Positions 1 to 64,000 of a stretch of DNA of 64,000 bases are shown one piece after another. Below the pieces are notes generated by a model. That model was not told the origin of the DNA, ran no database searches, and saw only the letters and a program-made list of their open reading frames with translations. Location: the NCBI RefSeq assembly GCF_013408535.1, contig NZ_JACBZA010000001.1:992001-1056000 (forward strand), given 5' to 3'. Positions within the stretch are counted from its first letter, which is position 1. Every line of letters begins with the position of its first letter. Position numbers and translations under genes: made by a program. The DNA is from Actinopolymorpha cephalotaxi. Lineage in GTDB: Bacteria; Actinomycetota; Actinomycetes; Propionibacteriales; Actinopolymorphaceae.

Positions 1-2
1 TC

Positions 3-554
3 GCCGGACTCTTCGGCCAGGTGACGACGCCGTGGTGGATCGCGGGCGGGTACGCGATCGAGTTGTACCTCGGGCAGCCGTTCCGCTCCCATGACGACAT
101 CGACGTACTCCTCCTGCGCCGTGACCAGGGAGTGGTCCACGAGGTGTTGCGGGGGTGGGACATCCACGCGGCCGATCCTCCCGGCACTCTCCGGCCGTGG
201 CCCGCGGGGGAGACGCTGCCCGAGTCGGTGCACGACATCTGGTGCCGCGAACACCCGGACGGTCCGTGGCGCGTCCAGGTGATGCTGGACGTGGCCGAAG
301 GCGAGGAGTGGGTGTCTCGCCGCGATCCCCGGATCCGTCGTCCGATCTCCACGCTGGGGCTTCGCTCAGCGGACGGTACGCCGTTCCTCCTGCCGGAGGT
401 GCAGTTGTTCTACAAGGCCAGGGGTGCGCGGCCGAAGGACGAGGCCGACCGTGCCGCCGTCCTGCCACTGCTGAGCCCCGACGCACGTCGGTGGCTGGAC
501 GACGCGCTGGCGCTCACCGCTCCGGACCATCCCTGGCGAGCGGGTCTCGCCTGA
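3..554 (+). CDS. Nucleotidyltransferase of the aminoglycoside adenylyltransferase type, 5' end outside window
   Basis: The frame is open to the left edge, so the true start is probably outside; a GTG at 21 could serve but would cut the N-terminal helix. WWIAGGYAIELYLG followed by RSHDDIDVLLLRRDQ is the GG plus D-x-D nucleotidyltransferase core of the aminoglycoside-2''-adenylyltransferase-like family. The family moves AMP onto an aminoglycoside hydroxyl, but many members have unknown substrates, so resistance is not proven. The C-terminal part (KARGARPKDEAD) also fits the family. It stands alone, and the next gene is on the other strand. Confidence 0.8.
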   Translation, partial: AGLFGQVTTPWWIAGGYAIELYLGQPFRSHDDIDVLLLRRDQGVVHEVLRGWDIHAADPPGTLRPWPAGETLPESVHDIWCREHPDGPWRVQVMLDVAEGEEWVSRRDPRIRRPISTLGLRSADGTPFLLPEVQLFYKARGARPKDEADRAAVLPLLSPDARRWLDDALALTAPDHPWRAGLA

Positions 555-671
555 GCCCGTCCGACCGGCGCCTGACAACCGTGGCTTGACACCTTGGGGC
601 CTCGCAGGCCTCGCATCACCGAGATCCGTGACTGGTGAGCCAGTTCGCGGCTCCTATGCCGCCTACGCCGC

Positions 672-1022
672 CTATGCCTCGTGCGCCGGCCTGGCCTTGT
701 AGGCCCGGACCAGGCGCGCGGGTGCCCGGTGGGCCCAGGCCTCTGTCACCAGCTCCACGACCACCGCGTCCGGCAGCCTCGGATAGGCGACGCGTACGGA
801 TACGAGCCGTCTGCCGTGCCAGTCCTCGGTGCAGATCTCCGGCCATTCGGCGACGGCCTCCCGGATCGCGTCCTCGCCGGGCATCAGGCTGATGCCGTTC
901 TCGTCCAGTCCGCTGGCGAAGCGCGGCCGGCCGTGGACGCGGAACGACGGCCGGCCGCCGTGGTCGTACTCCTCGGCGCCAGGAAAGCTCGCTGCGAGTT
1001 CCCGCACCTGGTCGGAATTCAC
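672..1022 (-). CDS. MmcQ/YjbR-like protein
   Basis: A 116-residue protein with the compact MmcQ/YjbR fold pattern: N-terminal VRELAASFPGAEE, central HGRPRFASGL, and C-terminal ELVTEAWAHRAPARLVRAY, ending near KARPAHEA. Family members are small cytoplasmic proteins, some annotated as DNA-binding, with no settled biochemical role. ATG start at 1022. It is a single gene that shares its upstream region with the divergent exporter at 1179. Function is unknown beyond family membership. Confidence 0.75.
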   Translation of the reverse strand: MNSDQVRELAASFPGAEEYDHGGRPSFRVHGRPRFASGLDENGISLMPGEDAIREAVAEWPEICTEDWHGRRLVSVRVAYPRLPDAVVVELVTEAWAHRAPARLVRAYKARPAHEA

Positions 1023-1121
1023 GCGCCGATGCTACCGACCGGCGCGCCTCGCTCGGTGGACCTCCCACCCTCGCCGAACAGCACTCCGGTGGGTGGAAGT
1101 GAGCTCGACGGTCCCGGATAG

Positions 1122-1140
1122 GGTACCCCCGTAGGGTATG
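1122..1140. promoter_or_regulatory. CsoR-like palindrome upstream of the MFS exporter
   Basis: TACCCCCGTAGGGTA at 1124-1138 has TACCC and GGGTA arms with a 5-nt spacer and lies 40 bp before the exporter ATG. CsoR-type copper sensors bind similar TACCC/GGGTA palindromes. No csoR gene is in the window, so the regulator is inferred. The copper-linked genes that follow make a metal-responsive site plausible. Confidence 0.4.
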
Positions 1141-1178
1141 GTCATCTGGTCGTAGTCGAGTCGAGGAGAAGAGAACTG

Positions 1179-2618
1179 ATGGGTGCCGTCCACAGACCCG
1201 CGCGGCGGCGCGGGCTTGCGCTGGGGCTGATCGCCCTGGCGCAGTTCATGGTGATCATGGACACGTCGATCATCGGGGTCGCGCTGCCGAGGATCCAGAC
1301 CGATCTGGGCTTCACCCAGGAGAACCTGTCCTGGGTCTTCAACGCCTACGTCGTGGCGTTCGGAGGGTTGTTGCTCCTGGGTGGCCGGTTGTCGGACCTG
1401 TACGGTGCGCGCCGAGTCTTCGGAGCCGGCTGGGTGACCCTGCTCGCCGGGTCGCTGGCGGCCGGCCTGGCCACCAGCCCCGGTGTCGAGCTCGCCGCAC
1501 GAGCCGTCCAGGGTGCCGGCTCCGCGCTGATCGCGCCGTCCGCGCTGACGTTGTTGTTCATGCTGTTCGGGTCCGACCCGAAGGAGCTCACCAGGGCGCT
1601 GGCACTCTACGGGGCCGCCGCGCCGGCCGGTGGGACGGCGGGAGTGTTTCTCGGCGGGGTGCTCACGCAGTACGCGTCGTGGCCGTGGGTCTTCTTCGTG
1701 AACGTGCCGGTGGCGCTCCTCGCGTTGTTCGGCAGCCGGGCGCTGATGCCCGCCGGGGGAGGACGCGGCGGATCCGTCGACGTGGTGGGCGCGGTCACGG
1801 TCACCGCCGGCCTGGCTCTCGCGGTCTACGGCATCGTGCGCGCGCCGGAGGTGGGCTGGTTCTCCGGCTCGACCCTGGGCCTGCTCGGTGCGGCGCTGCT
1901 GCTGCTCGTGACCTTCGTCGTGGTGCAGGCCAACCGGCGTGAGCCGCTCATGCGGCTGACCATCTTCCGGCGGCCCGACCTGGCAGGGGCGAACCTCGCA
2001 CAGCTGCTGCTGGGTGCCGCGTGGATTCCGATGTGGTTCTTCCTCAACCTTTACCTGCAACAGGTTCTGGGCTACAGCGAGTTCCCGGCTGGTGCGGCCC
2101 TGCTGCCGATGACCGGACTCATCATGCTCGGGATGATCGTGCTCGCGCCCAGGGCGATGGCCCGCTTCGGCGTACGCACGATAATCGTGACCGGCCTCGC
2201 GCTGCTCGCCGTCGCGATGGGCTGGCTGTCGTTCGTACGTCCCGACGGTAGCTTCTGGGTGGACGTCCTTCCCGCCAGCCTGCTGGCCGCGCTCGGCATG
2301 AGTCTCGCGTTCATCCCGTCGCTGGGCACGGCGATCTCGGCCGCACCGCCCGAGGACGGCGGTCTGGCGTCGGGAATCGTCAACGTCAGTTACCAGGTGG
2401 GCTCCGCGCTCGGCCTCGCCGTCGTCACCGCGATCGCCGCGGCCAACGGAGCCGGCCGGATCGGCGACGTCACGGCACTCACCGACGGGTTCTCGGCCGC
2501 CTTCGTGGGTGCGGCAGTGCTGGCCCTCCTCGGGGCCGGACTCGCCGTCGTCACCGTCCGGGGCAGGCGCGCCGTCGCCGCGACGGACGCCGACCCGGCG
2601 GAGAAGGTCGCCGCCTGA
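1179..2618 (+). CDS. MFS drug exporter, DHA2 (EmrB/QacA) family
   Basis: A 479-residue integral membrane protein, the usual length of the 14-helix DHA2 proton antiporters. The first helix has MVIMDTSIIGVALP, the DHA2 signature, followed by the loop-2 motif GGRLSDLYGARRVF and the antiporter-type motif near GAAAPAGGTAGVFLGG. It should expel a hydrophobic or cationic drug in exchange for protons; the substrate cannot be read from sequence. The start is set by the ribosome site GAGGAGAAGAG 5 bp before ATG. A metal-type palindrome lies just upstream and a strong hairpin follows the stop. Confidence 0.9.
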   Translation: MGAVHRPARRRGLALGLIALAQFMVIMDTSIIGVALPRIQTDLGFTQENLSWVFNAYVVAFGGLLLLGGRLSDLYGARRVFGAGWVTLLAGSLAAGLATSPGVELAARAVQGAGSALIAPSALTLLFMLFGSDPKELTRALALYGAAAPAGGTAGVFLGGVLTQYASWPWVFFVNVPVALLALFGSRALMPAGGGRGGSVDVVGAVTVTAGLALAVYGIVRAPEVGWFSGSTLGLLGAALLLLVTFVVVQANRREPLMRLTIFRRPDLAGANLAQLLLGAAWIPMWFFLNLYLQQVLGYSEFPAGAALLPMTGLIMLGMIVLAPRAMARFGVRTIIVTGLALLAVAMGWLSFVRPDGSFWVDVLPASLLAALGMSLAFIPSLGTAISAAPPEDGGLASGIVNVSYQVGSALGLAVVTAIAAANGAGRIGDVTALTDGFSAAFVGAAVLALLGAGLAVVTVRGRRAVAATDADPAEKVAA

Positions 2619-2639
2619 CGAAGAAGCTCCACGGTTCGA

Positions 2640-2670
2640 GGGCCGGTGACCGAACCACGGTCACCGGCCC
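2640..2670. terminator. Bidirectional hairpin terminator
   Basis: GGGCCGGTGACC (2640-2651) and GGTCACCGGCCC (2659-2670) form a perfect 12-bp stem with a 7-nt loop. It lies between the convergent exporter and CDF gene and can end both transcripts. There is no U-tract, as is usual in actinomycetes. Confidence 0.75.
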
Positions 2671-2720
2671 GGTCCCGTACCGAAGAGGAGTGAGCGGCCT
2701 CGTGTTCACCCGGAGGCGGG

Positions 2721-3782
2721 TCATTCGTGGTGGTGCGAGGTGCGGCGATGCGCGAGCTGACCCTGCGGGCCGAGGGGATTGGTGTGGATGTTGGCGTGGG
2801 AAAGGCGTGGCACCGCGTGCAGCAGACGGTGTTCGGTTTCGTGGGCGATGTCGTGGGCCTCGACGACGTTCAACTGTGCATCGACGGCGATGTCGAGCTC
2901 CGCATGGAGGGCATGGCCGACCCAGCGCAGACGTACGGTCTGCACAGCCCCGACACCAGGAGTCTCGGCGGCCACCTGTTCGGTGAGGTGCACCAGCTCC
3001 GGGTCGACCCCGTCCAGCAGCCGGCCGAAGACCTCGCGGGCGGCACCCCACAGCACGCTCACGATGGCCAGGGTGATCGCCAGGCCGACCACCGGGTCGG
3101 CCCACGACCAGCCGGCCGCGATGCCTCCGGCGGACAGCAGAACGGCGAGGCTGGTGAAGCCGTCGGTGCGGGCGTGCAGCCCGTCGGCGACCAGGGCAGC
3201 CGACCCGATCTGCCTGCCCACCTTGATGCGGTAGCGGGCGACGAGTTCGTTGCCGGCGAAGCCGACCACCCCGGCCACGGCGAGCCAGCCCAGGTTGGTG
3301 ACGGGCCGAGGATGGGCGAGTCGGTCGACGGCCTCCCACGCGGCGAGACCGGCGGAGGCGGCGATGACCAGGACCACGACCAGCCCGGCCAGGTCCTCGG
3401 TGCGGCCGAGTCCGTAGGTGAACCGTCTGCTCGCGGCACGGCGGCCCAGCACGAACGCGATCGCGAGAGGGACCGCGGTCAGTGCGTCCGCGAAGTTGTG
3501 CAGGGTGTCGCCCAGCAAAGCCACCGAACCGGTCACGCCGACCAGGACAGCCTGGGCGAGCGCGGTGACCGTCAGGGCGGCGAAGGAGATCCACAAAGCA
3601 CGCATGCCTCGCTTACTGGCCTCCAGCGCCCCGTCGATCACGTCGGCACTGTCATGACCGTGCGGGGCGACGACGTGCCGGAGCCTGGCGAGCCACGATC
3701 GGGACCCGTGCGCGTGGCCGTGCCCGTGTCCATGTCCGTGCCCATGTGCATGCTTCTGACTGTCAGAGTGGGACGAGGTCAC
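2721..3782 (-). CDS. Cation diffusion facilitator (zinc-type) transporter
   Basis: The N-terminus carries a His-Gly run (about HAHGHGHGHG), a metal-binding tail typical of CDF proteins. Six helices follow. The two metal motifs are HNFAD in helix 2 and HARTD in helix 5; the HxxxD/HxxxD pattern favours zinc over cadmium or manganese. The C-terminal cytoplasmic domain (LRWVGHALHAELDIAVDAQ) is the ferredoxin-like dimer domain. It should pump divalent metal out of the cell by proton exchange. I take GTG at 3782; a TTG at 3842 would add a poor leader. It belongs to the metal group with the oxidase at 3876. Confidence 0.88.
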   Translation of the reverse strand: MTSSHSDSQKHAHGHGHGHGHGHAHGSRSWLARLRHVVAPHGHDSADVIDGALEASKRGMRALWISFAALTVTALAQAVLVGVTGSVALLGDTLHNFADALTAVPLAIAFVLGRRAASRRFTYGLGRTEDLAGLVVVLVIAASAGLAAWEAVDRLAHPRPVTNLGWLAVAGVVGFAGNELVARYRIKVGRQIGSAALVADGLHARTDGFTSLAVLLSAGGIAAGWSWADPVVGLAITLAIVSVLWGAAREVFGRLLDGVDPELVHLTEQVAAETPGVGAVQTVRLRWVGHALHAELDIAVDAQLNVVEAHDIAHETEHRLLHAVPRLSHANIHTNPLGPQGQLAHRRTSHHHE

Positions 3783-3875
3783 GACACAAGGATCACACCC
3801 GAACCCGATTGCAGCACCCCGTGAACAGCGATGCCGGCGCAACCGCGAAACATGTGCACCAGGCCCGGCGGGATC

Positions 3876-5438
3876 CTACGTTCGGTATCCGAGGAGGGTC
3901 ATCATGCCTGCTTCGGCGTGGTAGACGTTGTGGCAGTGCAGCATCCAGATGCCCGGGTTGTCGGCGTCGAAGTCGACCGTGAGTGTCCTGCGGGGCAGCA
4001 CGATCGCGGTGTCCTTGCGCAGGCCGTTGCCCAGGGCGAACGTGTGGCCGTGCAGGTGGATCGGGTGCCACATGGTGGTGGTGTTGACGAAGTTGAGCCG
4101 TACGCGTTCACCGGCCCGCACCGGTGTGACGTGGGACAGGTTGTAGGGCTTGTTGTCGAAGGCCCAGTCGTACTTCATCATCGAGCCGGTCAGCTTCAGC
4201 GTCCGCGTACGGTCGGGGGCGCGGTCGGCGAGCCGGACGTCCTCGGCGGGCTTCAGCTCGCGGTAGGAGACCACGTGGCCGTCGAGTTCGCGAGGCCGCA
4301 CACGTGCTGTTGGGGCAGACCCCGAGCCTGTACGTACGACCGCGAGCGCGGTGGCCTTCTTGCCCTCGGCCAGCGCGACCAGCGGGAAGACGCCGGAGTC
4401 GAGGGTGACAACGACGTCGTAGCGTTCGCCCATGCCCAGCAGGAGGGCGTCGGTCTGCACCGGTTTCACGGCGTACCCGTCGGTGTGGGTGACCGTCATG
4501 CGGTGGCCGCCGAGGGCGACCCTGAACGCGGTGTCCCCGGAGGCGTTGATCAACCGGATACGCAGCCGGGTTCCGGGCTTGCCCCGGTAGGTCGCCGGGG
4601 CGGTGGGCAACCTGCCGTTGACAAGGAAGTGGGGGTAGCGCACGTCGCCCGCGTCGCCGCCGAGCAGGGGACTCGTGGCGCCCATCATCATGTAGCCGCT
4701 GTCGCCACTCATGCCACCACCCATGCCGCGGCGGAGTTCGGCCAGGACCTTCTCGGGAGTCCCGGTGATGCCGTCCAGCCAGTCGTCGAGGACGACGATC
4801 CACTCGTCGTCGTAGTCGAGCGGCTCGTTCGGGTCCTCGACGATCAGTGGTGCGTACAGGCCGCGGTCCAGTTGCGGGCCGGTGTGTGGATGGAACCAGT
4901 ACGTGCCCGGGTTCGCCGCGGTGAACTCGTAGGTGAAGTCCTTACCTGCCGGAACGTCCTTCTGGGTGACGCCGGGTACGCCGTCGGCGTTGTTGCGCAG
5001 GGAAAGGCCGTGCCAGTGCACGGTGGTGTCGGCGGGGAGCTCGTTGGTCAGCCGGGCGCGGACCACCTCGCCCGCGGTGACCCGGATCGGCGTGCCGGGC
5101 AGTTGGCCGCCGTAGGTCCAGGTGGTGACCGTCCTTCCGCCGAGGTCGACCTCGCCGGCGGTGGCGGTGAGGCGGACGTCGCGGACCTTGCCCGGCTTGC
5201 GGGCCGCTTCGGCCGCCCGGACCTGCGGCCCGTCCGGGTCGACGAACCCTGCCGGCAGCCGTCCGGAGGCGTGTGCGGTGGGAGTGGCGGCGGAGTCCTC
5301 GCCCATGGAGCCGTGGCCCATCGACTTGTGGTCCATGGACCCGGCAGAGGTGTTGTCGTCGCCGCAGGAGGCGAGCAGGCCCGCGCTGGCAGTGGCCAGC
5401 GCGGTGCGCAGAAGGGTACGTCGATCAACTGGACGCAT
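3876..5438 (-). CDS. Multicopper oxidase, Tat-exported lipoprotein
   Basis: A 520-residue three-cupredoxin oxidase. All copper motifs are intact: HWHG at 141-144, HPH at 183-185, HPIHLHGH near 457, and HCHNVYHAEAGM at 501-512 with the type 1 Met. The N-terminus has twin arginines (DRRTLLR), a hydrophobic stretch and the lipobox LLASC, so it is probably folded and loaded in the cytoplasm, exported by Tat and anchored as a lipoprotein. Residues 35-48 are Met/His-rich (SMDHKSMGHGSMG), a likely copper-capture tail. The expected role is periplasmic-side Cu(I) oxidation or a laccase-like reaction. The neighbours (CDF, DUF305, DUF6153-like) support copper tolerance. Confidence 0.93.
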   Translation of the reverse strand: MRPVDRRTLLRTALATASAGLLASCGDDNTSAGSMDHKSMGHGSMGEDSAATPTAHASGRLPAGFVDPDGPQVRAAEAARKPGKVRDVRLTATAGEVDLGGRTVTTWTYGGQLPGTPIRVTAGEVVRARLTNELPADTTVHWHGLSLRNNADGVPGVTQKDVPAGKDFTYEFTAANPGTYWFHPHTGPQLDRGLYAPLIVEDPNEPLDYDDEWIVVLDDWLDGITGTPEKVLAELRRGMGGGMSGDSGYMMMGATSPLLGGDAGDVRYPHFLVNGRLPTAPATYRGKPGTRLRIRLINASGDTAFRVALGGHRMTVTHTDGYAVKPVQTDALLLGMGERYDVVVTLDSGVFPLVALAEGKKATALAVVRTGSGSAPTARVRPRELDGHVVSYRELKPAEDVRLADRAPDRTRTLKLTGSMMKYDWAFDNKPYNLSHVTPVRAGERVRLNFVNTTTMWHPIHLHGHTFALGNGLRKDTAIVLPRRTLTVDFDADNPGIWMLHCHNVYHAEAGMMTLLGYRT

Positions 5439-5527
5439 GGTGGAGTTACCTCACGATCGTCGAAGTGCAGCGGTGTGGGAGTACGCCGAAGTCCGGGCGC
5501 GACGAGATCGCGACCGGGTGGGCGTTC

Positions 5528-6019
5528 CTAGATCCGCTGCACCGACAGATCGGCGAGGTGAAGACCGACAGCAGGCAGGTCAGGTGGTCCGCGGGTGCCG
5601 GACCCGCCGACGCCCGTGCCGAGATGGCGTCGCACCGCGGTGCCATCGTCCCGGAGGAGCCGTACCAGCCGGCCGGCGATCATCAGGCCGAGCATCGTGA
5701 GTACGCCCAGGCAGACCGACAGCGGATCCAGCCCCATGCCGGGCCCGCCAGGTTGGTGGGACGACACCGCGAGGTGCATGCCCGGAATGATCGAGGGGGC
5801 GTCGCCACCCATGCCCATGCCCGCCGTGTCAGCCGTCGCCAGGTCGACGTGCTCGGAGGGCTGGCTGGAGTGAGGGGAGTGAGGCGCCCCGGCTGAGGTG
5901 CTCATCGCCGGCGCGTCGTGGGAGGAGGGGTGCCCGAGCGTGTGCATCCCCACAACTCCGAGCGTGAGCAGGCCAAGGAGGAGCAACCGCACCGCGGCGG
6001 ACCCCGACCTGCCGATCAT
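5528..6019 (-). CDS. DUF6153-like membrane-anchored protein
   Basis: A 163-residue protein starting MIGRSGSAAVRLLLLGLL. ATG 6019 is preferred because AGGGAGAA lies 4 bp upstream; a GTG at 6064 is also in frame. It has one N-terminal helix, a Ser/His/Met-rich outer segment (MGMGGDAPSIIPGMHLA), and a second helix (LSVCLGVLTMLGLMIAGRLV). Proteins of this layout, annotated DUF6153 in actinomycetes, often sit beside DUF305 and multicopper oxidase genes, as here. The biochemical role is unknown; metal binding at the outer face is inferred from composition. Confidence 0.65.
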   Translation of the reverse strand: MIGRSGSAAVRLLLLGLLTLGVVGMHTLGHPSSHDAPAMSTSAGAPHSPHSSQPSEHVDLATADTAGMGMGGDAPSIIPGMHLAVSSHQPGGPGMGLDPLSVCLGVLTMLGLMIAGRLVRLLRDDGTAVRRHLGTGVGGSGTRGPPDLPAVGLHLADLSVQRI

Positions 6020-6108
6020 CGCGTTCTCCCTGCTCGTGGCCTTTGGCGCTTCACGGTAACTCACCTGCCTGGGACCCTGCCCACACAGCGCCCGTCGCGG
6101 GTGTCTCG

Positions 6109-6537
6109 TCAGCCCGCGATGTCCTTACGCATGAGGAGAAACGCGTGCCCGGCCGGATAGCCGTCGGCCCGCCCCACCACCTCGAAGCCATGTCGCCGGT
6201 AGAAGCCCGGTGCCTGGAACGAGTGCGTGTGGAGAACGATCTGGGTGCAGGAGCGCGTGCGGGCTTCCTCGGTGACCACCTGGAGCAGTCGGGAACCGAG
6301 GCCGGATCCGCGCCGGTCCTCCCGTACCCACAGGGACTCGATCCAGCACGTGCCGCCCCAGACCCAGCCGGCCACGCCGGCCATGACCTCACCGGCGTCG
6401 TCGCGTACGGCAGCTGTCACCGACCCGCCGAAGACGATCCCCGTCTTCGCGACGTTGAAGCTGTTGATCCGGTCCGCGAGGAAACCGGCGAGCTCCGGGT
6501 CCGCGCTTCCACACCGAACGTCCGTCACCGGCGACAT
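6109..6537 (-). CDS. GNAT family N-acetyltransferase
   Basis: A 142-residue protein with the GNAT acetyl-CoA motif VREDRRGSGLGSRLLQ (R-x-x-G-x-G) and the late motif APGFYRRHGFEVVGR. It has the single-domain length of stand-alone GNAT enzymes. It transfers acetyl from acetyl-CoA to an amine; the substrate is unknown. It starts just downstream of the DUF305 gene on the same strand and ends before the DUF6153-like gene, so it may be read through from one or the other. Confidence 0.85.
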   Translation of the reverse strand: MSPVTDVRCGSADPELAGFLADRINSFNVAKTGIVFGGSVTAAVRDDAGEVMAGVAGWVWGGTCWIESLWVREDRRGSGLGSRLLQVVTEEARTRSCTQIVLHTHSFQAPGFYRRHGFEVVGRADGYPAGHAFLLMRKDIAG

Positions 6538-6556
6538 GCTGCCAGACGCTGCCGGG

Positions 6557-7279
6557 TCAGAGGCTCTTCAGGAGTGCGCGCATCTGGGTGATCTCGGCGG
6601 CCTGGCTGGTGGCGATGTGGGCAGCCAGGCTCTTGGCCGGTGGATAGATGCCCTTCTTTGTTTCGACCTTGGCCATCTCGATCGCGCCGGCATGGTGGCG
6701 GATCATCATCTGCAGGAACATCCGGTCGAACCCCGCCCCCGAAGCGTGGCGCATCCCGTCCATGTCCTCGTTGTCCATCATGCCGGGCATGTGAGGACCG
6801 GGAGTCATGCCGTGGCTCGTCATGTGCGGGCCCGGCATGGTGTGGCCGGGCGTCATGCCGTGACCCGGAGAGTGTTCGCCGGGTTCCTCCATGTGGGGCG
6901 CCATGTCGTGCCCCAGGCTGGGTACGGGTTCGCCCCAGGCCTTCAACCAGGCGGTCATCTCCGCGATCTCGGGCTCCTGGGCCTTCTCGATCCGCTTGGC
7001 CAGTGCCTTCACCTGTGGACTGGACGCACGAGTCGCGGCCAGCTCGCTCATCACCACCGCCTGCTCGTGGTGAGGGATCATTCCCTGCGCGAACGCCACG
7101 TCCTGCGCGTTGTGCTTTCCGGCCGGCGCGGACGCGGTGGGGGACGCGGCACCGGGCTCCTGCGTGGTGCCCGGGTCGCTGGGCCCGCACCCTGTGAGGA
7201 GCGCGCCGATCGCTGTGGCGACGGCCATCAGGGTCAGTTTCTGGTACGGGCGCCGAACGCCGCTCCGTGACAGGCTCAC
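6557..7279 (-). CDS. DUF305 lipoprotein with Met/His-rich insert
   Basis: A 240-residue protein with a GTG start and the lipobox LLTGC, so it should be anchored outside the membrane. Two DUF305 half-repeats are visible: DVAFAQGMIPHHEQAVVMSE near the N-terminus and MFLQMMIRHHAGAIEMAKVE near the C-terminus, each with the HH pair typical of this ferritin-like four-helix family. Between them is a long linker rich in Met, His, Gly and Pro (HGMTPGHTMPGPHMTSHG and more). DUF305 proteins are linked to copper handling in several actinomycetes. The insert looks like a copper sponge, which is inference. Confidence 0.85.
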   Translation of the reverse strand: MSLSRSGVRRPYQKLTLMAVATAIGALLTGCGPSDPGTTQEPGAASPTASAPAGKHNAQDVAFAQGMIPHHEQAVVMSELAATRASSPQVKALAKRIEKAQEPEIAEMTAWLKAWGEPVPSLGHDMAPHMEEPGEHSPGHGMTPGHTMPGPHMTSHGMTPGPHMPGMMDNEDMDGMRHASGAGFDRMFLQMMIRHHAGAIEMAKVETKKGIYPPAKSLAAHIATSQAAEITQMRALLKSL

Positions 7280-7317
7280 GGTGCATCTGGTTACCCAGGC
7301 GGCGAAGACCCGACACT

Positions 7318-7926
7318 TCAGGCGGCGTCGGGGGCCTTCCGCCCGGTGAGCTCGACGGCGGGGCTGTTCCTGCGGCGAGGGCGCAGGTTGAGTACGACGT
7401 CCTCGAAGCCCGCCTCCTCTGCCGCCCGCCGTAACTCCTCCGGCGGTCGGCCGAGGACGTGCCGATGGACTGTGAGGACGAGTCGACCACCAGGCCGCAG
7501 CACCCGCGCGAGCTCGGCGAATCCGTCCGGCAGCCGCCAGAGCATCACGTTGTTCACCGAGATGGCGACATCGAGGCTTGCCGCCTCGGCGCCGGTGACC
7601 TCGGCGGTCCCGCTGCGAAGCTCGACGGTGCCGTTCCGGATCTCGGCCGCGCAGCGTTCGGCCGCCATCCGGCGCATCGTCTCGGACGGGTCGACGCCCA
7701 CCACGTGTCCGGTGGGCCCCACCGCATGCGCGGCGAGCGCCAGCCCCACGCCCGGGCCGTGGCCGACCACCAGCACCTGTTCGCCCGGCTTCAGCTCACC
7801 GGTACCGACCGCCCACCTCTCCTGTTCGGCGTTGCCACGCGCCATGAGCCGGCCGCCGAGCCGGCCGAGGAGTCCCCGTGGATGTCCGAACGCCGGATCC
7901 ACGATGCGTATCAGCAGGTTGTTCAT
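7318..7926 (-). CDS. Class I SAM-dependent methyltransferase
   Basis: About 202 residues with motif I VLVVGHGPGVGLALA (the variant glycine loop G-H-G-P-G), motif II VVGVDPSETM, and the later ARVLRPGGRLVLTVHR. This is the Methyltransf_11 or UbiE-like fold. ATG 7926 (MNNLLIR) is preferred over a TTG 18 bp upstream. The substrate is unknown. It lies alone between the DUF305 and M56 genes, all on the minus strand. Confidence 0.82.
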   Translation of the reverse strand: MNNLLIRIVDPAFGHPRGLLGRLGGRLMARGNAEQERWAVGTGELKPGEQVLVVGHGPGVGLALAAHAVGPTGHVVGVDPSETMRRMAAERCAAEIRNGTVELRSGTAEVTGAEAASLDVAISVNNVMLWRLPDGFAELARVLRPGGRLVLTVHRHVLGRPPEELRRAAEEAGFEDVVLNLRPRRRNSPAVELTGRKAPDAA

Positions 7927-8008
7927 ACCCGGAGCCCACCACAACGCCGGCCCTGGTGCGACACAAAAGCGGGGATACGTGGGAAGAGTTCGGTAGGCAC
8001 GGCGTACG

Positions 8009-8965
8009 TCAGTGGTGCGGTGCCGACGTCGTGGTGGCCTGTTCGAAGAGGTGCTCGCCCTGGCGTTCGACGGTTGCTCCGCCCACGGTCACCACGACCA
8101 GGAGCGCGACGACGGCGGCGATCCCGGCGCGGACGTGCCGAGTGGGCGGGTCGATGAGGGCCTGAACCCTCGTCGGTACGTCACCTCCGACCGCGGCGGT
8201 CGCGGCGCCGTCGGCCCGCGCGGGCAGAGCGGACAGGGTGGACACAGCCCGGGTGTGAGCCTGGCGGGTGAGGGCGGCGCGTGCCAGGGCCCGGGCCACG
8301 AGGCGGCGGTTCGCCACGTCCGCGGCGGCGTCCTCGTCGGCCCAGCGTTCCACCGCATGGCGTACGGCCTGGGACATACGTGAGAGGAACGGGTTCGACG
8401 CCGCCGCGACGTCCGCCGCGAGGATCCACCAACTGTGCCGGTGCCGGACGTGGGACCGCTCGTGCGCGAGCAGGGCTGCCTTCTCGTCGTCGGTCAGGGG
8501 CGCCAGCATGCCCCGGGTGACGATGATCCGGCCGGTGGCCTCCGGTGTGGCGAACGCGTCGGGGACATCGCTGTCGACCACCACCACCGCGCCGGGCTCG
8601 CCGAGCCGTCCGCAGGCGCGGTGGATCCGCAGCAACGCGCGGGTCCGTGCGGCCAGCCGCAGCATCGTCCGTACACACACCACGGCGAGTACACCCAGGG
8701 CGATCTCGGCGATCGCGGGCGCGATCGGTGCCAGTGCACGTAGCCGCTGTGGTGACCAGGGGCCGAGTTCGGCGATCTCCGCGTCCTGCCCGATCCAGGT
8801 GAACGCCGTGACCGCCAGCACGAACCACGCCGCCGCGCTGACCGCCAGTCCGGCGGGGACGAGCAGCCTGGTCGCCAGGGCCGGGGGAAGGCTCCGAGCC
8901 AGCGCGGGCGCGACCCAGCCGTACGCGCCGGCGCAGGCCAGGACCACAACCACGGATCCGATCAT
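8009..8965 (-). CDS. M56 (BlaR1-like) membrane metallopeptidase
   Basis: A 318-residue membrane protein with helices near 1-25, 38-62 and 85-110, then a cytoplasmic zinc protease domain with HERSH (HExxH) at the centre, a downstream ERWADEDAA third ligand, and a last helix near 285-305. This is the compact M56 type found next to BlaI/MecI repressors in actinobacteria. It lacks a penicillin-binding sensor domain, so the signal is unknown. It lies 4 bp after the BlaI-like gene. By analogy it cleaves or inactivates that repressor. Confidence 0.87.
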   Translation of the reverse strand: MIGSVVVVLACAGAYGWVAPALARSLPPALATRLLVPAGLAVSAAAWFVLAVTAFTWIGQDAEIAELGPWSPQRLRALAPIAPAIAEIALGVLAVVCVRTMLRLAARTRALLRIHRACGRLGEPGAVVVVDSDVPDAFATPEATGRIIVTRGMLAPLTDDEKAALLAHERSHVRHRHSWWILAADVAAASNPFLSRMSQAVRHAVERWADEDAAADVANRRLVARALARAALTRQAHTRAVSTLSALPARADGAATAAVGGDVPTRVQALIDPPTRHVRAGIAAVVALLVVVTVGGATVERQGEHLFEQATTTSAPHH

Positions 8966-8969
8966 CGGA

Positions 8970-9335
8970 TCACTCCTGGTCGGTCGAGCGGAGTAGCCGG
9001 GTCAGCAGGTCCTCGTCCTCCGGGGAGAGGCTGCCGACGAACCTGGTGAGGACCGCGCCGCGGTCGGTGTCGCCATCCAGCAGGCGTCTCATCTGGAACG
9101 CCGTCACCTGGGCAGGGTCGCGCACGATCTCGTAGCGGTATCCGCGCCCGACCGGGGAGCGGGTGACCCGTCCCTTGCGGTGGAGCCGGCCGAGCACCGT
9201 GGTGATCGTGTTGTACGCCAGTGCGTCGCCGAGCCGCTCGCGGACCTGGCCCGCGGTCATCGGACCGTCCGACGGGTCGAGGGCGGTGAGGATCTCCTGT
9301 TCAAGATCACCGTGCCCGCGTCGAGGCAAAGTCAC
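8970..9335 (-). CDS. BlaI/MecI/CopY-family repressor
   Basis: A 121-residue winged-helix repressor: DLEQEILTALDPSDGPMTAGQVRERLGDALAYNT is the recognition part, followed by a wing and a C-terminal dimer helix (FVGSLSPEDEDLLTRLL). The GTG at 9335 is chosen because AGGAGGAC precedes it by 3 bp; the longer ATG start at 9377 would run through the operator. Two palindromes lie directly upstream in the shared region with the PAP2 gene. It probably represses itself, the M56 gene and the divergent phosphatase operon. Confidence 0.9.
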   Translation of the reverse strand: MTLPRRGHGDLEQEILTALDPSDGPMTAGQVRERLGDALAYNTITTVLGRLHRKGRVTRSPVGRGYRYEIVRDPAQVTAFQMRRLLDGDTDRGAVLTRFVGSLSPEDEDLLTRLLRSTDQE

Positions 9336-9349
9336 GCGTCCTCCTGAGA

Positions 9350-9393
9350 CTACAAAACTTGTAGTAGTACCCTCCACCTACAAAGACTGTAGG
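9350..9393. promoter_or_regulatory. Twin BlaI-type operators
   Basis: CTACAAAACTTGTAG (9350-9364) and CTACAAAGACTGTAG (9378-9392) are two dyads of the form TACA-N5-TGTA, 28 bp centre to centre. TACA/TGTA dyads are the recognised BlaI/MecI sites. They sit between the repressor GTG at 9335 and the PAP2 ATG at 9448, so one site pair can control both directions. Confidence 0.8.
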
Positions 9394-9447
9394 TGACGCC
9401 AGGTGATCTCGAGGCTGCGGCCGCACTACCGATAGGAGAACGGCCTC

Positions 9448-10110
9448 ATGGGCACAGTGATGCTTGCCTCCGCGGCCGGGCAGCTGCCGGAGGATCCGGC
9501 GTGGTTCCGGGCGGTCAACGCCTTTTCCCGGGCGACCGGGTGGCTGCACGCGCCGATCACCGCGTACGCGAAGTTCGGCGTTGTGTTGTTCGCCCTCCTG
9601 CTGCTGTGGGGATGGTGGACGGCCCGCGGGACCAGCGACCTGGCCAGAGTCGCCGCGGCACTGTGGGCGCCGGTGGGAATGCTCGTCGCCGTCGGGCTGA
9701 ACCAGCCGATCGTGCACGGCGTACACGAAGCACGCCCCTACACCGCGCTGCCGCACGTGCTGGTCCTGGTGTCCCGCAGTACCGACGCCTCGTTCCCCAG
9801 CGACCACGCGACGATGGCGGGAGCGGTGGCGGCCGGCCTGTTCCTGGTCAGCCGCCGCCTCGGCCTGGTCGGACTCCTCGCCGCGCTGGTGATGGCGTTT
9901 GCGCGGGTGTATGTCGGCGCACACTTCCCCGGTGACGTACTGGCCGGGCTGTTGGTGGGAGCGGCGGTGTCGGTGATCGGCTTCGCCCTGTGCCGCCGTC
10001 CGCTGGTATGGCTGGTGGACACATTGGCCCGTACGCCGTTGCGTCCGCTGCTGTCCGTCGTACCTCCGCCCGAAACGGTCGACGCGCCCGGGGATCGCGT
10101 GGCCACGTGA
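9448..10110 (+). CDS. PAP2-family membrane phosphatase
   Basis: A 220-residue membrane protein with the three PAP2 motifs: HEARPY (K/R-x6-RP type), SFPSDHATMAGAVAAG (PSGH type with S-D-H), and ARVYVGAHFPGDVLAG (SR-x5-H-x3-D). Such enzymes remove phosphate from lipid phosphates, including undecaprenyl diphosphate. AGGAGAACGGCCTC precedes the ATG. The stop overlaps the next GTG (GTGA), so the two phosphatases are translationally coupled. The BlaI-type operators upstream suggest induction by cell-wall stress; this is inference. Confidence 0.88.
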   Translation: MGTVMLASAAGQLPEDPAWFRAVNAFSRATGWLHAPITAYAKFGVVLFALLLLWGWWTARGTSDLARVAAALWAPVGMLVAVGLNQPIVHGVHEARPYTALPHVLVLVSRSTDASFPSDHATMAGAVAAGLFLVSRRLGLVGLLAALVMAFARVYVGAHFPGDVLAGLLVGAAVSVIGFALCRRPLVWLVDTLARTPLRPLLSVVPPPETVDAPGDRVAT

Positions 10111-11495
10111 TCAACACGGTTGCGTCGTACATCCTGGCGCTGCCGGCCTGGGTGGCGCTGGTGGTGGTGTTCGCGCTTCCCGCGCTGGAGTCGTCGGCGT
10201 TCGTGGGGTTCGTCTTTCCCGGCGAGATCGCGCTGATCCTGGGCGGAGTGCTGGCGTACGAGGGCCGGGTCGGCCTGGCCGCGGTCCTGATCGCGGGGAT
10301 CGGTGGTGCGGTGGTCGGGGACTCCGTCGGTTACCTGGTCGGTCGCAGGTACGGCCGGCGGCTGCTCGAGGGCACGCTGGGCAAGCTGGTCAACCACAAA
10401 CACTTCGATCGCGCGGAGCGCTACCTTGCCGAGCGCGGAGGGAAGGCGGTGTTTCTCGGCCGCTTCACCGCCGCGTTGCGGGTGATGATCCCCGGCCTGT
10501 CGGGCATGGCGCGCATGCGCTACCCGAAGTTCGCCGCGTTCAACATCGCCGGTGGTGTCGCCTGGGGCGCCATGTGTGTGCTGCTGGGCTACCTGGGTGG
10601 AAGCAGTTGGCGGCACGTGGAACACCTGGCGTCCCGCATCGGGCTGGGTGTCCTGGCCGTCGTCATCGTGCTGGCGGTGGCCGGGTATCTGCTCCGCCGG
10701 GCGTCCGGCGGCTGGTGGCGTCGGCAGGGGGAGCGGATCCGCGAGAGTCGGCCCGCGACCTGGGTGATGAGCCGGTTCCCCGGACAGGTGGACTGGGTCG
10801 TCGCCCGGCTCGACGCGAGTGCGACGACGGGCCTCGCGCTGACCGTCTCCGTGGTGGTGGCCGTCGGGTCGACGTGGGCTTTCCTCGGCATCACCCAGGA
10901 CGTGCTCGCTCACGAGGAGTTCGCGACGATCGACCCGACCGTCCACACCTGGGTGCTCCACCACCGCGTGGCCTGGCTGAACGACGTCCTGCGGGTCGTG
11001 ACCTGGCTCGGATCGAACACCTTTCTGCTACCTGGCTTGGCGATCGCGGCCATCGTGCTGGTCCGGCAGCGCCGATCGTGGGGCCCGGTGGTCGCGATCG
11101 TCGCGTCCTACGGATCCGCCCTGTTGGTCCATGCGGTGGTCCGGGAGTGGGTGCACAGAGCCCGCCCACCGTCGGCGGACTGGCTGTCCGGCGCGGGTGG
11201 CTGGTCCTATCCCTCCGGCCACACGATCCAGGCGACCGTGGCATGGGGGATCGTCGCCATCCTGGCACTGAGTGGCGTCTCGGCGCGTACTCGCCCGGTG
11301 GTCGCCTCCGCCGCCGCCGGCGTGGTGCTGCTCGTGGCCGCCAGCAGGATCTACCTCGGCGTGCACTGGCCCACCGACGTACTCGCCTCGCTCGCCCTCG
11401 GAGTCGGCCTGCTGAGCCTGTACGGCATTGCCCGCCTGGCGATGCTCGCCCGGCGCGAGGTCGCACAAGAGGCGGAGCAACTCGAACCCGCCTGA
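10107..11495 (+). CDS. DedA-PAP2 fusion protein
   Basis: A 462-residue fusion. Residues about 10-190 are a DedA (SNARE-associated, VTT) domain: FVFPGEIALILGGVLA, GDSVGYLVGRRYGRR, GRFTAALRVMIPGLSGM. Residues about 250-460 are a second PAP2 domain with REWVHRARPP, SYPSGHTIQA and SRIYLGVHWPTDVLAS. DedA proteins recycle polyprenyl-phosphate carriers across the membrane and PAP2 enzymes dephosphorylate them, so the fusion could link flipping to dephosphorylation. The GTG start at 10107 overlaps the upstream TGA. A longer frame to 9990 exists but lies inside the upstream gene. Confidence 0.88.
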   Translation: MINTVASYILALPAWVALVVVFALPALESSAFVGFVFPGEIALILGGVLAYEGRVGLAAVLIAGIGGAVVGDSVGYLVGRRYGRRLLEGTLGKLVNHKHFDRAERYLAERGGKAVFLGRFTAALRVMIPGLSGMARMRYPKFAAFNIAGGVAWGAMCVLLGYLGGSSWRHVEHLASRIGLGVLAVVIVLAVAGYLLRRASGGWWRRQGERIRESRPATWVMSRFPGQVDWVVARLDASATTGLALTVSVVVAVGSTWAFLGITQDVLAHEEFATIDPTVHTWVLHHRVAWLNDVLRVVTWLGSNTFLLPGLAIAAIVLVRQRRSWGPVVAIVASYGSALLVHAVVREWVHRARPPSADWLSGAGGWSYPSGHTIQATVAWGIVAILALSGVSARTRPVVASAAAGVVLLVAASRIYLGVHWPTDVLASLALGVGLLSLYGIARLAMLARREVAQEAEQLEPA

Positions 11496-11612
11496 CGAGC
11501 CCGCCCGACCACTCGACGGTCACAGTCGATCTGCGTCCCGGCCATGAATGCCCAAGCGGGCTTACGGTGAGCACATGATGCCGATGGTGGTCCCGGTGAT
11601 TCCGGTCGACGC

Positions 11613-12461
11613 GTGAGGTTCCCGAGCCTGGATGAAGATCTGGTCGATCGGTATCTCCGTCATCTCCAGATCCCGCCACCGTCCACGCCCTCGCCGGACG
11701 GCCTCAGGCTCCTCCACCGTGCCCACCTGAATCACGTGCCGTACGAGAACATCGAGATCCAACTCGGGTGGCCGACATCGATCGATCCCGCCGAGTCGGT
11801 ACAGAGAATCCTCACCGGGCGCGGCGGCTACTGCTATCACCTCAACGGTTCCTTCGGTGCCCTTCTCTCCAGCCTCGGCTACGACGCCGCGCCGGTACGA
11901 GCGACGATTCGAACGTCAGTGGGCCGCCGTCCGTGGGGGAGTCATCTCGTCGTACTCGTTCGGTTCCCACAGGGACTGTGGCTCGCGGACGTCGGCCTGG
12001 GCGACGGCTTCCACGACCCCGCGCCACTGGCCGCCGGCATGGTCGACCAACCGCCGTTCGCCTACCGCCTCGAACATCTCGGCGGTCCCACTTGGCGGTT
12101 CCATCACGACCGGCGCTCGTCGATCGCCGGATTCGACCTCGATGTTCGGCCTGTGCCTCTGGGGGAGTTCCGGCCGATGCACGAGTGGATGTCGACTGCG
12201 CCTGACTCCTCGTTCGTACGGAAGTTCGTCGTCCAGGCGCGGCGAGCAGACCACACTCTCGTCCTGCGCGGCTGCGTCCTCACCCGGGTCGACGCCGACG
12301 GGCGAACGGACCGGGATGTCTCTGCGGAGGACGAGTGGTTCGGGCTGCTGTGCAACGAGTTCGGCCTTCGCGTCGATGCGGTCGGGGCTGACCTACTTTC
12401 CAAGTTGTGGCAACGGGTTCGCGCCTCCCACGAAGCCTGGGATCGCGCGGGCCGGCCATAG
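11613..12461 (+). CDS. Arylamine N-acetyltransferase
   Basis: A 282-residue NAT-family enzyme. The catalytic triad is visible: Cys74 in RGGYCYHLNG, His111 in WGSHLVVLV and Asp126 in WLADVGLGDG. HVPYENIEI near residue 41 is another family hallmark. It transfers acetyl or other acyl groups from CoA to arylamines and hydrazines by a Cys-acyl intermediate. GTG start at 11613. The stop lies 2 bp before the convergent Nudix gene. Confidence 0.93.
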   Translation: MRFPSLDEDLVDRYLRHLQIPPPSTPSPDGLRLLHRAHLNHVPYENIEIQLGWPTSIDPAESVQRILTGRGGYCYHLNGSFGALLSSLGYDAAPVRATIRTSVGRRPWGSHLVVLVRFPQGLWLADVGLGDGFHDPAPLAAGMVDQPPFAYRLEHLGGPTWRFHHDRRSSIAGFDLDVRPVPLGEFRPMHEWMSTAPDSSFVRKFVVQARRADHTLVLRGCVLTRVDADGRTDRDVSAEDEWFGLLCNEFGLRVDAVGADLLSKLWQRVRASHEAWDRAGRP

Positions 12462-12463
12462 GT

Positions 12464-12964
12464 TCAGAGGATGAGGTGTTCGCCGTCGTGGGTGCGGACG
12501 GCCGGCCGTGGTTCGCCGGTGGGGAGGGCGTCGAGGAGGCGGATGGCGTACGCCTCGCTCATGCGGTCGCGGATCTGGTCCGGGGTGAGCCAGGCAACCC
12601 GGTCGGTCTCGTCGCTGGTCCGCTCGGTCCCGCCGACGACGTGACAGCGGAACACGAGGGCGACCACGCCGCGAAGCATGTTCTTGTAGACGCCGGTGAG
12701 AACGTCGGGTTCGACGCGCAGACCCGTCTCCTCCTCGACCTCCCGGCGTAGGCCGTCGTGGATGGCCTCGCCGAGTTCGACGACCCCGCCGGGCGGTTCC
12801 CAGTGACCGTTGTCGCGTCGCCGGATCGCCAGCACGCGGCCGTGTCCGTCGAGGACGGCGGCCGCGACGCTGACGGAATGGCGCGGGGATCCAGCTTCCC
12901 GCCGGTCGGGCCGAGCGGCCACCCGCAGTCGGCTGAACCGTCGCCGAAGATCCAGAAAGACCAC
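12464..12964 (-). CDS. Nudix hydrolase
   Basis: The Nudix box GGVVELGEAIHDGLRREV followed by EEETGL is complete (G-x5-E-x7-RE-x-x-EE-x-G). The domain fills residues about 20-150. The family hydrolyses nucleoside diphosphates linked to another group; the substrate here is unknown. The start is unsure: GTG 12964 is adjacent to AAGGAG, which is unusually close. The frame is open further upstream to 13222, but that part overlaps the divergent phosphotransferase gene and looks non-coding. Confidence 0.8.
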   Translation of the reverse strand: MVFLDLRRRFSRLRVAARPDRREAGSPRHSVSVAAAVLDGHGRVLAIRRRDNGHWEPPGGVVELGEAIHDGLRREVEEETGLRVEPDVLTGVYKNMLRGVVALVFRCHVVGGTERTSDETDRVAWLTPDQIRDRMSEAYAIRLLDALPTGEPRPAVRTHDGEHLIL

Positions 12965-13022
12965 CTCCTTCGTGCTGTCATCCTGGGTTCTACAGGTCGT
13001 GCCGCCGGAACGGGAGTGTGTC

Positions 13023-13955
13023 GTGGATCTGTGGAACGGCGAAGCCTTGGTGGACACACCCGAGGTCACCGAGTTTCTGTACGAACAACTCGGCCGCGAA
13101 CCCTCGCTCGCCGCACTGACGGAGATCGAGTACCAGCCTCGGACCACCAACGAGATCGGCATGATCTTCCGGGCGGCCTGGGGACCCACGGGCGAGCCCG
13201 TCGTGCTGAAGCTGAACGCCACCGCGATCGAGCTCGACTGGATGCTCGAGGTCTCGCAACGCGCGCCCGGCCTGGTACCTCAGGTGTACGCCAGTGGCCG
13301 GCGTCTGGGCGACGCGGACGTGGGTTGGCTCGTCCTGCGGAGGGTGCCCCACCACCTCGACGCCGGCTCCCACGCCGACTGGCGCAAACTGATGCTCGCG
13401 GCGGCGCGCTTCCAGCAGGTGGCATCCGACATCGACGAGCCGACGTACGCCCCGATCGATGCCGCCTTCTTCGAATGGTGCATGCCGGAAGCGATCAGGG
13501 CCGGCTGTCCGGGCCCGGCCGCGGAAGTCCTGGCCAGGCTGCATCAGGACCTCAGCTGGGTGGACGAGCATTCTGCTCGCGTTCGGTGTCACGGCGACGT
13601 GTATTTCGGCAACGCGCTCTCGGAGGTTCCGGGAGGCCCGGTCCTGCTTATCGACCCGACTCCCCGGACCTCCAACTGGGCATGGGATGCCGCCTACGCT
13701 CAGATGCTCTCGGGCAAGGAGGGGACTCCTCGGCTGGTCCCGCTCCTTGCCGAGGCGCGACGGTCGCTGGGCCTTCCGATCGGTGACCCGTCGGCGCTGG
13801 ACCGGCTGGAGACGATCCTGCTCGCGTGGTCGTCGATGCTCTGGTGGGCCATCAAGCCCAACCGGCGCGCCGACCCGTGGTTCGCGATGCAGGCCAGGTG
13901 GAACGTGGAGCGGCTCGCAACTAGGGCGTGTCTCCCAGTTCGCGTAGCCAGGTGA
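13023..13955 (+). CDS. Aminoglycoside phosphotransferase (APH)-family protein with IS-altered C-terminus
   Basis: An APH-fold kinase-like protein: N-lobe GEPVVLKLNATAIELDWML, catalytic loop RVRCHGDVYFGNAL (H-G-D-x-x-x-x-N) and metal motif LLIDPTPRTSNWAWDAAY. Substrate unknown. GTG 13023 is chosen with CGGGAG upstream. The last 11 codons run into the IS5-family element at 13924. Removing the element and one copy of its TA repeat restores an ending of ACT-AGC-CGG-CGG-TGG-TAG, so the insertion only replaced about five residues. The domain is intact and the gene is probably still functional. Confidence 0.8.
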   Translation: MDLWNGEALVDTPEVTEFLYEQLGREPSLAALTEIEYQPRTTNEIGMIFRAAWGPTGEPVVLKLNATAIELDWMLEVSQRAPGLVPQVYASGRRLGDADVGWLVLRRVPHHLDAGSHADWRKLMLAAARFQQVASDIDEPTYAPIDAAFFEWCMPEAIRAGCPGPAAEVLARLHQDLSWVDEHSARVRCHGDVYFGNALSEVPGGPVLLIDPTPRTSNWAWDAAYAQMLSGKEGTPRLVPLLAEARRSLGLPIGDPSALDRLETILLAWSSMLWWAIKPNRRADPWFAMQARWNVERLATRACLPVRVAR

Positions 13956-14373
13956 TGATCGCGCCGAGTACGACGCCGCCGCGGTAGGTCAGGGCGAGCT
14001 TGTCGTACCTGGTGGCCAAGCCTCGCCACTGCTTCAGGACGTTGAAAGAACGCTCGATGACGTTGCGCCCCTTGTACGCCTCGGCGTCGAACGTCGGTGG
14101 TCGGCCACCCTTGGAGCCCTTGCGTTTGCGGTTTCCTGTCTGGTCGGACGGTTCGGCGATCACCGCGGTGATGCCACGGGAGCGCAGCAGCGCCCGGTTG
14201 CCGCGGGAGGAGTACGCCTTGTCCGCCAGGACCGCGTCGGGTCGGGTCCGCGGGCGCCCTCGACCCTGCCTGGGTACGCGAATCGCCTTGAGCAGGTTCG
14301 CGAACATCGGCGAGTCGTTGGCCTGGCCGGGCCCGAGCAGCAGCACGAGCGGGCGGCCCTTGCCGTCGCACAA
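13921..14373 (-). CDS. IS5-family transposase, OrfB
   Basis: The C-terminal half of the DDE transposase, with the second Asp in VLADKAYSSRG and the Glu in NVIERSFNVLKQW. The open frame extends upstream of the ATG at 14373 through EPADHAIGRSRGG and overlaps orfA, so it is probably made as an OrfA-OrfB fusion by a +1 shift. The reading frame runs to the last base of the element, and the stop TAG at 13921-13923 is supplied by the CTAG target. Confidence 0.87.
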   Translation of the reverse strand: MCDGKGRPLVLLLGPGQANDSPMFANLLKAIRVPRQGRGRPRTRPDAVLADKAYSSRGNRALLRSRGITAVIAEPSDQTGNRKRKGSKGGRPPTFDAEAYKGRNVIERSFNVLKQWRGLATRYDKLALTYRGGVVLGAIITWLRELGDTP

Positions 14374-14874
14374 GTGGTGAATCTTCGTGCTCAGGCCTCC
14401 GCGGGAGCGGCCGATGGCGTGGTCAGCCGGCTCGATCCGCAGATTCGTGTGATTCGACAGTTCCCCCTGTGCCAGTGGCGGGCCTGGTCAGGTTGGTGCC
14501 GTGCTGGTGCGCGCGGTTGATCGTCGAGTCCACGCTGACCGACCAGTCGATGTCACCGGCCGCGTCGGCGTGCGCGAGCAGCGCGGTGTGGATCCGGTCC
14601 CAAGTGCCGTCGCCGCAGAACCGGCGATGCCGCTTCCAGACCGTCTGCCACGGCCCGAACCGCTCCGGCAGGTCACGCCAGGCGATGCCGGTCCGGAACC
14701 GGTACACGACACCCTCGACGATCCTGCGGTGGTCCCGAAACCTGTTGCCCCGCTTGCCGTCCGAGGACGGCATCAAGGGCTCGATCAGCTCCCACTGGGC
14801 ATCGGACAGCACGGCTGAACGCGACATCGGTCAACCATCGCAGCCCGGAAGGCCGACATTCGGGAGACACGCCC
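13924..14874 (-). mobile_element. IS5-family (IS427-type) insertion sequence, copy 1
   Basis: A 951-bp element with perfect 13-bp ends: GGGCGTGTCTCCC at 13924 and its complement ending at 14874. It is flanked by a TA duplication (13922-13923 and 14875-14876) inside a CTAG target. The target CTAG carried the TAG stop of the GH76 gene, which survives. The transposase is split into orfA and orfB, as in copy 2 at 40428. The two copies differ at only a few positions, pointing to recent transposition. Confidence 0.93.
14423..14827 (-). CDS. IS5-family transposase, OrfA
   Basis: A 134-residue N-terminal half of an IS427-type DDE transposase. It holds the DUF4096-like DNA-binding part (LSDAQWELIEPLMP, FRTGIAWRDLPERFGPWQTVW) and the first catalytic Asp, D100 in WSVSVDSTINRAH. 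The canonical continuation (EPADHAIGRSRGG) is in the +1 frame. The zero frame ends at ESADRAG. A run of five G at 14463-14467 just after ATGT lies where the two frames must join. Confidence 0.88.
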   Translation of the reverse strand: MSRSAVLSDAQWELIEPLMPSSDGKRGNRFRDHRRIVEGVVYRFRTGIAWRDLPERFGPWQTVWKRHRRFCGDGTWDRIHTALLAHADAAGDIDWSVSVDSTINRAHQHGTNLTRPATGTGGTVESHESADRAG

Positions 14875-16814
14875 TAGCCGGCGGTGGTAGTGGCGGTGAC
14901 GTGGTAGACGCGGCCTCCCCAGCCGTCCTCGGGGAACGAGTCGGAGACCCGCAGGTAGGTCGCCTTGTCAGGACCGAGGTACGCGGTCAGGTCGATCACC
15001 TGGTCGGCCTTGTTGGAGCCGTCGGTGATGCGCCGGGCCTCCTTCGAGACGGTGGTCCAGTGCTCGCCGTCCGCGCTGGCCTCGACGACGTACTCGTTGT
15101 CGATCGTGAGCGTGGCCGCGGCCTTCGCGGTGTCGGCCGGGAACGGGAACCTGTAGACGAAGTAGTGGTTGCCGTCGGCGAAGCGGTTCTGGATGCCGTT
15201 GCTCTGTGAGCCGTCGGCGTCCCACAGCCACGGCATCTCCGCGGCCGTGCCGGTGTCGAAGTCGATCTCGTGCGCGACCGTCACCTCCGACCGCGTAGCG
15301 AACGACAGTCCCGAGTCGTCGGTGACCGTCGCGGACACGTCGTGGTGGCCGTCCTCGGCGGCCGCCGGGACGGTGACCTGTACCGGGAAGGTGCCGTAGA
15401 CCGGGTGCGCACTGCCACGGGGGTTGAGGACGATCGTCCCGGTGGTGGGGGAGACGGTCCAGCCGTCCGGTGCCGTGACCTTCACCCGGGCAGTCACGGG
15501 TTGCGAGGCCGGCCCGGTGACTGACAACCCGATCTTGACAGTGATCTTCGTGGAACCGTTGGCGGCCGGCATCACGACCGGCTGAGCAGGTGAGGTGGTC
15601 GCGGCCAGCGACCGCTTCGGCGCCGGTACGGGCACCGCGGCGACCAGTGCGCTCAGGGCGCTGGCCTGCGTACGCCAGTCGAACACGTTCGGATGCTCGG
15701 TGCTGGTGCCGCCGGCCCAGCGCGTACCGAGCCGATCGGCGGCGTCGCGGTCCTGCGCCCAGATCGTCTCCGCCTGCCTGGTCACGAACTCCTTGTACTT
15801 GTCGGCATGCGTGGTGTCGGCCAGGTCCATCAGGTAGCGCAGGAAGATTCCCTTGAACTGCTTGGCGTTGTCGTCGCAGGTCCGGTCGAGGGTGTCGCAG
15901 GCCTCGGTGAGTACGCCGTCGGTGGTGAGGCCTCCGTCGATCGCCGCGTCGGCGAGCCGGCGTGCCGTACTCAGCAACTTCTGGTCACCGGTCGCCCGCC
16001 ACAGTTCGAGAGCCCCGCCGATGGCCAGCCCCTGGTTGTAGCTCCACACGGTCTGCCCGTTGCTCTTGCAGTCGTCGTTCAGGCCGTCCTCGACCAGACC
16101 CGACGAGTTGATCATGCCGCTGCCGGCGAACCAGTCCCACGCGGCCTGCGACCGGGCCAGCCACCGCCGGTCGCCCGGCATGCGGTTGTGCAGTTCGGCG
16201 GTCAGCCGGATGTACAGGCCGTTGGTCACCGCGTTCTTGTAGGTCCTCTCCGCGTTCCACCAGACGCCGCCGCCACAGGTGTTGTCCCAGTACCCGTTGG
16301 TGAACTCGGCGATCTTGACCGCCATCCGGAGGTATCGGGCGTCGCCGGTGACGTCGTACGCCTGGATCCAGGTCAGGCCCCACCATTCGGAGTCGTCGAT
16401 CGCGCGGCTGGTGAAGTTGCCCCACAGCTCGTCGCCGGACAACTCACCGGCCGGGAACGTGCCCTGGTCCTTCACGAACGTGTTGTTCAACTGGGGCAGG
16501 TAGCGCCGGTCGCCCGTCCGCTGCATGTAGTCGCCGATGGTTTGCAGGGCGACCGCGGAGTTCCACCAACTGGAGGGGAACCACGCCTTCTCCGGGTCGT
16601 AGGACGCCATCAGCACGTCGGCCGCGACGCGTGCCCGCGCCACGGCGGTCGGGCCGTCGGCAGTTGTCGTACCGGCCGACTCGGCGGAGGCGACAGCGGC
16701 GGGCGCCAGGCCGACGAGAAGGGCGACGACTCCGATGAGGACAGTACGAACTCGGCGACGCGAAAGCGCGGTGGACAAGACTCGGCCTGCCTTCTCGAGG
16801 TACGTGCCAGACAT
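14874..16814 (-). CDS. Secreted GH76-family glycosidase with NEW3-like and CBM-like domains
   Basis: A 646-residue exported enzyme. The signal peptide (about 1-45) has a charged start, a hydrophobic core and an ASA cleavage site. Residues about 55-390 are an (alpha/alpha)6 GH76 domain. AIDDSEWWGLTWIQAYD carries the Asp-Asp pair used by endo-alpha-1,6-mannanases. Residues about 425-520 resemble the NEW3 beta-sandwich (VKVTAPDGWTVSPTTGTIVL), and 525-640 look like an F5/8 or CBM32-type sugar-binding domain. A role in alpha-mannan breakdown is inferred. Its TAG stop lies in the CTAG used by the IS5 element and is preserved. Confidence 0.88.
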   Translation of the reverse strand: MSGTYLEKAGRVLSTALSRRRVRTVLIGVVALLVGLAPAAVASAESAGTTTADGPTAVARARVAADVLMASYDPEKAWFPSSWWNSAVALQTIGDYMQRTGDRRYLPQLNNTFVKDQGTFPAGELSGDELWGNFTSRAIDDSEWWGLTWIQAYDVTGDARYLRMAVKIAEFTNGYWDNTCGGGVWWNAERTYKNAVTNGLYIRLTAELHNRMPGDRRWLARSQAAWDWFAGSGMINSSGLVEDGLNDDCKSNGQTVWSYNQGLAIGGALELWRATGDQKLLSTARRLADAAIDGGLTTDGVLTEACDTLDRTCDDNAKQFKGIFLRYLMDLADTTHADKYKEFVTRQAETIWAQDRDAADRLGTRWAGGTSTEHPNVFDWRTQASALSALVAAVPVPAPKRSLAATTSPAQPVVMPAANGSTKITVKIGLSVTGPASQPVTARVKVTAPDGWTVSPTTGTIVLNPRGSAHPVYGTFPVQVTVPAAAEDGHHDVSATVTDDSGLSFATRSEVTVAHEIDFDTGTAAEMPWLWDADGSQSNGIQNRFADGNHYFVYRFPFPADTAKAAATLTIDNEYVVEASADGEHWTTVSKEARRITDGSNKADQVIDLTAYLGPDKATYLRVSDSFPEDGWGGRVYHVTATTTAG

Positions 16815-16978
16815 GAACGAAGAGAGCCCCGCGGCGGATGCGGCGCGCTGAGGCGTGACAAACCTACGGGCCGGAACGAAGGCAGGTAAGACACCTGCAG
16901 GGATCGGACAGCCGCCGGCCGGACCAGAACTGGACAGGTCAGCGGAGCCTCGAATTCGCTGGACCGTGGAACCCGTCG

Positions 16979-17851
16979 GTGATCGAATCCGGTGCCATGG
17001 ACACCGGCCGGGCAGTCACCGAACGAGACGTCGCCGAAGGGCTACGAAATCTTGGACTGAACGAGTCGTCCTCGGTCATCGTGCACGCCTCGTTGCGGTC
17101 GTTCGGCCATGTCGACGGCGGTGCTGACGCCGTCTGCCGGGCGCTCGTCGGGACCTGCGGAACGGTGATGATGCTCGCCGGCAGCGGGGACCTCACCCGG
17201 GTGCCCGCCCCGCCGGGTCTGGTCCGGCCCAACAACGCCTACTACACCGCCGAGAGCTGGGAGAGCTTCGATGCCGCCCTGGCCGGCGCCGTTCCGTTCA
17301 GCCCGGATCTGCCCGTCGACCGCTGGCTCGGACGGATCGCCGAGTCCCTGCGCCGGAGCTTCCCGCACGAGCGGGGCGTTCATCCGTTCCTCTCGTTCCT
17401 GGCTGTCGGCACCCATGCCGGGCGGCTGATCGCCGCCCAACGGGTGGACCGGCCGCTCGGACCGATCGAGGAGCTTGCCGACCTCGGCGGCCACGTGCTG
17501 CTGCTCGGGGTGGGTCACACGTCCAACACCACGATCCACCTGGCCGAGCAGCGGTTGGGCCGGTCGCTGTTCCATCGGTACGCGAAGGCGGCGCCGGGCG
17601 TGTGGATGGAGCTGCCGAACATCCCCGGTGACAGCGACTCCTTCGACGAGATCGAACCGGAGTTGGCGCCGTTCACGGCGCAGACGCTGATCGGTCGGTG
17701 CCGGGCCCGGCTGGTCGCCGTCCAGGACGTGCTGGCGTGCGCGACCCGGCTGATCCGGGCCGACCCTGCCGCGTTGCTGTGTGAGAAGGAGGACTGCCGC
17801 TGCAGCGCCGCCCTCCGGCAACGCTTGATCACTCTGCGGTGGAGCGGGTGA
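16979..17851 (+). CDS. AAC(3)-family aminoglycoside N-acetyltransferase-like protein
   Basis: A 290-residue protein, the usual AAC(3) length. VIVHASLRSFG near the N-terminus and VLLLGVGHTSNTTIHLAEQ are the family CoA and active-site motifs. It may acetylate an aminoglycoside 3-amine, or another amine as in many chromosomal homologues. GTG 16979 and ATG 16997 are both possible starts. The final codons (W-S-G-stop) are read from the tRNA-Gly-derived 48-bp repeat at 17836, so the C-terminus was probably changed by an integration event. Confidence 0.85.
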   Translation: MIESGAMDTGRAVTERDVAEGLRNLGLNESSSVIVHASLRSFGHVDGGADAVCRALVGTCGTVMMLAGSGDLTRVPAPPGLVRPNNAYYTAESWESFDAALAGAVPFSPDLPVDRWLGRIAESLRRSFPHERGVHPFLSFLAVGTHAGRLIAAQRVDRPLGPIEELADLGGHVLLLGVGHTSNTTIHLAEQRLGRSLFHRYAKAAPGVWMELPNIPGDSDSFDEIEPELAPFTAQTLIGRCRARLVAVQDVLACATRLIRADPAALLCEKEDCRCSAALRQRLITLRWSG

Positions 17852-17883
17852 CGGGTATCGAACCCGCATGACCAGCTTGGAAG
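17836..17883. repeat. tRNA-Gly 3'-half repeat, copy 1 (attachment-site-like)
   Basis: These 48 bp match the anticodon-to-CCA half of the intact tRNA-Gly at 44554 with one change (GGGTATCG instead of GGGAATCG). The 5' half of the tRNA is absent. Such 3' tRNA fragments are left by integrases that use tRNA genes. Two more copies are at 18763 and 44550. Confidence 0.8.
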
Positions 17884-18041
17884 AGGTCCCTCTCGGTCAT
17901 CGTGGCTGCAGGGAGGTGTCACAGGTCGTGGCGGCTGGCCGTCTTAATGACCTGAGGAGAAAGGGTGGGCCGAGTACACCTGAGGCCGCCCATCCAACCC
18001 GTCCAGCCAGTCCGACCGACACCCGAAGCAAGGAGAACCCG

Positions 18042-18713
18042 ATGCCTGACGTCCCCGACACGCGCCGAACTGCCCGCGGGTGGCGCGACACGGCGCGCGT
18101 GATCTCGACGGTCGAGGAGCTCGAAGAGCTGGGTACGCCGATACCGGTCGTCCGCGACAAGGTGCTCGACGTACTCCACGACGCACACATCGCGTGGCTG
18201 GCCGCGACGCCACTGGTGTTTCTGGCGACCGCCGGGGCCGACGGCCGGTGCGACGTCTCCCCGAAGGGCGACCCCTCCGGCTTCGTGCACGTACTCGACC
18301 GGCACACGGTCGCGGTGCCGGAGCGCCCCGGCAACCGCCGGATGGACGGCCACCACAACATCCTCGCCAACCCGCACGTAGGCATGATCTGTGTGATCCC
18401 CGGCCGGCCTGACACGATGCGACTGAACGGCAGGGCGACGCTGGTGCGCGACGCACCATTCATGGACGCCATGCAGGTGCGGGGCCACCGCCCGGCGCTC
18501 GCCGTCGTCATCGACGTCGAGGAGGTCTTCTTCCACTGCCCGAAGGCGTTCCGCCGCGCCGACGCGTGGGACCCGAGCGCTTGGCGTCCGGACGACGCAC
18601 CGGCACCGGCCGATATCGCCCTCGCGCTGTGGCGGAAAGGGCAACGCCGCGAGGACGTGGTCGAGTATTACTCACGTCCGACGTCGCGCGGTGATCTCTA
18701 CGCCGCCGAATGA
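18042..18713 (+). CDS. PPOX-type FMN flavoprotein (pyridoxamine 5'-phosphate oxidase family)
   Basis: A 223-residue split-barrel flavoprotein resembling the MSMEG_1061-type PPOX group: FLATAGADGRCDVSPKGDPSGFV, LDRHTVAVPERPGNRRMDG and NILANPHVGMICVIPG carry the FMN phosphate contacts. The C-terminus has the conserved FHCPKAFRRADAWDPSAW. It is probably a redox enzyme of unknown substrate. ATG 18042 follows AAGGAG by 7 bp. It is the only clear gene between tRNA repeats 1 and 2 and so may be cargo of a tiny or reduced element. Confidence 0.85.
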   Translation: MPDVPDTRRTARGWRDTARVISTVEELEELGTPIPVVRDKVLDVLHDAHIAWLAATPLVFLATAGADGRCDVSPKGDPSGFVHVLDRHTVAVPERPGNRRMDGHHNILANPHVGMICVIPGRPDTMRLNGRATLVRDAPFMDAMQVRGHRPALAVVIDVEEVFFHCPKAFRRADAWDPSAWRPDDAPAPADIALALWRKGQRREDVVEYYSRPTSRGDLYAAE

Positions 18714-18762
18714 CGTGGAGAAGATCCACGTCGAGTCGCTGGCGGCTCTGACCTGGGGTGGT

Positions 18763-18810
18763 GCGGTGGAGCGGGTGACGGGAATCGAACCCGCATGACC
18801 AGCTTGGAAG
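18763..18810. repeat. tRNA-Gly 3'-half repeat, copy 2 (attachment-site-like)
   Basis: An exact 48-bp match to 44550-44597 within the tRNA-Gly gene. The flank on the CCA side also matches: CTCTGACCTGGG occurs at 18746 and 44532. Copy 2 and the intact tRNA bracket 25.7 kb holding the CRISPR-Cas locus and the caspase module. Confidence 0.85.
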
Positions 18811-18970
18811 ATGTCGAGACGACCACGAACGGCTCACGTGCGCGCGGGAATGAATGTCCCGCACCGGCCTAGAGTGACCCTCATTCGCCTTGGCAAGTGG
18901 CCCACGAGTGGCCTGCCTGAGCCGGCGCTTTCGGCGCAGGTTGATCGTCTAGGTCTCCTGGCTGCGGTGT

Positions 18971-19987
18971 CTAGCTGTTGCGGGTCATGACGTTGGTGAC
19001 GGTCTGCCGGAGGCGTGAGGCGGGTGGTTGGTCGCCGGCGGCGGTGTGGGCTCGATGGTAGTTGTAGTGGATGTTCCACACCTGGATCGCCTGTGCGCGT
19101 TGGGTTTCGCTGGTCCACACCCGGGCGTAGAGGAGTTCTTCGGCGAGGGTGCGCTGGTATCTCTCGACTTTGCCGTTGTGGCGTGGTGTGTAGGGGCGGG
19201 TGCGCTGGTGACGTGAGGCGAATGCTGTCGCGGTCCGCACGAACGCCCCGGCCCGGTAGTTCGCACCGTTGTCTGTGACCAGGCGAGTGATCCGGACGAT
19301 GCCGTGGTCGGCGAAGAACGCACGGGCCCGGTGGAAGAAGCCGATCGACGTCTTCGCGGTCTCATCGGTCAGGTGTTCGGTGTAGGCCAGTCGGGAGAAC
19401 CCGTCCACCGCCGAGTGCAGGTAGACGTAGCCAGCCTTGGCTGCGCCCTTCTTCTTGGCCTTGGCGCGCTGGGCGGCTCGGTCAGCGTCGCTGCCGCGTC
19501 CGTGGGCCCGCCAGCCGCCGCCGTCGGGGATCCGGCCGACCTTCTTCACGTCCAGGTGCACCATGTGCCCCGGATAGCGGGCGGTGATCCGCTCCGGCCG
19601 CCGGTTCGACGCGCCAGTGGGGTCCAGGTCGCGGCGCCGGTTGAGACCCAGGCGGGCCAGCCACCGGCCCACGGTGGCGACAGAGACCCGGTGGCCGCGG
19701 TGGGCGAGCTCGGCGGCGATCTTGCGGGCGGACCACTTGTGCTCCCGGCGCCAGGTCTCGATCAGCTCCACCACCCCATCCGGGGTCTGGGACGGGGAGG
19801 AATGCGGCGCGGAGGACCGGTCGAGCAGACCGGCGTCGCCGCTGGCCCGGTAGCGGTTCACCCACTTCGACAGACACTGCCGCGACACGCCGGCCTCGGC
19901 GGCCACGTGGGCGATCGGGCGGGTCTGGCAGCGGGTGACAAGACGCAGCCGGCCGGCAGCAGTCAACGGGGCGCTAGCGTGGGACAC
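18971..19987 (-). CDS. IS481-family transposase, copy 1
   Basis: A 338-residue protein with an N-terminal helix-turn-helix (VAAEAGVSRQCLSKWVNRY), a second HTH (SARKIAAELAHRGHRVSVA) and an rve DDE domain with the Asp in MVHLDVKKVG, the Asp in RLVTDNGANY and the Glu in NGKVERYQRTLAEE. The length is usual for the family. The last codons are AAC-AGC-TAG: the final Ser and stop are read from the TCTAGC target duplication, not from the element. Confidence 0.93.
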   Translation of the reverse strand: MSHASAPLTAAGRLRLVTRCQTRPIAHVAAEAGVSRQCLSKWVNRYRASGDAGLLDRSSAPHSSPSQTPDGVVELIETWRREHKWSARKIAAELAHRGHRVSVATVGRWLARLGLNRRRDLDPTGASNRRPERITARYPGHMVHLDVKKVGRIPDGGGWRAHGRGSDADRAAQRAKAKKKGAAKAGYVYLHSAVDGFSRLAYTEHLTDETAKTSIGFFHRARAFFADHGIVRITRLVTDNGANYRAGAFVRTATAFASRHQRTRPYTPRHNGKVERYQRTLAEELLYARVWTSETQRAQAIQVWNIHYNYHRAHTAAGDQPPASRLRQTVTNVMTRNS

Positions 19988-20098
19988 GAGGGGTAGATCC
20001 CTTTCGGAGGACGGTTGGTCGCACTTCCATCCTGCCGACCGGCGATCTACCCCTCCCTCACACCCCGACCACCGTCAACAACCTCATGAGCCACAACA
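18976..20098 (-). mobile_element. IS481-family insertion sequence, copy 1
   Basis: A 1123-bp element bounded by TGTTGCGGGTCATGA and its imperfect complement (TGTTGTGGCTCATGA), matching at about 24 of 28 bp. It is flanked by the 6-bp duplication TCTAGC (18970-18975 and 20099-20104), fitting the NCTAGN target known for IS481. The transposase stop codon comes from this target. It lies about 150 bp before the first CRISPR repeat. Confidence 0.93.
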
Positions 20099-20104
20099 TC
20101 TAGC

Positions 20105-20254
20105 CCAGGCCGACGTCGCATCCGCGAAGCAGGGCGTCAGGGAGCATCCCGCTAAGCGAGACCGCGCGACGATCGGTTGCCTGGGCCCTGGCTGCGGTCG
20201 ACTAAAGTGAATGAGAACTTGCTGCGTCAGCTGCAAAGCTGCAGGTCAACAAGT
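20105..20254 (+). promoter_or_regulatory. Leader of CRISPR array 1
   Basis: AAAGTGAATGAGAA (20204-20217) and GCAGGTCAACAAGT (20241-20254) recur in the leader of array 2 with one change each, and both first motifs begin exactly 51 bp before the first repeat. The side with perfect repeats is the leader side. The upstream part (20105-20203) has no gene. The IS481 element ends at its border. Confidence 0.75.
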
Positions 20255-22593
<2,339 letters not shown>

Positions 22594-22763
22594 CGGACGG
22601 CGCCGGGGTTGATGCGCATTTCCCATCCTCGAGGGATCGGCTCTGACTGACCCGGTGTGACGACGAGATGCGTAGCAGTCCGTAGTCTTTTCGCCTGTAG
22701 CTGACGGCGCGAAGTAACCGGAGTGATCGAAAAGCAGGATGGTTGTCGGTGCCGTCGTGTTAG

Positions 22764-25637
22764 ATGACGCCCGTGCACTTGAACACGGGGAAAGTGCCGG
22801 TCGGACCGGCTGCAAGTGTCTGGGCGAAGTCGAAGCGAGATGATGGCAGCTGGCTGGCGTTGTGGCGTCACCTGGACGATAGCGCCGCGGTTGCTGGTCG
22901 GCTGTGGGATGAGTGGCTGCCGCGTGCGGTCAAGCAGGTCATCAGTGCCGGCCTCCCAGCGGGGGAGGAGGACGGCCGCGTCCTGGCAGTGTGGCTGGCT
23001 GGGATTCATGACGTGGGGAAGGCAACCCCGGCGTTCTCGATCCAGGTCGAGCACTTGGCCGATCGGATGCGCGACCACGGCTTGGCTATGAGGCCTGACC
23101 CGGACCGGAAGCTCGTTCCCCACTCGACGGCGGGTCAGGTGCTGCTGGAGGACTGGCTCGCTGACATCTACGGCCTGGAGAAGGCAGATGCGCAGCAGTT
23201 CACCGTCGTGGTGGGCGGCCACCATGGTGTCCCACCCGAAAACGTCGACCTCAAGATTGTTCGAGACCGCGCATCTCTGCTCGGCGTTCGACGAGCACCT
23301 GAGGTCTGGCGTGAAGTACAGCGCCAGCTCCTCGACAGAACAGCGGACCTCACTGGGGCGTCGGAGCGCCTACCGCACTGGCGGGGTGTGCGGTTGTCCC
23401 AGCCGGCGCAGGCCCTGCTGATGGGCGTGGTGATCGTCGCCGACTGGATCGCGAGCAACGACGATCTGTTCCCCTATGACGTGCTCGAGCTGGACCAGCA
23501 GGAACGGCTTAAGGCGGCCTGGGATGAGCTTGACCTGCCCACGCCCTGGCAGGCTGTGGAGAGTACGGGCACGCCGGCGGAGACGTTCGCGGCGCGGTTC
23601 GAACTCCCTGATGAGGCGGTAATTCGGCCGGTACAGCAGGCTGCAGTCGAGCTCGCACGGTCTATGGAGGAGCCGGGGCTGCTGGTCATCGAAGCACCCA
23701 TGGGCGAGGGGAAGACGGAGGCGGCGCTGGCGGCTGCCGAGGTGTTCGCCGCCCGGTCAGGTGCGGGCGGAGTTTTTGTTGCGTTGCCGACGAGGGCGAC
23801 GAGCGATGCGATGTTCTCCCGGGTGTTGTCGTGGCTGGGCCGTCTACCGGACGCCGACGTTGAGCGCGGCGCACATGCTGTCGCGCTGGCGCATGGCAAG
23901 TCTCGGCTGAACGAGGAGTTCCACGAGCTCCTTCGGAAAGGCCGGAGCGTCTCAGTCGACGTTGACGGCTGCGCCCGGACCCAGGAGCTGGCAGCGCATC
24001 AGTGGCTGATGGGCCGGAAGAAGGCGATGCTGTCGTCTTTCGTGATCGGCACCGTCGACCAGCTGCTGTTCGGCGCGCTGAAAGCCAGACACGTCGTGCT
24101 CCGCCATCTGGGAATGGCCGGCAAGGTCGTGATCATCGACGAGGCACACGCCTACGACGTCTACATGAGCGAGTACCTGGACCGGGCGCTGGAATGGCTC
24201 GGCGCGTACCGCACTCCCGTGATCGTCTTGTCAGCGACACTGCCCGCCCAACGCCGCAAGGCGATGGTGGAGGCATACGACCGAGGACGCTCCGACCGGC
24301 CGACGCGACAGCGTGCCAGTGTGCGGCGTACGCCTCAGCCCGAAGCTGCTCCCGATCCCTACGCTGCGCTCGACGGTGACATCGGCTACCCCGTTCTCGT
24401 CGCTACGAGTGGGAACGCTCGTCCGGTCGTCCGCGTGACCGAGCCTTCGTCGAGAACGATCCAGGTCATCGTCGACCGCGCTGACGATGATCCAGTCGCA
24501 CTGGCGCAGATGCTTCGGGTGGAGTTGGAGGACGGTGGGTGCGCGCTGGTGGTCCGCAACACCGTGCGGCGTGTGCAGGAAACGGCTCGCGTCTTCGAGC
24601 AGATCCTAGGGAAGAGCCGGGTGTCGGTGGCGCACTCAAGGTTCCTGGCGCCGGACCGAGCGGCGAACGACAGGTGGCTTCGTGACAGCTTCGGCCCGCC
24701 ACAGCAGGACCAAGCCGACGACGGGTTGGCGCGACGGCCGCGGGGTCATGTGGTGGTTGCAAGTCAGGTCGCCGAGCAGTCATTGGACATCGACTTCGAC
24801 CTGCTCGTCACCGACCTTGCACCAGTTGACCTGGTGCTGCAGCGGATGGGCCGGCTGCACCGTCACGACCGCGCCGGCCGACCGGATCGGGTGGCAAGGC
24901 CGCGCTGCCTGATCACAGGAGTGGACTGGGCGTGCATGCCTCCTGAGCCAGTGCGGGGTTCGGTGACGGTCTACAAGCGGTACCCGCTGCTGCGCGCACT
25001 CGCGGTGTTGAAACCGTTCCTTGATGGTGAACCCATGCAGTTGCAATCGAGGATTGCGCCGCTCGTCCAGGACGCCTACGGGCCGGACGATATAGGGCCG
25101 GTCGAGTGGCAGTCGGCGCTGTTTGCTGCGCGCGAAGAATTCACCCGGATGCAGAAGGACAAGCGCAAGAAGGCTGACAGTTTTCGGCTCGCCGGCCCCG
25201 CGCAGGCCGGCACACCTTTGATCGGGTGGCTCCGCGCGAACGTCGGGGACCTGGGCGACGATGATCCCAAGGGGCGCGCGCAGGTGCGCGACACGCCCGC
25301 GGAGACAGTGGAAGTGCTGGTCGTCATGCGGCGATCCGACGGTACGCTCGCGACCGTTCCGTGGCTCGACAAGCATTCCGACATGGAACTTCCGGTCGAT
25401 CAACCGCCACCTCCGCAACTCGCCCGGACGGTGGCCTCGTGCACCCTCGCACTGCCTGTCGAGCTCAGTGGGCTACCGGTGCTCGAAGAGATCGAGCGGC
25501 TGGGGTGCATGCCTGGCTGGCGGCAAAGCCCGCTGCTCGATGAGCAGTTGGTGCTGATTCTGGACGAGGACGGTCGGGCCGCCATCCTCGATCACATGCT
25601 GCACTACGACCGACGGTTCGGATTCCGTGTGACTTGA
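22764..25637 (+). CDS. cas3: CRISPR-associated nuclease-helicase Cas3 (type I-E)
   Basis: A 957-residue protein with an N-terminal HD nuclease (H36, H82-D83 in GIHDVGKATPAFS, H153-H154 in GGHHGVP), then a superfamily 2 helicase: Walker A APMGEGKT (311-318), DEAH (459-462), and later motifs SATLP and QVAEQSLDIDFDLLVTDLAP with QRMGRLHRHDR. It unwinds and degrades target DNA after recruitment by Cascade. It follows array 1 by 170 bp and is separated from cse1 by 726 bp, so it probably has its own transcript. Confidence 0.97.
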   Translation: MTPVHLNTGKVPVGPAASVWAKSKRDDGSWLALWRHLDDSAAVAGRLWDEWLPRAVKQVISAGLPAGEEDGRVLAVWLAGIHDVGKATPAFSIQVEHLADRMRDHGLAMRPDPDRKLVPHSTAGQVLLEDWLADIYGLEKADAQQFTVVVGGHHGVPPENVDLKIVRDRASLLGVRRAPEVWREVQRQLLDRTADLTGASERLPHWRGVRLSQPAQALLMGVVIVADWIASNDDLFPYDVLELDQQERLKAAWDELDLPTPWQAVESTGTPAETFAARFELPDEAVIRPVQQAAVELARSMEEPGLLVIEAPMGEGKTEAALAAAEVFAARSGAGGVFVALPTRATSDAMFSRVLSWLGRLPDADVERGAHAVALAHGKSRLNEEFHELLRKGRSVSVDVDGCARTQELAAHQWLMGRKKAMLSSFVIGTVDQLLFGALKARHVVLRHLGMAGKVVIIDEAHAYDVYMSEYLDRALEWLGAYRTPVIVLSATLPAQRRKAMVEAYDRGRSDRPTRQRASVRRTPQPEAAPDPYAALDGDIGYPVLVATSGNARPVVRVTEPSSRTIQVIVDRADDDPVALAQMLRVELEDGGCALVVRNTVRRVQETARVFEQILGKSRVSVAHSRFLAPDRAANDRWLRDSFGPPQQDQADDGLARRPRGHVVVASQVAEQSLDIDFDLLVTDLAPVDLVLQRMGRLHRHDRAGRPDRVARPRCLITGVDWACMPPEPVRGSVTVYKRYPLLRALAVLKPFLDGEPMQLQSRIAPLVQDAYGPDDIGPVEWQSALFAAREEFTRMQKDKRKKADSFRLAGPAQAGTPLIGWLRANVGDLGDDDPKGRAQVRDTPAETVEVLVVMRRSDGTLATVPWLDKHSDMELPVDQPPPPQLARTVASCTLALPVELSGLPVLEEIERLGCMPGWRQSPLLDEQLVLILDEDGRAAILDHMLHYDRRFGFRVT

Positions 25638-25678
25638 CCGCGTGGCCGTGGGCGATGAGTAATTCGGTTGAAGCGGTC

Positions 25679-25942
25679 TCAGACATCCTCGCCAGGGCTG
25701 GAAGGTAGGACTGGTTTGCGGGATCTTCTGCGGTTTGTGTCCGAGAGCGGCGCGTTCGAGTCCTGTCTGCGTCCACTGGAGTCGAGTAGTGCTGGAGCGA
25801 GGATGCGGATCGCCCGGATTCTGTCCCCAGCAAGCAGCACCAAGATGATAACGACTACCCCGATGACTAGCGCCCGGAGTGGTTTGGCTAGTAGCAGCAG
25901 CAGAGGCACGCTGACAGCCACCGTGGGAACGAGTTCAAGCAT
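25679..25942 (-). CDS. Possible small two-helix membrane protein
   Basis: An 87-residue frame starting MLELVPTVAVSVPLLLLL and continuing with a second hydrophobic stretch (LVIGVVVIILVLLAG), then a polar tail. Composition looks like a membrane protein. The ribosome site is weak and it lies antisense in the region after cas3. It may be a chance frame. If real, it would be a small membrane partner inside the CRISPR locus. Confidence 0.3.
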   Translation of the reverse strand: MLELVPTVAVSVPLLLLLAKPLRALVIGVVVIILVLLAGDRIRAIRILAPALLDSSGRRQDSNAPLSDTNRRRSRKPVLPSSPGEDV

Positions 25943-26123
25943 CCGTGGAACTCGCCATCCACCCCAGTGGGGTGCGCGTGCTCGCTCGCTTCCGGTAACT
26001 AGAAGGTGCCATGGCCTCGCGCATGGCTGTCCCATTGCTGTGCATCGTCGTGCCCACCCCGCAAGTTCAAAGCGTTCGTCAGTGATGTCATCTGCGCCGA
26101 AGACGTTGGCGCTACCTCGATCA

Positions 26124-26160
26124 GGCCACCTGCCGGACTGCATACGTCCGGCAGGTGGCC
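26124..26160. terminator. Strong 15-bp hairpin between cas3 and cse1
   Basis: GGCCACCTGCCGGAC (26124-26138) pairs perfectly with 26146-26160 around the 7-nt loop TGCATAC. This could end the cas3 transcript or a minus-strand one. There is no U-tract. Confidence 0.65.
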
Positions 26161-26210
26161 TGCACTGTCGCCCTCTTCATAGAGGGAGCACTTCGCCCTG
26201 CGGCTTGCCA

Positions 26211-26239
26211 CTGGGTCACTCCCGCACAAGCGGGAACCA
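26211..26239 (+). ncRNA. Solo CRISPR-repeat-like hairpin upstream of cse1
   Basis: TCCCGCACAAGCGGGA (26220-26235) has the same CCCGC/GCGGG stem with a 4-nt loop as the array repeats, and a similar overall length, but different flanks (GGTCAC before, ACCACG after). It lies about 130 bp before the cse1 start. It may be a degenerate repeat or a Cascade-binding regulatory RNA, or only a chance hairpin. Confidence 0.35.
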
Positions 26240-26368
26240 CGTTGCTGCGATTCGGACCGTACCACTATCGCATTACCCTACGGCTAGCCACCTTCAGAAA
26301 TTTTGGTATAGCCTCCCTCTCAGAGCGGCTTGCGGTTCTGAGTCGAGGATGACAACGGGGAGATGTCA

Positions 26369-28003
26369 ATGAGGGGACAGGCTTCGTTCGACCTGATTGA
26401 AGCGCCTTGGATCCGGGCGCTTCGACATGACGGTCGGCCGACCGAAGTGTCGATCCTGGAACTGTTCGGTTCGGCTGCGGAGTTGCGTTCGATCGTGGGT
26501 GAGGTACCCACCCAGACTTTCGCCACCGTCCGGCTGCTGCTGGCGATTCTGCATCGGGCGATCGATGGCCCGCAGACGACGGAGGACTGGCACGAGCTGT
26601 GGCGGTCCGGGGAGCTTCCGATGGAGGACATCACCGATTACCTCGATGGATTCCGGGACCGGTTCGATCTCCTGCACCCGCGGACGCCCTTCTATCAGGT
26701 CGCGGACCTTCACACGAGCAAGAACGAGTTCTTCGGCCTGGAGCGGTTGATCGCGGACGTGCCCAACGGTGAGCCGTTCTTCACCAGCCGAGTCAAGGAC
26801 GGGCTGACGCGGGTGTCGTTCGCGGAGGCTGCGCGGTGGGTGGTGCACTGTCAGGCGTTCGACCCGTCCGGCATCAAGTCTGGAGCGGTCGGGGACCCGA
26901 GGGTGAAGGGTGGCCGTGGCTACCCGATCGGCACTGGATGGTGTGGACGTCTCGGTGGGCTCTTCGCCGAAGGCCGCAACGTGCGGGAGACGCTGCTGCT
27001 GAATCTGAGCGGCGGGCTTTCCGAGGATGACCTGCCCGCTTGGGAACGCCCACCCTCCGACGCGCGGGAAGCCGACGTCGCCGGGCGCCCTGACGGGCAG
27101 GTGGATCTCTACACCTGGCAGAGCAGGCGCATCCGTCTGTTCGCTGATGCTGACGGTGTTTACGGCGTGCTGATCGCGAACGGCGACAAGCTGGATCCGC
27201 ACAACCTTCATGGGGTGGAGCCGTTGACGGCATGGCGGCGCAGCCCGGCGCAGGAGAAGGCCCGTAAGGAGCCGCTGGTCTACCTGCCGAGGACGCATGA
27301 CCCGGATCGCTCGTTGTGGCAGGGCCTGGGGGCTTTGCTGCCTAGCGCTACCGGTAGCCGCAGTAGCCGCGACGGCGCTACCGCGGTCGCCCCGGCGGTC
27401 CTGGAGTGGATCGCACAACTCGAGGTAGAAGGGCTCCTGGCTGGCGACTACGTAGTCCGTACCCGGGCGATCGGTATGGAGTACGGCAGTCAGGCCGCGA
27501 CGACAGCGGAGGTTTTCGACGACTCGTTGACGCTGGCGGCGGCCCTGCTGAAGGAGCAGGACACCGAGCTTGGCGCTTGTGCGGTCGGCGCGGTGGCCGA
27601 TGCTGAACGGGGTGTTCAGGCTCTTGGCAACCTGGCTTCGAACCTCGCGCAGGCTGCAGGTGACAGGCAACCTGGCGCGAGAGGCAAGGCGCACGAGCTT
27701 GGGTACTCGATGCTGGACGGCCCGTTCCGGTCGTGGCTGGCCGGCCTACGCACCGATACCGACATCCTGCAGGCCCGCCGGGAGTGGCAGCTGGCCGCCC
27801 GGCGAATCCTTGGCGACCTGGGACGCCAGATGGTCGCGGATGCCGGCCCGACCGCATGGGTGGGCCGTGAGGTCGATGACACACGCCCAGGCAAAGACAC
27901 GCGACACGTCAGCAGCCCGGAAGCCGACCTGTCGTTTCGCCGCCAGATTGCCAAAGCCTTCGAACTCGCCGGCAAACCAGACAGGGACGAGGTGCCAGCA
28001 TGA
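26369..28003 (+). CDS. cse1: Cascade large subunit Cse1 (CasA, Cas8e)
   Basis: About 544 residues. The N-terminal FDLIEAPWIRALRHDG, then VPTQTFATVRLLLAILHRAIDG and PRTPFYQVADL are the Cse1 hallmarks; length is in the family range. It recognises the PAM and recruits Cas3. ATG 26369 is favoured because ACGGGGAG lies 7 bp upstream; ATG 26363 is also possible. The stop overlaps the cse2 start (ATGA). It heads the seven-gene operon. Confidence 0.95.
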   Translation: MRGQASFDLIEAPWIRALRHDGRPTEVSILELFGSAAELRSIVGEVPTQTFATVRLLLAILHRAIDGPQTTEDWHELWRSGELPMEDITDYLDGFRDRFDLLHPRTPFYQVADLHTSKNEFFGLERLIADVPNGEPFFTSRVKDGLTRVSFAEAARWVVHCQAFDPSGIKSGAVGDPRVKGGRGYPIGTGWCGRLGGLFAEGRNVRETLLLNLSGGLSEDDLPAWERPPSDAREADVAGRPDGQVDLYTWQSRRIRLFADADGVYGVLIANGDKLDPHNLHGVEPLTAWRRSPAQEKARKEPLVYLPRTHDPDRSLWQGLGALLPSATGSRSSRDGATAVAPAVLEWIAQLEVEGLLAGDYVVRTRAIGMEYGSQAATTAEVFDDSLTLAAALLKEQDTELGACAVGAVADAERGVQALGNLASNLAQAAGDRQPGARGKAHELGYSMLDGPFRSWLAGLRTDTDILQARREWQLAARRILGDLGRQMVADAGPTAWVGREVDDTRPGKDTRHVSSPEADLSFRRQIAKAFELAGKPDRDEVPA

Positions 28004-28689
28004 CCACGACCACACAGGCACAAGCCGAGGAAGTCCCTCCGCAGCCGCCAAAACCGTCCCAGCCACGTGACCTGGCCAGGTTTGTGGCCAGCCGGGTAGC
28101 ACGTCTGCAACGCGAGTATTTGGACCACCGACCTGACGCTGCGGCCGCATTGGCGAAGCTCAGGCGCGGCGTGGGAAAGGAACCGGGGGCGGTTCCGGAG
28201 CTGTGGCAGCTCACCTTGGAGGGTGTTCCGCTGCCCGCCTGGTACACCGACGCCCCCACCGATTTCGAGAACGCCGCGTACGCCGCGCTGACCCTGTACG
28301 CGGTTCACCAGCAGTCCCGGCGTGAACCCATGCACCAGCCTGGGCAGGGACTTGGCGCGGCGGCACGAGTCCTGCGAGCACGTAAGAAGGCAGCAGGTGG
28401 CAGCGAGGACGCCGTGCGGCGGCGGTTCGAGGCCATCGGTACAGCCGTCAGTTTCAGCGAGGTCATGCACCACGGCCGCGCGCTGGTAACGCTCCTGCGG
28501 ACCCACAACGTGCCGTTGGACTACGGCCGGCTCGCACAGGACCTGGTGCTGCTGCAACGGCCAGGACGCGGGGACCAGGTGCGTCTTGCCTGGGGCCGCG
28601 ACTTCTACCAGGCCGGCAGCGAACCAACAGACCAAGACAACTCTGCGGCCACGGGGGCCGTAGCCGAAGACGGGGAGACCACCACATGA
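28000..28689 (+). CDS. cse2: Cascade small subunit Cse2 (CasB)
   Basis: A 229-residue, mostly helical protein. Recognisable parts are FVASRVARLQREYL, AYAALTLYAVHQQSR, GLGAAARVLRARKKA and the C-terminal DYGRLAQDLVLLQRPGRGDQVRLAWGRDFY that closes Cse2 proteins. Two copies line the crRNA-DNA filament in Cascade. The N-terminal Pro/Gln-rich stretch and C-terminal acidic tail are extensions. It overlaps cse1 and cas7 by 4 bp each. Confidence 0.95.
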   Translation: MTTTTQAQAEEVPPQPPKPSQPRDLARFVASRVARLQREYLDHRPDAAAALAKLRRGVGKEPGAVPELWQLTLEGVPLPAWYTDAPTDFENAAYAALTLYAVHQQSRREPMHQPGQGLGAAARVLRARKKAAGGSEDAVRRRFEAIGTAVSFSEVMHHGRALVTLLRTHNVPLDYGRLAQDLVLLQRPGRGDQVRLAWGRDFYQAGSEPTDQDNSAATGAVAEDGETTT

Positions 28690-29813
28690 GCCGAACGATC
28701 ATCGACATCCACGTCCTGCAGACGGTGCCGCCGTCGAACCTCAACCGAGACGACACCGGCAGCCCGAAGACTGCCGTCTACGGGGGAGTCCGCAGGTCCA
28801 GGGTGTCCAGTCAGGCATGGAAACACGCCGTCCGCGACAAGTTCGAGACCGAGCTCGACGACAGCGACCTCGGCATGCGGACCAGGCACGTGGTCGAGGT
28901 ATTGGACAGACGGATCCGTGAACGGGCACCCGAACTGGCCGACCGGGCCGAAGAGTTGGCGAAGGCCACCTTCAAGGCGGTCGGGATCAAGACGTCTGCG
29001 GCGAAGAAGGAGGAGCCTGAACAGTCCGGTTACCTCGTGTTCTTGAGCAGCCGCCAGTACGACAATCTCGCCGATGCCGCTGCCTCCGCTGCAAGAGCCG
29101 GCGGGAACCTGGACAAGGCGCTGAAGGAACGCGACGTGAAGGCGCTTGCCGATCGCGAGCACTCCATCGACGTCGCACTGTTCGGCCGAATGGTCGCCGA
29201 CGTGTCCGACATCAACGTCGAGGCCGCGGCTCAGGTCGCACATGCCATCAGCGTGCACGCGGTGGACAACGAGTACGACTACTTCACCGCGGTCGATGAC
29301 CACGATGAGGACGAGGAGCGGACCGGTGCGGGGATGATCGGCACCGTGGAGTTCAACTCCGCCACCCTCTACCGCTACGCGGCCGTGGACGTGGATCGCC
29401 TGGCGGAGACACTGGGCAGCCCTGAGGCGGCCCAACGCGCCGTGGAGGCCTTCGCCCGCACCTTCGTGACCAGTATGCCGACCGGGAAGATCACCACGTT
29501 CGGCAACCGCACCTTGCCCGACGCGGTCCTGGTCCGGTTGCGGGAGACGCAGCCGATCAGCTTCGTCGGCGCGTTCGAGGAGCCCGTCACGGCCGGCACG
29601 TCTGCTGGCCGTCTCAGCCAGGCCGCCATCCGGCTTGCCGAGTACGCGGTGGAAGTGGAGCGTAAGTACGACCAGCCCCCGGCTGCGTCGTGGGTCGTTC
29701 ACGTCGGTCGCGCCACCGAAGCGCTCGCCGGCCTTGGCCAGGACGGCACCCTCGACGAACTGGTGAAGGGCGTCGGGGACGAGGTTGCTCAGCGGTTGGC
29801 GGGGACAGCGTGA
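28686..29813 (+). CDS. cas7e: Cascade backbone subunit Cas7e (Cse4, CasC)
   Basis: A 375-residue RAMP protein. TIIDIHVLQTVPPSNLNRDDTGSPK and GGVRRSRVSSQAWKHAVR are the Cas7e N-terminal signature, and GMIGTVEFNSATLYRYAAVD and TSMPTGKITTFGNRTLPDAV are later conserved parts. Six copies form the filament on the crRNA. It overlaps cse2 (ATGA) and cas5e (GTGA), so expression is coupled. Confidence 0.96.
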   Translation: MSRTIIDIHVLQTVPPSNLNRDDTGSPKTAVYGGVRRSRVSSQAWKHAVRDKFETELDDSDLGMRTRHVVEVLDRRIRERAPELADRAEELAKATFKAVGIKTSAAKKEEPEQSGYLVFLSSRQYDNLADAAASAARAGGNLDKALKERDVKALADREHSIDVALFGRMVADVSDINVEAAAQVAHAISVHAVDNEYDYFTAVDDHDEDEERTGAGMIGTVEFNSATLYRYAAVDVDRLAETLGSPEAAQRAVEAFARTFVTSMPTGKITTFGNRTLPDAVLVRLRETQPISFVGAFEEPVTAGTSAGRLSQAAIRLAEYAVEVERKYDQPPAASWVVHVGRATEALAGLGQDGTLDELVKGVGDEVAQRLAGTA

Positions 29814-30517
29814 CGGGGCTCGTCCTTAGGCTCGCCGGACCCCTGCAGTCGTGGGGGTCCCGGAGCCGGTTCGTCCGGCGTGAGACCGAGCGGGCGCCCA
29901 CGAAGTCCGGTGTCATCGGGATCCTCGCCGCGGCGCGGGGGATGCGGCGGACCGATGACCTGACCGAGCTGCTCGGGCTCCGTTTCGCTGTCCGGGTCGA
30001 TCAGCCGGGCACGCTGATCCGCGACTTCCAGACTGCCCGCTCTCTTGACGGCAGTCGGGCGATGCCGTTGTCGTATCGGCACTACATGGCCGACGCGGTC
30101 TACGTCGCAGTGCTGGAGGGGGACTGTCAGCTCCTGGCCGGGCTGGACGCCGCGCTCCGCGCTCCGGTGTTCCCGCTCTACCTGGGCCGGCGCTCCTGCC
30201 CACCTGTCCAACCACTCAGCTTGGGCGTTCGCGACGGAAGCCTCACCGAGGTGATCAGTGCCGTGTCGTGGCAGGCGTCGCAGTGGTATCGACGTCGGCG
30301 TCGAGAGCCACAAGTGAGCCTGGAGGTGATTCGCGATGCACATCCAGACGAGCAGGGGGATGTCGTCCGTGATGAGCCGGAGAGCTTCGATCCACAACGT
30401 CGGGAGTACGGGTGGCGGCCCGTCGTACGGGAAACCGTGTCACTCACCAACCCTGACATCTCCGATTCCGTTGCCGAACAGTTCGGGCACGACCCGATGG
30501 CCCTGTTGGGAGGATGA
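29810..30517 (+). CDS. cas5e: Cascade subunit Cas5e (CasD)
   Basis: A 235-residue RAMP protein starting TGLVLRLAGPLQSWGSRSRF, the Cas5e signature, then ERAPTKSGVIGILAAARGMRR. It caps the 5' handle of the crRNA. The GTG at 29810 overlaps the cas7e stop; a longer frame to 29690 lies inside cas7e. A glycine-rich loop and the LYLGRRSCPP segment fit the family. Confidence 0.94.
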   Translation: MTGLVLRLAGPLQSWGSRSRFVRRETERAPTKSGVIGILAAARGMRRTDDLTELLGLRFAVRVDQPGTLIRDFQTARSLDGSRAMPLSYRHYMADAVYVAVLEGDCQLLAGLDAALRAPVFPLYLGRRSCPPVQPLSLGVRDGSLTEVISAVSWQASQWYRRRRREPQVSLEVIRDAHPDEQGDVVRDEPESFDPQRREYGWRPVVRETVSLTNPDISDSVAEQFGHDPMALLGG

Positions 30518-30520
30518 GCG

Positions 30521-31249
30521 GTGTTCCTCACCCGCTTCCAGATCAATCCGCAACGTCGCGACGCGCGTCGGCTGCTGACTTCACCGCAGGCGATGCACGC
30601 CGCGGTACTGAACGGCTTCCCGTCGCGCCAGGACCACGCCGACGGCAGGGTCTTGTGGCGGCTCGACCGCTCCGGCGCCCACGAGGTCCTGCTGTACATC
30701 TCGAGCCCAACAGCGCCCGACCTGACGCACTTGATGGAGCAGGCTGGATGGCCCACCATTCAGACCTGGCAGACCCGCCCGTACGACAAGTTCCTGGCCA
30801 CACTCGAACGGGGCCAGCACTGGGCCTTCCGCCTCACCGCCAACCCGGCCCGCAGCGGAACCAAACCAAGGCCCGACACCACGAAGGAGAAGCCTGCTGA
30901 GCAGCCCGACCCTAAGGCAGGTGCAGACCAGTCGGAGGGGAAGAATCGGTCGTCCCAGCGGTTCGGACACGTGACCGTCAGCCAACAGCACGACTGGCTG
31001 CTGCAACGTGCCGAACGAAACGGATTCCGTGTCCTGCTCGGAACCATGGATGAACCGGACGTGATCATTCGCGAACGGTCCACCCTCAACTTCCAGCGCA
31101 ACGGCTCGCGGGTGACGATCCGCCAAGCGACCTACGACGGCCGGCTGGAGGTCGTCGACCCGGACGCGCTACGCCGCGTCATGATGTCCGGCCTAGGGCA
31201 CGGCAAGGCCTACGGGTGTGGTCTGCTAACCGTGGCGCCGACCGAATGA
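30521..31249 (+). CDS. cas6e: crRNA-processing endonuclease Cas6e (CasE)
   Basis: A 242-residue double-RRM protein. H26 in TSPQAMHAAVLNGFP matches the catalytic histidine position of Cas6e, and GLGHGKAYGCGLLTV is the C-terminal glycine-rich loop. It cuts each repeat at the base of its palindromic hairpin and stays bound to the 3' end. GTG 30521 follows GGGAGG by 8 bp. Residues about 105-140 form a charged, low-complexity insert (KPRPDTTKEK and on). Confidence 0.95.
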   Translation: MFLTRFQINPQRRDARRLLTSPQAMHAAVLNGFPSRQDHADGRVLWRLDRSGAHEVLLYISSPTAPDLTHLMEQAGWPTIQTWQTRPYDKFLATLERGQHWAFRLTANPARSGTKPRPDTTKEKPAEQPDPKAGADQSEGKNRSSQRFGHVTVSQQHDWLLQRAERNGFRVLLGTMDEPDVIIRERSTLNFQRNGSRVTIRQATYDGRLEVVDPDALRRVMMSGLGHGKAYGCGLLTVAPTE

Positions 31250-32220
31250 CAGGCCCGCCCGGAACGCCGCCACCGCGGCTGCCTGAACTCGTCCGGGCGC
31301 AGGACAGGCTCTCGTTCATCTACGTCGAACGTTGCATCGTCCACCGTGACAGCAACGCGATCACCGCAACCGACGAACGAGGAACGGTGCACATACCGGC
31401 GGCCTCCCTCGGTGCCCTGCTGATCGGGCCAGGCACCAGAGTCACCCACCAGGCCATGATGCTCCTGGCGGAGAGCGCTTCGACCGCTGTGTGGGTCGGT
31501 GAACGCGGAGTCCGCTACTACGCCCACGGTCGATCGCTCGCGAACTCCACAAGGTTGCTCGAAGCTCAAGCGGCGGCGGTCTCTCACCGAGACCGCCGCC
31601 TGGCCGTCGCCCGGGCCATGTACGCCCTGCGGTTCCCCGACGAGGAAGACGTCGCCGGGCTGACGATGCAGCAGTTGCGTGGTCGAGAAGGCGTCCGCGT
31701 CCGCCGGCTGTACCGCGAGCACGCCGAGCGGACCGGCGTCAGCTGGGAAAGCCGTCGTTACGACATGGACAACTTCGCGTCCGGAGATGTCGTCAACCAG
31801 GCCCTGTCCGCGGCGCATACCAGCCTCTACGGGGTGTGCCACGCCGTGATCGTGGCGCTCGGTTGTGCTCCCGGCCTCGGGTTCGTCCACACCGGCCATG
31901 AACGCTCGTTCGTCTACGACGTCGCCGACCTGTACAAGGCGGAGATGACCATTCCGATCGCGTTCGACATTGCAGCATCAGTGCCCGCCGAAGTCGCGGG
32001 CGAGACTCGTCGAGCCGTGCGTGGGCGGCTCCACGATGGTCTCTTCCTTCAGCGATGCGTGCGCGATATCCGGCGCCTGCTGTTGTCGGAGGAGGATCCG
32101 GTGACCAACGGGCAGGAACACCTCGAGACAAGCATCGTCAGACTGTGGGACGAGAAGGTAGCGCCGATCGAGGGCGGTACAAACTACGCGTACGAATCCG
32201 ACGACGAGGTCGACTTCTGA
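31246..32220 (+). CDS. cas1: Spacer integrase Cas1e
   Basis: A 324-residue Cas1 of the I-E type: RLSFIYVERCIVHRDSNAIT, GPGTRVTHQAMMLLAES, RREGVRVRRLYREHAERTG-like segment (GREGVRVRRLYR), and the metal site region GFVHTGHERSFVYDVADLYK with the conserved His and Asp. It joins new spacers at the leader end with Cas2. The ATG at 31246 overlaps the cas6e stop (ATGA). The C-terminal tail is acidic (YAYESDDEVDF). Confidence 0.96.
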   Translation: MTGPPGTPPPRLPELVRAQDRLSFIYVERCIVHRDSNAITATDERGTVHIPAASLGALLIGPGTRVTHQAMMLLAESASTAVWVGERGVRYYAHGRSLANSTRLLEAQAAAVSHRDRRLAVARAMYALRFPDEEDVAGLTMQQLRGREGVRVRRLYREHAERTGVSWESRRYDMDNFASGDVVNQALSAAHTSLYGVCHAVIVALGCAPGLGFVHTGHERSFVYDVADLYKAEMTIPIAFDIAASVPAEVAGETRRAVRGRLHDGLFLQRCVRDIRRLLLSEEDPVTNGQEHLETSIVRLWDEKVAPIEGGTNYAYESDDEVDF

Positions 32221-32615
32221 TGACCGTCATCGTCCTGACAGCCTGCCCTGCAGGCCTTCGCGGCCACCTCACGCGGTGGCTTCTTGAGATCTCCGCCGGC
32301 GTCTTCGTCGGCAACGTGACGTCCAGAGTCCGTGACCTCATGTGGGCACGCGTCATCGAGCTATCCGGGCAAGGTCGAGCGCTGATGGTGTACAGCACCG
32401 ACGGCGAGCAACGGCTCCAGTTCAAGGTCCACGAACATCATTGGAAACCCGTCGACTACGACGGTGTCATGCTCATCCGCCGCCCGCCCAGTCACGACTT
32501 GGCGTCACCGTCGAGTGGCCGGACCGGCTGGAGCAAGGCAGTTAAACGGAAGCGCTTCGGAAAGCAGGCAGCCCGTCGCACCAGCACACCCCCATCTCCA
32601 GGGAAGGGGCCCTGA
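32220..32615 (+). CDS. cas2: Cas2e with basic C-terminal extension
   Basis: A 131-residue protein. MTVIVLTACPAGLRGHLTRWL and SAGVFVGNVTSRVRDLMW are the Cas2e hallmarks, and HEHHWKPVDYDGVMLIRRP ends the core near residue 95. The last 35 residues (WSKAVKRKRFGKQAARR and on) are strongly basic and beyond the usual core. It overlaps the cas1 stop by one base (TGATG). Its own stop is the first part of the array 2 leader. Confidence 0.94.
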   Translation: MTVIVLTACPAGLRGHLTRWLLEISAGVFVGNVTSRVRDLMWARVIELSGQGRALMVYSTDGEQRLQFKVHEHHWKPVDYDGVMLIRRPPSHDLASPSSGRTGWSKAVKRKRFGKQAARRTSTPPSPGKGP

Positions 32616-32665
32616 AAGTGATTGAGAATCGCCACGAGCCATAGCAAACCCGCAGGTCAAGAAGT
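32615..32665 (+). promoter_or_regulatory. Leader of CRISPR array 2
   Basis: AAAGTGATTGAGAA (32615-32628) and GCAGGTCAAGAAGT (32652-32665) match array 1 leader motifs, with the same 51-bp distance to the first repeat. The leader begins at the cas2 stop codon, so the array may be read through from the cas operon. Confidence 0.78.
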
Positions 32666-34343
32666 GTGCTCCCCGCGTACGCGGGGGTGATCCGTCGTTC
32701 GCGCCCAGTTCGATCAGGAAACACGAGTGCTCCCCGCGTACGCGGGGGTGATCCGATCGCCGCCATGAAGGAAACCCTGTCCACCCTGTGCTCCCCGCGT
32801 ACGCGGGGGTGATCCGCCGAAGAGTCGGACGTAGTCCTGGCGCCGGTTGTGCTCCCCGCGTACGCGGGGGTGATCCGAACGACTGCCAGGCCCGGCACGA
32901 GATCGAAGCGTGCTCCCCGCGTACGCGGGGGTGATCCGTACCGCGGCAAGGGAAGCACCACCGGAAACGCGTGCTCCCCGCGTACGCGGGGGTGATCCCT
33001 CCAACCGGAACACCGCGGCGTTAGAGAGGTTGTGCTCCCCGCGTACGCGGGGGTGATCCGTTCAGGCACGCCGACCAGGTGTCGCCGCTGACGTGCTCCC
33101 CGCGTACGCGGGGGTGATCCGTTGAACCGCGCCCATCCCGCCCGCCCCGGGAGGTGCTCCCCGCGTACGCGGGGGTGATCCGCTCCCGCGTAACCCCGTC
33201 ACCCCGCAGAGCAGGTGCTCCCCGCGTACGCGGGGGTGATCCGTCGTAGTCCTGGATAGCGGTCATGGAGAGCCCGTGCTCCCCGCGTACGCGGGGGTGA
33301 TCCGGCTGGCGCTGTCCTGCTCCGACAGCGCGGCCTGTGCTCCCCGCGTACGCGGGGGTGATCCGATCACGGGGCATCACGTGCTGCGCCACTGCTAGTG
33401 CTCCCCGCGTACGCGGGGGTGATCCGAAGGCCTGCGGGTCGGTGCCGCCGTTGCCGAGCGTGCTCCCCGCGTACGCGGGGGTGATCCGGACCGCGACATG
33501 GTGGACACCCTGGAGACGGGGTGCTCCCCGCGTACGCGGGGGTGATCCGTGCCATGCGGGTGCCCTCCTGGGGCTGGGAGAGTGCTCCCCGCGTACGCGG
33601 GGGTGATCCTGACAGCGCCCCGAGTGCGCCCAACGCGCTGACGTGCTCCCCGCGTACGCGGGGGTGATCCGCGCCGGCGGTGCGCACAGTGACGTTCGGG
33701 AACGTGCTCCCCGCGTACGCGGGGGTGATCCGGTCTTGTTCTTCTCGAACAGCAGGATCAGGCCGTGCTCCCCGCGTACGCGGGGGTGATCCGAACTGGG
33801 ACCGCCTGTCCGACGCAGTGCGCCGGTGCTCCCCGCGTACGCGGGGGTGATCCGGCCGATCACCTCGGCCGCGCGGGCGGTCACTCGTGCTCCCCGCGTA
33901 CGCGGGGGTGATCCGCGCCGAGCCTCTCGGCGTCAGGCGCCTCGACCGTGCTCCCCGCGTACGCGGGGGTGATCCGCCGCAGAGGCCGCCGAGGTCGCCA
34001 AAGCGCACGTGCTCCCCGCGTACGCGGGGGTGATCCGGATCCGCCGGTCGCACCGGCGCCCGTGGTCGCGTGCTCCCCGCGTACGCGGGGGTGATCCGGC
34101 CTGCTACCGGTGGAACCCTTACGACCTCGGGTGCTCCCCGCGTACGCGGGGGTGATCCGTTGTTGCGTTCCCGCCGACGCTCGAGCTCTGCGTGCTCCCC
34201 GCGTACGCGGGGGTGATCCGGACCCGATGTGGGGGCAGGAAGTCGCCAAGCCGTGCTCCCCGCGTACGCGGGGGTGATCCGTCGTGGTCGTCCCACACGT
34301 AGGCCAGCGGCGCCGTGCTCCCCGCGTATGTGGGGGTGATCCG
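32666..34343 (+). CRISPR. Type I-E CRISPR array 2: 28 repeats, 27 spacers
   Basis: It uses the same 29-bp repeat as array 1 (GTGCTCCCCGCG to GGGGTGATCCG) with 32-33-bp spacers. Repeats are nearly perfect: the one at 32971 ends in C, the one at 33582 in T, and the last at 34315 reads GCGTATGTGGGGG. The single degenerate last repeat marks the right end as the trailer. The array has less decay than array 1. Confidence 0.98.
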
Positions 34344-34444
34344 TGACCCTTTGGACTTGGACGCAATTGACGCTATTGCCAGAAACGGCCGACGCCGTTG
34401 GCTCCGGCCTGTTCCGCCGAGGTTAATCTGGCAGTTGGGTCCAA

Positions 34445-35227
34445 TGCCACCCCGCCCTCACCCTCGGCCTGGCGCTCCAACCCGACGTACTCCGCGAGAT
34501 CGCCAACATCCCGGGCGGCCGCGGGAAAGGCCTCCTCGGCCGCATCCTCTACGCCCTCCCCGAGGACCTGGTAGGCCGCCGACAGATCGGCCCACCACCC
34601 GTACCCGCCGACGTCGCCGAGGCCTACGAAACCAACCTCGCCGCGCTGACCCGCTCCCTGGCCGACTGGACCGATCCCGCCGTACTCACCCTCACCCCCG
34701 AAGCCGGCGAGCTCGTCCTGGCCCTGGAGGCCGAGACCGAACCCAAGCTCGCCGCCGGCGCCGAGTGGAGCCACGCCCGCGACTGGTACGGCAAATGGGT
34801 CGGCGCCACCGCCCGCATCGCCGGCCTCATCCACCTCGCCACCCACCTCACCGACGGCTGGGCACACCCCATCACCGCCGACACCTGGCAGGCCGCCGAA
34901 CAGATCGGCCGCTACTACGCCGCCCACGCCTACGCCGCCTACGACCACATGGGCGCCGACCCCACCATCGAGGACGCCCGGACCCTCCTCACCTGGATCC
35001 GCCGCAACGGCGAAGCCAGCTTCACCATCCGCGACGCCTACCGCGCCAACCGCGGCACGTTCGCCAAGGTCCCCGATCTCCAACCTGCACTCGACACCCT
35101 CGAAACCCACGGTCACATCCGCCGAGGACCCGACCCACCACCCGGCAACCGGCCAGGGCGCAAGCCCAGTCCCACGTACTTCATCCACCCCGCCCACCGC
35201 ACCGCCTTGCAGGGAGAGCCGCAATGA
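34445..35227 (+). pseudogene. 5'-truncated DUF3987-family helicase/primase fragment
   Basis: One open frame from about 34424 to the TGA at 35227 lacks an early start codon. LALQPDVLREIANIPGGRGKG, GLLGRILYALPEDLVGRR and the C-terminal SFTIRDAYRANRGTF winged-helix part match the end of DUF3987 proteins. These are primase-helicase-like proteins of phages, plasmids and integrative elements. The missing first two-thirds was lost when or before array 2 was placed upstream. Probably a remnant of an older mobile element. Confidence 0.7.
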
Positions 35228-35339
35228 CTGAGCGCTCGCTATAGCAACCGCAACCAGCGGCGCCGAGCACAGGCAGAAGCCAAGCAAGCTGAGGCGACGC
35301 GAAGCCGGCAACGATCAGTGGCGTCCAGTTGCTCCTATG

Positions 35340-36386
35340 TCAAGCGGCGGCCGTCACGGCCGGGTCGTGGTTGATGTTGGCGTCGGCTTGCAGGGCACGG
35401 TAGACGACGTCGGAGAGTCGTCGTTTGAGGGCACGGATCGACTCTGTCTTGGTATCGCCTTGAGTCCGTCGTCGTTGGAGAAACTCTCGTGCCTGTGGGT
35501 GGTAGTGGGCCTGGGTGATTGCGATGCGGTGCAGAGCGGCATTGAGTTGTCGGTTGCCGATGCGGGATAGCCGATGCCGTTCGTGGTTGCCGGACCAGAC
35601 CGGGACGGGGGCGGTCCCGTTGTGGCGTGCGAAGGCGTGCCGGGAGCGGAACCGTGTGACGTCGGCGGTCTCTCCGATGATCTTTGCGGCGGTCAGGATC
35701 GCGCACCCGGGCAGCTCAAGCAGGTTCGGCGCCAGGCGGGATACCAGCGGTTCGAGTTCACGGTCGAGCGCACGGATCTGCGCGGTGAGGTCGCGGCAGC
35801 GGTCCACGAGGTCTCGGGCAAGTCGGGCCACCAGCCCATCGATGCCGATCAGGCGAGCGGTGACGCCGGCAAGGTTCTTCGGCCTCCACAAAGTGCGGGG
35901 CGGGAGCTGCCAGGACGGGTCGATCTCGTGGAGGTGCCAGCGAAGGCGGTTGATCACACGGGTCCGTTCGGCGACCATGTCGTCGCGGTGGCTTAACAGC
36001 AGCCTGACTTCGCGTGCAGGCCCGTCCAGACGCGCGGTCGGCAGGTTCGGCTCGCGTAGGGCCGCTCGCGCAACCGCCAATGCGTCGATCGGGTCGGACT
36101 TACCGTAGCTGCGGGCGCTGTCGCGGACATGAGCCATCAGCTTGGGAGGGACGCGCACGATGCGTTCCCCTGCACCGAGCAGGTCTCGTTCGAGGCGTCG
36201 GGACAGGTGGCGACAGTCCTCGACCGCCCACATCCTCTCGTCGCCGAACTGCTCTGCCCACGTCAGCATGGCCAGGTGATCGTCGGTGGTTGTTCCAGTC
36301 GTGCGTTGGCCGAGCTTACGACCGAGGTCGTCGACCGCGACGACGGTGTGGCTGCGCTTGTGAGCATCGATTCCGAGTACGACCAT
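35340..36386 (-). CDS. IS110-family transposase
   Basis: A 348-residue DEDD transposase. The RuvC-like half has GIDAHKRSHTVV (Asp), WAVEDC (Glu) and SYGKSDPIDALAVARAA (Asp-Asp); the C-terminal half has LELPGCAILTAAKIIGE and FARHNGTAPVPVWSG, including the helix-hairpin-helix region of Transposase_20. Length is normal and the frame is intact. IS110 elements use a bridge RNA to pick targets and have no classic inverted repeats. An 8-bp repeat GCTCCTAT flanks it at 35331 and 36468. Confidence 0.92.
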   Translation of the reverse strand: MVVLGIDAHKRSHTVVAVDDLGRKLGQRTTGTTTDDHLAMLTWAEQFGDERMWAVEDCRHLSRRLERDLLGAGERIVRVPPKLMAHVRDSARSYGKSDPIDALAVARAALREPNLPTARLDGPAREVRLLLSHRDDMVAERTRVINRLRWHLHEIDPSWQLPPRTLWRPKNLAGVTARLIGIDGLVARLARDLVDRCRDLTAQIRALDRELEPLVSRLAPNLLELPGCAILTAAKIIGETADVTRFRSRHAFARHNGTAPVPVWSGNHERHRLSRIGNRQLNAALHRIAITQAHYHPQAREFLQRRRTQGDTKTESIRALKRRLSDVVYRALQADANINHDPAVTAAA

Positions 36387-36918
36387 GGAACCTGTCTCCC
36401 GTTCTCTTCATTCGGTGATGGGTGACAGGACCGGCCGGTGGGCACAGCTCAGTTGGGGCGACGCCACGCTCCTATCAAGCCACGCCGGCCGGTCCAGCAG
36501 GACCCGGACGGCCGCACAACTGGACATGGCCACCAACGGCACAGAGTGGTGGAGCGAGCCAGCCGAGCCCTGCACGTCACCTTGACACTGAGCAGAGTGG
36601 TGTATCGCTGACGCCTTGGACGCGCAGATGATGACTGTTCGAGCTCTCTTGGAGGACCGACGACGGCTCGCAAATCCTGACTCAGGGGACACGGCCCGGG
36701 TGAAGGAGTAGGTGGATGCGGGCTTGCGTGCCGGGCACGGTGTCGTCGACACAAGGCCTCCACAACAGCGTGTCCCTCTGAGTAGGACCCGCGGTAGCCG
36801 GCCCCATGCGAGCGAGAGTCTTCCACGTCCACACCACCCGCAGACCCGGTGCGTGCCGGTGCCTCGGTTTGATTGTTTGACTGTTTCAGGCGCTCTGTCC
36901 GTTCTAGGTTTGGGAGTT
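36387..36918. other. Structured region between the IS110 transposase and the caspase gene
   Basis: No gene is supported. GGACCGGCCGG (36428-36438) and its complement CCGGCCGGTCC (36485-36495) could form an 11-bp stem with a 46-nt apical part. In the IS110 group the bridge RNA is encoded on the 5' side of the transposase, so this is a candidate site for it on the minus strand. The rest (36600-36918) should hold the caspase gene promoter; no clear -35/-10 pair was seen. Confidence 0.35.
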
Positions 36919-39900
36919 ATGGGGGACCGGCGGTTGGTGTTGGTGGTGGGTTCGCAGTGCGCGGCGTTGGGTCGGCCGCTGTCGTTCTTGCCGGACGCCC
37001 CGGGTCCTGTGGAGCCGGCCGGCTTGCCGGCTCGGCAGCGGCTGGTCCTGGGGTTACTTGATCTGCTGGTGGACGGGCCGGGTGGGTGTGCGCCGGTGTC
37101 CGTGAAGTGTGAGTCGGCTCCCGGGCTGCTGCTGAACCCGACGAAGGCGGTCGCGGATGCGGCGTTGTTGGCGGCTTTGCAGCAGGCCGATGAGCTGCAG
37201 GCAGTGCTGGTGGTGCATTTCGTGGGGCACGGCAGCCGGCACCAGGACGATCCCGCGGCGCCGGCACGGCATCTGCTGCATGTTTGGGACACGGTCGCCA
37301 AGCCGGTGGACACCGAGCCGGAGAGCAACGGCTGGGACCCCTATGAACTGATCCGGCGACGGCGCAACCATCTACCTAACATCGTGGGTCTGGTACTGCT
37401 GGTGGACGCGTGCTACGCGTCGTGGGCCAAGCAGCAGGTGGACGCCTGGAGCGGGGTGCAAGGCGGGCTGCTGTCCGCGTGGCTGGGTTCTTCGGGGGAC
37501 CAGCCGGCGTGGGATGGGTGTTTCACCAAGACGCTGGTCCAGGTGCTCGGGCAGGGCCTGGACGTGGCCGAGCACCCCCGCAGGGCGCTAGTGCCGGACC
37601 TGCTGGCCAGCGACCTGGAGCCGGTGCTGACGGGCTGCCAGGACCAGGCGCCGCGGCTGGGTGGGTTCGAAAGCCACAATCCGGTGCTGTTCGTAGCCCG
37701 CAACCGGCGGGCTAGCCAGCTGGGGGCCGCGCTGGGTGTGGATGCGGGCACCGAGACGCTGCTGCTGCGGCTGACAGAGAGCTACGTGACCTTCGCGGTG
37801 GACATGGTCACCGATTCAATCCGAGCCCATCGGGTCACTGCGGTGGTCGGGGGTCCAGGGGCGGGGAAGTCGACGCTGGCGGCGGCGCTGCGGCACCCGC
37901 CGGCCAGCGTGGAGAAGGTGCCGCTGGGACTGGTGCATGCCGTCGGGTTCATGGCGGTGGCATCCTCCGTGCCGGAGCTGGCCGCCACGTTGCGGGGGCA
38001 GCTGCAGAAGCTGGCCTGGTTCCCTGAAGTCGCGCGCCGGTACTGGCAGGCTAACGCCGCACGGTGGGATGACCTGGATCCGTGGCAGCGGCTCACCGGG
38101 CCGCTCAGCCTGTACCCCGATCCGGTCCGGCTGCTCGTGGACGGGTTGGACCAGCTCGAGGGCCAGCCCGGCTATCCCGAGGTTCTGCACGCGCTCCAGG
38201 CACTCGTCGACGACCCGGCGCTGGGCCACGTGAAGCTGGTGCTGGTCGGTCGTAGTGTGCCTGCCCTGGGCGGCGTCGACGCCGTCGTCGACATGCCGGT
38301 CCTCGATGTGAACACCGCGACCCGCTACCTGCACGCGCGCGGCGTGCTGGATCCCGGGACCGTGGAGTGGCTGGTGCAAGTGGCGGCCGGGAACTGGCTG
38401 GTGCTTGATCTTGCTGCTACCACCGTCAGCAGCGTCGCGGGAGGCGCGGGCTTCCCGGAGGACCAGGCGGCTCTCTACACCCAGCTGCTGGACCAGATCC
38501 GGACCCGACACGGTGGTGTGGTTGACGTGGTCATGGCGTTGCTCGCGGCCGCGGGGACCGGGCCTGTGCTCCCGTTCGACCTGCTGCACGCCACCCTCGT
38601 CGTCCTGGGCCAGCCGCTGACCCGCGCCGACCTGTACCTGCTGCTCGGCGACGTCGACCTGCACCGGCTGCTGGACCGCTCCAACACCGGGCGGGCCGAC
38701 GAACATCTCGGACTGTTCCACCAGACCCTGGGCGACTACCTCACCACCCACCCGCGCCCCGGGACCCCGGCGGCGCCCGCGGTGCATGCCGCGATCATCC
38801 ACGCCCTCGACCAACAGGCCCCGGCAACCAAGCACACCCCCGGCAGCTACCGCGATGACCCGCTGCTCACCTACGCATTCGATGTCGGCCCCCGCCATCG
38901 CCACGAAGCCGGACGCGACGACAGCCTGGTCGCTGACCTGACCCGCGATGACCCTGTCCCGCGCGTAAACCTCACTCGCTGGACCACCTGGGCATCCGTC
39001 ATCCTTGACGCGCTCGGCTGCGACCACCCCGACACCCTCACCACCCGCAGCATCATCGCCTACTGGACCGCCCAGACTGGCGATCCAAGCGAGGCGCTGC
39101 GCCTGTTACGGCAACTGCTGCCCGACCAGGAACGGGTCCTCGGCCGCGACCACCCCGACACCCTCACCACCCGCAACAACATCGCCCATTCGACCGGCGA
39201 GACCGGCGACCCAAGCGAGGCGCTGCGCCTGTACCGAGAACTGCTGCCCGACCGGGAACGGGTCCTCGGCCGCGACCACCCCGACACCCTCACCACCCGC
39301 AATAACATCGCCAGCTGGACCGGGCAGACGGGCGACCCAAGCGAGGCGCTGCGCCTGTTTCGGCAACTGCTGCCCGACCGGGAACGGGTCCTCGGCCGCG
39401 ACCACCCCGACACCCTCGCCACCCGCGGCAACGTCGCCAGCTGGACCGGCGAGGCCGGTGACCCGAGCGAGGCGCTGCGCCTGTTTCGGCAACTGCTGCC
39501 CGACCGGGAACGGGTCCTCGGCCGCGACCACCCCGACACCCTCACCACCCGCAATAACATCGCCAGCTGGACCGGGCAGACGGGCGACCCAAGCGAGGCG
39601 CTGCGCCTGTTTCGGCAACTGCTGCCCGACCGGGAACGGGTCCTCGGCCGCGACCACCCTGACACCCTCGCCACCCGCGGCAACGTCGCCAGCTGGACCG
39701 GCGAGGCCGGTGACCCGAGCGAGGCGCTGCGCCTGTTTCGGCAACTGCTGCCCGACCGGGAACGGGTCCTCGGCCGCGACCACCCCGACACCCTCATCAC
39801 CCGCGGCAACGTCGCCAGCTGGACCGGCGAGGCCGGTGACCCGAGCGAGGCGCTGCGCCTGTTTCGGCAACTGCTGCCCGACCGGGAACGGGTCCTCGGC

Positions 39901-40344
39901 CGCGACCACCCTGACACCCTCGCCACCCGCGGCAACGTCGCCAGCTGGACCGGCGAGGCCGGTGACCCGAGCGAGGCGCTGCGCCTGTTTCGGCAACTGC
40001 TGCCCGACCGGGAACGGGTCCTCGGCCGCGACCACCCCGACACCCTCATCACCCGCGGCAACGTCGCCAGCTGGACCGGCGAGGCCGGTGACCCGAGCGA
40101 GGCGCTGCGCCTGTTACGGCAACTGCTGCCCGACCACGAACAGGTCCTCGGCCGCGACCACCCCGACACCCTCATCACCCGCGGCAACATCGCTCACTGG
40201 ACCGGCGTGACAGGCCAACCGGACGAGGCGCTGCGCCTGTTACGGCAACTGCTGCCCGACCGGGAACGGGTCCTCGGCCGCGACCACCCCGACACCCTCA
40301 CCACCCGCAACAGCATCGCCTACCTGACCGGCACGATCGAATGA
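36919..40344 (+). CDS. Caspase-like / STAND NTPase / TPR protein
   Basis: An 1141-residue protein in three parts. Residues 1-260 look like a caspase-fold peptidase with His104 in VVHFVGHGSRH and Cys165 in LLVDACYAS. Residues about 290-560 are a P-loop NTPase with Walker A GGPGAGKST (311-319) and Walker B LLVDGLDQLE (405-414), of the STAND/NACHT type. Residues 703-1141 are eleven 42-residue TPR units, each starting HPDTL. ATG 36919 is chosen; the frame is open upstream without coding character. Such peptidase-STAND-repeat proteins act as invader sensors or in cell suicide in multicellular bacteria. Function here is inferred. It points at the Cys-rich/TM pair at 42507-43471. Confidence 0.85.
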   Translation: MGDRRLVLVVGSQCAALGRPLSFLPDAPGPVEPAGLPARQRLVLGLLDLLVDGPGGCAPVSVKCESAPGLLLNPTKAVADAALLAALQQADELQAVLVVHFVGHGSRHQDDPAAPARHLLHVWDTVAKPVDTEPESNGWDPYELIRRRRNHLPNIVGLVLLVDACYASWAKQQVDAWSGVQGGLLSAWLGSSGDQPAWDGCFTKTLVQVLGQGLDVAEHPRRALVPDLLASDLEPVLTGCQDQAPRLGGFESHNPVLFVARNRRASQLGAALGVDAGTETLLLRLTESYVTFAVDMVTDSIRAHRVTAVVGGPGAGKSTLAAALRHPPASVEKVPLGLVHAVGFMAVASSVPELAATLRGQLQKLAWFPEVARRYWQANAARWDDLDPWQRLTGPLSLYPDPVRLLVDGLDQLEGQPGYPEVLHALQALVDDPALGHVKLVLVGRSVPALGGVDAVVDMPVLDVNTATRYLHARGVLDPGTVEWLVQVAAGNWLVLDLAATTVSSVAGGAGFPEDQAALYTQLLDQIRTRHGGVVDVVMALLAAAGTGPVLPFDLLHATLVVLGQPLTRADLYLLLGDVDLHRLLDRSNTGRADEHLGLFHQTLGDYLTTHPRPGTPAAPAVHAAIIHALDQQAPATKHTPGSYRDDPLLTYAFDVGPRHRHEAGRDDSLVADLTRDDPVPRVNLTRWTTWASVILDALGCDHPDTLTTRSIIAYWTAQTGDPSEALRLLRQLLPDQERVLGRDHPDTLTTRNNIAHSTGETGDPSEALRLYRELLPDRERVLGRDHPDTLTTRNNIASWTGQTGDPSEALRLFRQLLPDRERVLGRDHPDTLATRGNVASWTGEAGDPSEALRLFRQLLPDRERVLGRDHPDTLTTRNNIASWTGQTGDPSEALRLFRQLLPDRERVLGRDHPDTLATRGNVASWTGEAGDPSEALRLFRQLLPDRERVLGRDHPDTLITRGNVASWTGEAGDPSEALRLFRQLLPDRERVLGRDHPDTLATRGNVASWTGEAGDPSEALRLFRQLLPDRERVLGRDHPDTLITRGNVASWTGEAGDPSEALRLLRQLLPDHEQVLGRDHPDTLITRGNIAHWTGVTGQPDEALRLLRQLLPDRERVLGRDHPDTLTTRNSIAYLTGTIE
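39025..40330 (+). repeat. Eleven tandem 126-bp TPR-coding repeats
   Basis: The HPDTL codons recur at exactly 126-bp steps from 39025 to 40285. Units 3-6 alternate two types (NNIASWTGQTG and GNVASWTGEAG), giving a 252-bp higher-order repeat, and units 6-9 repeat the GNVASWTGEAG type with only Ala/Ile changes. DNA identity is very high, including silent sites, so the repeats were copied recently or are kept alike by gene conversion. Confidence 0.92.
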
Positions 40345-40424
40345 AATCTCAGCCGAGGCTCGAGGAGGGGGCTACCGACCGACCTCAGAGACCTACCTGT
40401 CTCGGCCTGCTCCTTACCTGCCAA

Positions 40425-40877
40425 CTAGGGCGTGTCTCCCAGTTCGCGTAGCCAGGTGATGATCGCGCCGAGCACGACGCCGCCGCGGTAGGTCAGGGCG
40501 AGCTTGTCGTACCTGGTGGCCAAGCCTCGCCACTGCTTCAGGACGTTGAAAGAACGCTCGATGACGTTGCGCCCCTTGTACGCCTCGGCGTCGAACGCCG
40601 GTGGTCGGCCACCCTTGGAGCCCTTGCGTTTGCGGTTTCCTGTCTGGTCGGACGGTTCGGCGATCACCGCGGTGATGCCACGGGAGCGCAGCAGCGCCCG
40701 GTTGCCGCGGGAGGAGTACGCCTTGTCCGCCAGGACCGCGTCGGGTCGGGTCCGCGGGCGCCCTCGACCCTGCCTGGGTACGCGAATCGCCTTGAGCAGG
40801 TTCGCGAACATCGGCGAGTCGTTGGCCTGGCCGGGCCCGAGCAGCAGCACGAGCGGGCGGCCCTTGCCGTCGCACAA
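40425..40877 (-). CDS. IS5-family transposase OrfB, copy 2
   Basis: The C-terminal DDE half with VLADKAYSSRG and NVIERSFNVLKQW. Protein differences from copy 1 are minimal (for example PPAFDAEAY for PPTFDAEAY). The stop TAG at 40425-40427 is again supplied by the target CTAG. The frame extends upstream through EPADHAIGRSRGG to overlap OrfA. Confidence 0.87.
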   Translation of the reverse strand: MCDGKGRPLVLLLGPGQANDSPMFANLLKAIRVPRQGRGRPRTRPDAVLADKAYSSRGNRALLRSRGITAVIAEPSDQTGNRKRKGSKGGRPPAFDAEAYKGRNVIERSFNVLKQWRGLATRYDKLALTYRGGVVLGAIITWLRELGDTP

Positions 40878-41378
40878 GTGGTGAATCTTCGTGCTCAGGC
40901 CTCCGCGGGAGCGGCCGATGGCGTGGTCAGCCGGCTCGATCCGCAGATTCGTGTGATTCGACAGCTCCCCCTGTGCCAGTGGCGGGCCTGGTCAGGTTGG
41001 TGCCGTGCTGGTGCGCGCGGTTGATCGTCGAGTCCACGCTGACCGACCAGTCGATGTCACCGGCCGCGTCGGCGTGCGCGAGCAGCGCGGTGTGGATCCG
41101 GTCCCAAGTGCCGTCGCCGCAGAACCGGCGATGCCGCTTCCAGACCGTCTGCCACGGCCCGAACCGCTCCGGCAGGTCACGCCAGGCGATGCCGGTCCGG
41201 AACCGGTACACGACACCCTCCACGATCGTGCGGTGCTCCCGAAACCTGTTGCCCCGCTTGCCGTCCGAGGACGGCATCAAGGGCTCGATCAGCTCCCACT
41301 CGGCATCGGACAGCACGGCTGAACGCGACATCGGTCAACCATCGCAGCCCGGAAGACCGACATTCAGGAGACACGCCC
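40428..41378 (-). mobile_element. IS5-family (IS427-type) insertion sequence, copy 2
   Basis: A 951-bp near-copy of the element at 13924. It is flanked by TA repeats at 40426-40427 and 41379-41380 within CTAG. The right junction, GCCC-TAG-G, produced a new CCTAGG into which IS481 copy 2 inserted. The target CTAG was the stop codon of the membrane protein gene now ending at 42507. Confidence 0.92.
40927..41331 (-). CDS. IS5-family transposase OrfA, copy 2
   Basis: A 134-residue N-terminal transposase half with the DNA-binding region and first catalytic Asp (VSVDSTINRAH). It differs from copy 1 in a few residues (AEWELIEPLMP, REHRTIVEGVV). It keeps the same frame break and the same G5 run, so the split is a property of the element and not a random mutation. 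Confidence 0.88.
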   Translation of the reverse strand: MSRSAVLSDAEWELIEPLMPSSDGKRGNRFREHRTIVEGVVYRFRTGIAWRDLPERFGPWQTVWKRHRRFCGDGTWDRIHTALLAHADAAGDIDWSVSVDSTINRAHQHGTNLTRPATGTGGAVESHESADRAG

Positions 41379-42394
41379 TAGGTGTTGCGGGTCATGACGT
41401 TGGTGACGGTCTGCCGGAGGCGTGAGGCGGGTGGTTGGTCGCCGGCGGCGGTGTGGGCTCGATGGTAGTTGTAGTGGATGTTCCACACCTGGATCGCCTG
41501 TGCGCGTTGGGTTTCGCTGGTCCACACCCGGGCGTAGAGGAGTTCTTCGGCGAGGGTGCGCTGGTATCTCTCGACTTTGCCGTTGTGGCGTGGTGTGTAG
41601 GGGCGGGTGCGCTGGTGACGTGAGGCGAATGCTGTCGCGGTCCGCACGAACGCCCCGGCCCGGTAGTTCGCACCGTTGTCTGTGACCAGGCGAGTGATCC
41701 GGACGATGCCGTGGTCGGCGAAGAACGCACGGGCCCGGTGGAAGAAGCCGATCGACGTCTTCGCGGTCTCATCGGTCAGGTGTTCGGTGTAGGCCAGTCG
41801 GGAGAACCCGTCCACCGCCGAGTGCAGGTAGACGTAGCCAGCCTTGGCTGCGCCCTTCTTCTTGGCCTTGGCGCGCTGGGCGGCTCGGTCAGCGTCGCTG
41901 CCGCGTCCGTGGGCCCGCCAGCCGCCGCCGTCGGGGATCCGGCCGACCTTCTTCACGTCCAGGTGCACCATGTGCCCCGGATAGCGGGCGGTGATCCGCT
42001 CCGGCCGCCGGTTCGACGCGCCAGTGGGGTCCAGGTCGCGGCGCCGGTTGAGACCCAGGCGGGCCAGCCACCGGCCCACGGTGGCGACAGAGACCCGGTG
42101 GCCGCGGTGGGCGAGCTCGGCGGCGATCTTGCGGGCGGACCACTTGTGCTCCCGGCGCCAGGTCTCGATCAGCTCCACCACCCCATCCGGGGTCTGGGAC
42201 GGGGAGGAATGCGGCGCGGAGGACCGGTCGAGCAGACCGGCGTCGCCGCTGGCCCGGTAGCGGTTCACCCACTTCGACAGACACTGCCGCGACACGCCGG
42301 CCTCGGCGGCCACGTGGGCGATCGGGCGGGTCTGGCAGCGGGTGACAAGACGCAGCCGGCCGGCAGCAGTCAACGGGGCGCTAGCGTGGGACAC
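41378..42394 (-). CDS. IS481-family transposase, copy 2
   Basis: 338 residues, identical to copy 1 except the last residue: AAC-ACC-TAG gives Thr then stop, because the CCTAGG target supplies different bases from TCTAGC. The DDE residues (HLDVKK, VTDNGANY, KVERYQR) are intact. The identity of the two copies indicates very recent activity. Confidence 0.93.
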   Translation of the reverse strand: MSHASAPLTAAGRLRLVTRCQTRPIAHVAAEAGVSRQCLSKWVNRYRASGDAGLLDRSSAPHSSPSQTPDGVVELIETWRREHKWSARKIAAELAHRGHRVSVATVGRWLARLGLNRRRDLDPTGASNRRPERITARYPGHMVHLDVKKVGRIPDGGGWRAHGRGSDADRAAQRAKAKKKGAAKAGYVYLHSAVDGFSRLAYTEHLTDETAKTSIGFFHRARAFFADHGIVRITRLVTDNGANYRAGAFVRTATAFASRHQRTRPYTPRHNGKVERYQRTLAEELLYARVWTSETQRAQAIQVWNIHYNYHRAHTAAGDQPPASRLRQTVTNVMTRNT

Positions 42395-42505
42395 GAGGGG
42401 TAGATCCCTTTCGGAGGACGGTTGGTCGCACTTCCATCCTGCCGACCGGCGATCTACCCCTCCCTCACACCCCGACCACCGTCAACAACCTCATGAGCCA
42501 CAACA
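41383..42505 (-). mobile_element. IS481-family insertion sequence, copy 2 (nested)
   Basis: 1123 bp, the same size and ends as copy 1. It is flanked by the 6-bp duplication CCTAGG (41377-41382 and 42506-42511). The left duplication overlaps the last two bases of IS5 copy 2, so IS481 arrived later, into the CTAG remade by the IS5 insertion. Confidence 0.93.
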
Positions 42506-42506
42506 C

Positions 42507-43106
42507 CTAGGGGCAAGTACTGACCTTTAATTTGGGTGACAGCATCTTTACGGCCACGGTATCTCCCGGAATCGCAGCGACGGTCCGGTTTCCGAAGGCG
42601 AGGCACATGATCTTGTAGCTAGCCGTCCCGGAGGACGGGGCGAACCACGTGATACCAATCGCGACGGCAAGCAGCACAACCGCCGCCAGCGCGGCGGCGA
42701 CAGCCTGGCTAAGGTGTTTTAGGACGTTGGCCGCCGCTTTGCCACGTGCCTCGGCAAGCCTGGTCGCAAGGCCAACGATAGGCTGCGGATCGATCGTGTT
42801 GAGTCGGTCGGGATCGCCGTAAGCGCTCGCGTAGGCACGGTAGGTGCCGAAGAGTAAGCAGGCAAGCGCGAGTGTGATCAGCGCCGCCACGGCGATCTTG
42901 AACGGAGTCGCGAGGTCGCTTGTCGACTCGGGACCCTTGATGATCAACACTGTTCCGATCAGCCCCGTGAAGGCGCTCAGCGCACCGAGCCACTTCTCCG
43001 CGCGACCGCGCACGATTTGAAGGCGGTCGTCGTCGTTGTGTTCAAGAACGTCGTAGGCGTCGAGGTCCTCGCGGCTGGGCAAGTCCGTGCCCGCGGGTTG
43101 GTTCAT
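42507..43106 (-). CDS. Three-TM membrane protein of unknown function
   Basis: A 199-residue protein. The cytoplasmic start (DAYDVLEHNDDDRLQIVRGR) is followed by helices near LSAFTGLIGTVLIIKG, FKIAVAALITLALACLLFGT and AVAAALAAVVLLAVAIGITWF, then a 35-residue outer tail ending VSTCP. ATG 43106 overlaps the stop of the Cys-rich gene (ATGA), so the two are coupled. The TAG stop is in the CTAG used by IS5 and IS481 and still works. I do not recognise a family. A membrane effector or anchor for the neighbouring conflict gene is only a guess. Confidence 0.75.
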   Translation of the reverse strand: MNQPAGTDLPSREDLDAYDVLEHNDDDRLQIVRGRAEKWLGALSAFTGLIGTVLIIKGPESTSDLATPFKIAVAALITLALACLLFGTYRAYASAYGDPDRLNTIDPQPIVGLATRLAEARGKAAANVLKHLSQAVAAALAAVVLLAVAIGITWFAPSSGTASYKIMCLAFGNRTVAAIPGDTVAVKMLSPKLKVSTCP

Positions 43107-43471
43107 GACGTGACCCTTGAAACGGTATAGAGCCAGAACCGTCCGCAGCCGGAGCCGCCGGCGTTGCCGTGGTCGGAGCCGCAGCGGCAGGTCACCGGAA
43201 TCTGGATCTCCATGGTCGGGGCAGCGTGCCTGAGCTTTTCGCCCCCGCCCTGTCCCTCTGGAGGCATTGGTCGATCCCGGAAATGTCCTTGGACCTCCGC
43301 TGCACATGTCGGGCACGGGCCCTTGGCGTAGTAGGTGCGCAGATCTTCAGCGGTGTAGCCCCAGTCGCTCCACCGCGTTCGGTCTAGGGTCGACTCAGGC
43401 AAGGGCTCCTGCGCGTATCGCACCGAGGTGTCGTGTCCAGGCGTGGTGTTCCCGGGTTCTTGGATGCTCAC
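43103..43471 (-). CDS. Small cysteine-rich (zinc-ribbon-like) protein
   Basis: A 122-residue protein. Cysteines are arranged as CPTC near residue 53, CRCG near 95 and a further Cys in GGSGCGRFWLY, which suggests a zinc site. The first 50 residues are acidic and polar (WSDWGYTAEDLRTYYA). It has no signal or helix for the membrane. It is co-translated with the membrane protein downstream (ATGA overlap). No named family is recognised. It may be a soluble adaptor or regulator of that membrane protein. Confidence 0.7.
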   Translation of the reverse strand: MSIQEPGNTTPGHDTSVRYAQEPLPESTLDRTRWSDWGYTAEDLRTYYAKGPCPTCAAEVQGHFRDRPMPPEGQGGGEKLRHAAPTMEIQIPVTCRCGSDHGNAGGSGCGRFWLYTVSRVTS

Positions 43472-43597
43472 AACGAGGAGCCTAGGAGCGGTTCAGCACT
43501 GCTGTCCGGTTTTGTCAAAGCTGCGCGGGCAGCGAATCTCGTTTGAGGATCCGTAGGGCTTCCCAACCGCTGTCACCAGAAGTAGCTCGTCTGGCGA

Positions 43598-43823
43598 TCA
43601 TGTCTTCGGCGTCGGTACACCAGCGCGTTTAGTTAGCGCAATGCGGTGGAGAACAGCGTTGAGTTTGGCGGTTGCCGGTGCATGAGAGCCGGGGCCGGGC
43701 CCGGCTAAAGAACCAACTGGCCGTGGCGCGGCGCCGTTGTGGCAGGCGTAGGCGTCCCTTGGAGTAGAAGTGCCTGACACCGCACCGATCACCTGACGTC
43801 AACGGAACTTGTCTCCACGCCAA
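43598..43823 (-). pseudogene. IS110-family transposase remnant
   Basis: Two overlapping frames carry pieces of an IS110 C-terminal half: RDAYACHNGAAPRPV corresponds to RHAFARHNGTAPVPV of the intact copy at 35340, and LNAVLHRIALTKR to LNAALHRIAITQA. Frameshifts and missing ends show decay. It is a different, older copy. Confidence 0.7.
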
Positions 43824-43858
43824 GTGTCAACATCCACGTTCGGAGAGTGTGCCGCGAC

Positions 43859-44330
43859 CTATTCCATGGATCCATGGGCCCGCTCCGCTGCAACCAGGCC
43901 GGCGTGGGCATCAGAGGTCACCAACGGCACACCGGACAGGCCGCGGGTGACCAGGCCGCGCAGGAACCCCAGCCAGCCGGCGCCGTCTTCGGCGGAGGTG
44001 CCGTCGATGCCGAGGGTCTCTCGATGTCTGTCGGCGTTGACACCGGTCGCGACGAGTGCATGCACCCCCACGCCCCGGCCACCCTCGCGGACCTTCAGCA
44101 TCAGGGCGTCCATCGGAGCGAACGCGTAGGGCCAGCGTCCTGGGGTCGGGTGCCCGAGCTGCTCGACGAGTTTCTCCATCCGCCACGTCGACACCCCACC
44201 AGGTAGCAGGTCGCCACCACGCTCGTGAGGGCGCAGACCGCCTCGGCTTCGGCGCCAATCAGTGCGTAGATGAACGTCGACAGCAGGTCACGCAGCAGGT
44301 CCGGCGAGGCGGCAGCCAGTTGGTCCTGCA
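43859..44330 (-). pseudogene. IS256-family transposase remnant
   Basis: DALMLKVREGGRGVGVHALVATGVNADRHRE-type sequence (for instance MLKVREGGRGVGVHALVAT and LGIDGTSAEDGAGWLGFLR) is the central part of a mutator-type transposase. An upstream piece (LLRDLLSTFIYALIGAEAEAV, then ALTSVVATCYLVG) is in another frame, with about 80 expected codons missing between its two parts. So there is an internal deletion plus a frameshift, and no activity is expected. Together with the IS110 remnant it fills most of 43480-44550, where no intact gene is seen. Confidence 0.75.
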
Positions 44331-44549
44331 CGAACCGGCGGTCTACGTCCGCCGCTCGCCGCAAGACATCCTGATGCTGTGGCCAGCCTTCCGCGGGGTC
44401 GCCACGTCGGCCGGTTTGACGCTCAGCGCGATCTCTATGCCAGTAGCGATGGCAAACGCCTAGTGGCCCGTCGGTGGCCCGATGGGCGGTCAGGAGGTGA
44501 GATGAAAAGACACAGGTCGAGCCGGTAGCGACTCTGACCTGGGCCTTCT

Positions 44550-44597
44550 GCGGTGGAGCGGGTGACGGGAATCGAACCCGCATGACCAGCTTGGAAG
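44550..44597. repeat. tRNA-Gly 3'-half repeat, copy 3 (within intact tRNA)
   Basis: This is the 48-bp segment shared with 17836 and 18763. It runs from just past the encoded CCA to the anticodon arm of the intact tRNA, the classic crossover position for tRNA-targeting integrases. Confidence 0.85.
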
Positions 44598-44627
44598 GCT
44601 GGAGCTCTGCCATTGAGCTACACCCGC
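44554..44627 (-). tRNA. tRNA-Gly (anticodon TCC)
   Basis: A 74-nt cloverleaf read on the minus strand: acceptor GCGGGTG pairs with CACCCGC, the D arm is GCTC/GAGC, the anticodon loop is CTTCCAA (TCC), the T arm is GCGGG-TTCGATT-CCCGT, and CCA is encoded. Its 3' half is repeated twice to the left, making it the likely integration site of the island. Confidence 0.95.
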
Positions 44628-44837
44628 GTGTGCCGGTCCATGTTCCCATGACCCCGCACAGACCGGCTCGGTGACTCACCCGTCGTGGTCCGTGGACTAA
44701 ACTCCGGGCGGCACCGCGAAGTAAGCGTAGTGCCAGCCCATCCCGGTGCGCTCGGGGTGGTGCAAGATGTCTCACGTTCCGCCCGAGCCGGCCCGGCCGC
44801 ATGCGTCCGGGGCGGGTCCGGTGCCGGAACGTGTCGG

Positions 44838-44911
44838 CGGGGAGTGGCGCAGCTTGGCAGCGCGTCGGCTTTGGGTGCCGAAGGCCGGGGGTTCAAATCC
44901 CCCCTCCCCGA
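44838..44911 (+). tRNA. tRNA-Pro (anticodon TGG)
   Basis: A 74-nt cloverleaf: acceptor CGGGGAG pairs with CTCCCCG, the D arm is GCGC, the anticodon loop TTTGGGT contains TGG, and the T arm is CGGGG-GTTCAAATC-CCCC. CCA is not encoded. It lies 180 bp before tig. Confidence 0.94.
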
Positions 44912-45090
44912 CGTACGACGTACGGCGTGCCCCCGTCGCGCTCACCGCGGCGGCTGGGCACGCCGGCCGTTGGCGTACACTGCCACGCGCGTCGGGTACG
45001 TCCACCATCGGCCGTCCCGAGGTCCCGAGCCTGCGAGCGCCGGCTGGCGCATTCGGGCGATCCACGCCGCATCCGAGGAGATTCACGATC

Positions 45091-46533
45091 GTGAAGAGCG
45101 CCGTCGAGACCTTGAGCCCCACCAGGGTTCGGCTGACCGTCGAGGTGCCCTTCGAGGAGCTCAGGACAAGCCTCGACACCGCCTACCGTGAGATCGCGAA
45201 GCAGGTGACGATCCCCGGCTTCCGCAAGGGCAGGATTCCTCCCCAGATCATCGACCAGCGGGTCGGCCGGGAGTTCGTGCTCGAACAGGCCGTCAACGAG
45301 GCCCTCCCGCAGCTCTACGTGAGCGCCCTGCAGGAGAACGACGTCGAGCCGCTCGGCCAGCCCGAGGTGGACGTCACCAACTTCGCCGACGGCGCCGACC
45401 TGACCTTCACCGCCGAGGTCGACGTGCGACCCGACGTGACCCTGCCCGAGTACAAGGGCATCGAGGTCAGCGTCGCCGACTCCGAGGTGACCGACGAGGA
45501 GGTCGAGGAGCAGCTGACCTCCCTGCGGGAGCGGTTCGGTTCGCTCAGCACCGTCGAGCGGGCCGCAGAGGAGGGCGACTTCCTCACCATCGACCTGGCC
45601 GCCAGCAAGGACGGGCAGCCGATCGAGGACGCCCAGGCGACCGGGCTCAGCTACAAGATCGGCAGCGCCTCGATGCTGGAGGGCCTCGACGAGGCGGTCA
45701 CCGGCAAGTCGGCCGGTGAGTCGGAGACGTGGGTCAGCCAGCTCGCCTCCGGTGAGTACGCCGGTCAGGACGTCGACGTCACCGTGGTGGTCGACGCCGT
45801 GAAGGAGCAGAAGCTCCCCGACCTGGACGACGAGTTCGCCCAGATGGCCAGTGAGTTCGACACCCTGGACGAGCTGCGCGCCGACGTGCGCGAGCGGCTG
45901 GTCCGGCAGAAGCGGCTCCAGCAGGCCCAGGAGGCCCGCGACAACGTGCTGGAGAAGCTGCTCGAGCAGGTCGAGGTGCCCGTTCCCGAGGGTGCCGTCA
46001 CCGACGAGATCCAGGCGCGGCGCGAGGCGATCGGTCACCAGCTGCAGCACATGGGCGCGACCGAGGCGCAGTACCTCCAGAGCGAGGGCCAGACCGAGGA
46101 GGAGTTCGTCGCCGACCTCGACAAGCGTTCCCGGGAGGCGCTCAGGTCGCAGTTCGTGCTCGACAAGGTGGCCGACACCGAGGAGCTCAACGTCAGTGAG
46201 CCCGAGCTCACCCAGGCGCTGCTCCAGCGGGCGCAGCAGGCCGGCGTGAGCCCGGACGAGTACATCCAGCAGGTCGTCCAGAACAACTACGTCCCCACGC
46301 TGGTCCGTGAGGTACGCCGCGGCAAGGCGCTCGGCTTCATCGTCGAGCAGGCCGTGGTGACCGACGCGTCCGGCAACCCGGTCGAGCTGAGCCGCCTGCA
46401 GGCGGACGGCACGTACGCCGAGGAGGGGTCCGAGGAGGCCGAGGGCGCGGAGTCCGCTCCGGCCGCCGAGGAGTCCGCCGAGGCCGCGCAGACCGAGGGC
46501 GAGCAGGGCGAGGGCGAGAAGTCGGAGTCCTGA
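45091..46533 (+). CDS. tig: Trigger factor
   Basis: A 480-residue ribosome-bound chaperone and prolyl isomerase. The N-terminal domain has the ribosome-docking signature PGFRKGRIP, residues about 150-240 are the FKBP-type PPIase domain (EEGDFLTIDLAASKDG, SYKIGSASMLEGLDEAV), and the rest is the helical C-terminal domain. The last 40 residues are an acidic Ala/Glu tail common in actinobacteria. GTG 45091 follows GAGGAG by 10 bp; the longer frame runs through the tRNA-Pro gene and is not coding. A strong terminator follows. Confidence 0.97.
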   Translation: MKSAVETLSPTRVRLTVEVPFEELRTSLDTAYREIAKQVTIPGFRKGRIPPQIIDQRVGREFVLEQAVNEALPQLYVSALQENDVEPLGQPEVDVTNFADGADLTFTAEVDVRPDVTLPEYKGIEVSVADSEVTDEEVEEQLTSLRERFGSLSTVERAAEEGDFLTIDLAASKDGQPIEDAQATGLSYKIGSASMLEGLDEAVTGKSAGESETWVSQLASGEYAGQDVDVTVVVDAVKEQKLPDLDDEFAQMASEFDTLDELRADVRERLVRQKRLQQAQEARDNVLEKLLEQVEVPVPEGAVTDEIQARREAIGHQLQHMGATEAQYLQSEGQTEEEFVADLDKRSREALRSQFVLDKVADTEELNVSEPELTQALLQRAQQAGVSPDEYIQQVVQNNYVPTLVREVRRGKALGFIVEQAVVTDASGNPVELSRLQADGTYAEEGSEEAEGAESAPAAEESAEAAQTEGEQGEGEKSES

Positions 46534-46551
46534 GGTCCCCGAGTACGTCAC

Positions 46552-46598
46552 ACTGTCGCCCCGGACGCCGGCCCACAGGCCGGCACCGGGGCGACAGT
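46552..46598 (+). terminator. Terminator after tig
   Basis: ACTGTCGCCCCGG (46552-46564) pairs with CCGGGGCGACAGT (46586-46598). An inner GCCGGCC/GGCCGGC pairing extends the stem. It starts 18 bp after the tig stop. Confidence 0.85.
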
Positions 46599-46635
46599 CG
46601 TTTCCGGGCGGTACGGGTTCTGAACGGCGGCCACG

Positions 46636-46827
46636 TCATCCGACGCTGCGGGGGCGGGTGGCGACCGGCTCCAGCCGGTCGGCCAGCCCGCGGAGGAGCC
46701 GGACGACCCAGGGCCGCAAGGTGGGCTTGCCCGCGGTGCGCACGGCTGTGGCGTGGTGTCCTGCCGCTATGGCGCGGAGTTCGGCCTGGCGCTGCTGCGC
46801 CAGTTCGTACACAGGGAACGTGCTCAT
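46636..46827 (-). CDS. Small conserved-looking hypothetical protein
   Basis: A 63-residue protein starting MSTFPVYELAQQRQAELRAIA, an N-terminus of a kind seen in many short actinobacterial proteins, followed by a basic Arg/Leu-rich part (WVVRLLRGLADRLEPV). It may be an amphipathic membrane-associated peptide. No ribosome site is clear. It follows the MFS gene on the same strand and may be the last gene of that operon. Function unknown. Confidence 0.5.
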   Translation of the reverse strand: MSTFPVYELAQQRQAELRAIAAGHHATAVRTAGKPTLRPWVVRLLRGLADRLEPVATRPRSVG

Positions 46828-46880
46828 GGTGCGTCACTCACTCAGTTTCGGGTTGTGTCGAGTTGTTGTCGGGTTGCGGG

Positions 46881-48239
46881 TCAGGTGATCCGTCCCGAGT
46901 CCGTACCGACCCCGGCGGTGGGACCCGGGCCGCCGGCGGTCGGGAACCGGTCGGCCTCGGCCTCGGCCTCCTCGAGCGCGGCCGCCGCTCGCTGCCGGTC
47001 CATCTCGTGCCACTCCGGCCGAAGCCCCGGCAGGGTCGTGACGAGGAAGTAGATCCCGCCGAACACCAGCATCACCGGGGACAGCCCGACCAGCCCGATC
47101 AGCGCGCCGCCGAGCAGCCCGCCGAACGGGATGCCGGCCCAGCACACCGCGTCACCCAGCGCGTTGACCCGGCCGAGCAGCCGGCGCGGGATTCGTTCGA
47201 GGACCACGGCGCCGATGATCGGGTTGATGAACCCGGAGCCGAACCCGGCCACCGCGTGCACGCCGAGCACCAGCCAGACCGGCGCGCCGAGGGCGAGTGC
47301 GACGAACCGCGGGGCACCCGCGATGAAGTAGCCCAGCAGGTACGTCGTCCGCCGGGGCAGCCGATGTGCGAACGTCGCGGCCAGCAGGCTGCCGCCCACC
47401 GCGAACGCGCTCATCACCGCGGCGACAAGACCGATCGCGGCCGGACCACGGCCGGAGTCGCGCGCCCACACCGGCAGGAGAACCGCGAACATCGCCGCGT
47501 CCAGCAGGTTCGTCACCGCGACCATGCCGATGATCGACCGGAGCAGGCGTTCGCGGCGCAGGTAGTCGAACCCCTCGCGTAGCTGGTGGACGTAGCCGCC
47601 GACCGACTCCTCCTCGTGGTCCTCCTCGGTGACGTGCCGGCGTGGCGCGGTCGTGGCGATGATCGCCGCGGACACGGCGAACGACACAGAGTCGAGCACC
47701 AGCGCGCTCAGCGGGCCGAGCAGCCCGACGATCGCGCCGGCCACCGCGGGCCCGATGGTGGAGGCGAGGCGTTCGATCGTCCCGGTGAGGCCGGTGACGC
47801 GTTCGGTGGGCACCTGCGCGTCGGCCACCACGTCGGGGATCAGCACCTCCTTGGCGGAGTCGGCCGGGCCGCGCATGGCGCCCAGCAGCGCGACCAGCGC
47901 CAGCAGGACGCCGAAGTGCAGCAGCCCGAGCAGGTGCAGCAGGGGGATCGCCCCGACCAGCACGGCGCTGACCAGGTCGCCGGTGACGTTGACCCGGCGC
48001 GGACCGAGCCGGTCCACCAGTGGGCCGGTCAGCGCCTTGACGACGACGTACGGAGCCATCTCGCAGAAAGCCACCATGCCCGTCTTGGTGGCGCTGCCGG
48101 TGGACACCAGCACGAACCATGGCAGCGCGATGGCCGAGATCCTGGTGCCGGTGAGCGAGATCGCCTGGGAGGTGAGCAGGCCGACGAGACCGCGCCGGGA
48201 GCGTGGCCGGGCCGTGGCCTCGGTGCCGGCGGTGCTCAT
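46881..48239 (-). CDS. MFS transporter (12-helix, MFS_3-like exporter)
   Basis: A 452-residue protein resembling the enterobactin/macrolide exporter-like branch: LLTSQAISLTGTRISAIALPWFVL in the first helix, VVVKALTGPLVDRLGPRRVNV (loop 2 motif), and GLTGTIERLASTIGPAVAGAI. The C-terminal 45 residues are polar. It should export a small hydrophobic molecule. ATG 48239 overlaps the stop of the ArsR-like regulator (ATGA), so the pair is coupled and likely induced by the substrate. Confidence 0.9.
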   Translation of the reverse strand: MSTAGTEATARPRSRRGLVGLLTSQAISLTGTRISAIALPWFVLVSTGSATKTGMVAFCEMAPYVVVKALTGPLVDRLGPRRVNVTGDLVSAVLVGAIPLLHLLGLLHFGVLLALVALLGAMRGPADSAKEVLIPDVVADAQVPTERVTGLTGTIERLASTIGPAVAGAIVGLLGPLSALVLDSVSFAVSAAIIATTAPRRHVTEEDHEEESVGGYVHQLREGFDYLRRERLLRSIIGMVAVTNLLDAAMFAVLLPVWARDSGRGPAAIGLVAAVMSAFAVGGSLLAATFAHRLPRRTTYLLGYFIAGAPRFVALALGAPVWLVLGVHAVAGFGSGFINPIIGAVVLERIPRRLLGRVNALGDAVCWAGIPFGGLLGGALIGLVGLSPVMLVFGGIYFLVTTLPGLRPEWHEMDRQRAAAALEEAEAEADRFPTAGGPGPTAGVGTDSGRIT

Positions 48240-48862
48240 GCTTCCTCCGCCGGGTCCGGGTCGGGACCGGCGCCACCCAGCGCGCCGGGCAGCGGGAAGA
48301 GGCCGAACTGGAACGTCGTCGGCGCGGTGCCCTCGGGCGCCGGCGCCTCCGGGTCGGCCCGCCGGTAGGGCCGCAGCACCTCGAGGATCTGGGCGCTCAG
48401 CCGGTCCGCCTCGGCGGGGGTGAGCTGGAGGACGAAGTCGCTCATGGTGCTGACGTCCTGCCACTCCTGCGGCAGCGTCGCCCGCTCGTCCACGGCGCGT
48501 AGCAGGGTGTCGGCGTAGATCCGGGCGACGCTTCGCAGGTACGCGTCGCCGGCGTCCGGGTCGTCGGTCGCGGCCCGCATGTCGTACCACGTGGACCGGT
48601 GGGCAGCCCGCCACCAGCGGTCCCGGCCGGTGCCGAGGTCGGTGGCCTCGACCACGAAGCCGTGCGCGGCGAGCTGGCGCAGGTGGTAGCTGGTGGCGCC
48701 GGAGTTCAGCCCGAGGCGGGCGGCGAGCCGGGTGGCGGTGGCCGGGCCCTCGGTGCGGAGGAGGCCGAGCATCTGCACCCGGACCGGGTGGGCCAGCCCG
48801 CGCAGGGACGTGGCGTCGAGGGCGCGGTCGCGCGCCGGGTCGAAGTCGGGAGGTTCGGACAT
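48236..48862 (-). CDS. ArsR-type winged-helix repressor (HTH_20)
   Basis: About 208 residues. LRGLAHPVRVQMLGLLRTEG and ATRLAARLGLNSGATSYHLRQLAAHGFVVE are the ArsR/HTH_20 DNA-binding domain, followed by a helical effector part (DFVLQLTPAEADRLSAQILEVL). No ArsR metal cysteines are present, so it probably senses an organic ligand. ATG 48862 is chosen; a TTG at 48883 would lie in the operator. It is coupled to the MFS gene and should control it. Confidence 0.88.
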   Translation of the reverse strand: MSEPPDFDPARDRALDATSLRGLAHPVRVQMLGLLRTEGPATATRLAARLGLNSGATSYHLRQLAAHGFVVEATDLGTGRDRWWRAAHRSTWYDMRAATDDPDAGDAYLRSVARIYADTLLRAVDERATLPQEWQDVSTMSDFVLQLTPAEADRLSAQILEVLRPYRRADPEAPAPEGTAPTTFQFGLFPLPGALGGAGPDPDPAEEA

Positions 48863-48877
48863 GACCGACACAGTAGA

Positions 48878-48911
48878 CCGCAAAGAAAGGTTTGCAAAGA
48901 CCTATTTGCGG
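48878..48911. promoter_or_regulatory. Likely operator of the ArsR-type repressor
   Basis: The outer arms CCGCAAA (48878-48884) and TTTGCGG (48905-48911) enclose the inner dyad AGGTTTGCAAAGACCT centred on TTTGCAAA. The nested palindromes lie directly before the repressor start, a position fit for autorepression. Confidence 0.7.
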
Positions 48912-48951
48912 TTACCGTCCGCATGGGGGTATTCCCTCGCTCGTCAATCTG

Positions 48952-48965
48952 CGCCGTGAGCGAAC
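48952..48965. promoter_or_regulatory. ClgR-type box upstream of clpP1
   Basis: CGC-CGTGA-GCGAAC matches the actinobacterial ClgR pattern CGC-N5-GCG, with a full GCGAAC right half. It lies 123 bp before the clpP1 GTG. ClgR activates clp genes in Streptomyces and Corynebacterium; no clgR gene is in the window. Confidence 0.5.
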
Positions 48966-49087
48966 ACCGGCGGCTGCCTCGGGGTAACGGGGGCGGGGTT
49001 GGCTAGGGTCGGTGGCAGGTTCCAAGGCGTACGGACCGAACAGCGCCCGTACGCCACCCACGAGTCACGAGGACGTAGGCGGAGGAC

Positions 49088-49702
49088 GTGAACGAATACG
49101 CGCAGGAGGCGCAGGGCCCGAACGGCCAGGGCGGCCTCGATGACCACATCTACCAGCGGCTACTCAAGGAACGGATCATCTTCCTCGGATCCGAGGTCCG
49201 TGACCAGAACGCCAACGCGATCTGCGCGCAGATGCTCGTGCTCAACGCCGAGGACCCCAACAAGGACATCTGGCTGTACATCAACAGCCCGGGCGGCTCG
49301 GTCGACTCCGGTCTGGCGATCTACGACACGATGCAGTTCATCTCCAACGACGTGGCGACCGTCGCGATGGGCCTCGCCGCGTCCATGGGACAGTTCCTGC
49401 TCGCCGCCGGCACCAAGGGCAAGCGTTACGCGCTGCCGCACTCGCGCATCATGATGCACCAGCTGTCCGGCGGTCTCGGCGGAACGGCGTCCGACATCAA
49501 GATCCAGGCCCAGCAGAGCCTGCACCTGAAGCAGAGCCTCAACGAGCTGCAGGCCCTGCACACCGGCCAGACGTTCGAGCAGATCGAGCTCGACTCCGAC
49601 CGCGACCGGTGGTTCACCGCGGAGCAGGCCCGTGAGTACGGCTTCATCGACCACGTGGTGAAGTACGCCGGCGAGGTCACCTCCGTCGGACCCGTTTCCT
49701 GA
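49088..49702 (+). CDS. clpP1: ATP-dependent Clp protease proteolytic subunit 1
   Basis: A 204-residue serine protease subunit. Catalytic Ser is in [15 protein letters not shown] and His in [11 protein letters not shown], with the Asp in the [11 protein letters not shown] region. [22 protein letters not shown] is the oxyanion-loop segment. The GTG follows GGAGG by 2-3 bp. It forms a mixed tetradecamer with ClpP2 and works with ClpX or ClpC. It is followed by clpP2 after 28 bp. Confidence 0.97.
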
Positions 49703-49730
49703 CCCGGCAGCTACCTGGAGGAAGAAGCAC

Positions 49731-50420
49731 ATGCCCACGACCCCACCGCCCCTCCCCACGCCGGGCCTGACGACCCCCGGGCTCGCCACCCCGGCCGAGC
49801 GGCTGCCGCGCGCGGACTACTTCATCCCGCGCTGGGAGGAGCGCACTCCCTACGGCTACCGCCAGATCGACCCCTACGCCAAGCTGTTCGAGGACCGCAT
49901 CATCTTCCTCGGCACGCCGATCAGCGACGACATCGCCAACGCGGTGATGGCCCAGCTGCTGTGCCTTGAGTCGATGGACCCCGAGCGCGAGGTGCAGATC
50001 TACATCAACAGTCCCGGCGGCTCCATCACGGCGCTGACCGCGATCTACGACACCATGCGCTACATCACCCCCGACGTGCACACGGTCTGCCTCGGCCAGG
50101 CCGCGTCCGCGGCGGCGGTGCTGCTGGCGGCCGGCGCCCAGGGCAAGCGGTCCGCGCTCCCGCACAGCCGGATCGTCATCCACCAGCCCTACACCGAGGG
50201 CGGCTACGGACAGGCCAGCGACATCGAGATCCAGGCCAACGAGATTCTGCGCATGCGCGGGATGCTCGAGCAGATGATCTCGGAGAACACCGGCCGGCCG
50301 CTGGAGGAGGTGGCCCGCGACATCGAGCGGGACAAGTACCTCAGCGCCGAGCAGGCGGTCGAGTACGGCCTGATCGACGAGGTGCTGCTCAGCCGCAAGA
50401 AGAGCCTGGTCGAGGTCTAG
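49731..50420 (+). CDS. clpP2: ATP-dependent Clp protease proteolytic subunit 2
   Basis: A 229-residue paralogue with Ser in LGQAASAAAVLLAAG, His in SRIVIHQPYTEG and Asp in ARDIERDKYLSAEQA. The N-terminal extension of about 30 residues (Pro/Thr-rich) is a likely propeptide. CTGGAGGAAG precedes the ATG. In actinobacteria the P1 and P2 rings depend on each other for activity. Confidence 0.97.
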   Translation: MPTTPPPLPTPGLTTPGLATPAERLPRADYFIPRWEERTPYGYRQIDPYAKLFEDRIIFLGTPISDDIANAVMAQLLCLESMDPEREVQIYINSPGGSITALTAIYDTMRYITPDVHTVCLGQAASAAAVLLAAGAQGKRSALPHSRIVIHQPYTEGGYGQASDIEIQANEILRMRGMLEQMISENTGRPLEEVARDIERDKYLSAEQAVEYGLIDEVLLSRKKSLVEV

Positions 50421-50801
50421 GCCCAGGCGCAGGCCTCGTGGCCGAACGCAACACGCCCGTGCCGACCCGCGGATCCGTTCCGGCGACATGCCGGTGCGCG
50501 ACTGCCGCGGGTCGGCCGGCTCCGAGCGGGTATGCCCCTGCTGACCAGCGCCGTCGGCCACGCTGCGGTGATGGCCCGGGACAGTCGGGAGTTCCCGATT
50601 TCGCCAGGGGCGTACACATCGCGAGGTTGAACACGACCGTTCGCGGCGAGAACGGGGTACCGTCGTTCTCTGTACTCTCAGGTGCGCGGCTGACGGGCCC
50701 ACAAGGCCGGGGCGGCGACCAGGCAGGCGACCCGCCCGGGTCCGAGGCAGGTTCGACACACGCCCGAGTATCGGGTGGAGCAACCTAAGGAGACGTCCGG
50801 A
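50421..50801 (+). promoter_or_regulatory. Non-coding region before clpX
   Basis: 380 bp without a supported gene. The distance suggests that clpX has its own promoter. AAGGAG lies at about 50788. GTTCGCGGCGAGAAC at 50639 resembles a ClgR site but has the wrong spacing. Confidence 0.5.
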
Positions 50802-52103
50802 GTGGCACGCATCGGTGACGGCGGCGACCTGCTGAAGTGCTCGTTCTGCGGGAAGAGTCAGAAGCAGGTCAAGAAACTCATTGCAGGTCCGGGCGTCTAC
50901 ATCTGCGACGAGTGCATCGACCTCTGCAACGAGATCATCGAGGAGGAGCTCAGCGAGTCCTCCGAGGTAGGGCTGCAGGAACTGCCCAAGCCGCGGGAGA
51001 TCTTCGAGTTCCTCGACCAGTACGTCGTCGGCCAGGACGCCGCCAAGAAGGCGCTGTCGGTGGCGGTGTACAACCACTACAAACGCGTCCAGTCCGGGCT
51101 CTCCGGCGGCGGCCGCCACGCCAAGGACGAGCCGGTCGAGTTGGCGAAGTCCAACATTCTGCTGATCGGCCCCACCGGCTGCGGCAAGACCTACCTCGCC
51201 CAGACGCTGGCCAAGATGCTCAACGTGCCGTTCGCGATCGCCGACGCCACCGCGCTCACCGAGGCGGGCTACGTCGGTGAGGACGTCGAGAACATCCTGC
51301 TCAAACTCATCCAGGCCGCCGACTACGACGTCAAGAAGGCCGAAACGGGCATCATCTACATCGACGAGGTCGACAAGATCGCCCGCAAGAGCGAGAACCC
51401 CTCGATCACCCGTGACGTCTCCGGCGAGGGCGTGCAGCAGGCGCTGCTGAAGATCCTGGAGGGCACCACCGCGAGCGTGCCGCCGCAGGGTGGCCGCAAG
51501 CACCCCCACCAGGAGTTCATCCAGATCGACACCACCAACGTGCTGTTCATCGTCGGAGGCGCGTTCGCCGGCCTGGAGCGCATCATCGAGCAGCGCGTCG
51601 GCAAGAAGGGCGTCGGCTTCGGCGCCAACGTGCGCACCCGGGAGGACCGGGAGAAGGAGCACACGTTCGCCGACGTGATGCCCGAGGACCTGCTGAAGTT
51701 CGGGCTGATCCCCGAGTTCGTCGGCCGGCTCCCGGTGATCGCGACCGTCCAGCCGCTGGACCGCCCGGCACTGATGCGCATCCTCAGCGAGCCCCGCAAC
51801 GCGCTCATCAAGCAGTACCAAAAGCTGTTCGAGATCGACGGGGTCGAGCTGGAGTTCAGCGAGGACGCCGTGGAGGCGATCGCCGAGCAGGCGCTGCTGC
51901 GCGGCACCGGCGCGCGGGCCACCCGGGCGATCATCGAGGAAGTCCTGCTCAACGTGATGTACGAAGTGCCCAGCAGAGACGACGTGGCCCGGGTGATCGT
52001 CACCCGCGAGGTCGTACTCGACAACGTCAACCCGACGCTGGTCCCGCGCGAGCAGCCAGGTCGCAAGTCCCGCAACGGGGAGCGCCGCGAGAAGTCGGCC
52101 TGA
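50802..52103 (+). CDS. clpX: ATP-dependent Clp protease ATP-binding subunit ClpX
   Basis: A 433-residue AAA+ unfoldase starting [19 protein letters not shown]. The C4 zinc domain has CSFC and CDEC pairs. Walker A is GPTGCGKT, pore loop 1 is [11 protein letters not shown], Walker B is IIYIDEVDK, and the ClpP-docking loop is GVGFGAN. It feeds unfolded substrates to ClpP1P2. GTG 50802 is set by AAGGAG 9 bp upstream; a GTG at 50775 would add nine residues foreign to the family. Confidence 0.97.
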
Positions 52104-52194
52104 CGGCATGCGGCCCGTGGGGCTGTGCCGTCGACCGCGGTGATGGGCGGGCGACGGCAAACTCGTTGACCGCGGCGCGAACCAGGCTGCGATC

Positions 52195-53061
52195 ATGGGA
52201 CCCATGCCCAGCAGACCGTACGAGATCGTCGACGTCTTCACCGACCGCCCCTACGCCGGCAACCCGCTCGCCGTCGTCCTGGACGCCGACGGACTGAGCG
52301 GGGAGGCGATGCAGACGCTCGCCAAGGAGTTCAACCTCTCCGAGACCGCGTTCGTGCTCCCGCCGCGAGACGGCGGCGACTACCGCGTGCGCATCTTCAC
52401 CCCGGGCGCCGAGCTGCCGTTCGCGGGACACCCGAGCGTCGGGACGGCGGCGACGCTGGCCCGCCTCGGCCGGATCCGTGCAGGCGACGTCGTCCAGGAG
52501 TGCGGAGCCGGCAACCTGGCGGTGCACATCGACGGCGATCTGGCCACCATCACCGGCGGCAGGCCGGTGCTCGGCGCGACGGTCGACCCCGGACCGCTGC
52601 TCGCCGCCGCCGGCCTGGGCTTCGCCGACCTGCTCGGCCCGCCCGCCCAGAACGCCGCCGCCGGCCACGAGCACGTGCTCCTTCCCGTCACCGACGACGC
52701 CGTCGGCCGCGCGAGCCTGGACCTGGCGGCCGCCCGGGCCCAGGGCGTGAAGAAGGTCTATCTCTTCTCCTGGGACGACGAGCGGCGCCAGGCCCACGCC
52801 CGGCTGTTCGCGCCCGAACTCGGCGTCGCCGAGGACCCCGCCACCGGTTCGGCCGCACTGGCGCTCGGGGTGTGGCTGGTCGGCAACGGCCTGGTGCCCG
52901 GCGAGGGCGAGACGACCTACACCGTGGTCCAGGGCGCGGAGCTGGGCCGGCCGTCCCGGCTGGACTGCGTGGTGCGCGCGCAGGCGGGGCAGGCGTACGA
53001 GACCAGGGTCACCGGGCAGGTGGCGCCGGTGGCCGCGGGGGAGATCCGGCTACCCGGTTAG
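52195..53061 (+). CDS. PhzF-family epimerase/isomerase-like protein
   Basis: A 288-residue protein of two similar lobes. The N-terminal lobe has DVFTDRPYAGNPLAVVLD, the catalytic-type Glu in FNLSETAFVLPP, and PFAGHPSVGTAATL; the C-terminal lobe has EDPATGSAALALGVWL. The family includes phenazine isomerase PhzF, but most members are of unknown substrate. No phenazine genes are nearby. Its stop overlaps the stop of the convergent RbsD-type gene. Confidence 0.9.
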   Translation: MGPMPSRPYEIVDVFTDRPYAGNPLAVVLDADGLSGEAMQTLAKEFNLSETAFVLPPRDGGDYRVRIFTPGAELPFAGHPSVGTAATLARLGRIRAGDVVQECGAGNLAVHIDGDLATITGGRPVLGATVDPGPLLAAAGLGFADLLGPPAQNAAAGHEHVLLPVTDDAVGRASLDLAAARAQGVKKVYLFSWDDERRQAHARLFAPELGVAEDPATGSAALALGVWLVGNGLVPGEGETTYTVVQGAELGRPSRLDCVVRAQAGQAYETRVTGQVAPVAAGEIRLPG

Positions 53062-53486
53062 GGCTGGCCCGAGGCGACGCCGAGTGTCAACAGCAGGTTG
53101 GCGTACGTCCGCTGCTCGCCGGTGGCGATGACCAGGGCCACGTCGTCGGTCTTCGCCGCGTCGTAGAAGTCGAACCGGTCCAGGCGCTCCACCGGGGTGC
53201 CGGCCGGAAGCAGGTCGCCGAACTCCGCGAAGATCGCGGGCGTCGGCTGGTCCGGCGGCGGCTGCATCACCGCGGCCGCCTCGATCGGCGCGGCGTCCAC
53301 CAGCGCGGCCAGCACGTCGGTGACCGACAGCTTGCCGGGGGACAGGTTGAGGAAGACGTGCGTCGCGTTCGGGCCCGCCGCGGTGGCGAACGGGTAGTGC
53401 CCGTCGGCGATCAGCACCCGCGAGCCGTGCCCGGCCGACGCGAGCGCGGCCAGGATCTCGGGGTGGATCAGGGTGTAGCGCAGCAT
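53058..53486 (-). CDS. RbsD/FucU-family sugar mutarotase-like protein
   Basis: 142 residues. MLRYTLIHPEILAALASAGHG and VLIADGHYPFATAAGPNA are the RbsD/FucU signature, with the catalytic His in HPEIL-type and DGHYP segments and the Asp/Tyr near the C-terminus (RTYANLLLTLG). The family interconverts ring forms of ribose or fucose. ATG 53486 is preferred with AAGAGGTG upstream. There are no sugar-transport genes next to it, so the substrate is open. Confidence 0.88.
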   Translation of the reverse strand: MLRYTLIHPEILAALASAGHGSRVLIADGHYPFATAAGPNATHVFLNLSPGKLSVTDVLAALVDAAPIEAAAVMQPPPDQPTPAIFAEFGDLLPAGTPVERLDRFDFYDAAKTDDVALVIATGEQRTYANLLLTLGVASGQP

Positions 53487-53616
53487 GGACACACCTCTTC
53501 GTCGGCTTCGGCCTCGGACTATAACGGGTGGAAACCGCCCGCAGCCGGGCTACCGGCCCGGTGGTCGCGCCCTGTCCGCGGTCGGCCCGCGGCACCCTCC
53601 CGGGACCGGCCGCCGA

Positions 53617-55731
<2,115 letters not shown>

Positions 55732-55859
55732 CTGCTCATCCTCGCCGGTCCGCCGACGCGGCGGGCGCGGATCATCCAGACCGCCCCTCTCGGCGCCGTT
55801 CAGTGACCGTCCCTATGCGGCCCGATGCCGCCCGGTGATCTTCGGGGCGCCGGCGGCGT

Positions 55860-57473
55860 TCACCGCTCCTCCCGTACGCCGAGCGGCGCGCGCCAGTCGG
55901 TGGCCGTCTGCTCGTACGCCAGTCCGCCCGGCGGCTCGTCGACGGCGGACCAGGTGACCCGCAGGCGTACCTCGTCGTGGCCGGCGTGCACCTCGACCTG
56001 CAGGCGGCGCGGCGGCCCCGCCTCCTCGATCCGGTCGAACGCGGACCGCGCGGCCGCGACGAGTTCGGCTCGCACCTTCGGCGGCACGGACTCCAGCGGG
56101 CCGTGCACCACCAGCCTGGGCACCAGGCCGAAGCGTTCGCGGGCCCGGTCGATCGCCGCCAGCAGGTCGGCGTGCAGGGACTGCGTGCCGGGCGGGGGTT
56201 CGGTGAGCGCGAAGATGGCGCCGCGCACCTCCCGGGTGGCGGCGTCCAGGTCGCCGATCGCCCGCTCGACCCGGCTGCCGACGTCGGGCCGGTCGCGCAG
56301 GCCGGCGACCAGGTGCAGCTTCGCACTGACGTCGAACAGCAGGCGGATCACCCGCTCGTGCAGGTCCGCGGCGATCCGGTCCCGATCCTCCAGCACCCCT
56401 CGTTCGACGCGTTCCTCCTGCGCACGCTGCTGCCGCAGCGCCAGCGCCGCCTGGTTGGCGAACATCTCCACCAGGGCGACGTCGGTGGCGGTCAGCCGTT
56501 CGGAGTCGGAGCCTTGCTGCCACCCGGCGAACAGCACGCCCAGCACCTCACCCTCCGCGGCGAGCGGCGTCAGCATGGCCAGGCCCACGTTCGCCAGCGC
56601 CGCGTGCCAGGCGGGCGGTGGGTTGTATCCCGGAACCGAACGGATGTCGTCGCTGACCACACTCTGCCCGGAGGAGACGACCTGCGCGGTCAGCCCTCGC
56701 AGTGGCGCCCGGCCGCCCGACGTGCCCTCGATCCCCTCGCCGTGGGCGGACTCCAGGATGACCGTGCCGGGTGTGGACGGGTCCAGGAGCAGCAGCGCGC
56801 CGAAGTCGGCGCCGGACACCTCGCGCAGCCGGGTGACCAGCAGCTCCACGGCATCGTGCCGATCCAGCTCGCCGAGCAGCTGGTAGGTGAGTTCGGACGT
56901 CGAGCGCAGCCACCGCCGGCGGCGGCGTTCGGTCTCGTACCGCTCGGCGTTGTGCAGCGCGGTCACGGCCGCGGTGCCGAGGATCGTGACCGCCACCTCG
57001 TCGTCGGGGGAGAACGAGGTGTCTCGCCGGTTCAGCAGATACAGCACGCCGGTGGAGGTGCCGTCGGTGCTGCCGGTGCCGTTGGTGCTGCCGGCCTCCT
57101 CGGCGCCGTCGGGGCCGCCGGCCGGCAGCGGCAGGGCGAGCAGGCCCGGCCGGTGGACCGCTTCGCCGGTCTCGGCGACCTCCTCGCGGGCGGCGGTGAG
57201 TTCGGGCCCGGCGAGCAGCCGCCGCGCGTCCTCGGTACCCACACCGTGCCGGAACGTCCGCGCCGCGCTGGACCCAGAGCCGGACCCGGCGCCGGCGCTG
57301 GAGCCGGAGCCGAGCCGCAGGATCGCCGTCCGGGCGCCGGTCAGCCGGGCGGACGCGGCGGCCACCCGGGTTCCCACGGTCTCGACGTCGACCTCCGAAC
57401 CGACGTCGACGATCGCCTCGACCAGGCGCACGAGGGTGCTCTGGTCCGCGTGCCGCGACCACCGGTCAACCAA
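55860..57473 (-). CDS. Tandem-GAF sensor with HisKA_3-like region (DosS-like), lacking a clear ATPase domain
   Basis: 537 residues. Two GAF domains are visible: about 15-185, with a low-complexity Gly/Ser/Thr insert, and about 205-350 (LREVSGADFGALLLLDPS, LTPLAAEGEVLGVLFAGW). RDRIAADLHERVIRLLFDVSAKL is the HisKA_3 phosphorylation helix with its His, as in DosS/DosT. The C-terminal 130 residues lack the N and G boxes of a histidine kinase ATP domain, so it may not phosphorylate itself. It starts at a TTG that overlaps the upstream gene by 8 bp. A hypoxia or redox signal is inferred. Confidence 0.8.
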   Translation of the reverse strand: MVDRWSRHADQSTLVRLVEAIVDVGSEVDVETVGTRVAAASARLTGARTAILRLGSGSSAGAGSGSGSSAARTFRHGVGTEDARRLLAGPELTAAREEVAETGEAVHRPGLLALPLPAGGPDGAEEAGSTNGTGSTDGTSTGVLYLLNRRDTSFSPDDEVAVTILGTAAVTALHNAERYETERRRRRWLRSTSELTYQLLGELDRHDAVELLVTRLREVSGADFGALLLLDPSTPGTVILESAHGEGIEGTSGGRAPLRGLTAQVVSSGQSVVSDDIRSVPGYNPPPAWHAALANVGLAMLTPLAAEGEVLGVLFAGWQQGSDSERLTATDVALVEMFANQAALALRQQRAQEERVERGVLEDRDRIAADLHERVIRLLFDVSAKLHLVAGLRDRPDVGSRVERAIGDLDAATREVRGAIFALTEPPPGTQSLHADLLAAIDRARERFGLVPRLVVHGPLESVPPKVRAELVAAARSAFDRIEEAGPPRRLQVEVHAGHDEVRLRVTWSAVDEPPGGLAYEQTATDWRAPLGVREER

Positions 57474-59013
57474 GCCGCACCGCCCACTCGGTCACCTGTT
57501 CACCCGCGAGCGTGGCGAAGCTCGTACCAAGGCTTGCTTCTGGGTCTGCCGGCGGATGGTTCCGGGCACCGGCGACGATCAGCCGGAGCCGGCCCTCCTC
57601 GACGTCGAGTACGAGGTCGACCCGGCTCGGCGAGTCGTACTCCGCCGCCCGGTCCAGCGCCTGCCGTACGCGGGCGGCCAGGTCGCACTGGGTGGCCTCG
57701 GAGAGGCCGTCCAGGCTGCCGTGCACCTCCAGGCCCGGGGCGACACCGAACCGGTCGCGCGCCCCGGCCAGCTCCGCCTGCAACCGCAGCCAGCAACGCG
57801 AAGCGCCCCGCCCGGGGCCGGCGGGGGTGCGCAGGTCGCCGCTGACGCCGTGGATCCGGGCGATGGTCTCGTCCACCTCCCGCGCGGCCACGGCGAGCCG
57901 TTCGCGTACCACCGGACGCCGGCTGCGCTCGACCGCGACGCCGAGGTCCTCGGCGACCCGGCTCAGGCGGTGGGCGACCACGGTGTCCAGGTCCTCCGCG
58001 ATCCGTTCCCGGTCGGCGACCACCGACTTCTCGGTACGACTGGTCTGGGCGCGGGCCTGCCGCAGCGCCAGCGCCGCCTGGTGGGCGAACATCTCCACCA
58101 GTTCGACCTCGCGGGCGGCCAGGTGCGCCACCGGAGAGCCCTTGCGCCAGCCGGCGAACAGCACGCCCAGCACCTCGCCGTCGGTACGAAGCGGCAGCAG
58201 CATCCCCAGCCCGAGTTCGGCCAGCGCGGTCCGCCACTCCGGAGGCGGGCCGTACCCGTACACCTGGTCCAGGTCGGGGCTGACCACGCTGCGCCGGGTG
58301 CGTACGACGCGGGCGGTGAGGCCGCGCAGTGGAGTACGCGACCCGGACTGGTGTTCCAGCGACAGTCCGGTGACCGCGTGCAGGGTGCCCGTCTCCGGGT
58401 CGGCCGGATCCAGCAGGAGCAGGGCGCAGTAGTCGGCGCCGGACACCTCGCGCAGCCGGGCGGTGAGCGTACCGAGGGCCTTCTCCCGGTCGACCTGGCC
58501 GAGCAGCAGGTCGGTGAGCTCGGTCACCGCGTGCAGCCAGCGCTGCTGCCGTCGTCCGCGTTCGTGCAGGTCTGCCCGGTACATCACCATCGCCGCCGCG
58601 GCGCCGTAGGCCGCCAGCAGGTCCTCGTCGTCCTGGGTGAACCTGCCCGCCTCGGGGTCGCCGACGAGGAGCTGGCCTGCGTGGTGGTCTCGCGGGCGCA
58701 GGGGCACGCCCAGCAGGGTCGGGGTGCGGACCGGCCGGCCCGACAGCGTGAGCTGCTCGACCAACCGGGCGAAGTCCGGGCGATCGGTGCGTTCTGCGTA
58801 CTCGGCCCGGCTCAGGCCGTGCAGGTAGAGCTCGATCGTCCCGTGCGGCGGGGTCGCCCGCCGCAGAACGGCATACCTGCCCCGGACGAGCTCGCTCGCC
58901 GACCGCAGGATCCGCTCGGCCGCCTGTTCGCCTTCGAGGTCGGTGCCGAGGGTGAGAAGAGAACTGACCAGGGAGCGCAGGCGCTCGCGCGGAGGGGAAC
59001 CGTTCCCGACCAC
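57466..59013 (-). CDS. Tandem-GAF protein, degenerate DosS-like paralogue
   Basis: 515 residues, paralogous to the next gene (shared LREVSGAD, VLGVLFAGW and VEMFAHQAALALRQ). It has GAF domains at about 15-165 and 190-335. The HisKA_3 helix reads RERIAEDLDTVVAHRLS, so the phosphoacceptor His is replaced by Asp. No N or G boxes follow. It is thus probably a sensor or scaffold without kinase chemistry. The start at GTG 59013 has a close ribosome site. Longer frames upstream run antisense through the protease gene and are not coding. Confidence 0.78.
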   Translation of the reverse strand: MVGNGSPPRERLRSLVSSLLTLGTDLEGEQAAERILRSASELVRGRYAVLRRATPPHGTIELYLHGLSRAEYAERTDRPDFARLVEQLTLSGRPVRTPTLLGVPLRPRDHHAGQLLVGDPEAGRFTQDDEDLLAAYGAAAAMVMYRADLHERGRRQQRWLHAVTELTDLLLGQVDREKALGTLTARLREVSGADYCALLLLDPADPETGTLHAVTGLSLEHQSGSRTPLRGLTARVVRTRRSVVSPDLDQVYGYGPPPEWRTALAELGLGMLLPLRTDGEVLGVLFAGWRKGSPVAHLAAREVELVEMFAHQAALALRQARAQTSRTEKSVVADRERIAEDLDTVVAHRLSRVAEDLGVAVERSRRPVVRERLAVAAREVDETIARIHGVSGDLRTPAGPGRGASRCWLRLQAELAGARDRFGVAPGLEVHGSLDGLSEATQCDLAARVRQALDRAAEYDSPSRVDLVLDVEEGRLRLIVAGARNHPPADPEASLGTSFATLAGEQVTEWAVRLG

Positions 59014-59048
59014 CCTTCGATGGTAGGCCGGGTGGTGCGGGCGGGCCG

Positions 59049-60287
59049 TCAACCGCCGGGCCGTTGCTCGGGTACGTACGGACTCGCGGTGCCCTGGCCC
59101 GGTTGACCCGGATGCCCCGCTCGGCCCGGTTCGCCGGCCGCCCCGTCTCCGGTCCGGGGCAGGTGACCGAGGTTGGCGAGCTCGACGGCGCGGTTCACGT
59201 CGTGGGTGTTCACGATGCCGATCACGTGACCGCCCTCGACGACCAGCAACATCCCCCGTCCGGACAGCTGCCACGAACCCGCCGGGAGTTCGGTCAGCAG
59301 GTCCTCCGGGCCCGCGGTCCCGTCCGGTCGCAGCGGCCTGCCGAGGTCCTCGAGCCTGGTGTCGCCGCGTGTCTGCTCGGGCACCCGGACCAGGTCGGTG
59401 AGGGAGAGCAGGCGTACCGGCCGGCCCTCCATGTCCACGACCGGGAACGTCCGGTGGTGGTCGCGTTCGGCGACCCTCTCCAGGAAGGTGTCCACCGTCC
59501 ACCACGACGGGGCGGTCACCGGCTCCGGGCTCATCACGTCCCGCAGCCGTACGCCGGTCAGGCGTTCCCGCAGCCCGGTCGCGGACTCCTCCGACAGCGC
59601 CGACACGACCAGGAACCAGCCGATCAGGGCCAGCCACAGGCCGCTGACCAGCTGACCGCCGACGAGCTGGAACACGCCGAGGGCGATCAGCGTCATGCCG
59701 AGGAACCGGCCGGCCCGCGCCGCCGAGACCGCCGCGCGGGCCCTGTCGCCGGACCGTTTCCACAGTCCCGCCTGGAGCAGCCGCCCGCCGTCCAGCGGCG
59801 CGCCGGGCAGCAGGTTGAACACGCCGAGGACGAGGTTCACGAACCCCAGCCAGGTCAGCACCTCCCGGAGCACGGTCGGCAGCGACAGCAGGGCGGCACC
59901 CGCGGCCAGGCCACCGAACACCACGCCGAGGACCAGACTCGTCGCCGGGCCGGCGCCCGCGACCAGGAAGGCGGCGCGCGGAGTGGGCGGGTTGGTGCCG
60001 AGCTCGGTCACCCCGCCGAGCAGCCACAGGGTGATCCGGTCGGCGGGCATGCCATACCGCCGGGCGACGACGGCGTGCGCCAGCTCGTGTGCCAGCAGGG
60101 ACGCGAGGAACGTGACCGCCGCGAGCAACCCGGCCACCCAGTCGACCGCCGTACCGGCGCTCGGTGCCTGCACCGGCAGGATGGCCACCGCCACGATCTC
60201 GGTGACCAGCAGCATCATCACCAGCACGGACCAGTGGACGCCGATCGAGATCCCGGCGACGCGGCCCAGCGTGAACGTCGGTTTCAT
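59049..60287 (-). CDS. M50 site-2-type protease with CBS domains (Rip3-like)
   Basis: 412 residues. Membrane helices carry the zinc site LLAHELAHAVVARRYG (HExxH) and the NLLPGAPLDGGRLL motif (the distal Asp). After residue about 235 there are two CBS domains (MSPEPVTAPSWWTVDTFLERV and RGMLLVVEGGHVIGIVNTHD). This is the layout of M. tuberculosis Rv2625c/Rip3, a DosR-regulon gene. It cleaves a membrane substrate in response to a bound nucleotide; the target is unknown. It heads the operon with the two GAF genes and faces the universal stress genes. Confidence 0.92.
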   Translation of the reverse strand: MKPTFTLGRVAGISIGVHWSVLVMMLLVTEIVAVAILPVQAPSAGTAVDWVAGLLAAVTFLASLLAHELAHAVVARRYGMPADRITLWLLGGVTELGTNPPTPRAAFLVAGAGPATSLVLGVVFGGLAAGAALLSLPTVLREVLTWLGFVNLVLGVFNLLPGAPLDGGRLLQAGLWKRSGDRARAAVSAARAGRFLGMTLIALGVFQLVGGQLVSGLWLALIGWFLVVSALSEESATGLRERLTGVRLRDVMSPEPVTAPSWWTVDTFLERVAERDHHRTFPVVDMEGRPVRLLSLTDLVRVPEQTRGDTRLEDLGRPLRPDGTAGPEDLLTELPAGSWQLSGRGMLLVVEGGHVIGIVNTHDVNRAVELANLGHLPRTGDGAAGEPGRAGHPGQPGQGTASPYVPEQRPGG

Positions 60288-60627
60288 GAGTCGGCCATGT
60301 TTCGTCGGCGGGCCGTCCGGCGACAGGCCCGCACCCCCGGTCCAAGCGTCCGCGCGCCGGTCCGGGTCCTACAGAGGATTTGGGCCCGTTCACGGTGCTC
60401 GCGTGGGGACGGCGCGGGGATCCTTGCGTCCGAGCCGGGCCCGGTGGGTATGAACCCGGCGGCACGGATCTGTTCGACCACGGCGGGTCGGGGCCGCGGC
60501 CCACGCAACCGGCGAGGGCCAAGGACTCGCCGGTACGGGACCTTGGTCTCTACGCCGATCCGTACGGGCCGGACGAGTCTGGCGCCTGGGTCGCCACCAG
60601 GGGCGGGGAAAGATCGGGGGACGTTCG
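60288..60627. promoter_or_regulatory. Divergent control region between the M50 protease and universal stress genes
   Basis: 340 bp without a supported gene. It contains the DosR-type box at 60537 and the wider arms CCAAGG (60519-60524) and CCTTGG (60541-60546). Both divergent operons probably start here. Confidence 0.55.
60537..60550 (+). promoter_or_regulatory. DosR-type box
   Basis: GGGAC-CTTG-GTCTC fits the DosR core GGGAC-N4-GTCCC with one mismatch, 78 bp before the universal stress gene ATG. DosR (DevR) activates hypoxia genes in mycobacteria, and universal stress and Rip3-type genes are classic targets there. Confidence 0.5.
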
Positions 60628-61824
60628 ATGACCGGTCGACAGCCGCGTCCCGCGCGGGCGGTCGTGGTGACGTTCGACGGGGTGGCGCTGGCCAACCCCG
60701 CGTTGCACTGGGCCGCCCGCGAGGCCGTCCTCCGCCAGCTGCCACTGGTGGTGGTGCAGGCGTACGGCGAACGTTCCCGTACCGACCGGCGACCCGCCGA
60801 CGGACCGGAGATGGGTGAACCCGGTCCGGACGACGGTCAGGGGGCCGTCGACGACGACGAGGGCGGGACGCCGACGATCCGGGAACGGGCCTGGCGCCTG
60901 GCCGACGCCGCGGTCGCGGCCGCGGTGGCGGTGCAACCCACGCTGCAGGCGTACGCCTGGGCCGCCACCGGTCCGCTGCCCGACGTACTCGGCCAGGCGG
61001 TCGCCGATCCCGCCCTCGTCGTCGTGGGCACCCGGGGGAGGGGCGTCCTGCTCGCGTTCCTGCGGGGTGCGCATCGAGCCGGCCGGGAGGGGCGACCGGT
61101 GCCCCCGGTGGTCCTCGCCCGGCAGGACAGCAGGGCGGCCCGGCCGATGACAGCGGGACTGCCCGGACTGCCGGGACTCCCCGGACTGCCTGCGCTGTCG
61201 GGGCCGCCGGCGCTGCAGGGTCTGCCGGTGGGGGACGGGCACCTGCCGGACGGCCTGGACGGCCACGTGGTGGTCGGCGTGGACGGCGGGGAGTCGACGC
61301 GGGCCGTGGCCGGGTTCGGGTTCGACGTCGCCGCCCGGCGCGGCGCCCGGCTGCTCGCCGTACCCGTGCCGCCGCGAGGGGACAAGTGGTGGACCCGCGC
61401 CCCGGACACCCACGTGCACGGAGTGAGCGCACCGGGCGTGGACGCGGTCGAGGCGCTGCTCGCGGACCACCGGTCGGCGTACCCCGACGTGGAGGTCACG
61501 GTCGCCCACGGCGACGGAACGGTGGCCGGTCCGCTGCGGATCGCGCGTCCACCGGACCTGCTCGTGGTCGGCAGCCGCGACGCGGGCGCCAGCGGGCTGC
61601 TCGGTTCCACCCTCGGTTGTACGGCGATCAACCGGGCCCGGTGCCCGGTCGCGCTGGTGCCCGTCCCGGCCGGCGACCGGAGCGGCAACGGGACCGGTGA
61701 GAAGACCGGTGAGGAGAAGAGAGGCCGGGCCAGGGTCCGGACCGGCGGGCGCATCCGGGTGCCACAGGCTCGCCGCCCGGCCAGCCAGCCGCCGGCCCGG
61801 CCACGGGAGGAGGCGCTGCGATGA
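60628..61824 (+). CDS. Universal stress protein, tandem UspA with long linkers
   Basis: 398 residues with two UspA-like halves. The first (about 8-170) has VVVTFDGVALANPALHWAAREA and VVVGTRGRGVLLAFL; the second (about 212-350) has VVVGVDGGESTRAVAGFGFD and LVVGSRDAGASGLLGSTLG. Each half should bind ATP through the G-x2-G-x9-G type loop, but the first loop is altered. A Gly-Leu-Pro repeat linker (GLPGLPGLPGL) joins them and the C-terminus is very basic. It is coupled to the next usp gene (ATGA). Confidence 0.85.
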   Translation: MTGRQPRPARAVVVTFDGVALANPALHWAAREAVLRQLPLVVVQAYGERSRTDRRPADGPEMGEPGPDDGQGAVDDDEGGTPTIRERAWRLADAAVAAAVAVQPTLQAYAWAATGPLPDVLGQAVADPALVVVGTRGRGVLLAFLRGAHRAGREGRPVPPVVLARQDSRAARPMTAGLPGLPGLPGLPALSGPPALQGLPVGDGHLPDGLDGHVVVGVDGGESTRAVAGFGFDVAARRGARLLAVPVPPRGDKWWTRAPDTHVHGVSAPGVDAVEALLADHRSAYPDVEVTVAHGDGTVAGPLRIARPPDLLVVGSRDAGASGLLGSTLGCTAINRARCPVALVPVPAGDRSGNGTGEKTGEEKRGRARVRTGGRIRVPQARRPASQPPARPREEALR

Positions 61825-62687
61825 TCGAGCGGACCCGTCGCCCGGTGGTGGTGGGCGTCGACGGCACGGCGGAGAGCCGGCTGGCCCTGCAGTGGGCCAT
61901 CGACGAGGCCCGCAACCGGGCGCTTCCCCTGCGCATCGTCGTCTCCCACGAGGTTCCCGCGCCGATGCGCGGCATCGACGACCCCGGGATCGACGACGAG
62001 ACCGCCGACGTGGACGCGGCGGTGAGCATCGCCCGCGACCAGCTCGACCCCGACCTAGTGTCCAGAGCCGTGGTCGCCGACCGGCCCGCACCGGGGATTC
62101 TCCGGGAGGCCGAGGACGCGGGCGCCGAACTGGTGGTGGTGGGTTCGCGGTCGCGGTCCGCGGTGGCCTCGGTGGTGCTCGGGTCGGTGAGCTCGGCGGT
62201 CGCCCACCACGCGCGCTGCCCGGTGATCGTGGCCCGGGCGTCGAAGGAACACTCACCGGCCGGCCCGCGGGTGATCGTGGGAGTGGACGGGTCGGAGTGC
62301 TCCGAACGCGCGGTGGCGTTCGCGTTCGAGGAGGCCGCCGGTCGCGGCCTGCCGCTGGTCGCCGTCCACTGCTGGCGGCTGGAACACCCCGACGAGGCGC
62401 AGTGGGACGCGGACGCCTTCTCCCGCCGCCGCGACGAGCACCTGCTGTCGCTCGGGGAGTCCCTCGCCGGCTTCCGGTCCAAGTACCCCGACGTCGCGGT
62501 GACCAGCAGCGTGCTGGAGGGGCGCGCGGCGGTGCTGCTGTCGGAGTCGTCCCGGGGCGCGGAGCTGGTCGTCGTGGGGTCGCGGGGACGCGGCGGGCTG
62601 GAACGCATGCTGCTCGGTTCGGTGGCCGAGTCGCTGCTGCACCACGCGCACTGCTCGGTCGCGGTCGTACGGGCGGCCCCCCGGTGA
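61821..62687 (+). CDS. Universal stress protein, tandem UspA
   Basis: 288 residues with two regular Usp domains: VVVGVDGTAESRLALQWAIDEA with VVVGSRSRSAVASVVLGSVSSAV, then VIVGVDGSECSERAVAFAFEEA with VVVGSRGRGGLERMLLGSVAESLL. Both ATP-binding glycine loops are complete, as in Rv2623-type proteins. It should act as an ATP-binding stress regulator. It overlaps both neighbours by 4 bp, so the three genes form one operon. Confidence 0.93.
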   Translation: MIERTRRPVVVGVDGTAESRLALQWAIDEARNRALPLRIVVSHEVPAPMRGIDDPGIDDETADVDAAVSIARDQLDPDLVSRAVVADRPAPGILREAEDAGAELVVVGSRSRSAVASVVLGSVSSAVAHHARCPVIVARASKEHSPAGPRVIVGVDGSECSERAVAFAFEEAAGRGLPLVAVHCWRLEHPDEAQWDADAFSRRRDEHLLSLGESLAGFRSKYPDVAVTSSVLEGRAAVLLSESSRGAELVVVGSRGRGGLERMLLGSVAESLLHHAHCSVAVVRAAPR

Positions 62688-63118
62688 GTACGCACGAACC
62701 GGCGCCGGTCGAGGTACGCCCGCTGGAGGGTGACGCCTACGTCGTGGAGGTACGCGGGCACCAGCTGCACGTCGACCAGCCGCGCGAGGACGGCGGGACC
62801 GACACCGCCCCGACACCGGTGGAGCTGCTGGTCGGCGCGCTGGCGTCCTGCGTCGCCTTCTACGCCGGACGGTTCCTCGCCCGGCACGGCGTCGGCACGG
62901 AGGGACTGGTGGTCCGCGCGACGTTCTCCATGGCGGCGGAGGGGCCGGCCCGGGTGGAGTCGGTGCACGTGCGGATCGTGGTGCCGCCGGACCTGCCGCC
63001 CGAACGCGTACCGGCGCTGCGGGCAGTGCTCGGCGCGTGCACTGTCAAGAACACCTTGACGCACGCGGTCGAGCTGGACCTGGAGATCGACGGCTTCCCC
63101 AGCCTCGCACCGGGCTGA
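62684..63118 (+). CDS. OsmC-family peroxiredoxin-like protein
   Basis: A 144-residue protein. The two redox cysteines are in LLVGALASCVAFYAGRFLA and LGACTVKNTLTHAVEL, the normal OsmC/Ohr positions, and PTPVELLVGALASC is the family signature. It reduces organic hydroperoxides using a thiol donor. The GTG at 62684 overlaps the usp stop (GTGA). It fits the stress operon. The longer upstream frame runs through the usp genes and is not coding. Confidence 0.92.
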   Translation: MSTHEPAPVEVRPLEGDAYVVEVRGHQLHVDQPREDGGTDTAPTPVELLVGALASCVAFYAGRFLARHGVGTEGLVVRATFSMAAEGPARVESVHVRIVVPPDLPPERVPALRAVLGACTVKNTLTHAVELDLEIDGFPSLAPG

Positions 63119-63140
63119 CCGCCCCGGTGGTCGCGCGCGT

Positions 63141-64000
63141 TCAGTCCGCCCGCGCGGCCAGGCTCTCCCTGAACGCCCGCAGCTCCTCCGCGTCGATGCC
63201 GTAGGTGTGCTCGGGTCCGGGGTACTTCCCGATCCGCACCTCCTCGGCGTACCTGCCGACCGCGCGCACCATCTGCTCGTGCAGGTCGGCGTACCGCTTC
63301 ACGAACCTCGCGGGCTTCCCGGCCGACATCCCCAGCAGGTCGTGGAACACCAGCACCTGCCCGTCGGTGGCCGGGCCGGCGCCGATCCCGATCACCGGGA
63401 CGTGGAGGTAGGGCATCAGCTGCTCGGTGACCGCCGCCGGGATCGCCTCCAGCACCAGGGCGAAGCAGCCGGACTCCTGCAGGGCAAGGGCTTCCTCGGC
63501 GATCCGGGTCGCGCCCGACGCGGTGCGGCCCTGGGCGCGGAAGCCGCCGAGCTGACCGGCCGTCTGCGGGGTGAGCCCGACGTGTCCCATCACGGGTATG
63601 CCGGCGGCGACGATCGCCCGGGCCCGGTCGGCGGAGGTGCCGCCGCGTTCCAGCTTCACCGCGTCCGCACCGGCCTCCTTCACGAACCGCTGGGCGTTGT
63701 CGATCGCGTGCTCGTCGGACCGCTCGTACGACCCGAACGGCAGGTCGGCGACCAGCAGCGGCGTGCGCAGACCCCGGCGGACCGCGGCCGCGAGCACCAG
63801 CATCTCGGTCATCCCGACCGGCAGCGTCGAGTCGTGTCCCAGCACCGTCATCGCGGCGGAGTCGCCGACCAGCACCACGTCGACGTCGGCGTCCTGCGCG
63901 ACCCGGGCGGAGGGGAAGTCGTACGCCGTCACCATCGTGATCGGCATGCCGGTCGCCTTCAGCTGGGCGAGCGAGCCGACGGTGAGCCGGGGCCGCGCCG
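63141..64000 (-). CDS. panB: 3-methyl-2-oxobutanoate hydroxymethyltransferase, 5' end outside window
   Basis: The frame runs open to the right edge; upstream of ATG 63947 it reads RLTVGSLAQLKATG, the usual PanB N-terminus, so the start lies outside. Conserved parts are VTAYDFPSARVAQDADVDV, LVGDSAAMTVLGHDSTLPV (metal Asp), KLERG-type and MGHVGLTPQT segments, and GIGAGPATDGQVLVFHDLLG. The enzyme adds a hydroxymethyl group from 5,10-methylene-THF to ketoisovalerate in pantothenate synthesis. No other pantothenate gene is visible. Confidence 0.95.
   Translation of the reverse strand, partial: ARPRLTVGSLAQLKATGMPITMVTAYDFPSARVAQDADVDVVLVGDSAAMTVLGHDSTLPVGMTEMLVLAAAVRRGLRTPLLVADLPFGSYERSDEHAIDNAQRFVKEAGADAVKLERGGTSADRARAIVAAGIPVMGHVGLTPQTAGQLGGFRAQGRTASGATRIAEEALALQESGCFALVLEAIPAAVTEQLMPYLHVPVIGIGAGPATDGQVLVFHDLLGMSAGKPARFVKRYADLHEQMVRAVGRYAEEVRIGKYPGPEHTYGIDAEELRAFRESLAARAD

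Follow-up and report, generated by a model that had tools for sequence, protein, structure and literature searches.

Regulatory mini-arrays, the subject of work by Shmakov et al. in 2023, are said to contain two repeat-like units and a spacer with partial complementarity either to cargo toxin genes or to the promoter of cas8. According to a review that covers CreR RNAs (PMC12737573), these repress cas operons in types I and V-A. For the type I-B CreA RNA, another study (PMC8501985) describes a seed made up of positions 1 to 5 and 7 to 11, with positions 6 and 12 dispensable and outside the pairing. AAN is given as an effective PAM of the Streptomyces avermitilis I-E system (PMC12231136). CreR, CreA, and regulatory mini-arrays are already known, and a type I-E CreTA has been published (PMC12055562); the element described here would add another case. 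A literature search whose coverage did not include the Shmakov 2023 survey found no paper on CreR or CreA in actinomycetes, and absence is not proven by that search. We analyzed a 64,000-nucleotide stretch of the Actinopolymorpha cephalotaxi genome, referred to here as the window, in which an original prediction had pointed to a hairpin between cas3 and cse1.

Results

The window carries a complete type I-E operon, with all genes on the plus strand: cas3 (22764 to 25637, with its stop codon at 25637), the first Cascade gene, cse1 (cas8e; 26363 to 28003, with the ATG at 26363 and an alternative ATG start at 26370), cse2, cas7, cas5, and cas6e (28000 to 31249), and cas1 and cas2 (31216 to 32615). 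CRISPR array 1 (20255 to 22593, plus strand) has a 28- to 29-nt repeat and a 61-nt period, and array 2 (32665 to 34343, plus strand) has the identical repeat, GTGCTCCCCGCGTACGCGGGGGTGATCCG; the array spacers are ~32 nt long. Comparison of the array 1 spacers with phages, done to read the PAM, gave no usable match. Two near-identical transposase-like genes (338 amino acids each, named by eye) on the minus strand, at 18971 to 19987 and 41378 to 42394, bracket the whole CRISPR-cas region. Adjoining array 2 is a gene for a large protein (36712 to 40344, plus strand). This protein has tetratricopeptide repeats (126-bp repeats in the DNA), a P-loop, and a stretch with weak resemblance to caspases, and its top NCBIfam match, FxSxx_TPR, is slightly under the cutoff.

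Between cas3 and cse1 lies a gap of 725 bp, and the predicted hairpin, CCCGC-ACAA-GCGGG, is indeed present there (26221 to 26234 on the plus strand) and is repeat-like. Its orientation had been misread: identity to the array repeat is 21/29 on the minus strand (26240 to 26212), versus 14/29 on the plus strand. Hence, the guide part points toward cas3 (26211 to 26192) rather than toward cse1. We call this minus-strand sequence, GTGGTTCCCGCTTGTGCGGGAGTGACCCA (26212 to 26240), psi-repeat 1 (R1). The runner-up site on the minus strand of the gap has 14/29 identity. Among 5,000 dinucleotide-shuffled gaps, a 21/29 match alone arose in 3, and a 21/29 match with a 6-bp stem in register arose in none; elsewhere in the 64 kb, the arrays excepted, there is one other 21/29 site, without a proper stem. 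Minus-strand RNA at R1 folds into the stem of the repeat (z score, −3.5), and R1 would yield a crRNA-like 5′ handle, GTGACCCA. Compared with our own type I-E consensus, the handle is matched at 8/8 positions in R1, a value that is partly selected, since the repeat score itself includes the handle. R1 is thus a degenerate CRISPR repeat with stem and 5′ handle that adjoins cas genes, as in CreR.

The hairpin had been described as solitary, in an otherwise empty gap, a picture that changes on both counts. Directly after R1 is a 20-nt psi-spacer, GTGGCAAGCCGCAGGGCGAA (26192 to 26211, minus strand), and 20 nt on from R1 is another hairpin, GTGCTCCCTCTATGAAGAGGGCGACAGTG (26163 to 26191, minus strand), that has a 6-bp stem and a 4-nt loop in repeat register. 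Its identity to the repeat is 13/29, with the first 8 bases and the stem kept and the handle lost (2/8 to the same consensus); it is probably a second repeat (R2). Directly after R2 comes a perfect 17-bp stem with a 7-nt loop (26122 to 26162, minus strand), which is terminator-like, without a T-run, and was not among the results of a terminator scan. It could end the mini-array transcript. The gap also contains a target site and a minus-strand open reading frame (ORF) with two hydrophobic segments, both described below. Near-identical repeats and a uniform spacer length, the marks of an ordinary array, were not found: R1 and R2 share 10/29 positions, and the spacer is 20 nt long, versus ~32 nt in the arrays.

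Within the gap, the psi-spacer matches best at minus-strand positions 26291 to 26276, where GTGGCtAGCCGtAGGG agrees with the spacer sequence GTGGCaAGCCGcAGGG at 14/16 positions, with mismatches at positions 6 and 12 only. A 5′-AAG-3′ PAM (26292 to 26294, minus strand) adjoins this target and ends 12 bp before a −10-like TATAGC box (26307 to 26312, plus strand; judged by eye), and ~70 bp separate the beginning of the target from the cse1 start. A consensus promoter scan of the gap detected no sigma-70-type promoter; the cse1 promoter is therefore a putative one, placed by position and by the TATAGC box. Two further features expected of a CreR were found here: a spacer partly complementary to a PAM-flanked site (26294 to 26276, 14/16) at the putative cse1 promoter, and pairing that is confined to the PAM-proximal part, ending after position 16, with mismatches at positions 6 and 12, the bases that are flipped out by type I Cascade. 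The original prediction had placed the guide in the bases 3′ of the hairpin on the plus strand; it missed both spacer and target. A 9-mer common to the spacer and positions 26325 to 26333, GCGGCTTGC, was rejected as a target, because it does not fit the PAM register and the site at 26291 to 26276 is far better.

We scored targets over positions 1 to 5, 7 to 11, and 13 to 14. These positions follow published rules; the condition of an AAN PAM was set only after the first matches had been seen, and it agrees with AAN as a PAM of the S. avermitilis I-E system (PMC12231136). The window target scores 12/12, with the PAM AAG. None of 300 shuffled spacers and none of 62 array spacers equaled this score in the window gap. 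When the spacer was removed and the gap was shuffled 20,000 times, a 12/12 site arose in 7 shuffles with any PAM and in 0 with an AAN PAM. Across the genome (6.86 Mb), the 14-base pattern GTGGCNAGCCGNAG occurs four times: as the spacer, as the target, and at two other sites, which are preceded by CTC and GGG and hence have no AAN PAM.

No other match and no other Cse1 were found in the genus Actinopolymorpha (6 genomes) or in its family (8 genomes). The cse1 loci used for comparison came from 43 of 391 genomes of the order, 52 of 394 of the class, 89 of 390 of the family of genome G619, 76 of 341 of the family of genome G494, and 50 of 392 of one genus, with 9 further loci from a contig collection; most of a low-scoring Cse1 lineage (~33 to 38% identity) and some other matches were left out. 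In total, 237 loci were examined, at least 5 of which are duplicates, from a genome present in two of the collections (e.g., L036 and L096). Directly upstream of cse1 in 232 of the 237 loci is cas3, mostly overlapping or abutting, and cas3 and cse1 are 100 bp or more apart in 12 loci, representing 11 genomes. For recurrence, we required a repeat-like score of at least 16 and, within the same stretch, an AAN-flanked site that scores 11/12 or better. None of 220 gapless control loci passed this rule, despite 573 repeat-like matches there, whereas 9 of the 17 loci that either have a gap or lack a detected cas3 did so: L004 (the window), L036 and L096 (both from one Pseudonocardia oroxyli genome), L088, L064, L223, L215, L110, and L181. 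They represent eight genomes, i.e., 7 of the 11 gap genomes plus the genome of L181, which has no detected cas3. With a stricter score of 17.9, L088 and L110 dropped out and the controls remained at 0. Not every recurrent case counts as independent: similar membrane-protein ORFs occur in L064, L223, and L215, and L088 and L096 are from one genus.

Target and mini-array share a strand in each of the eight genomes, and the PAM is AAC in seven and AAG in the window. Per locus, the numbers of shuffled spacers reaching the observed score were 0, 1, 0, 0, 0, 1, 2, and 0 of 300, and array spacers reached it in one locus only (L215; 1 of 62). Spacer length is 20 to 22 nt in six of the genomes and 32 to 33 nt in two. 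The gap loci that failed were L083, L109, L042, and L120, the last of which has a true array in the gap; L054, L114, L142, and L183 failed among the loci without cas3, with less than 220 bp upstream in L142 and L183; in L054, a real array lies upstream of cse1. L083 and L109 each have a single hairpin, for which no target was found, also when handle lengths of 6 to 9 were tried. Repeat-like hairpins inside the cas3 coding sequence of L006/L040 and L158 were discarded. As to conservation in related loci, the exact element is not conserved in the genus or family, but the kind of element recurs, with different sequences. In L064, the 3′ end of cas3 is apparently present twice, at about −755 and −60 relative to cse1, flanking the inserted gap, which suggests that the module was inserted there together with a duplication of the cas3 3′ end.

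The targets fall into two arrangements. In the window, L088, and L096, the target adjoins a TATAG box ahead of cse1; the gap is only ~200 bp in L088 and in L036/L096, two loci of one genus. The minus-strand targets of L064, L223, and L215 lie close to the start of a small membrane-protein ORF, and the L181 target, on the plus strand, lies ahead of such an ORF. On the plus strand of L110, the target is followed in turn by the mini-array, a strong stem, and a small ORF, the order seen in the window. By sequence organization, the cse1-proximal group (the window, L088, and L096) resembles CreR, and the ORF-proximal group resembles CreTA or a protein-toxin form of it. The minus-strand membrane ORFs of L064, L223, and L215 are similar to one another (~70 to 90 amino acids; WIRWILV...IFWLGL...LPLGG), and their products are candidate Cascade-repressed toxins; the two that were scanned had no family match. 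NCBIfam gave nothing for four of five other small ORFs and a below-cutoff match to SecE for the fifth.

The ORF of the window lies on the minus strand at 25942 to 25679, beyond the strong stem, and could encode a small membrane protein of 87 amino acids with two hydrophobic segments. Its coding signal is weak: GC content at third positions is 0.64, versus 0.78 in cas3 and cse1. There was no match to it in Pfam or NCBIfam, 57 genomes gave weak matches with no convincing relatives, and it had no detectable similarity to the membrane ORF of L064, the one such ORF with which it was compared. Between the TATAGC box and cse1 is a 7-codon ORF only.

Discussion

We conclude that the window element is probably a CreR-type regulatory mini-array, whose guide RNA would repress the Cascade operon of this type I-E system. 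There is strong support, from the PAM-flanked target and from the same combination in 7 other genomes, for the proposal that a degenerate repeat near the cas genes gives a CreA- or CreR-type RNA directing Cascade to a promoter. A minus-strand transcript would carry R1, the psi-spacer, and R2 and would end at the 17-bp stem; Cas6e would cut it to release a crRNA-like RNA that consists of the GTGACCCA handle and a 20-nt guide, the predicted RNA beginning with GUGACCCA ahead of the guide. Cascade carrying this RNA is expected to bind the matching sequence at 26291 to 26276 on the minus strand, beside the AAG PAM. Pairing over ~16 nt is too little for a full R-loop, so that, judging from published work on CreA, the promoter would be occupied but left uncut by Cas3. 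Since the target immediately precedes the TATAGC box of the putative cse1 promoter, Cascade would act as a repressor of its own operon. A shortage of Cascade, its inhibition by anti-CRISPRs, or its occupation by ordinary crRNAs would relax this repression.

A CreTA-type addiction module, in which the RNA and Cascade repress a toxin so that loss of Cascade harms the cell, is an unlikely reading of the window that we retain because of the minus-strand ORF. Its toxin might be the two-helix protein encoded at 25942 to 25679, expressed by read-through from the mini-array promoter, or a very short peptide or an RNA made from the interval that separates the TATAGC box from cse1. The order of elements in L110 and the position of the targets in L064, L223, L215, and L181, just ahead of or near the start of a small membrane-protein ORF and not at cse1, are consistent with such a module, as is the Citrobacter rodentium I-E CreTA, an experimentally supported module in the cas3/casA gap with an RNA antisense to the toxin (PMC12055562). 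However, the window target leads straight into cse1, with nothing longer than 7 codons between them, and the psi-spacer has no target at the minus-strand ORF, whose weak codon signal and lack of a family match or convincing relatives in 57 genomes also argue against a toxin.

Two further readings deny the element a role in guiding Cascade. Decay of an ordinary array, or a leftover spacer unit, would explain the strong degeneration of R2 and the short spacer, and real arrays do occur at this position, in the gap of L120 and upstream of cse1 in L054. Nothing would lead a functionless remnant to match a PAM-flanked site in its own gap with mismatches at positions 6 and 12 only, or to do so in eight genomes versus 0 of 220 controls, and we consider this origin very improbable. 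Least credible is a hairpin with no link to CRISPR that simply terminates transcription or binds a protein; it would fit the terminator-like 17-bp stem but leaves both the 21/29 in-register repeat match and the target unexplained.

We made a side observation in E. coli K-12 MG1655 (locus L256; NC_000913.3). The cas3-casA gap of this strain contains, antisense to casA, a repeat-like hairpin with 19/29 identity to the type I-E array repeat and an identical 5′ handle, ATAAACCG. For the spacer after this hairpin, the best site in the gap is AAG-TTATTcGTtTTATT, which matches at 11/12 of the scored positions; an equally good site with a canonical PAM was obtained for 3 of 1,000 shuffled spacers. The repeat is unchanged across four aligned strains, and the region is present in 1,126 of 5,426 E. 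coli genomes. The hairpin and its spacer are possibly a CreR-like element, on which a literature search found nothing.

E. coli Cascade loses two Cas7 units when the guide is shortened by 12 nt. We offer, as a speculation that we think more apt to fail than to hold, a general scheme in which actinobacterial I-E systems have repeatedly and independently opened the cas3-cse1 junction for a Cascade-guided self-control unit. The guide, ~12 nt short in six of the eight genomes (20 to 22 nt), would produce a smaller Cascade able to bind but not to license Cas3, and the unit would serve either to repress Cascade or to silence a small membrane toxin; in the window, one Cascade footprint would control both the cse1 promoter and a divergent guide-RNA promoter. 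More concretely, a predicted guide, PAM, and target in each of eight genomes make a candidate that can be tested with reporters in Streptomyces. The cas3-cse1 gap, absent from most such operons, is the place where these units occur, and the combination of a repeat-like hairpin with an AAN-flanked self-match of at least 11/12 provides a sequence rule for finding more.

The window element is like the mini-arrays reported by Shmakov et al. 2023 in having two repeat-like units and a partly complementary spacer. With the Haloarcula CreTA (PMC8501985), it shares the series of psi-repeat, psi-spacer, and psi-repeat, predicted pairing at positions 1 to 5 and 7 to 11 with 6 and 12 dispensable, and a PAM; that system differs in being archaeal, of type I-B, and equipped with an RNA toxin. 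Closer in type is the I-E CreTA of C. rodentium, for which the published report (PMC12055562) likewise places the module in the cas3/casA gap, with the guide RNA on the opposite strand and the target near a promoter beside an I-E PAM (ATG in C. rodentium). There, a translated 96-bp toxin ORF follows the promoter, whereas in the window cse1 itself does so. Although the window unit is antisense to the operon that it would repress, it is like the Cascade- or Cas12a-guiding CreR (reviewed in PMC12737573) in its predicted crRNA-like RNA from degenerate repeats, its partial PAM-flanked match at the putative promoter of the first Cascade gene, and its lack of a clear toxin.

Follow-up and report, generated by a model that had tools for sequence, protein, structure and literature searches.

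Near-identical C-terminal repeats are a well-known feature of fungal NLRs. The high-internal-conservation NLRs of Podospora anserina (Dyrka et al., 2014, PMC4986451) combine an N-terminal effector, a STAND switch and near-identical C-terminal repeats, and the HNWD proteins of het-d, het-e and het-r carry repeats of a comparable kind (Chevanne et al., 2010, PMC2873952). Between fungal isolates the TPR units number from 2 to >14, and rearrangements of the repeats were directly observed (PMC4986451, PMC2873952). In 42PR proteins the concave groove is lined by the helices A (PMC5642895), and the selected sites of the Podospora TPR NLRs map to these groove-lining helices (PMC4986451). The 42-residue, nearly identical TPR-like repeats of one P. 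anserina 42PR protein are represented in the structures 4y6c/4y6w, a repeat fragment without effector domains. For bacteria, actinobacterial conflict proteins with a caspase, a STAND module and superstructure-forming repeats were described by Kaur et al. (2020, PMC7159879), and alpha/beta-hydrolase neighbours of caspases are known from VMAP systems (PMC7159879). Two further types are relevant here: the EACC1-caspase two-gene system, in which an EACC1 gene is adjacent on the 5' side, and the FxSxx-COOH TPR proteins (NF040586), which are STAND-type and have 42-residue TPR units. High-identity WD40 repeats have been mentioned for bacteria (PMC12222747); our literature search yielded no report of bacterial NLRs whose TPR units are near-identical.

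The gene compared with these systems lies in a stretch of 64,000 nucleotides from Actinopolymorpha cephalotaxi, which is called the window in the following. Its parts are:

36919..40344, + strand: gene for a caspase-like/STAND/TPR protein of 1141 aa from the ATG at 36919 (alignments with homologues start about there and GGGAG stands just upstream)
36919..37790, + strand: caspase-like peptidase domain, residues 1-290, with His104 (GHG) and Cys165 (DAC), assigned by motif conservation and a weak NF047832 match
37791..39009, + strand: STAND (NACHT-like) NTPase and helical region, assigned by motifs, profile matches of homologues and Foldseek
39010..40269, + strand: ten full 126-bp (42-aa) TPR_10 (42PR) units, assigned by TRF, reading frame, TPR_10 profile, AlphaFold and VIA-align
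40270..40344, + strand: partial eleventh unit of 24 aa plus the stop codon, by in-frame reading

The open frame itself reaches further 5', to a GTG at 36712 (1210 aa). Residues ~300-460 contain an intact P-loop (GGPGAGKST, aa 311-319) and an intact Walker B motif (RLLVDGLD, aa 404-411), and the TPR_10 region comprises residues 698-1141; H104, C165, the P-loop and D408 are invariant in four homologues. As in EACC1-associated caspase-like peptidases, a His/Cys dyad is present in GHG and DAC/DTC motifs. The profile of these peptidases (NF047832, caspase_w_EACC1) matches the window protein with E=8.6e-4 and 18.9 bits and the homologues with E=2.6e-16, 4.5e-12 and 3.8e-9 (36-60 bits), all of them below the curated cut-off of 140. 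By these scores the domain likely belongs to the same superfamily as these peptidases and not to the NF047832 subfamily. Unlike in the two-gene system, no EACC1 gene was recognised 5' of the gene, where an integrase remnant and an IS110-like element are found instead. The NACHT score of the window protein (19.3) is under the cut-off of 26.7; homologues clear the cut-offs for NACHT, NPHP3_N or AAA_16, one of them those for both NACHT and NPHP3_N. The model of the caspase-STAND part has a mean pLDDT of 62, with the caspase region poorly modelled. Its Foldseek matches comprise AAA+/STAND folds including MalT, and no caspase fold is among them. For the TPR solenoid the AlphaFold pLDDT is about 85-95, the TPR_10 profile matches the repeats with E=2e-112, and VIA-align against KLC1 (kinesin light chain) and the Podospora structure 4y6c gives Z of about 21-22. 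By sequence, the repeats match 4y6c/4y6w with E=4e-20 to 1e-19 (VIA-align Z 21). PADLOC returned no meaningful match.

The predicted layout is thus that of NLR-like STAND proteins, i.e., an effector, a STAND NTPase and C-terminal superstructure-forming repeats, as in the actinobacterial caspase conflict systems, and this architecture supports the proposal of an earlier note that the repeats form the sensor part of the protein. With the fungal TPR/ANK/WD40 sets the window protein shares the TPR_10 repeat (PF13374), variation on the concave-side helix and repeat duplications; it differs from them in that it is bacterial, has a caspase-like effector and is known from one genome. The presence of an effector likewise distinguishes it from 4y6c/4y6w. 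We regard the array as the bacterial counterpart of the fungal high-internal-conservation NLR repeats. An identity as FxSxx-COOH TPR protein was considered and rejected. The whole protein scores 307.7 against the NF040586 cut-off of 300, yet the match is confined to the repeats, and the 697-aa core has none.

Tandem Repeats Finder describes a single array at 39013-40332 with a period of 126, 10.5 copies, 91% matches and zero indels. The array of 126-bp units that the earlier note had reported is therefore real, but its count of eleven has to be read as ten full units and a partial one, and “near-identical” applies to the seven close units 3-9 and not to the outer units 1, 2 and 10, which diverge from the others by 12-19 bases. 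Unit 3 has exactly the DNA sequence of unit 5, and unit 6 that of unit 8; unit 4 is one silent base apart from 6/8. Units 3-8 are 88-100% identical across 252 aa and come under the definition of high internal conservation used for fungi (>85% over at least 100 aa, PMC4986451).

In this G+C-rich genome, with a GC3 of 0.87 in the genes of the window, silent sites might look alike by composition alone, and a codon-usage simulation served as control (400 simulations with fixed amino acids and codons drawn from window usage). At sites with the same residue, units share the same codon in a proportion of 0.925, as compared to an expected 0.486 +/- 0.022 with a simulated maximum of 0.567. This excludes codon bias as the cause, and the likeness at silent sites, correctly seen in the earlier note, therefore reflects recent copying. 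Purifying selection is also excluded as its cause, since it acts on the protein and does not keep silent sites.

Identity between shifted copies is highest at a lag of 252 (0.927; lag 126: 0.911), and two blocks account for the higher-order units of 252 bp and the block duplications already proposed:

39239..39796, + strand: duplication block A at a lag of 252 bp; 39239-39544 is copied at 39491-39796 (306 bp, 1 mismatch at 39408)
39592..40115, + strand: duplication block B at a lag of 252 bp; 39592-39863 is copied at 39844-40115 (272 bp, 0 mismatches)

Units 4/6 are 2-3 bases apart from unit 7, which marks an older one-unit copy. Reversal of the three copy events would lead back to about 5.5 units, which is near the count of the homologue from Frankia. 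No TPR_10 units at E <= 1e-5 were found in any other gene of the genome; the exchange is therefore intragenic, and conversion between genes is excluded as the source of the likeness. Altogether, exchange within the array, in the form of recent block duplication and homogenisation, is well supported. The silent-site identity, the two blocks and the clustering of units by protein (see below) support the suggestion that unequal exchange or conversion took place recently.

The differences that remain between units are concentrated. At unit positions 11, 14, 15, 18 and 22 the mean entropy in the window array is 1.16 bits, against 0.22 elsewhere, and these positions form one face of helix A (unit positions about 8-23 of the model helix). 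A helical-moment test gave p=0.028 for the window array; when ten high-identity arrays were summed, p was 0.0001, at a nearly equal angle. This variable face is presumed to be the ligand face, by analogy with the groove-lining helices of the fungal proteins. The earlier note had expected repeats that face changing ligands, and the distribution of differences on one helix face agrees with this; the claim is weakened by a similar, weaker bias in non-homogenised arrays and by a pN/pS between window units of 0.87, which is not above 1. In view of these two observations diversifying selection may or may not be at work, and ligand-driven selection on the units is no more than plausible.

Searches for relatives revealed an accessory distribution of the gene. 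No orthologue was detected in the five sister species of the genus, and none in the genus, the family (8 genomes), plasmids, phages and viral contigs; when the order and the class were added to the 5 congeners and 8 family genomes, with about 390 genomes each, only two relatives came up. A contig scan with the single protein as query found no relative, and an alignment-based profile scan named the same two and added a third. The three homologues, from Frankia sp. QA3, Kribbella sp. VKM Ac-2569 and Amycolatopsis antarctica, share the caspase-like/STAND/TPR architecture at a core identity of 33-34%. Within the genus Kribbella only the already known homologue was found (1 of 38 genomes). The earlier note had considered that copy number may vary between strains; between homologues it does vary, the window protein having 10.5 units, the Frankia homologue 5, that of Kribbella 8 and that of Amycolatopsis about 4 degenerate ones. 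Adjoining the homologue gene there is in all three cases a gene with the motif GHSLGS, whose Frankia copy shows weak alpha/beta-hydrolase matches. In this respect the homologues resemble the caspase/alpha/beta-hydrolase pairs of VMAP systems, whereas in the window no convincing hydrolase-like partner or remnant was found (no match better than E=0.04). Without this neighbour the system may be incomplete at the window locus. The hydrolase-like gene of Frankia (L004 3697-3806) contains an 18-bp tandem repeat of about six copies near its 3' end.

All 14 units of the window and Frankia proteins match best inside their own protein, a sign of concerted evolution in the two arrays. Whether such clustering holds for TPR arrays generally was examined with a contrast set of 45 STAND TPR arrays, for which 40 more regions encoding TPR arrays of 42-residue units were taken from Frankia. 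Their mean internal nucleotide identity has a median of 0.59; 36 arrays are below 0.70 and nine above it, with four of these beyond 0.85. The window array has the second-highest value. Among low-identity arrays with an N-terminal identity of 60% or more, just 12% of the units find their best match in the same protein, and unit numbers differ by <=1 in 45 of the 55 pairs. In high-identity arrays the best match of most units lies in the same protein, and homologues at 60-63% N-terminal identity have 5 vs 16 and 9 vs 10 units. Single unit counts are approximate, since they vary with the threshold set for the profile and several genomes are draft assemblies; the genome with the 16-unit array (G427) is one contig. 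Hence, homogenised STAND TPR arrays are the minority in this set, and the unit number of the others is steadier. The 16-unit Frankia array (L070; mean identity 0.87) and its homologue with 5 units (L065 in G558; 63% N-terminal identity) represent a good pair for the study of changes in repeat number.

The gene is located on an IS-rich, mobile-looking island which is absent or different in the sister species. Neighbouring features are:

35340..36386, - strand: IS110-like transposase directly upstream of the gene, by sequence recognition
36604..36712, + strand: remnant of an integrase (tyrosine recombinase) gene, from its C-terminal end, matching sister species G003 at 89% across 109 bp
40422-41381, - strand: IS5-like element directly downstream, by sequence recognition
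41378-42510, - strand: IS481-like element downstream, by sequence recognition
44554..44627, - strand: tRNA-Gly near the island boundary

In G003 the integrase segment ends a longer frame with MGHDSMRAALIYQHAT..ADALDAQMMTVRALLED, identified as integrase by sequence recognition. In sister G004 the tRNA/tig side is joined to window position ~11.5 kb, so that a stretch of roughly 33 kb is missing, and in G005 it is joined to ~16.9 kb with different cargo in between. This outlines a hypervariable island at ~11500-44550 upstream of tRNA-Gly/tRNA-Pro and tig, of which G003 has shared fragments only. Beside the array gene lies a complete-looking type I-E CRISPR-Cas locus (20254-34343) with cas3 at 22764-25637 followed by cse1, cse2, cas7, cas5, cas6e and cas1; the cas genes are flanked by CRISPR arrays at about 20254-22457 and 32666-34343, which have the same repeat. 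Second copies of the IS5-like (13918-14877, 99.1%) and IS481-like (18971-20103, 99.8%) elements are present, and the two near-identical IS pairs thereby flank the CRISPR-Cas locus together with the caspase-STAND gene; recombination between the copies could delete or move the block. Two small genes on the minus strand (42510-43471) beside the IS elements, one with likely transmembrane helices and one with a CPTC motif, had no significant Pfam or NCBIfam match and are possibly another conflict module.

We consider it probable that the array serves as the C-terminal sensor solenoid in an NLR-like conflict protein of bacteria, lengthened and homogenised by intragenic exchange which reassorts groove variants. 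As judged from the architecture, a ligand would bind in the concave groove lined by the helices A, the STAND domain would then exchange its nucleotide and oligomerise, and the caspase-like domain would be activated and harm or kill the infected cell as a defence. The array has been lengthened and homogenised one or two units at a time, as the two blocks and the older one-unit copy show, by recombination within the gene or by slippage of replication from one direct repeat to another. Thereby the scaffold would be kept uniform while the variants at the five helix-A positions, where the pattern is seen and selection is assumed, are reassorted.

The strongest competing explanation, in our view clearly the less probable one, is a neutral recent expansion by few slippage or recombination events without any selection for diversity, in which the groove bias would reflect weaker constraint on solvent-facing sites. 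The pN/pS of about 0.9 is compatible with it, non-homogenised arrays are also most variable on the helix-A face, and about three events suffice for units 3-9; however, the contrast between this face and the remaining positions is 5.3-fold here and about 1.6-fold in the lowest-identity arrays tested, and high internal identity in nine of the 45 STAND arrays argues against a one-off event. That the published sequence has the units in a wrong number or order is very improbable: assembly from short reads is known to go wrong in arrays of this kind (PMC12222747), but the genome forms one contig of 6.86 Mb, distinct unit variants stand in a consistent order and the frame stays open over the whole length. 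The least probable explanation of all is that purifying selection keeps the solenoid uniform. 42PR proteins with near-identical units do fold well (4y6c), yet the silent sites refute it as sole cause, the units of the Kribbella homologue are only 52-71% aa-identical in an unchanged architecture, and most STAND TPR arrays have a nucleotide identity of about 0.6.

The pattern as such is well known in fungi; added here are a bacterial example with controls and the distinction of steady from homogenised STAND arrays. It is a bolder and rather doubtful proposition that in filamentous actinobacteria the exchange of repeats within a gene is a dedicated means of diversifying NLR sensors, as a prokaryotic equivalent of the heterokaryon-incompatibility NLRs of fungi. 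Lines of one species would then differ in the number and order of their units, which would determine the ligand specificity. Should the array still be unstable at present, it would represent an immune-type receptor whose specificity could shift by recombination in culture, which could be tested faster than in fungi. In the contrast set actinobacterial STAND TPR sensors fall into two classes, steady ones with orthologous units and homogenised ones with concerted evolution, and this division provides a simple sequence test for receptors that may be in an arms race.
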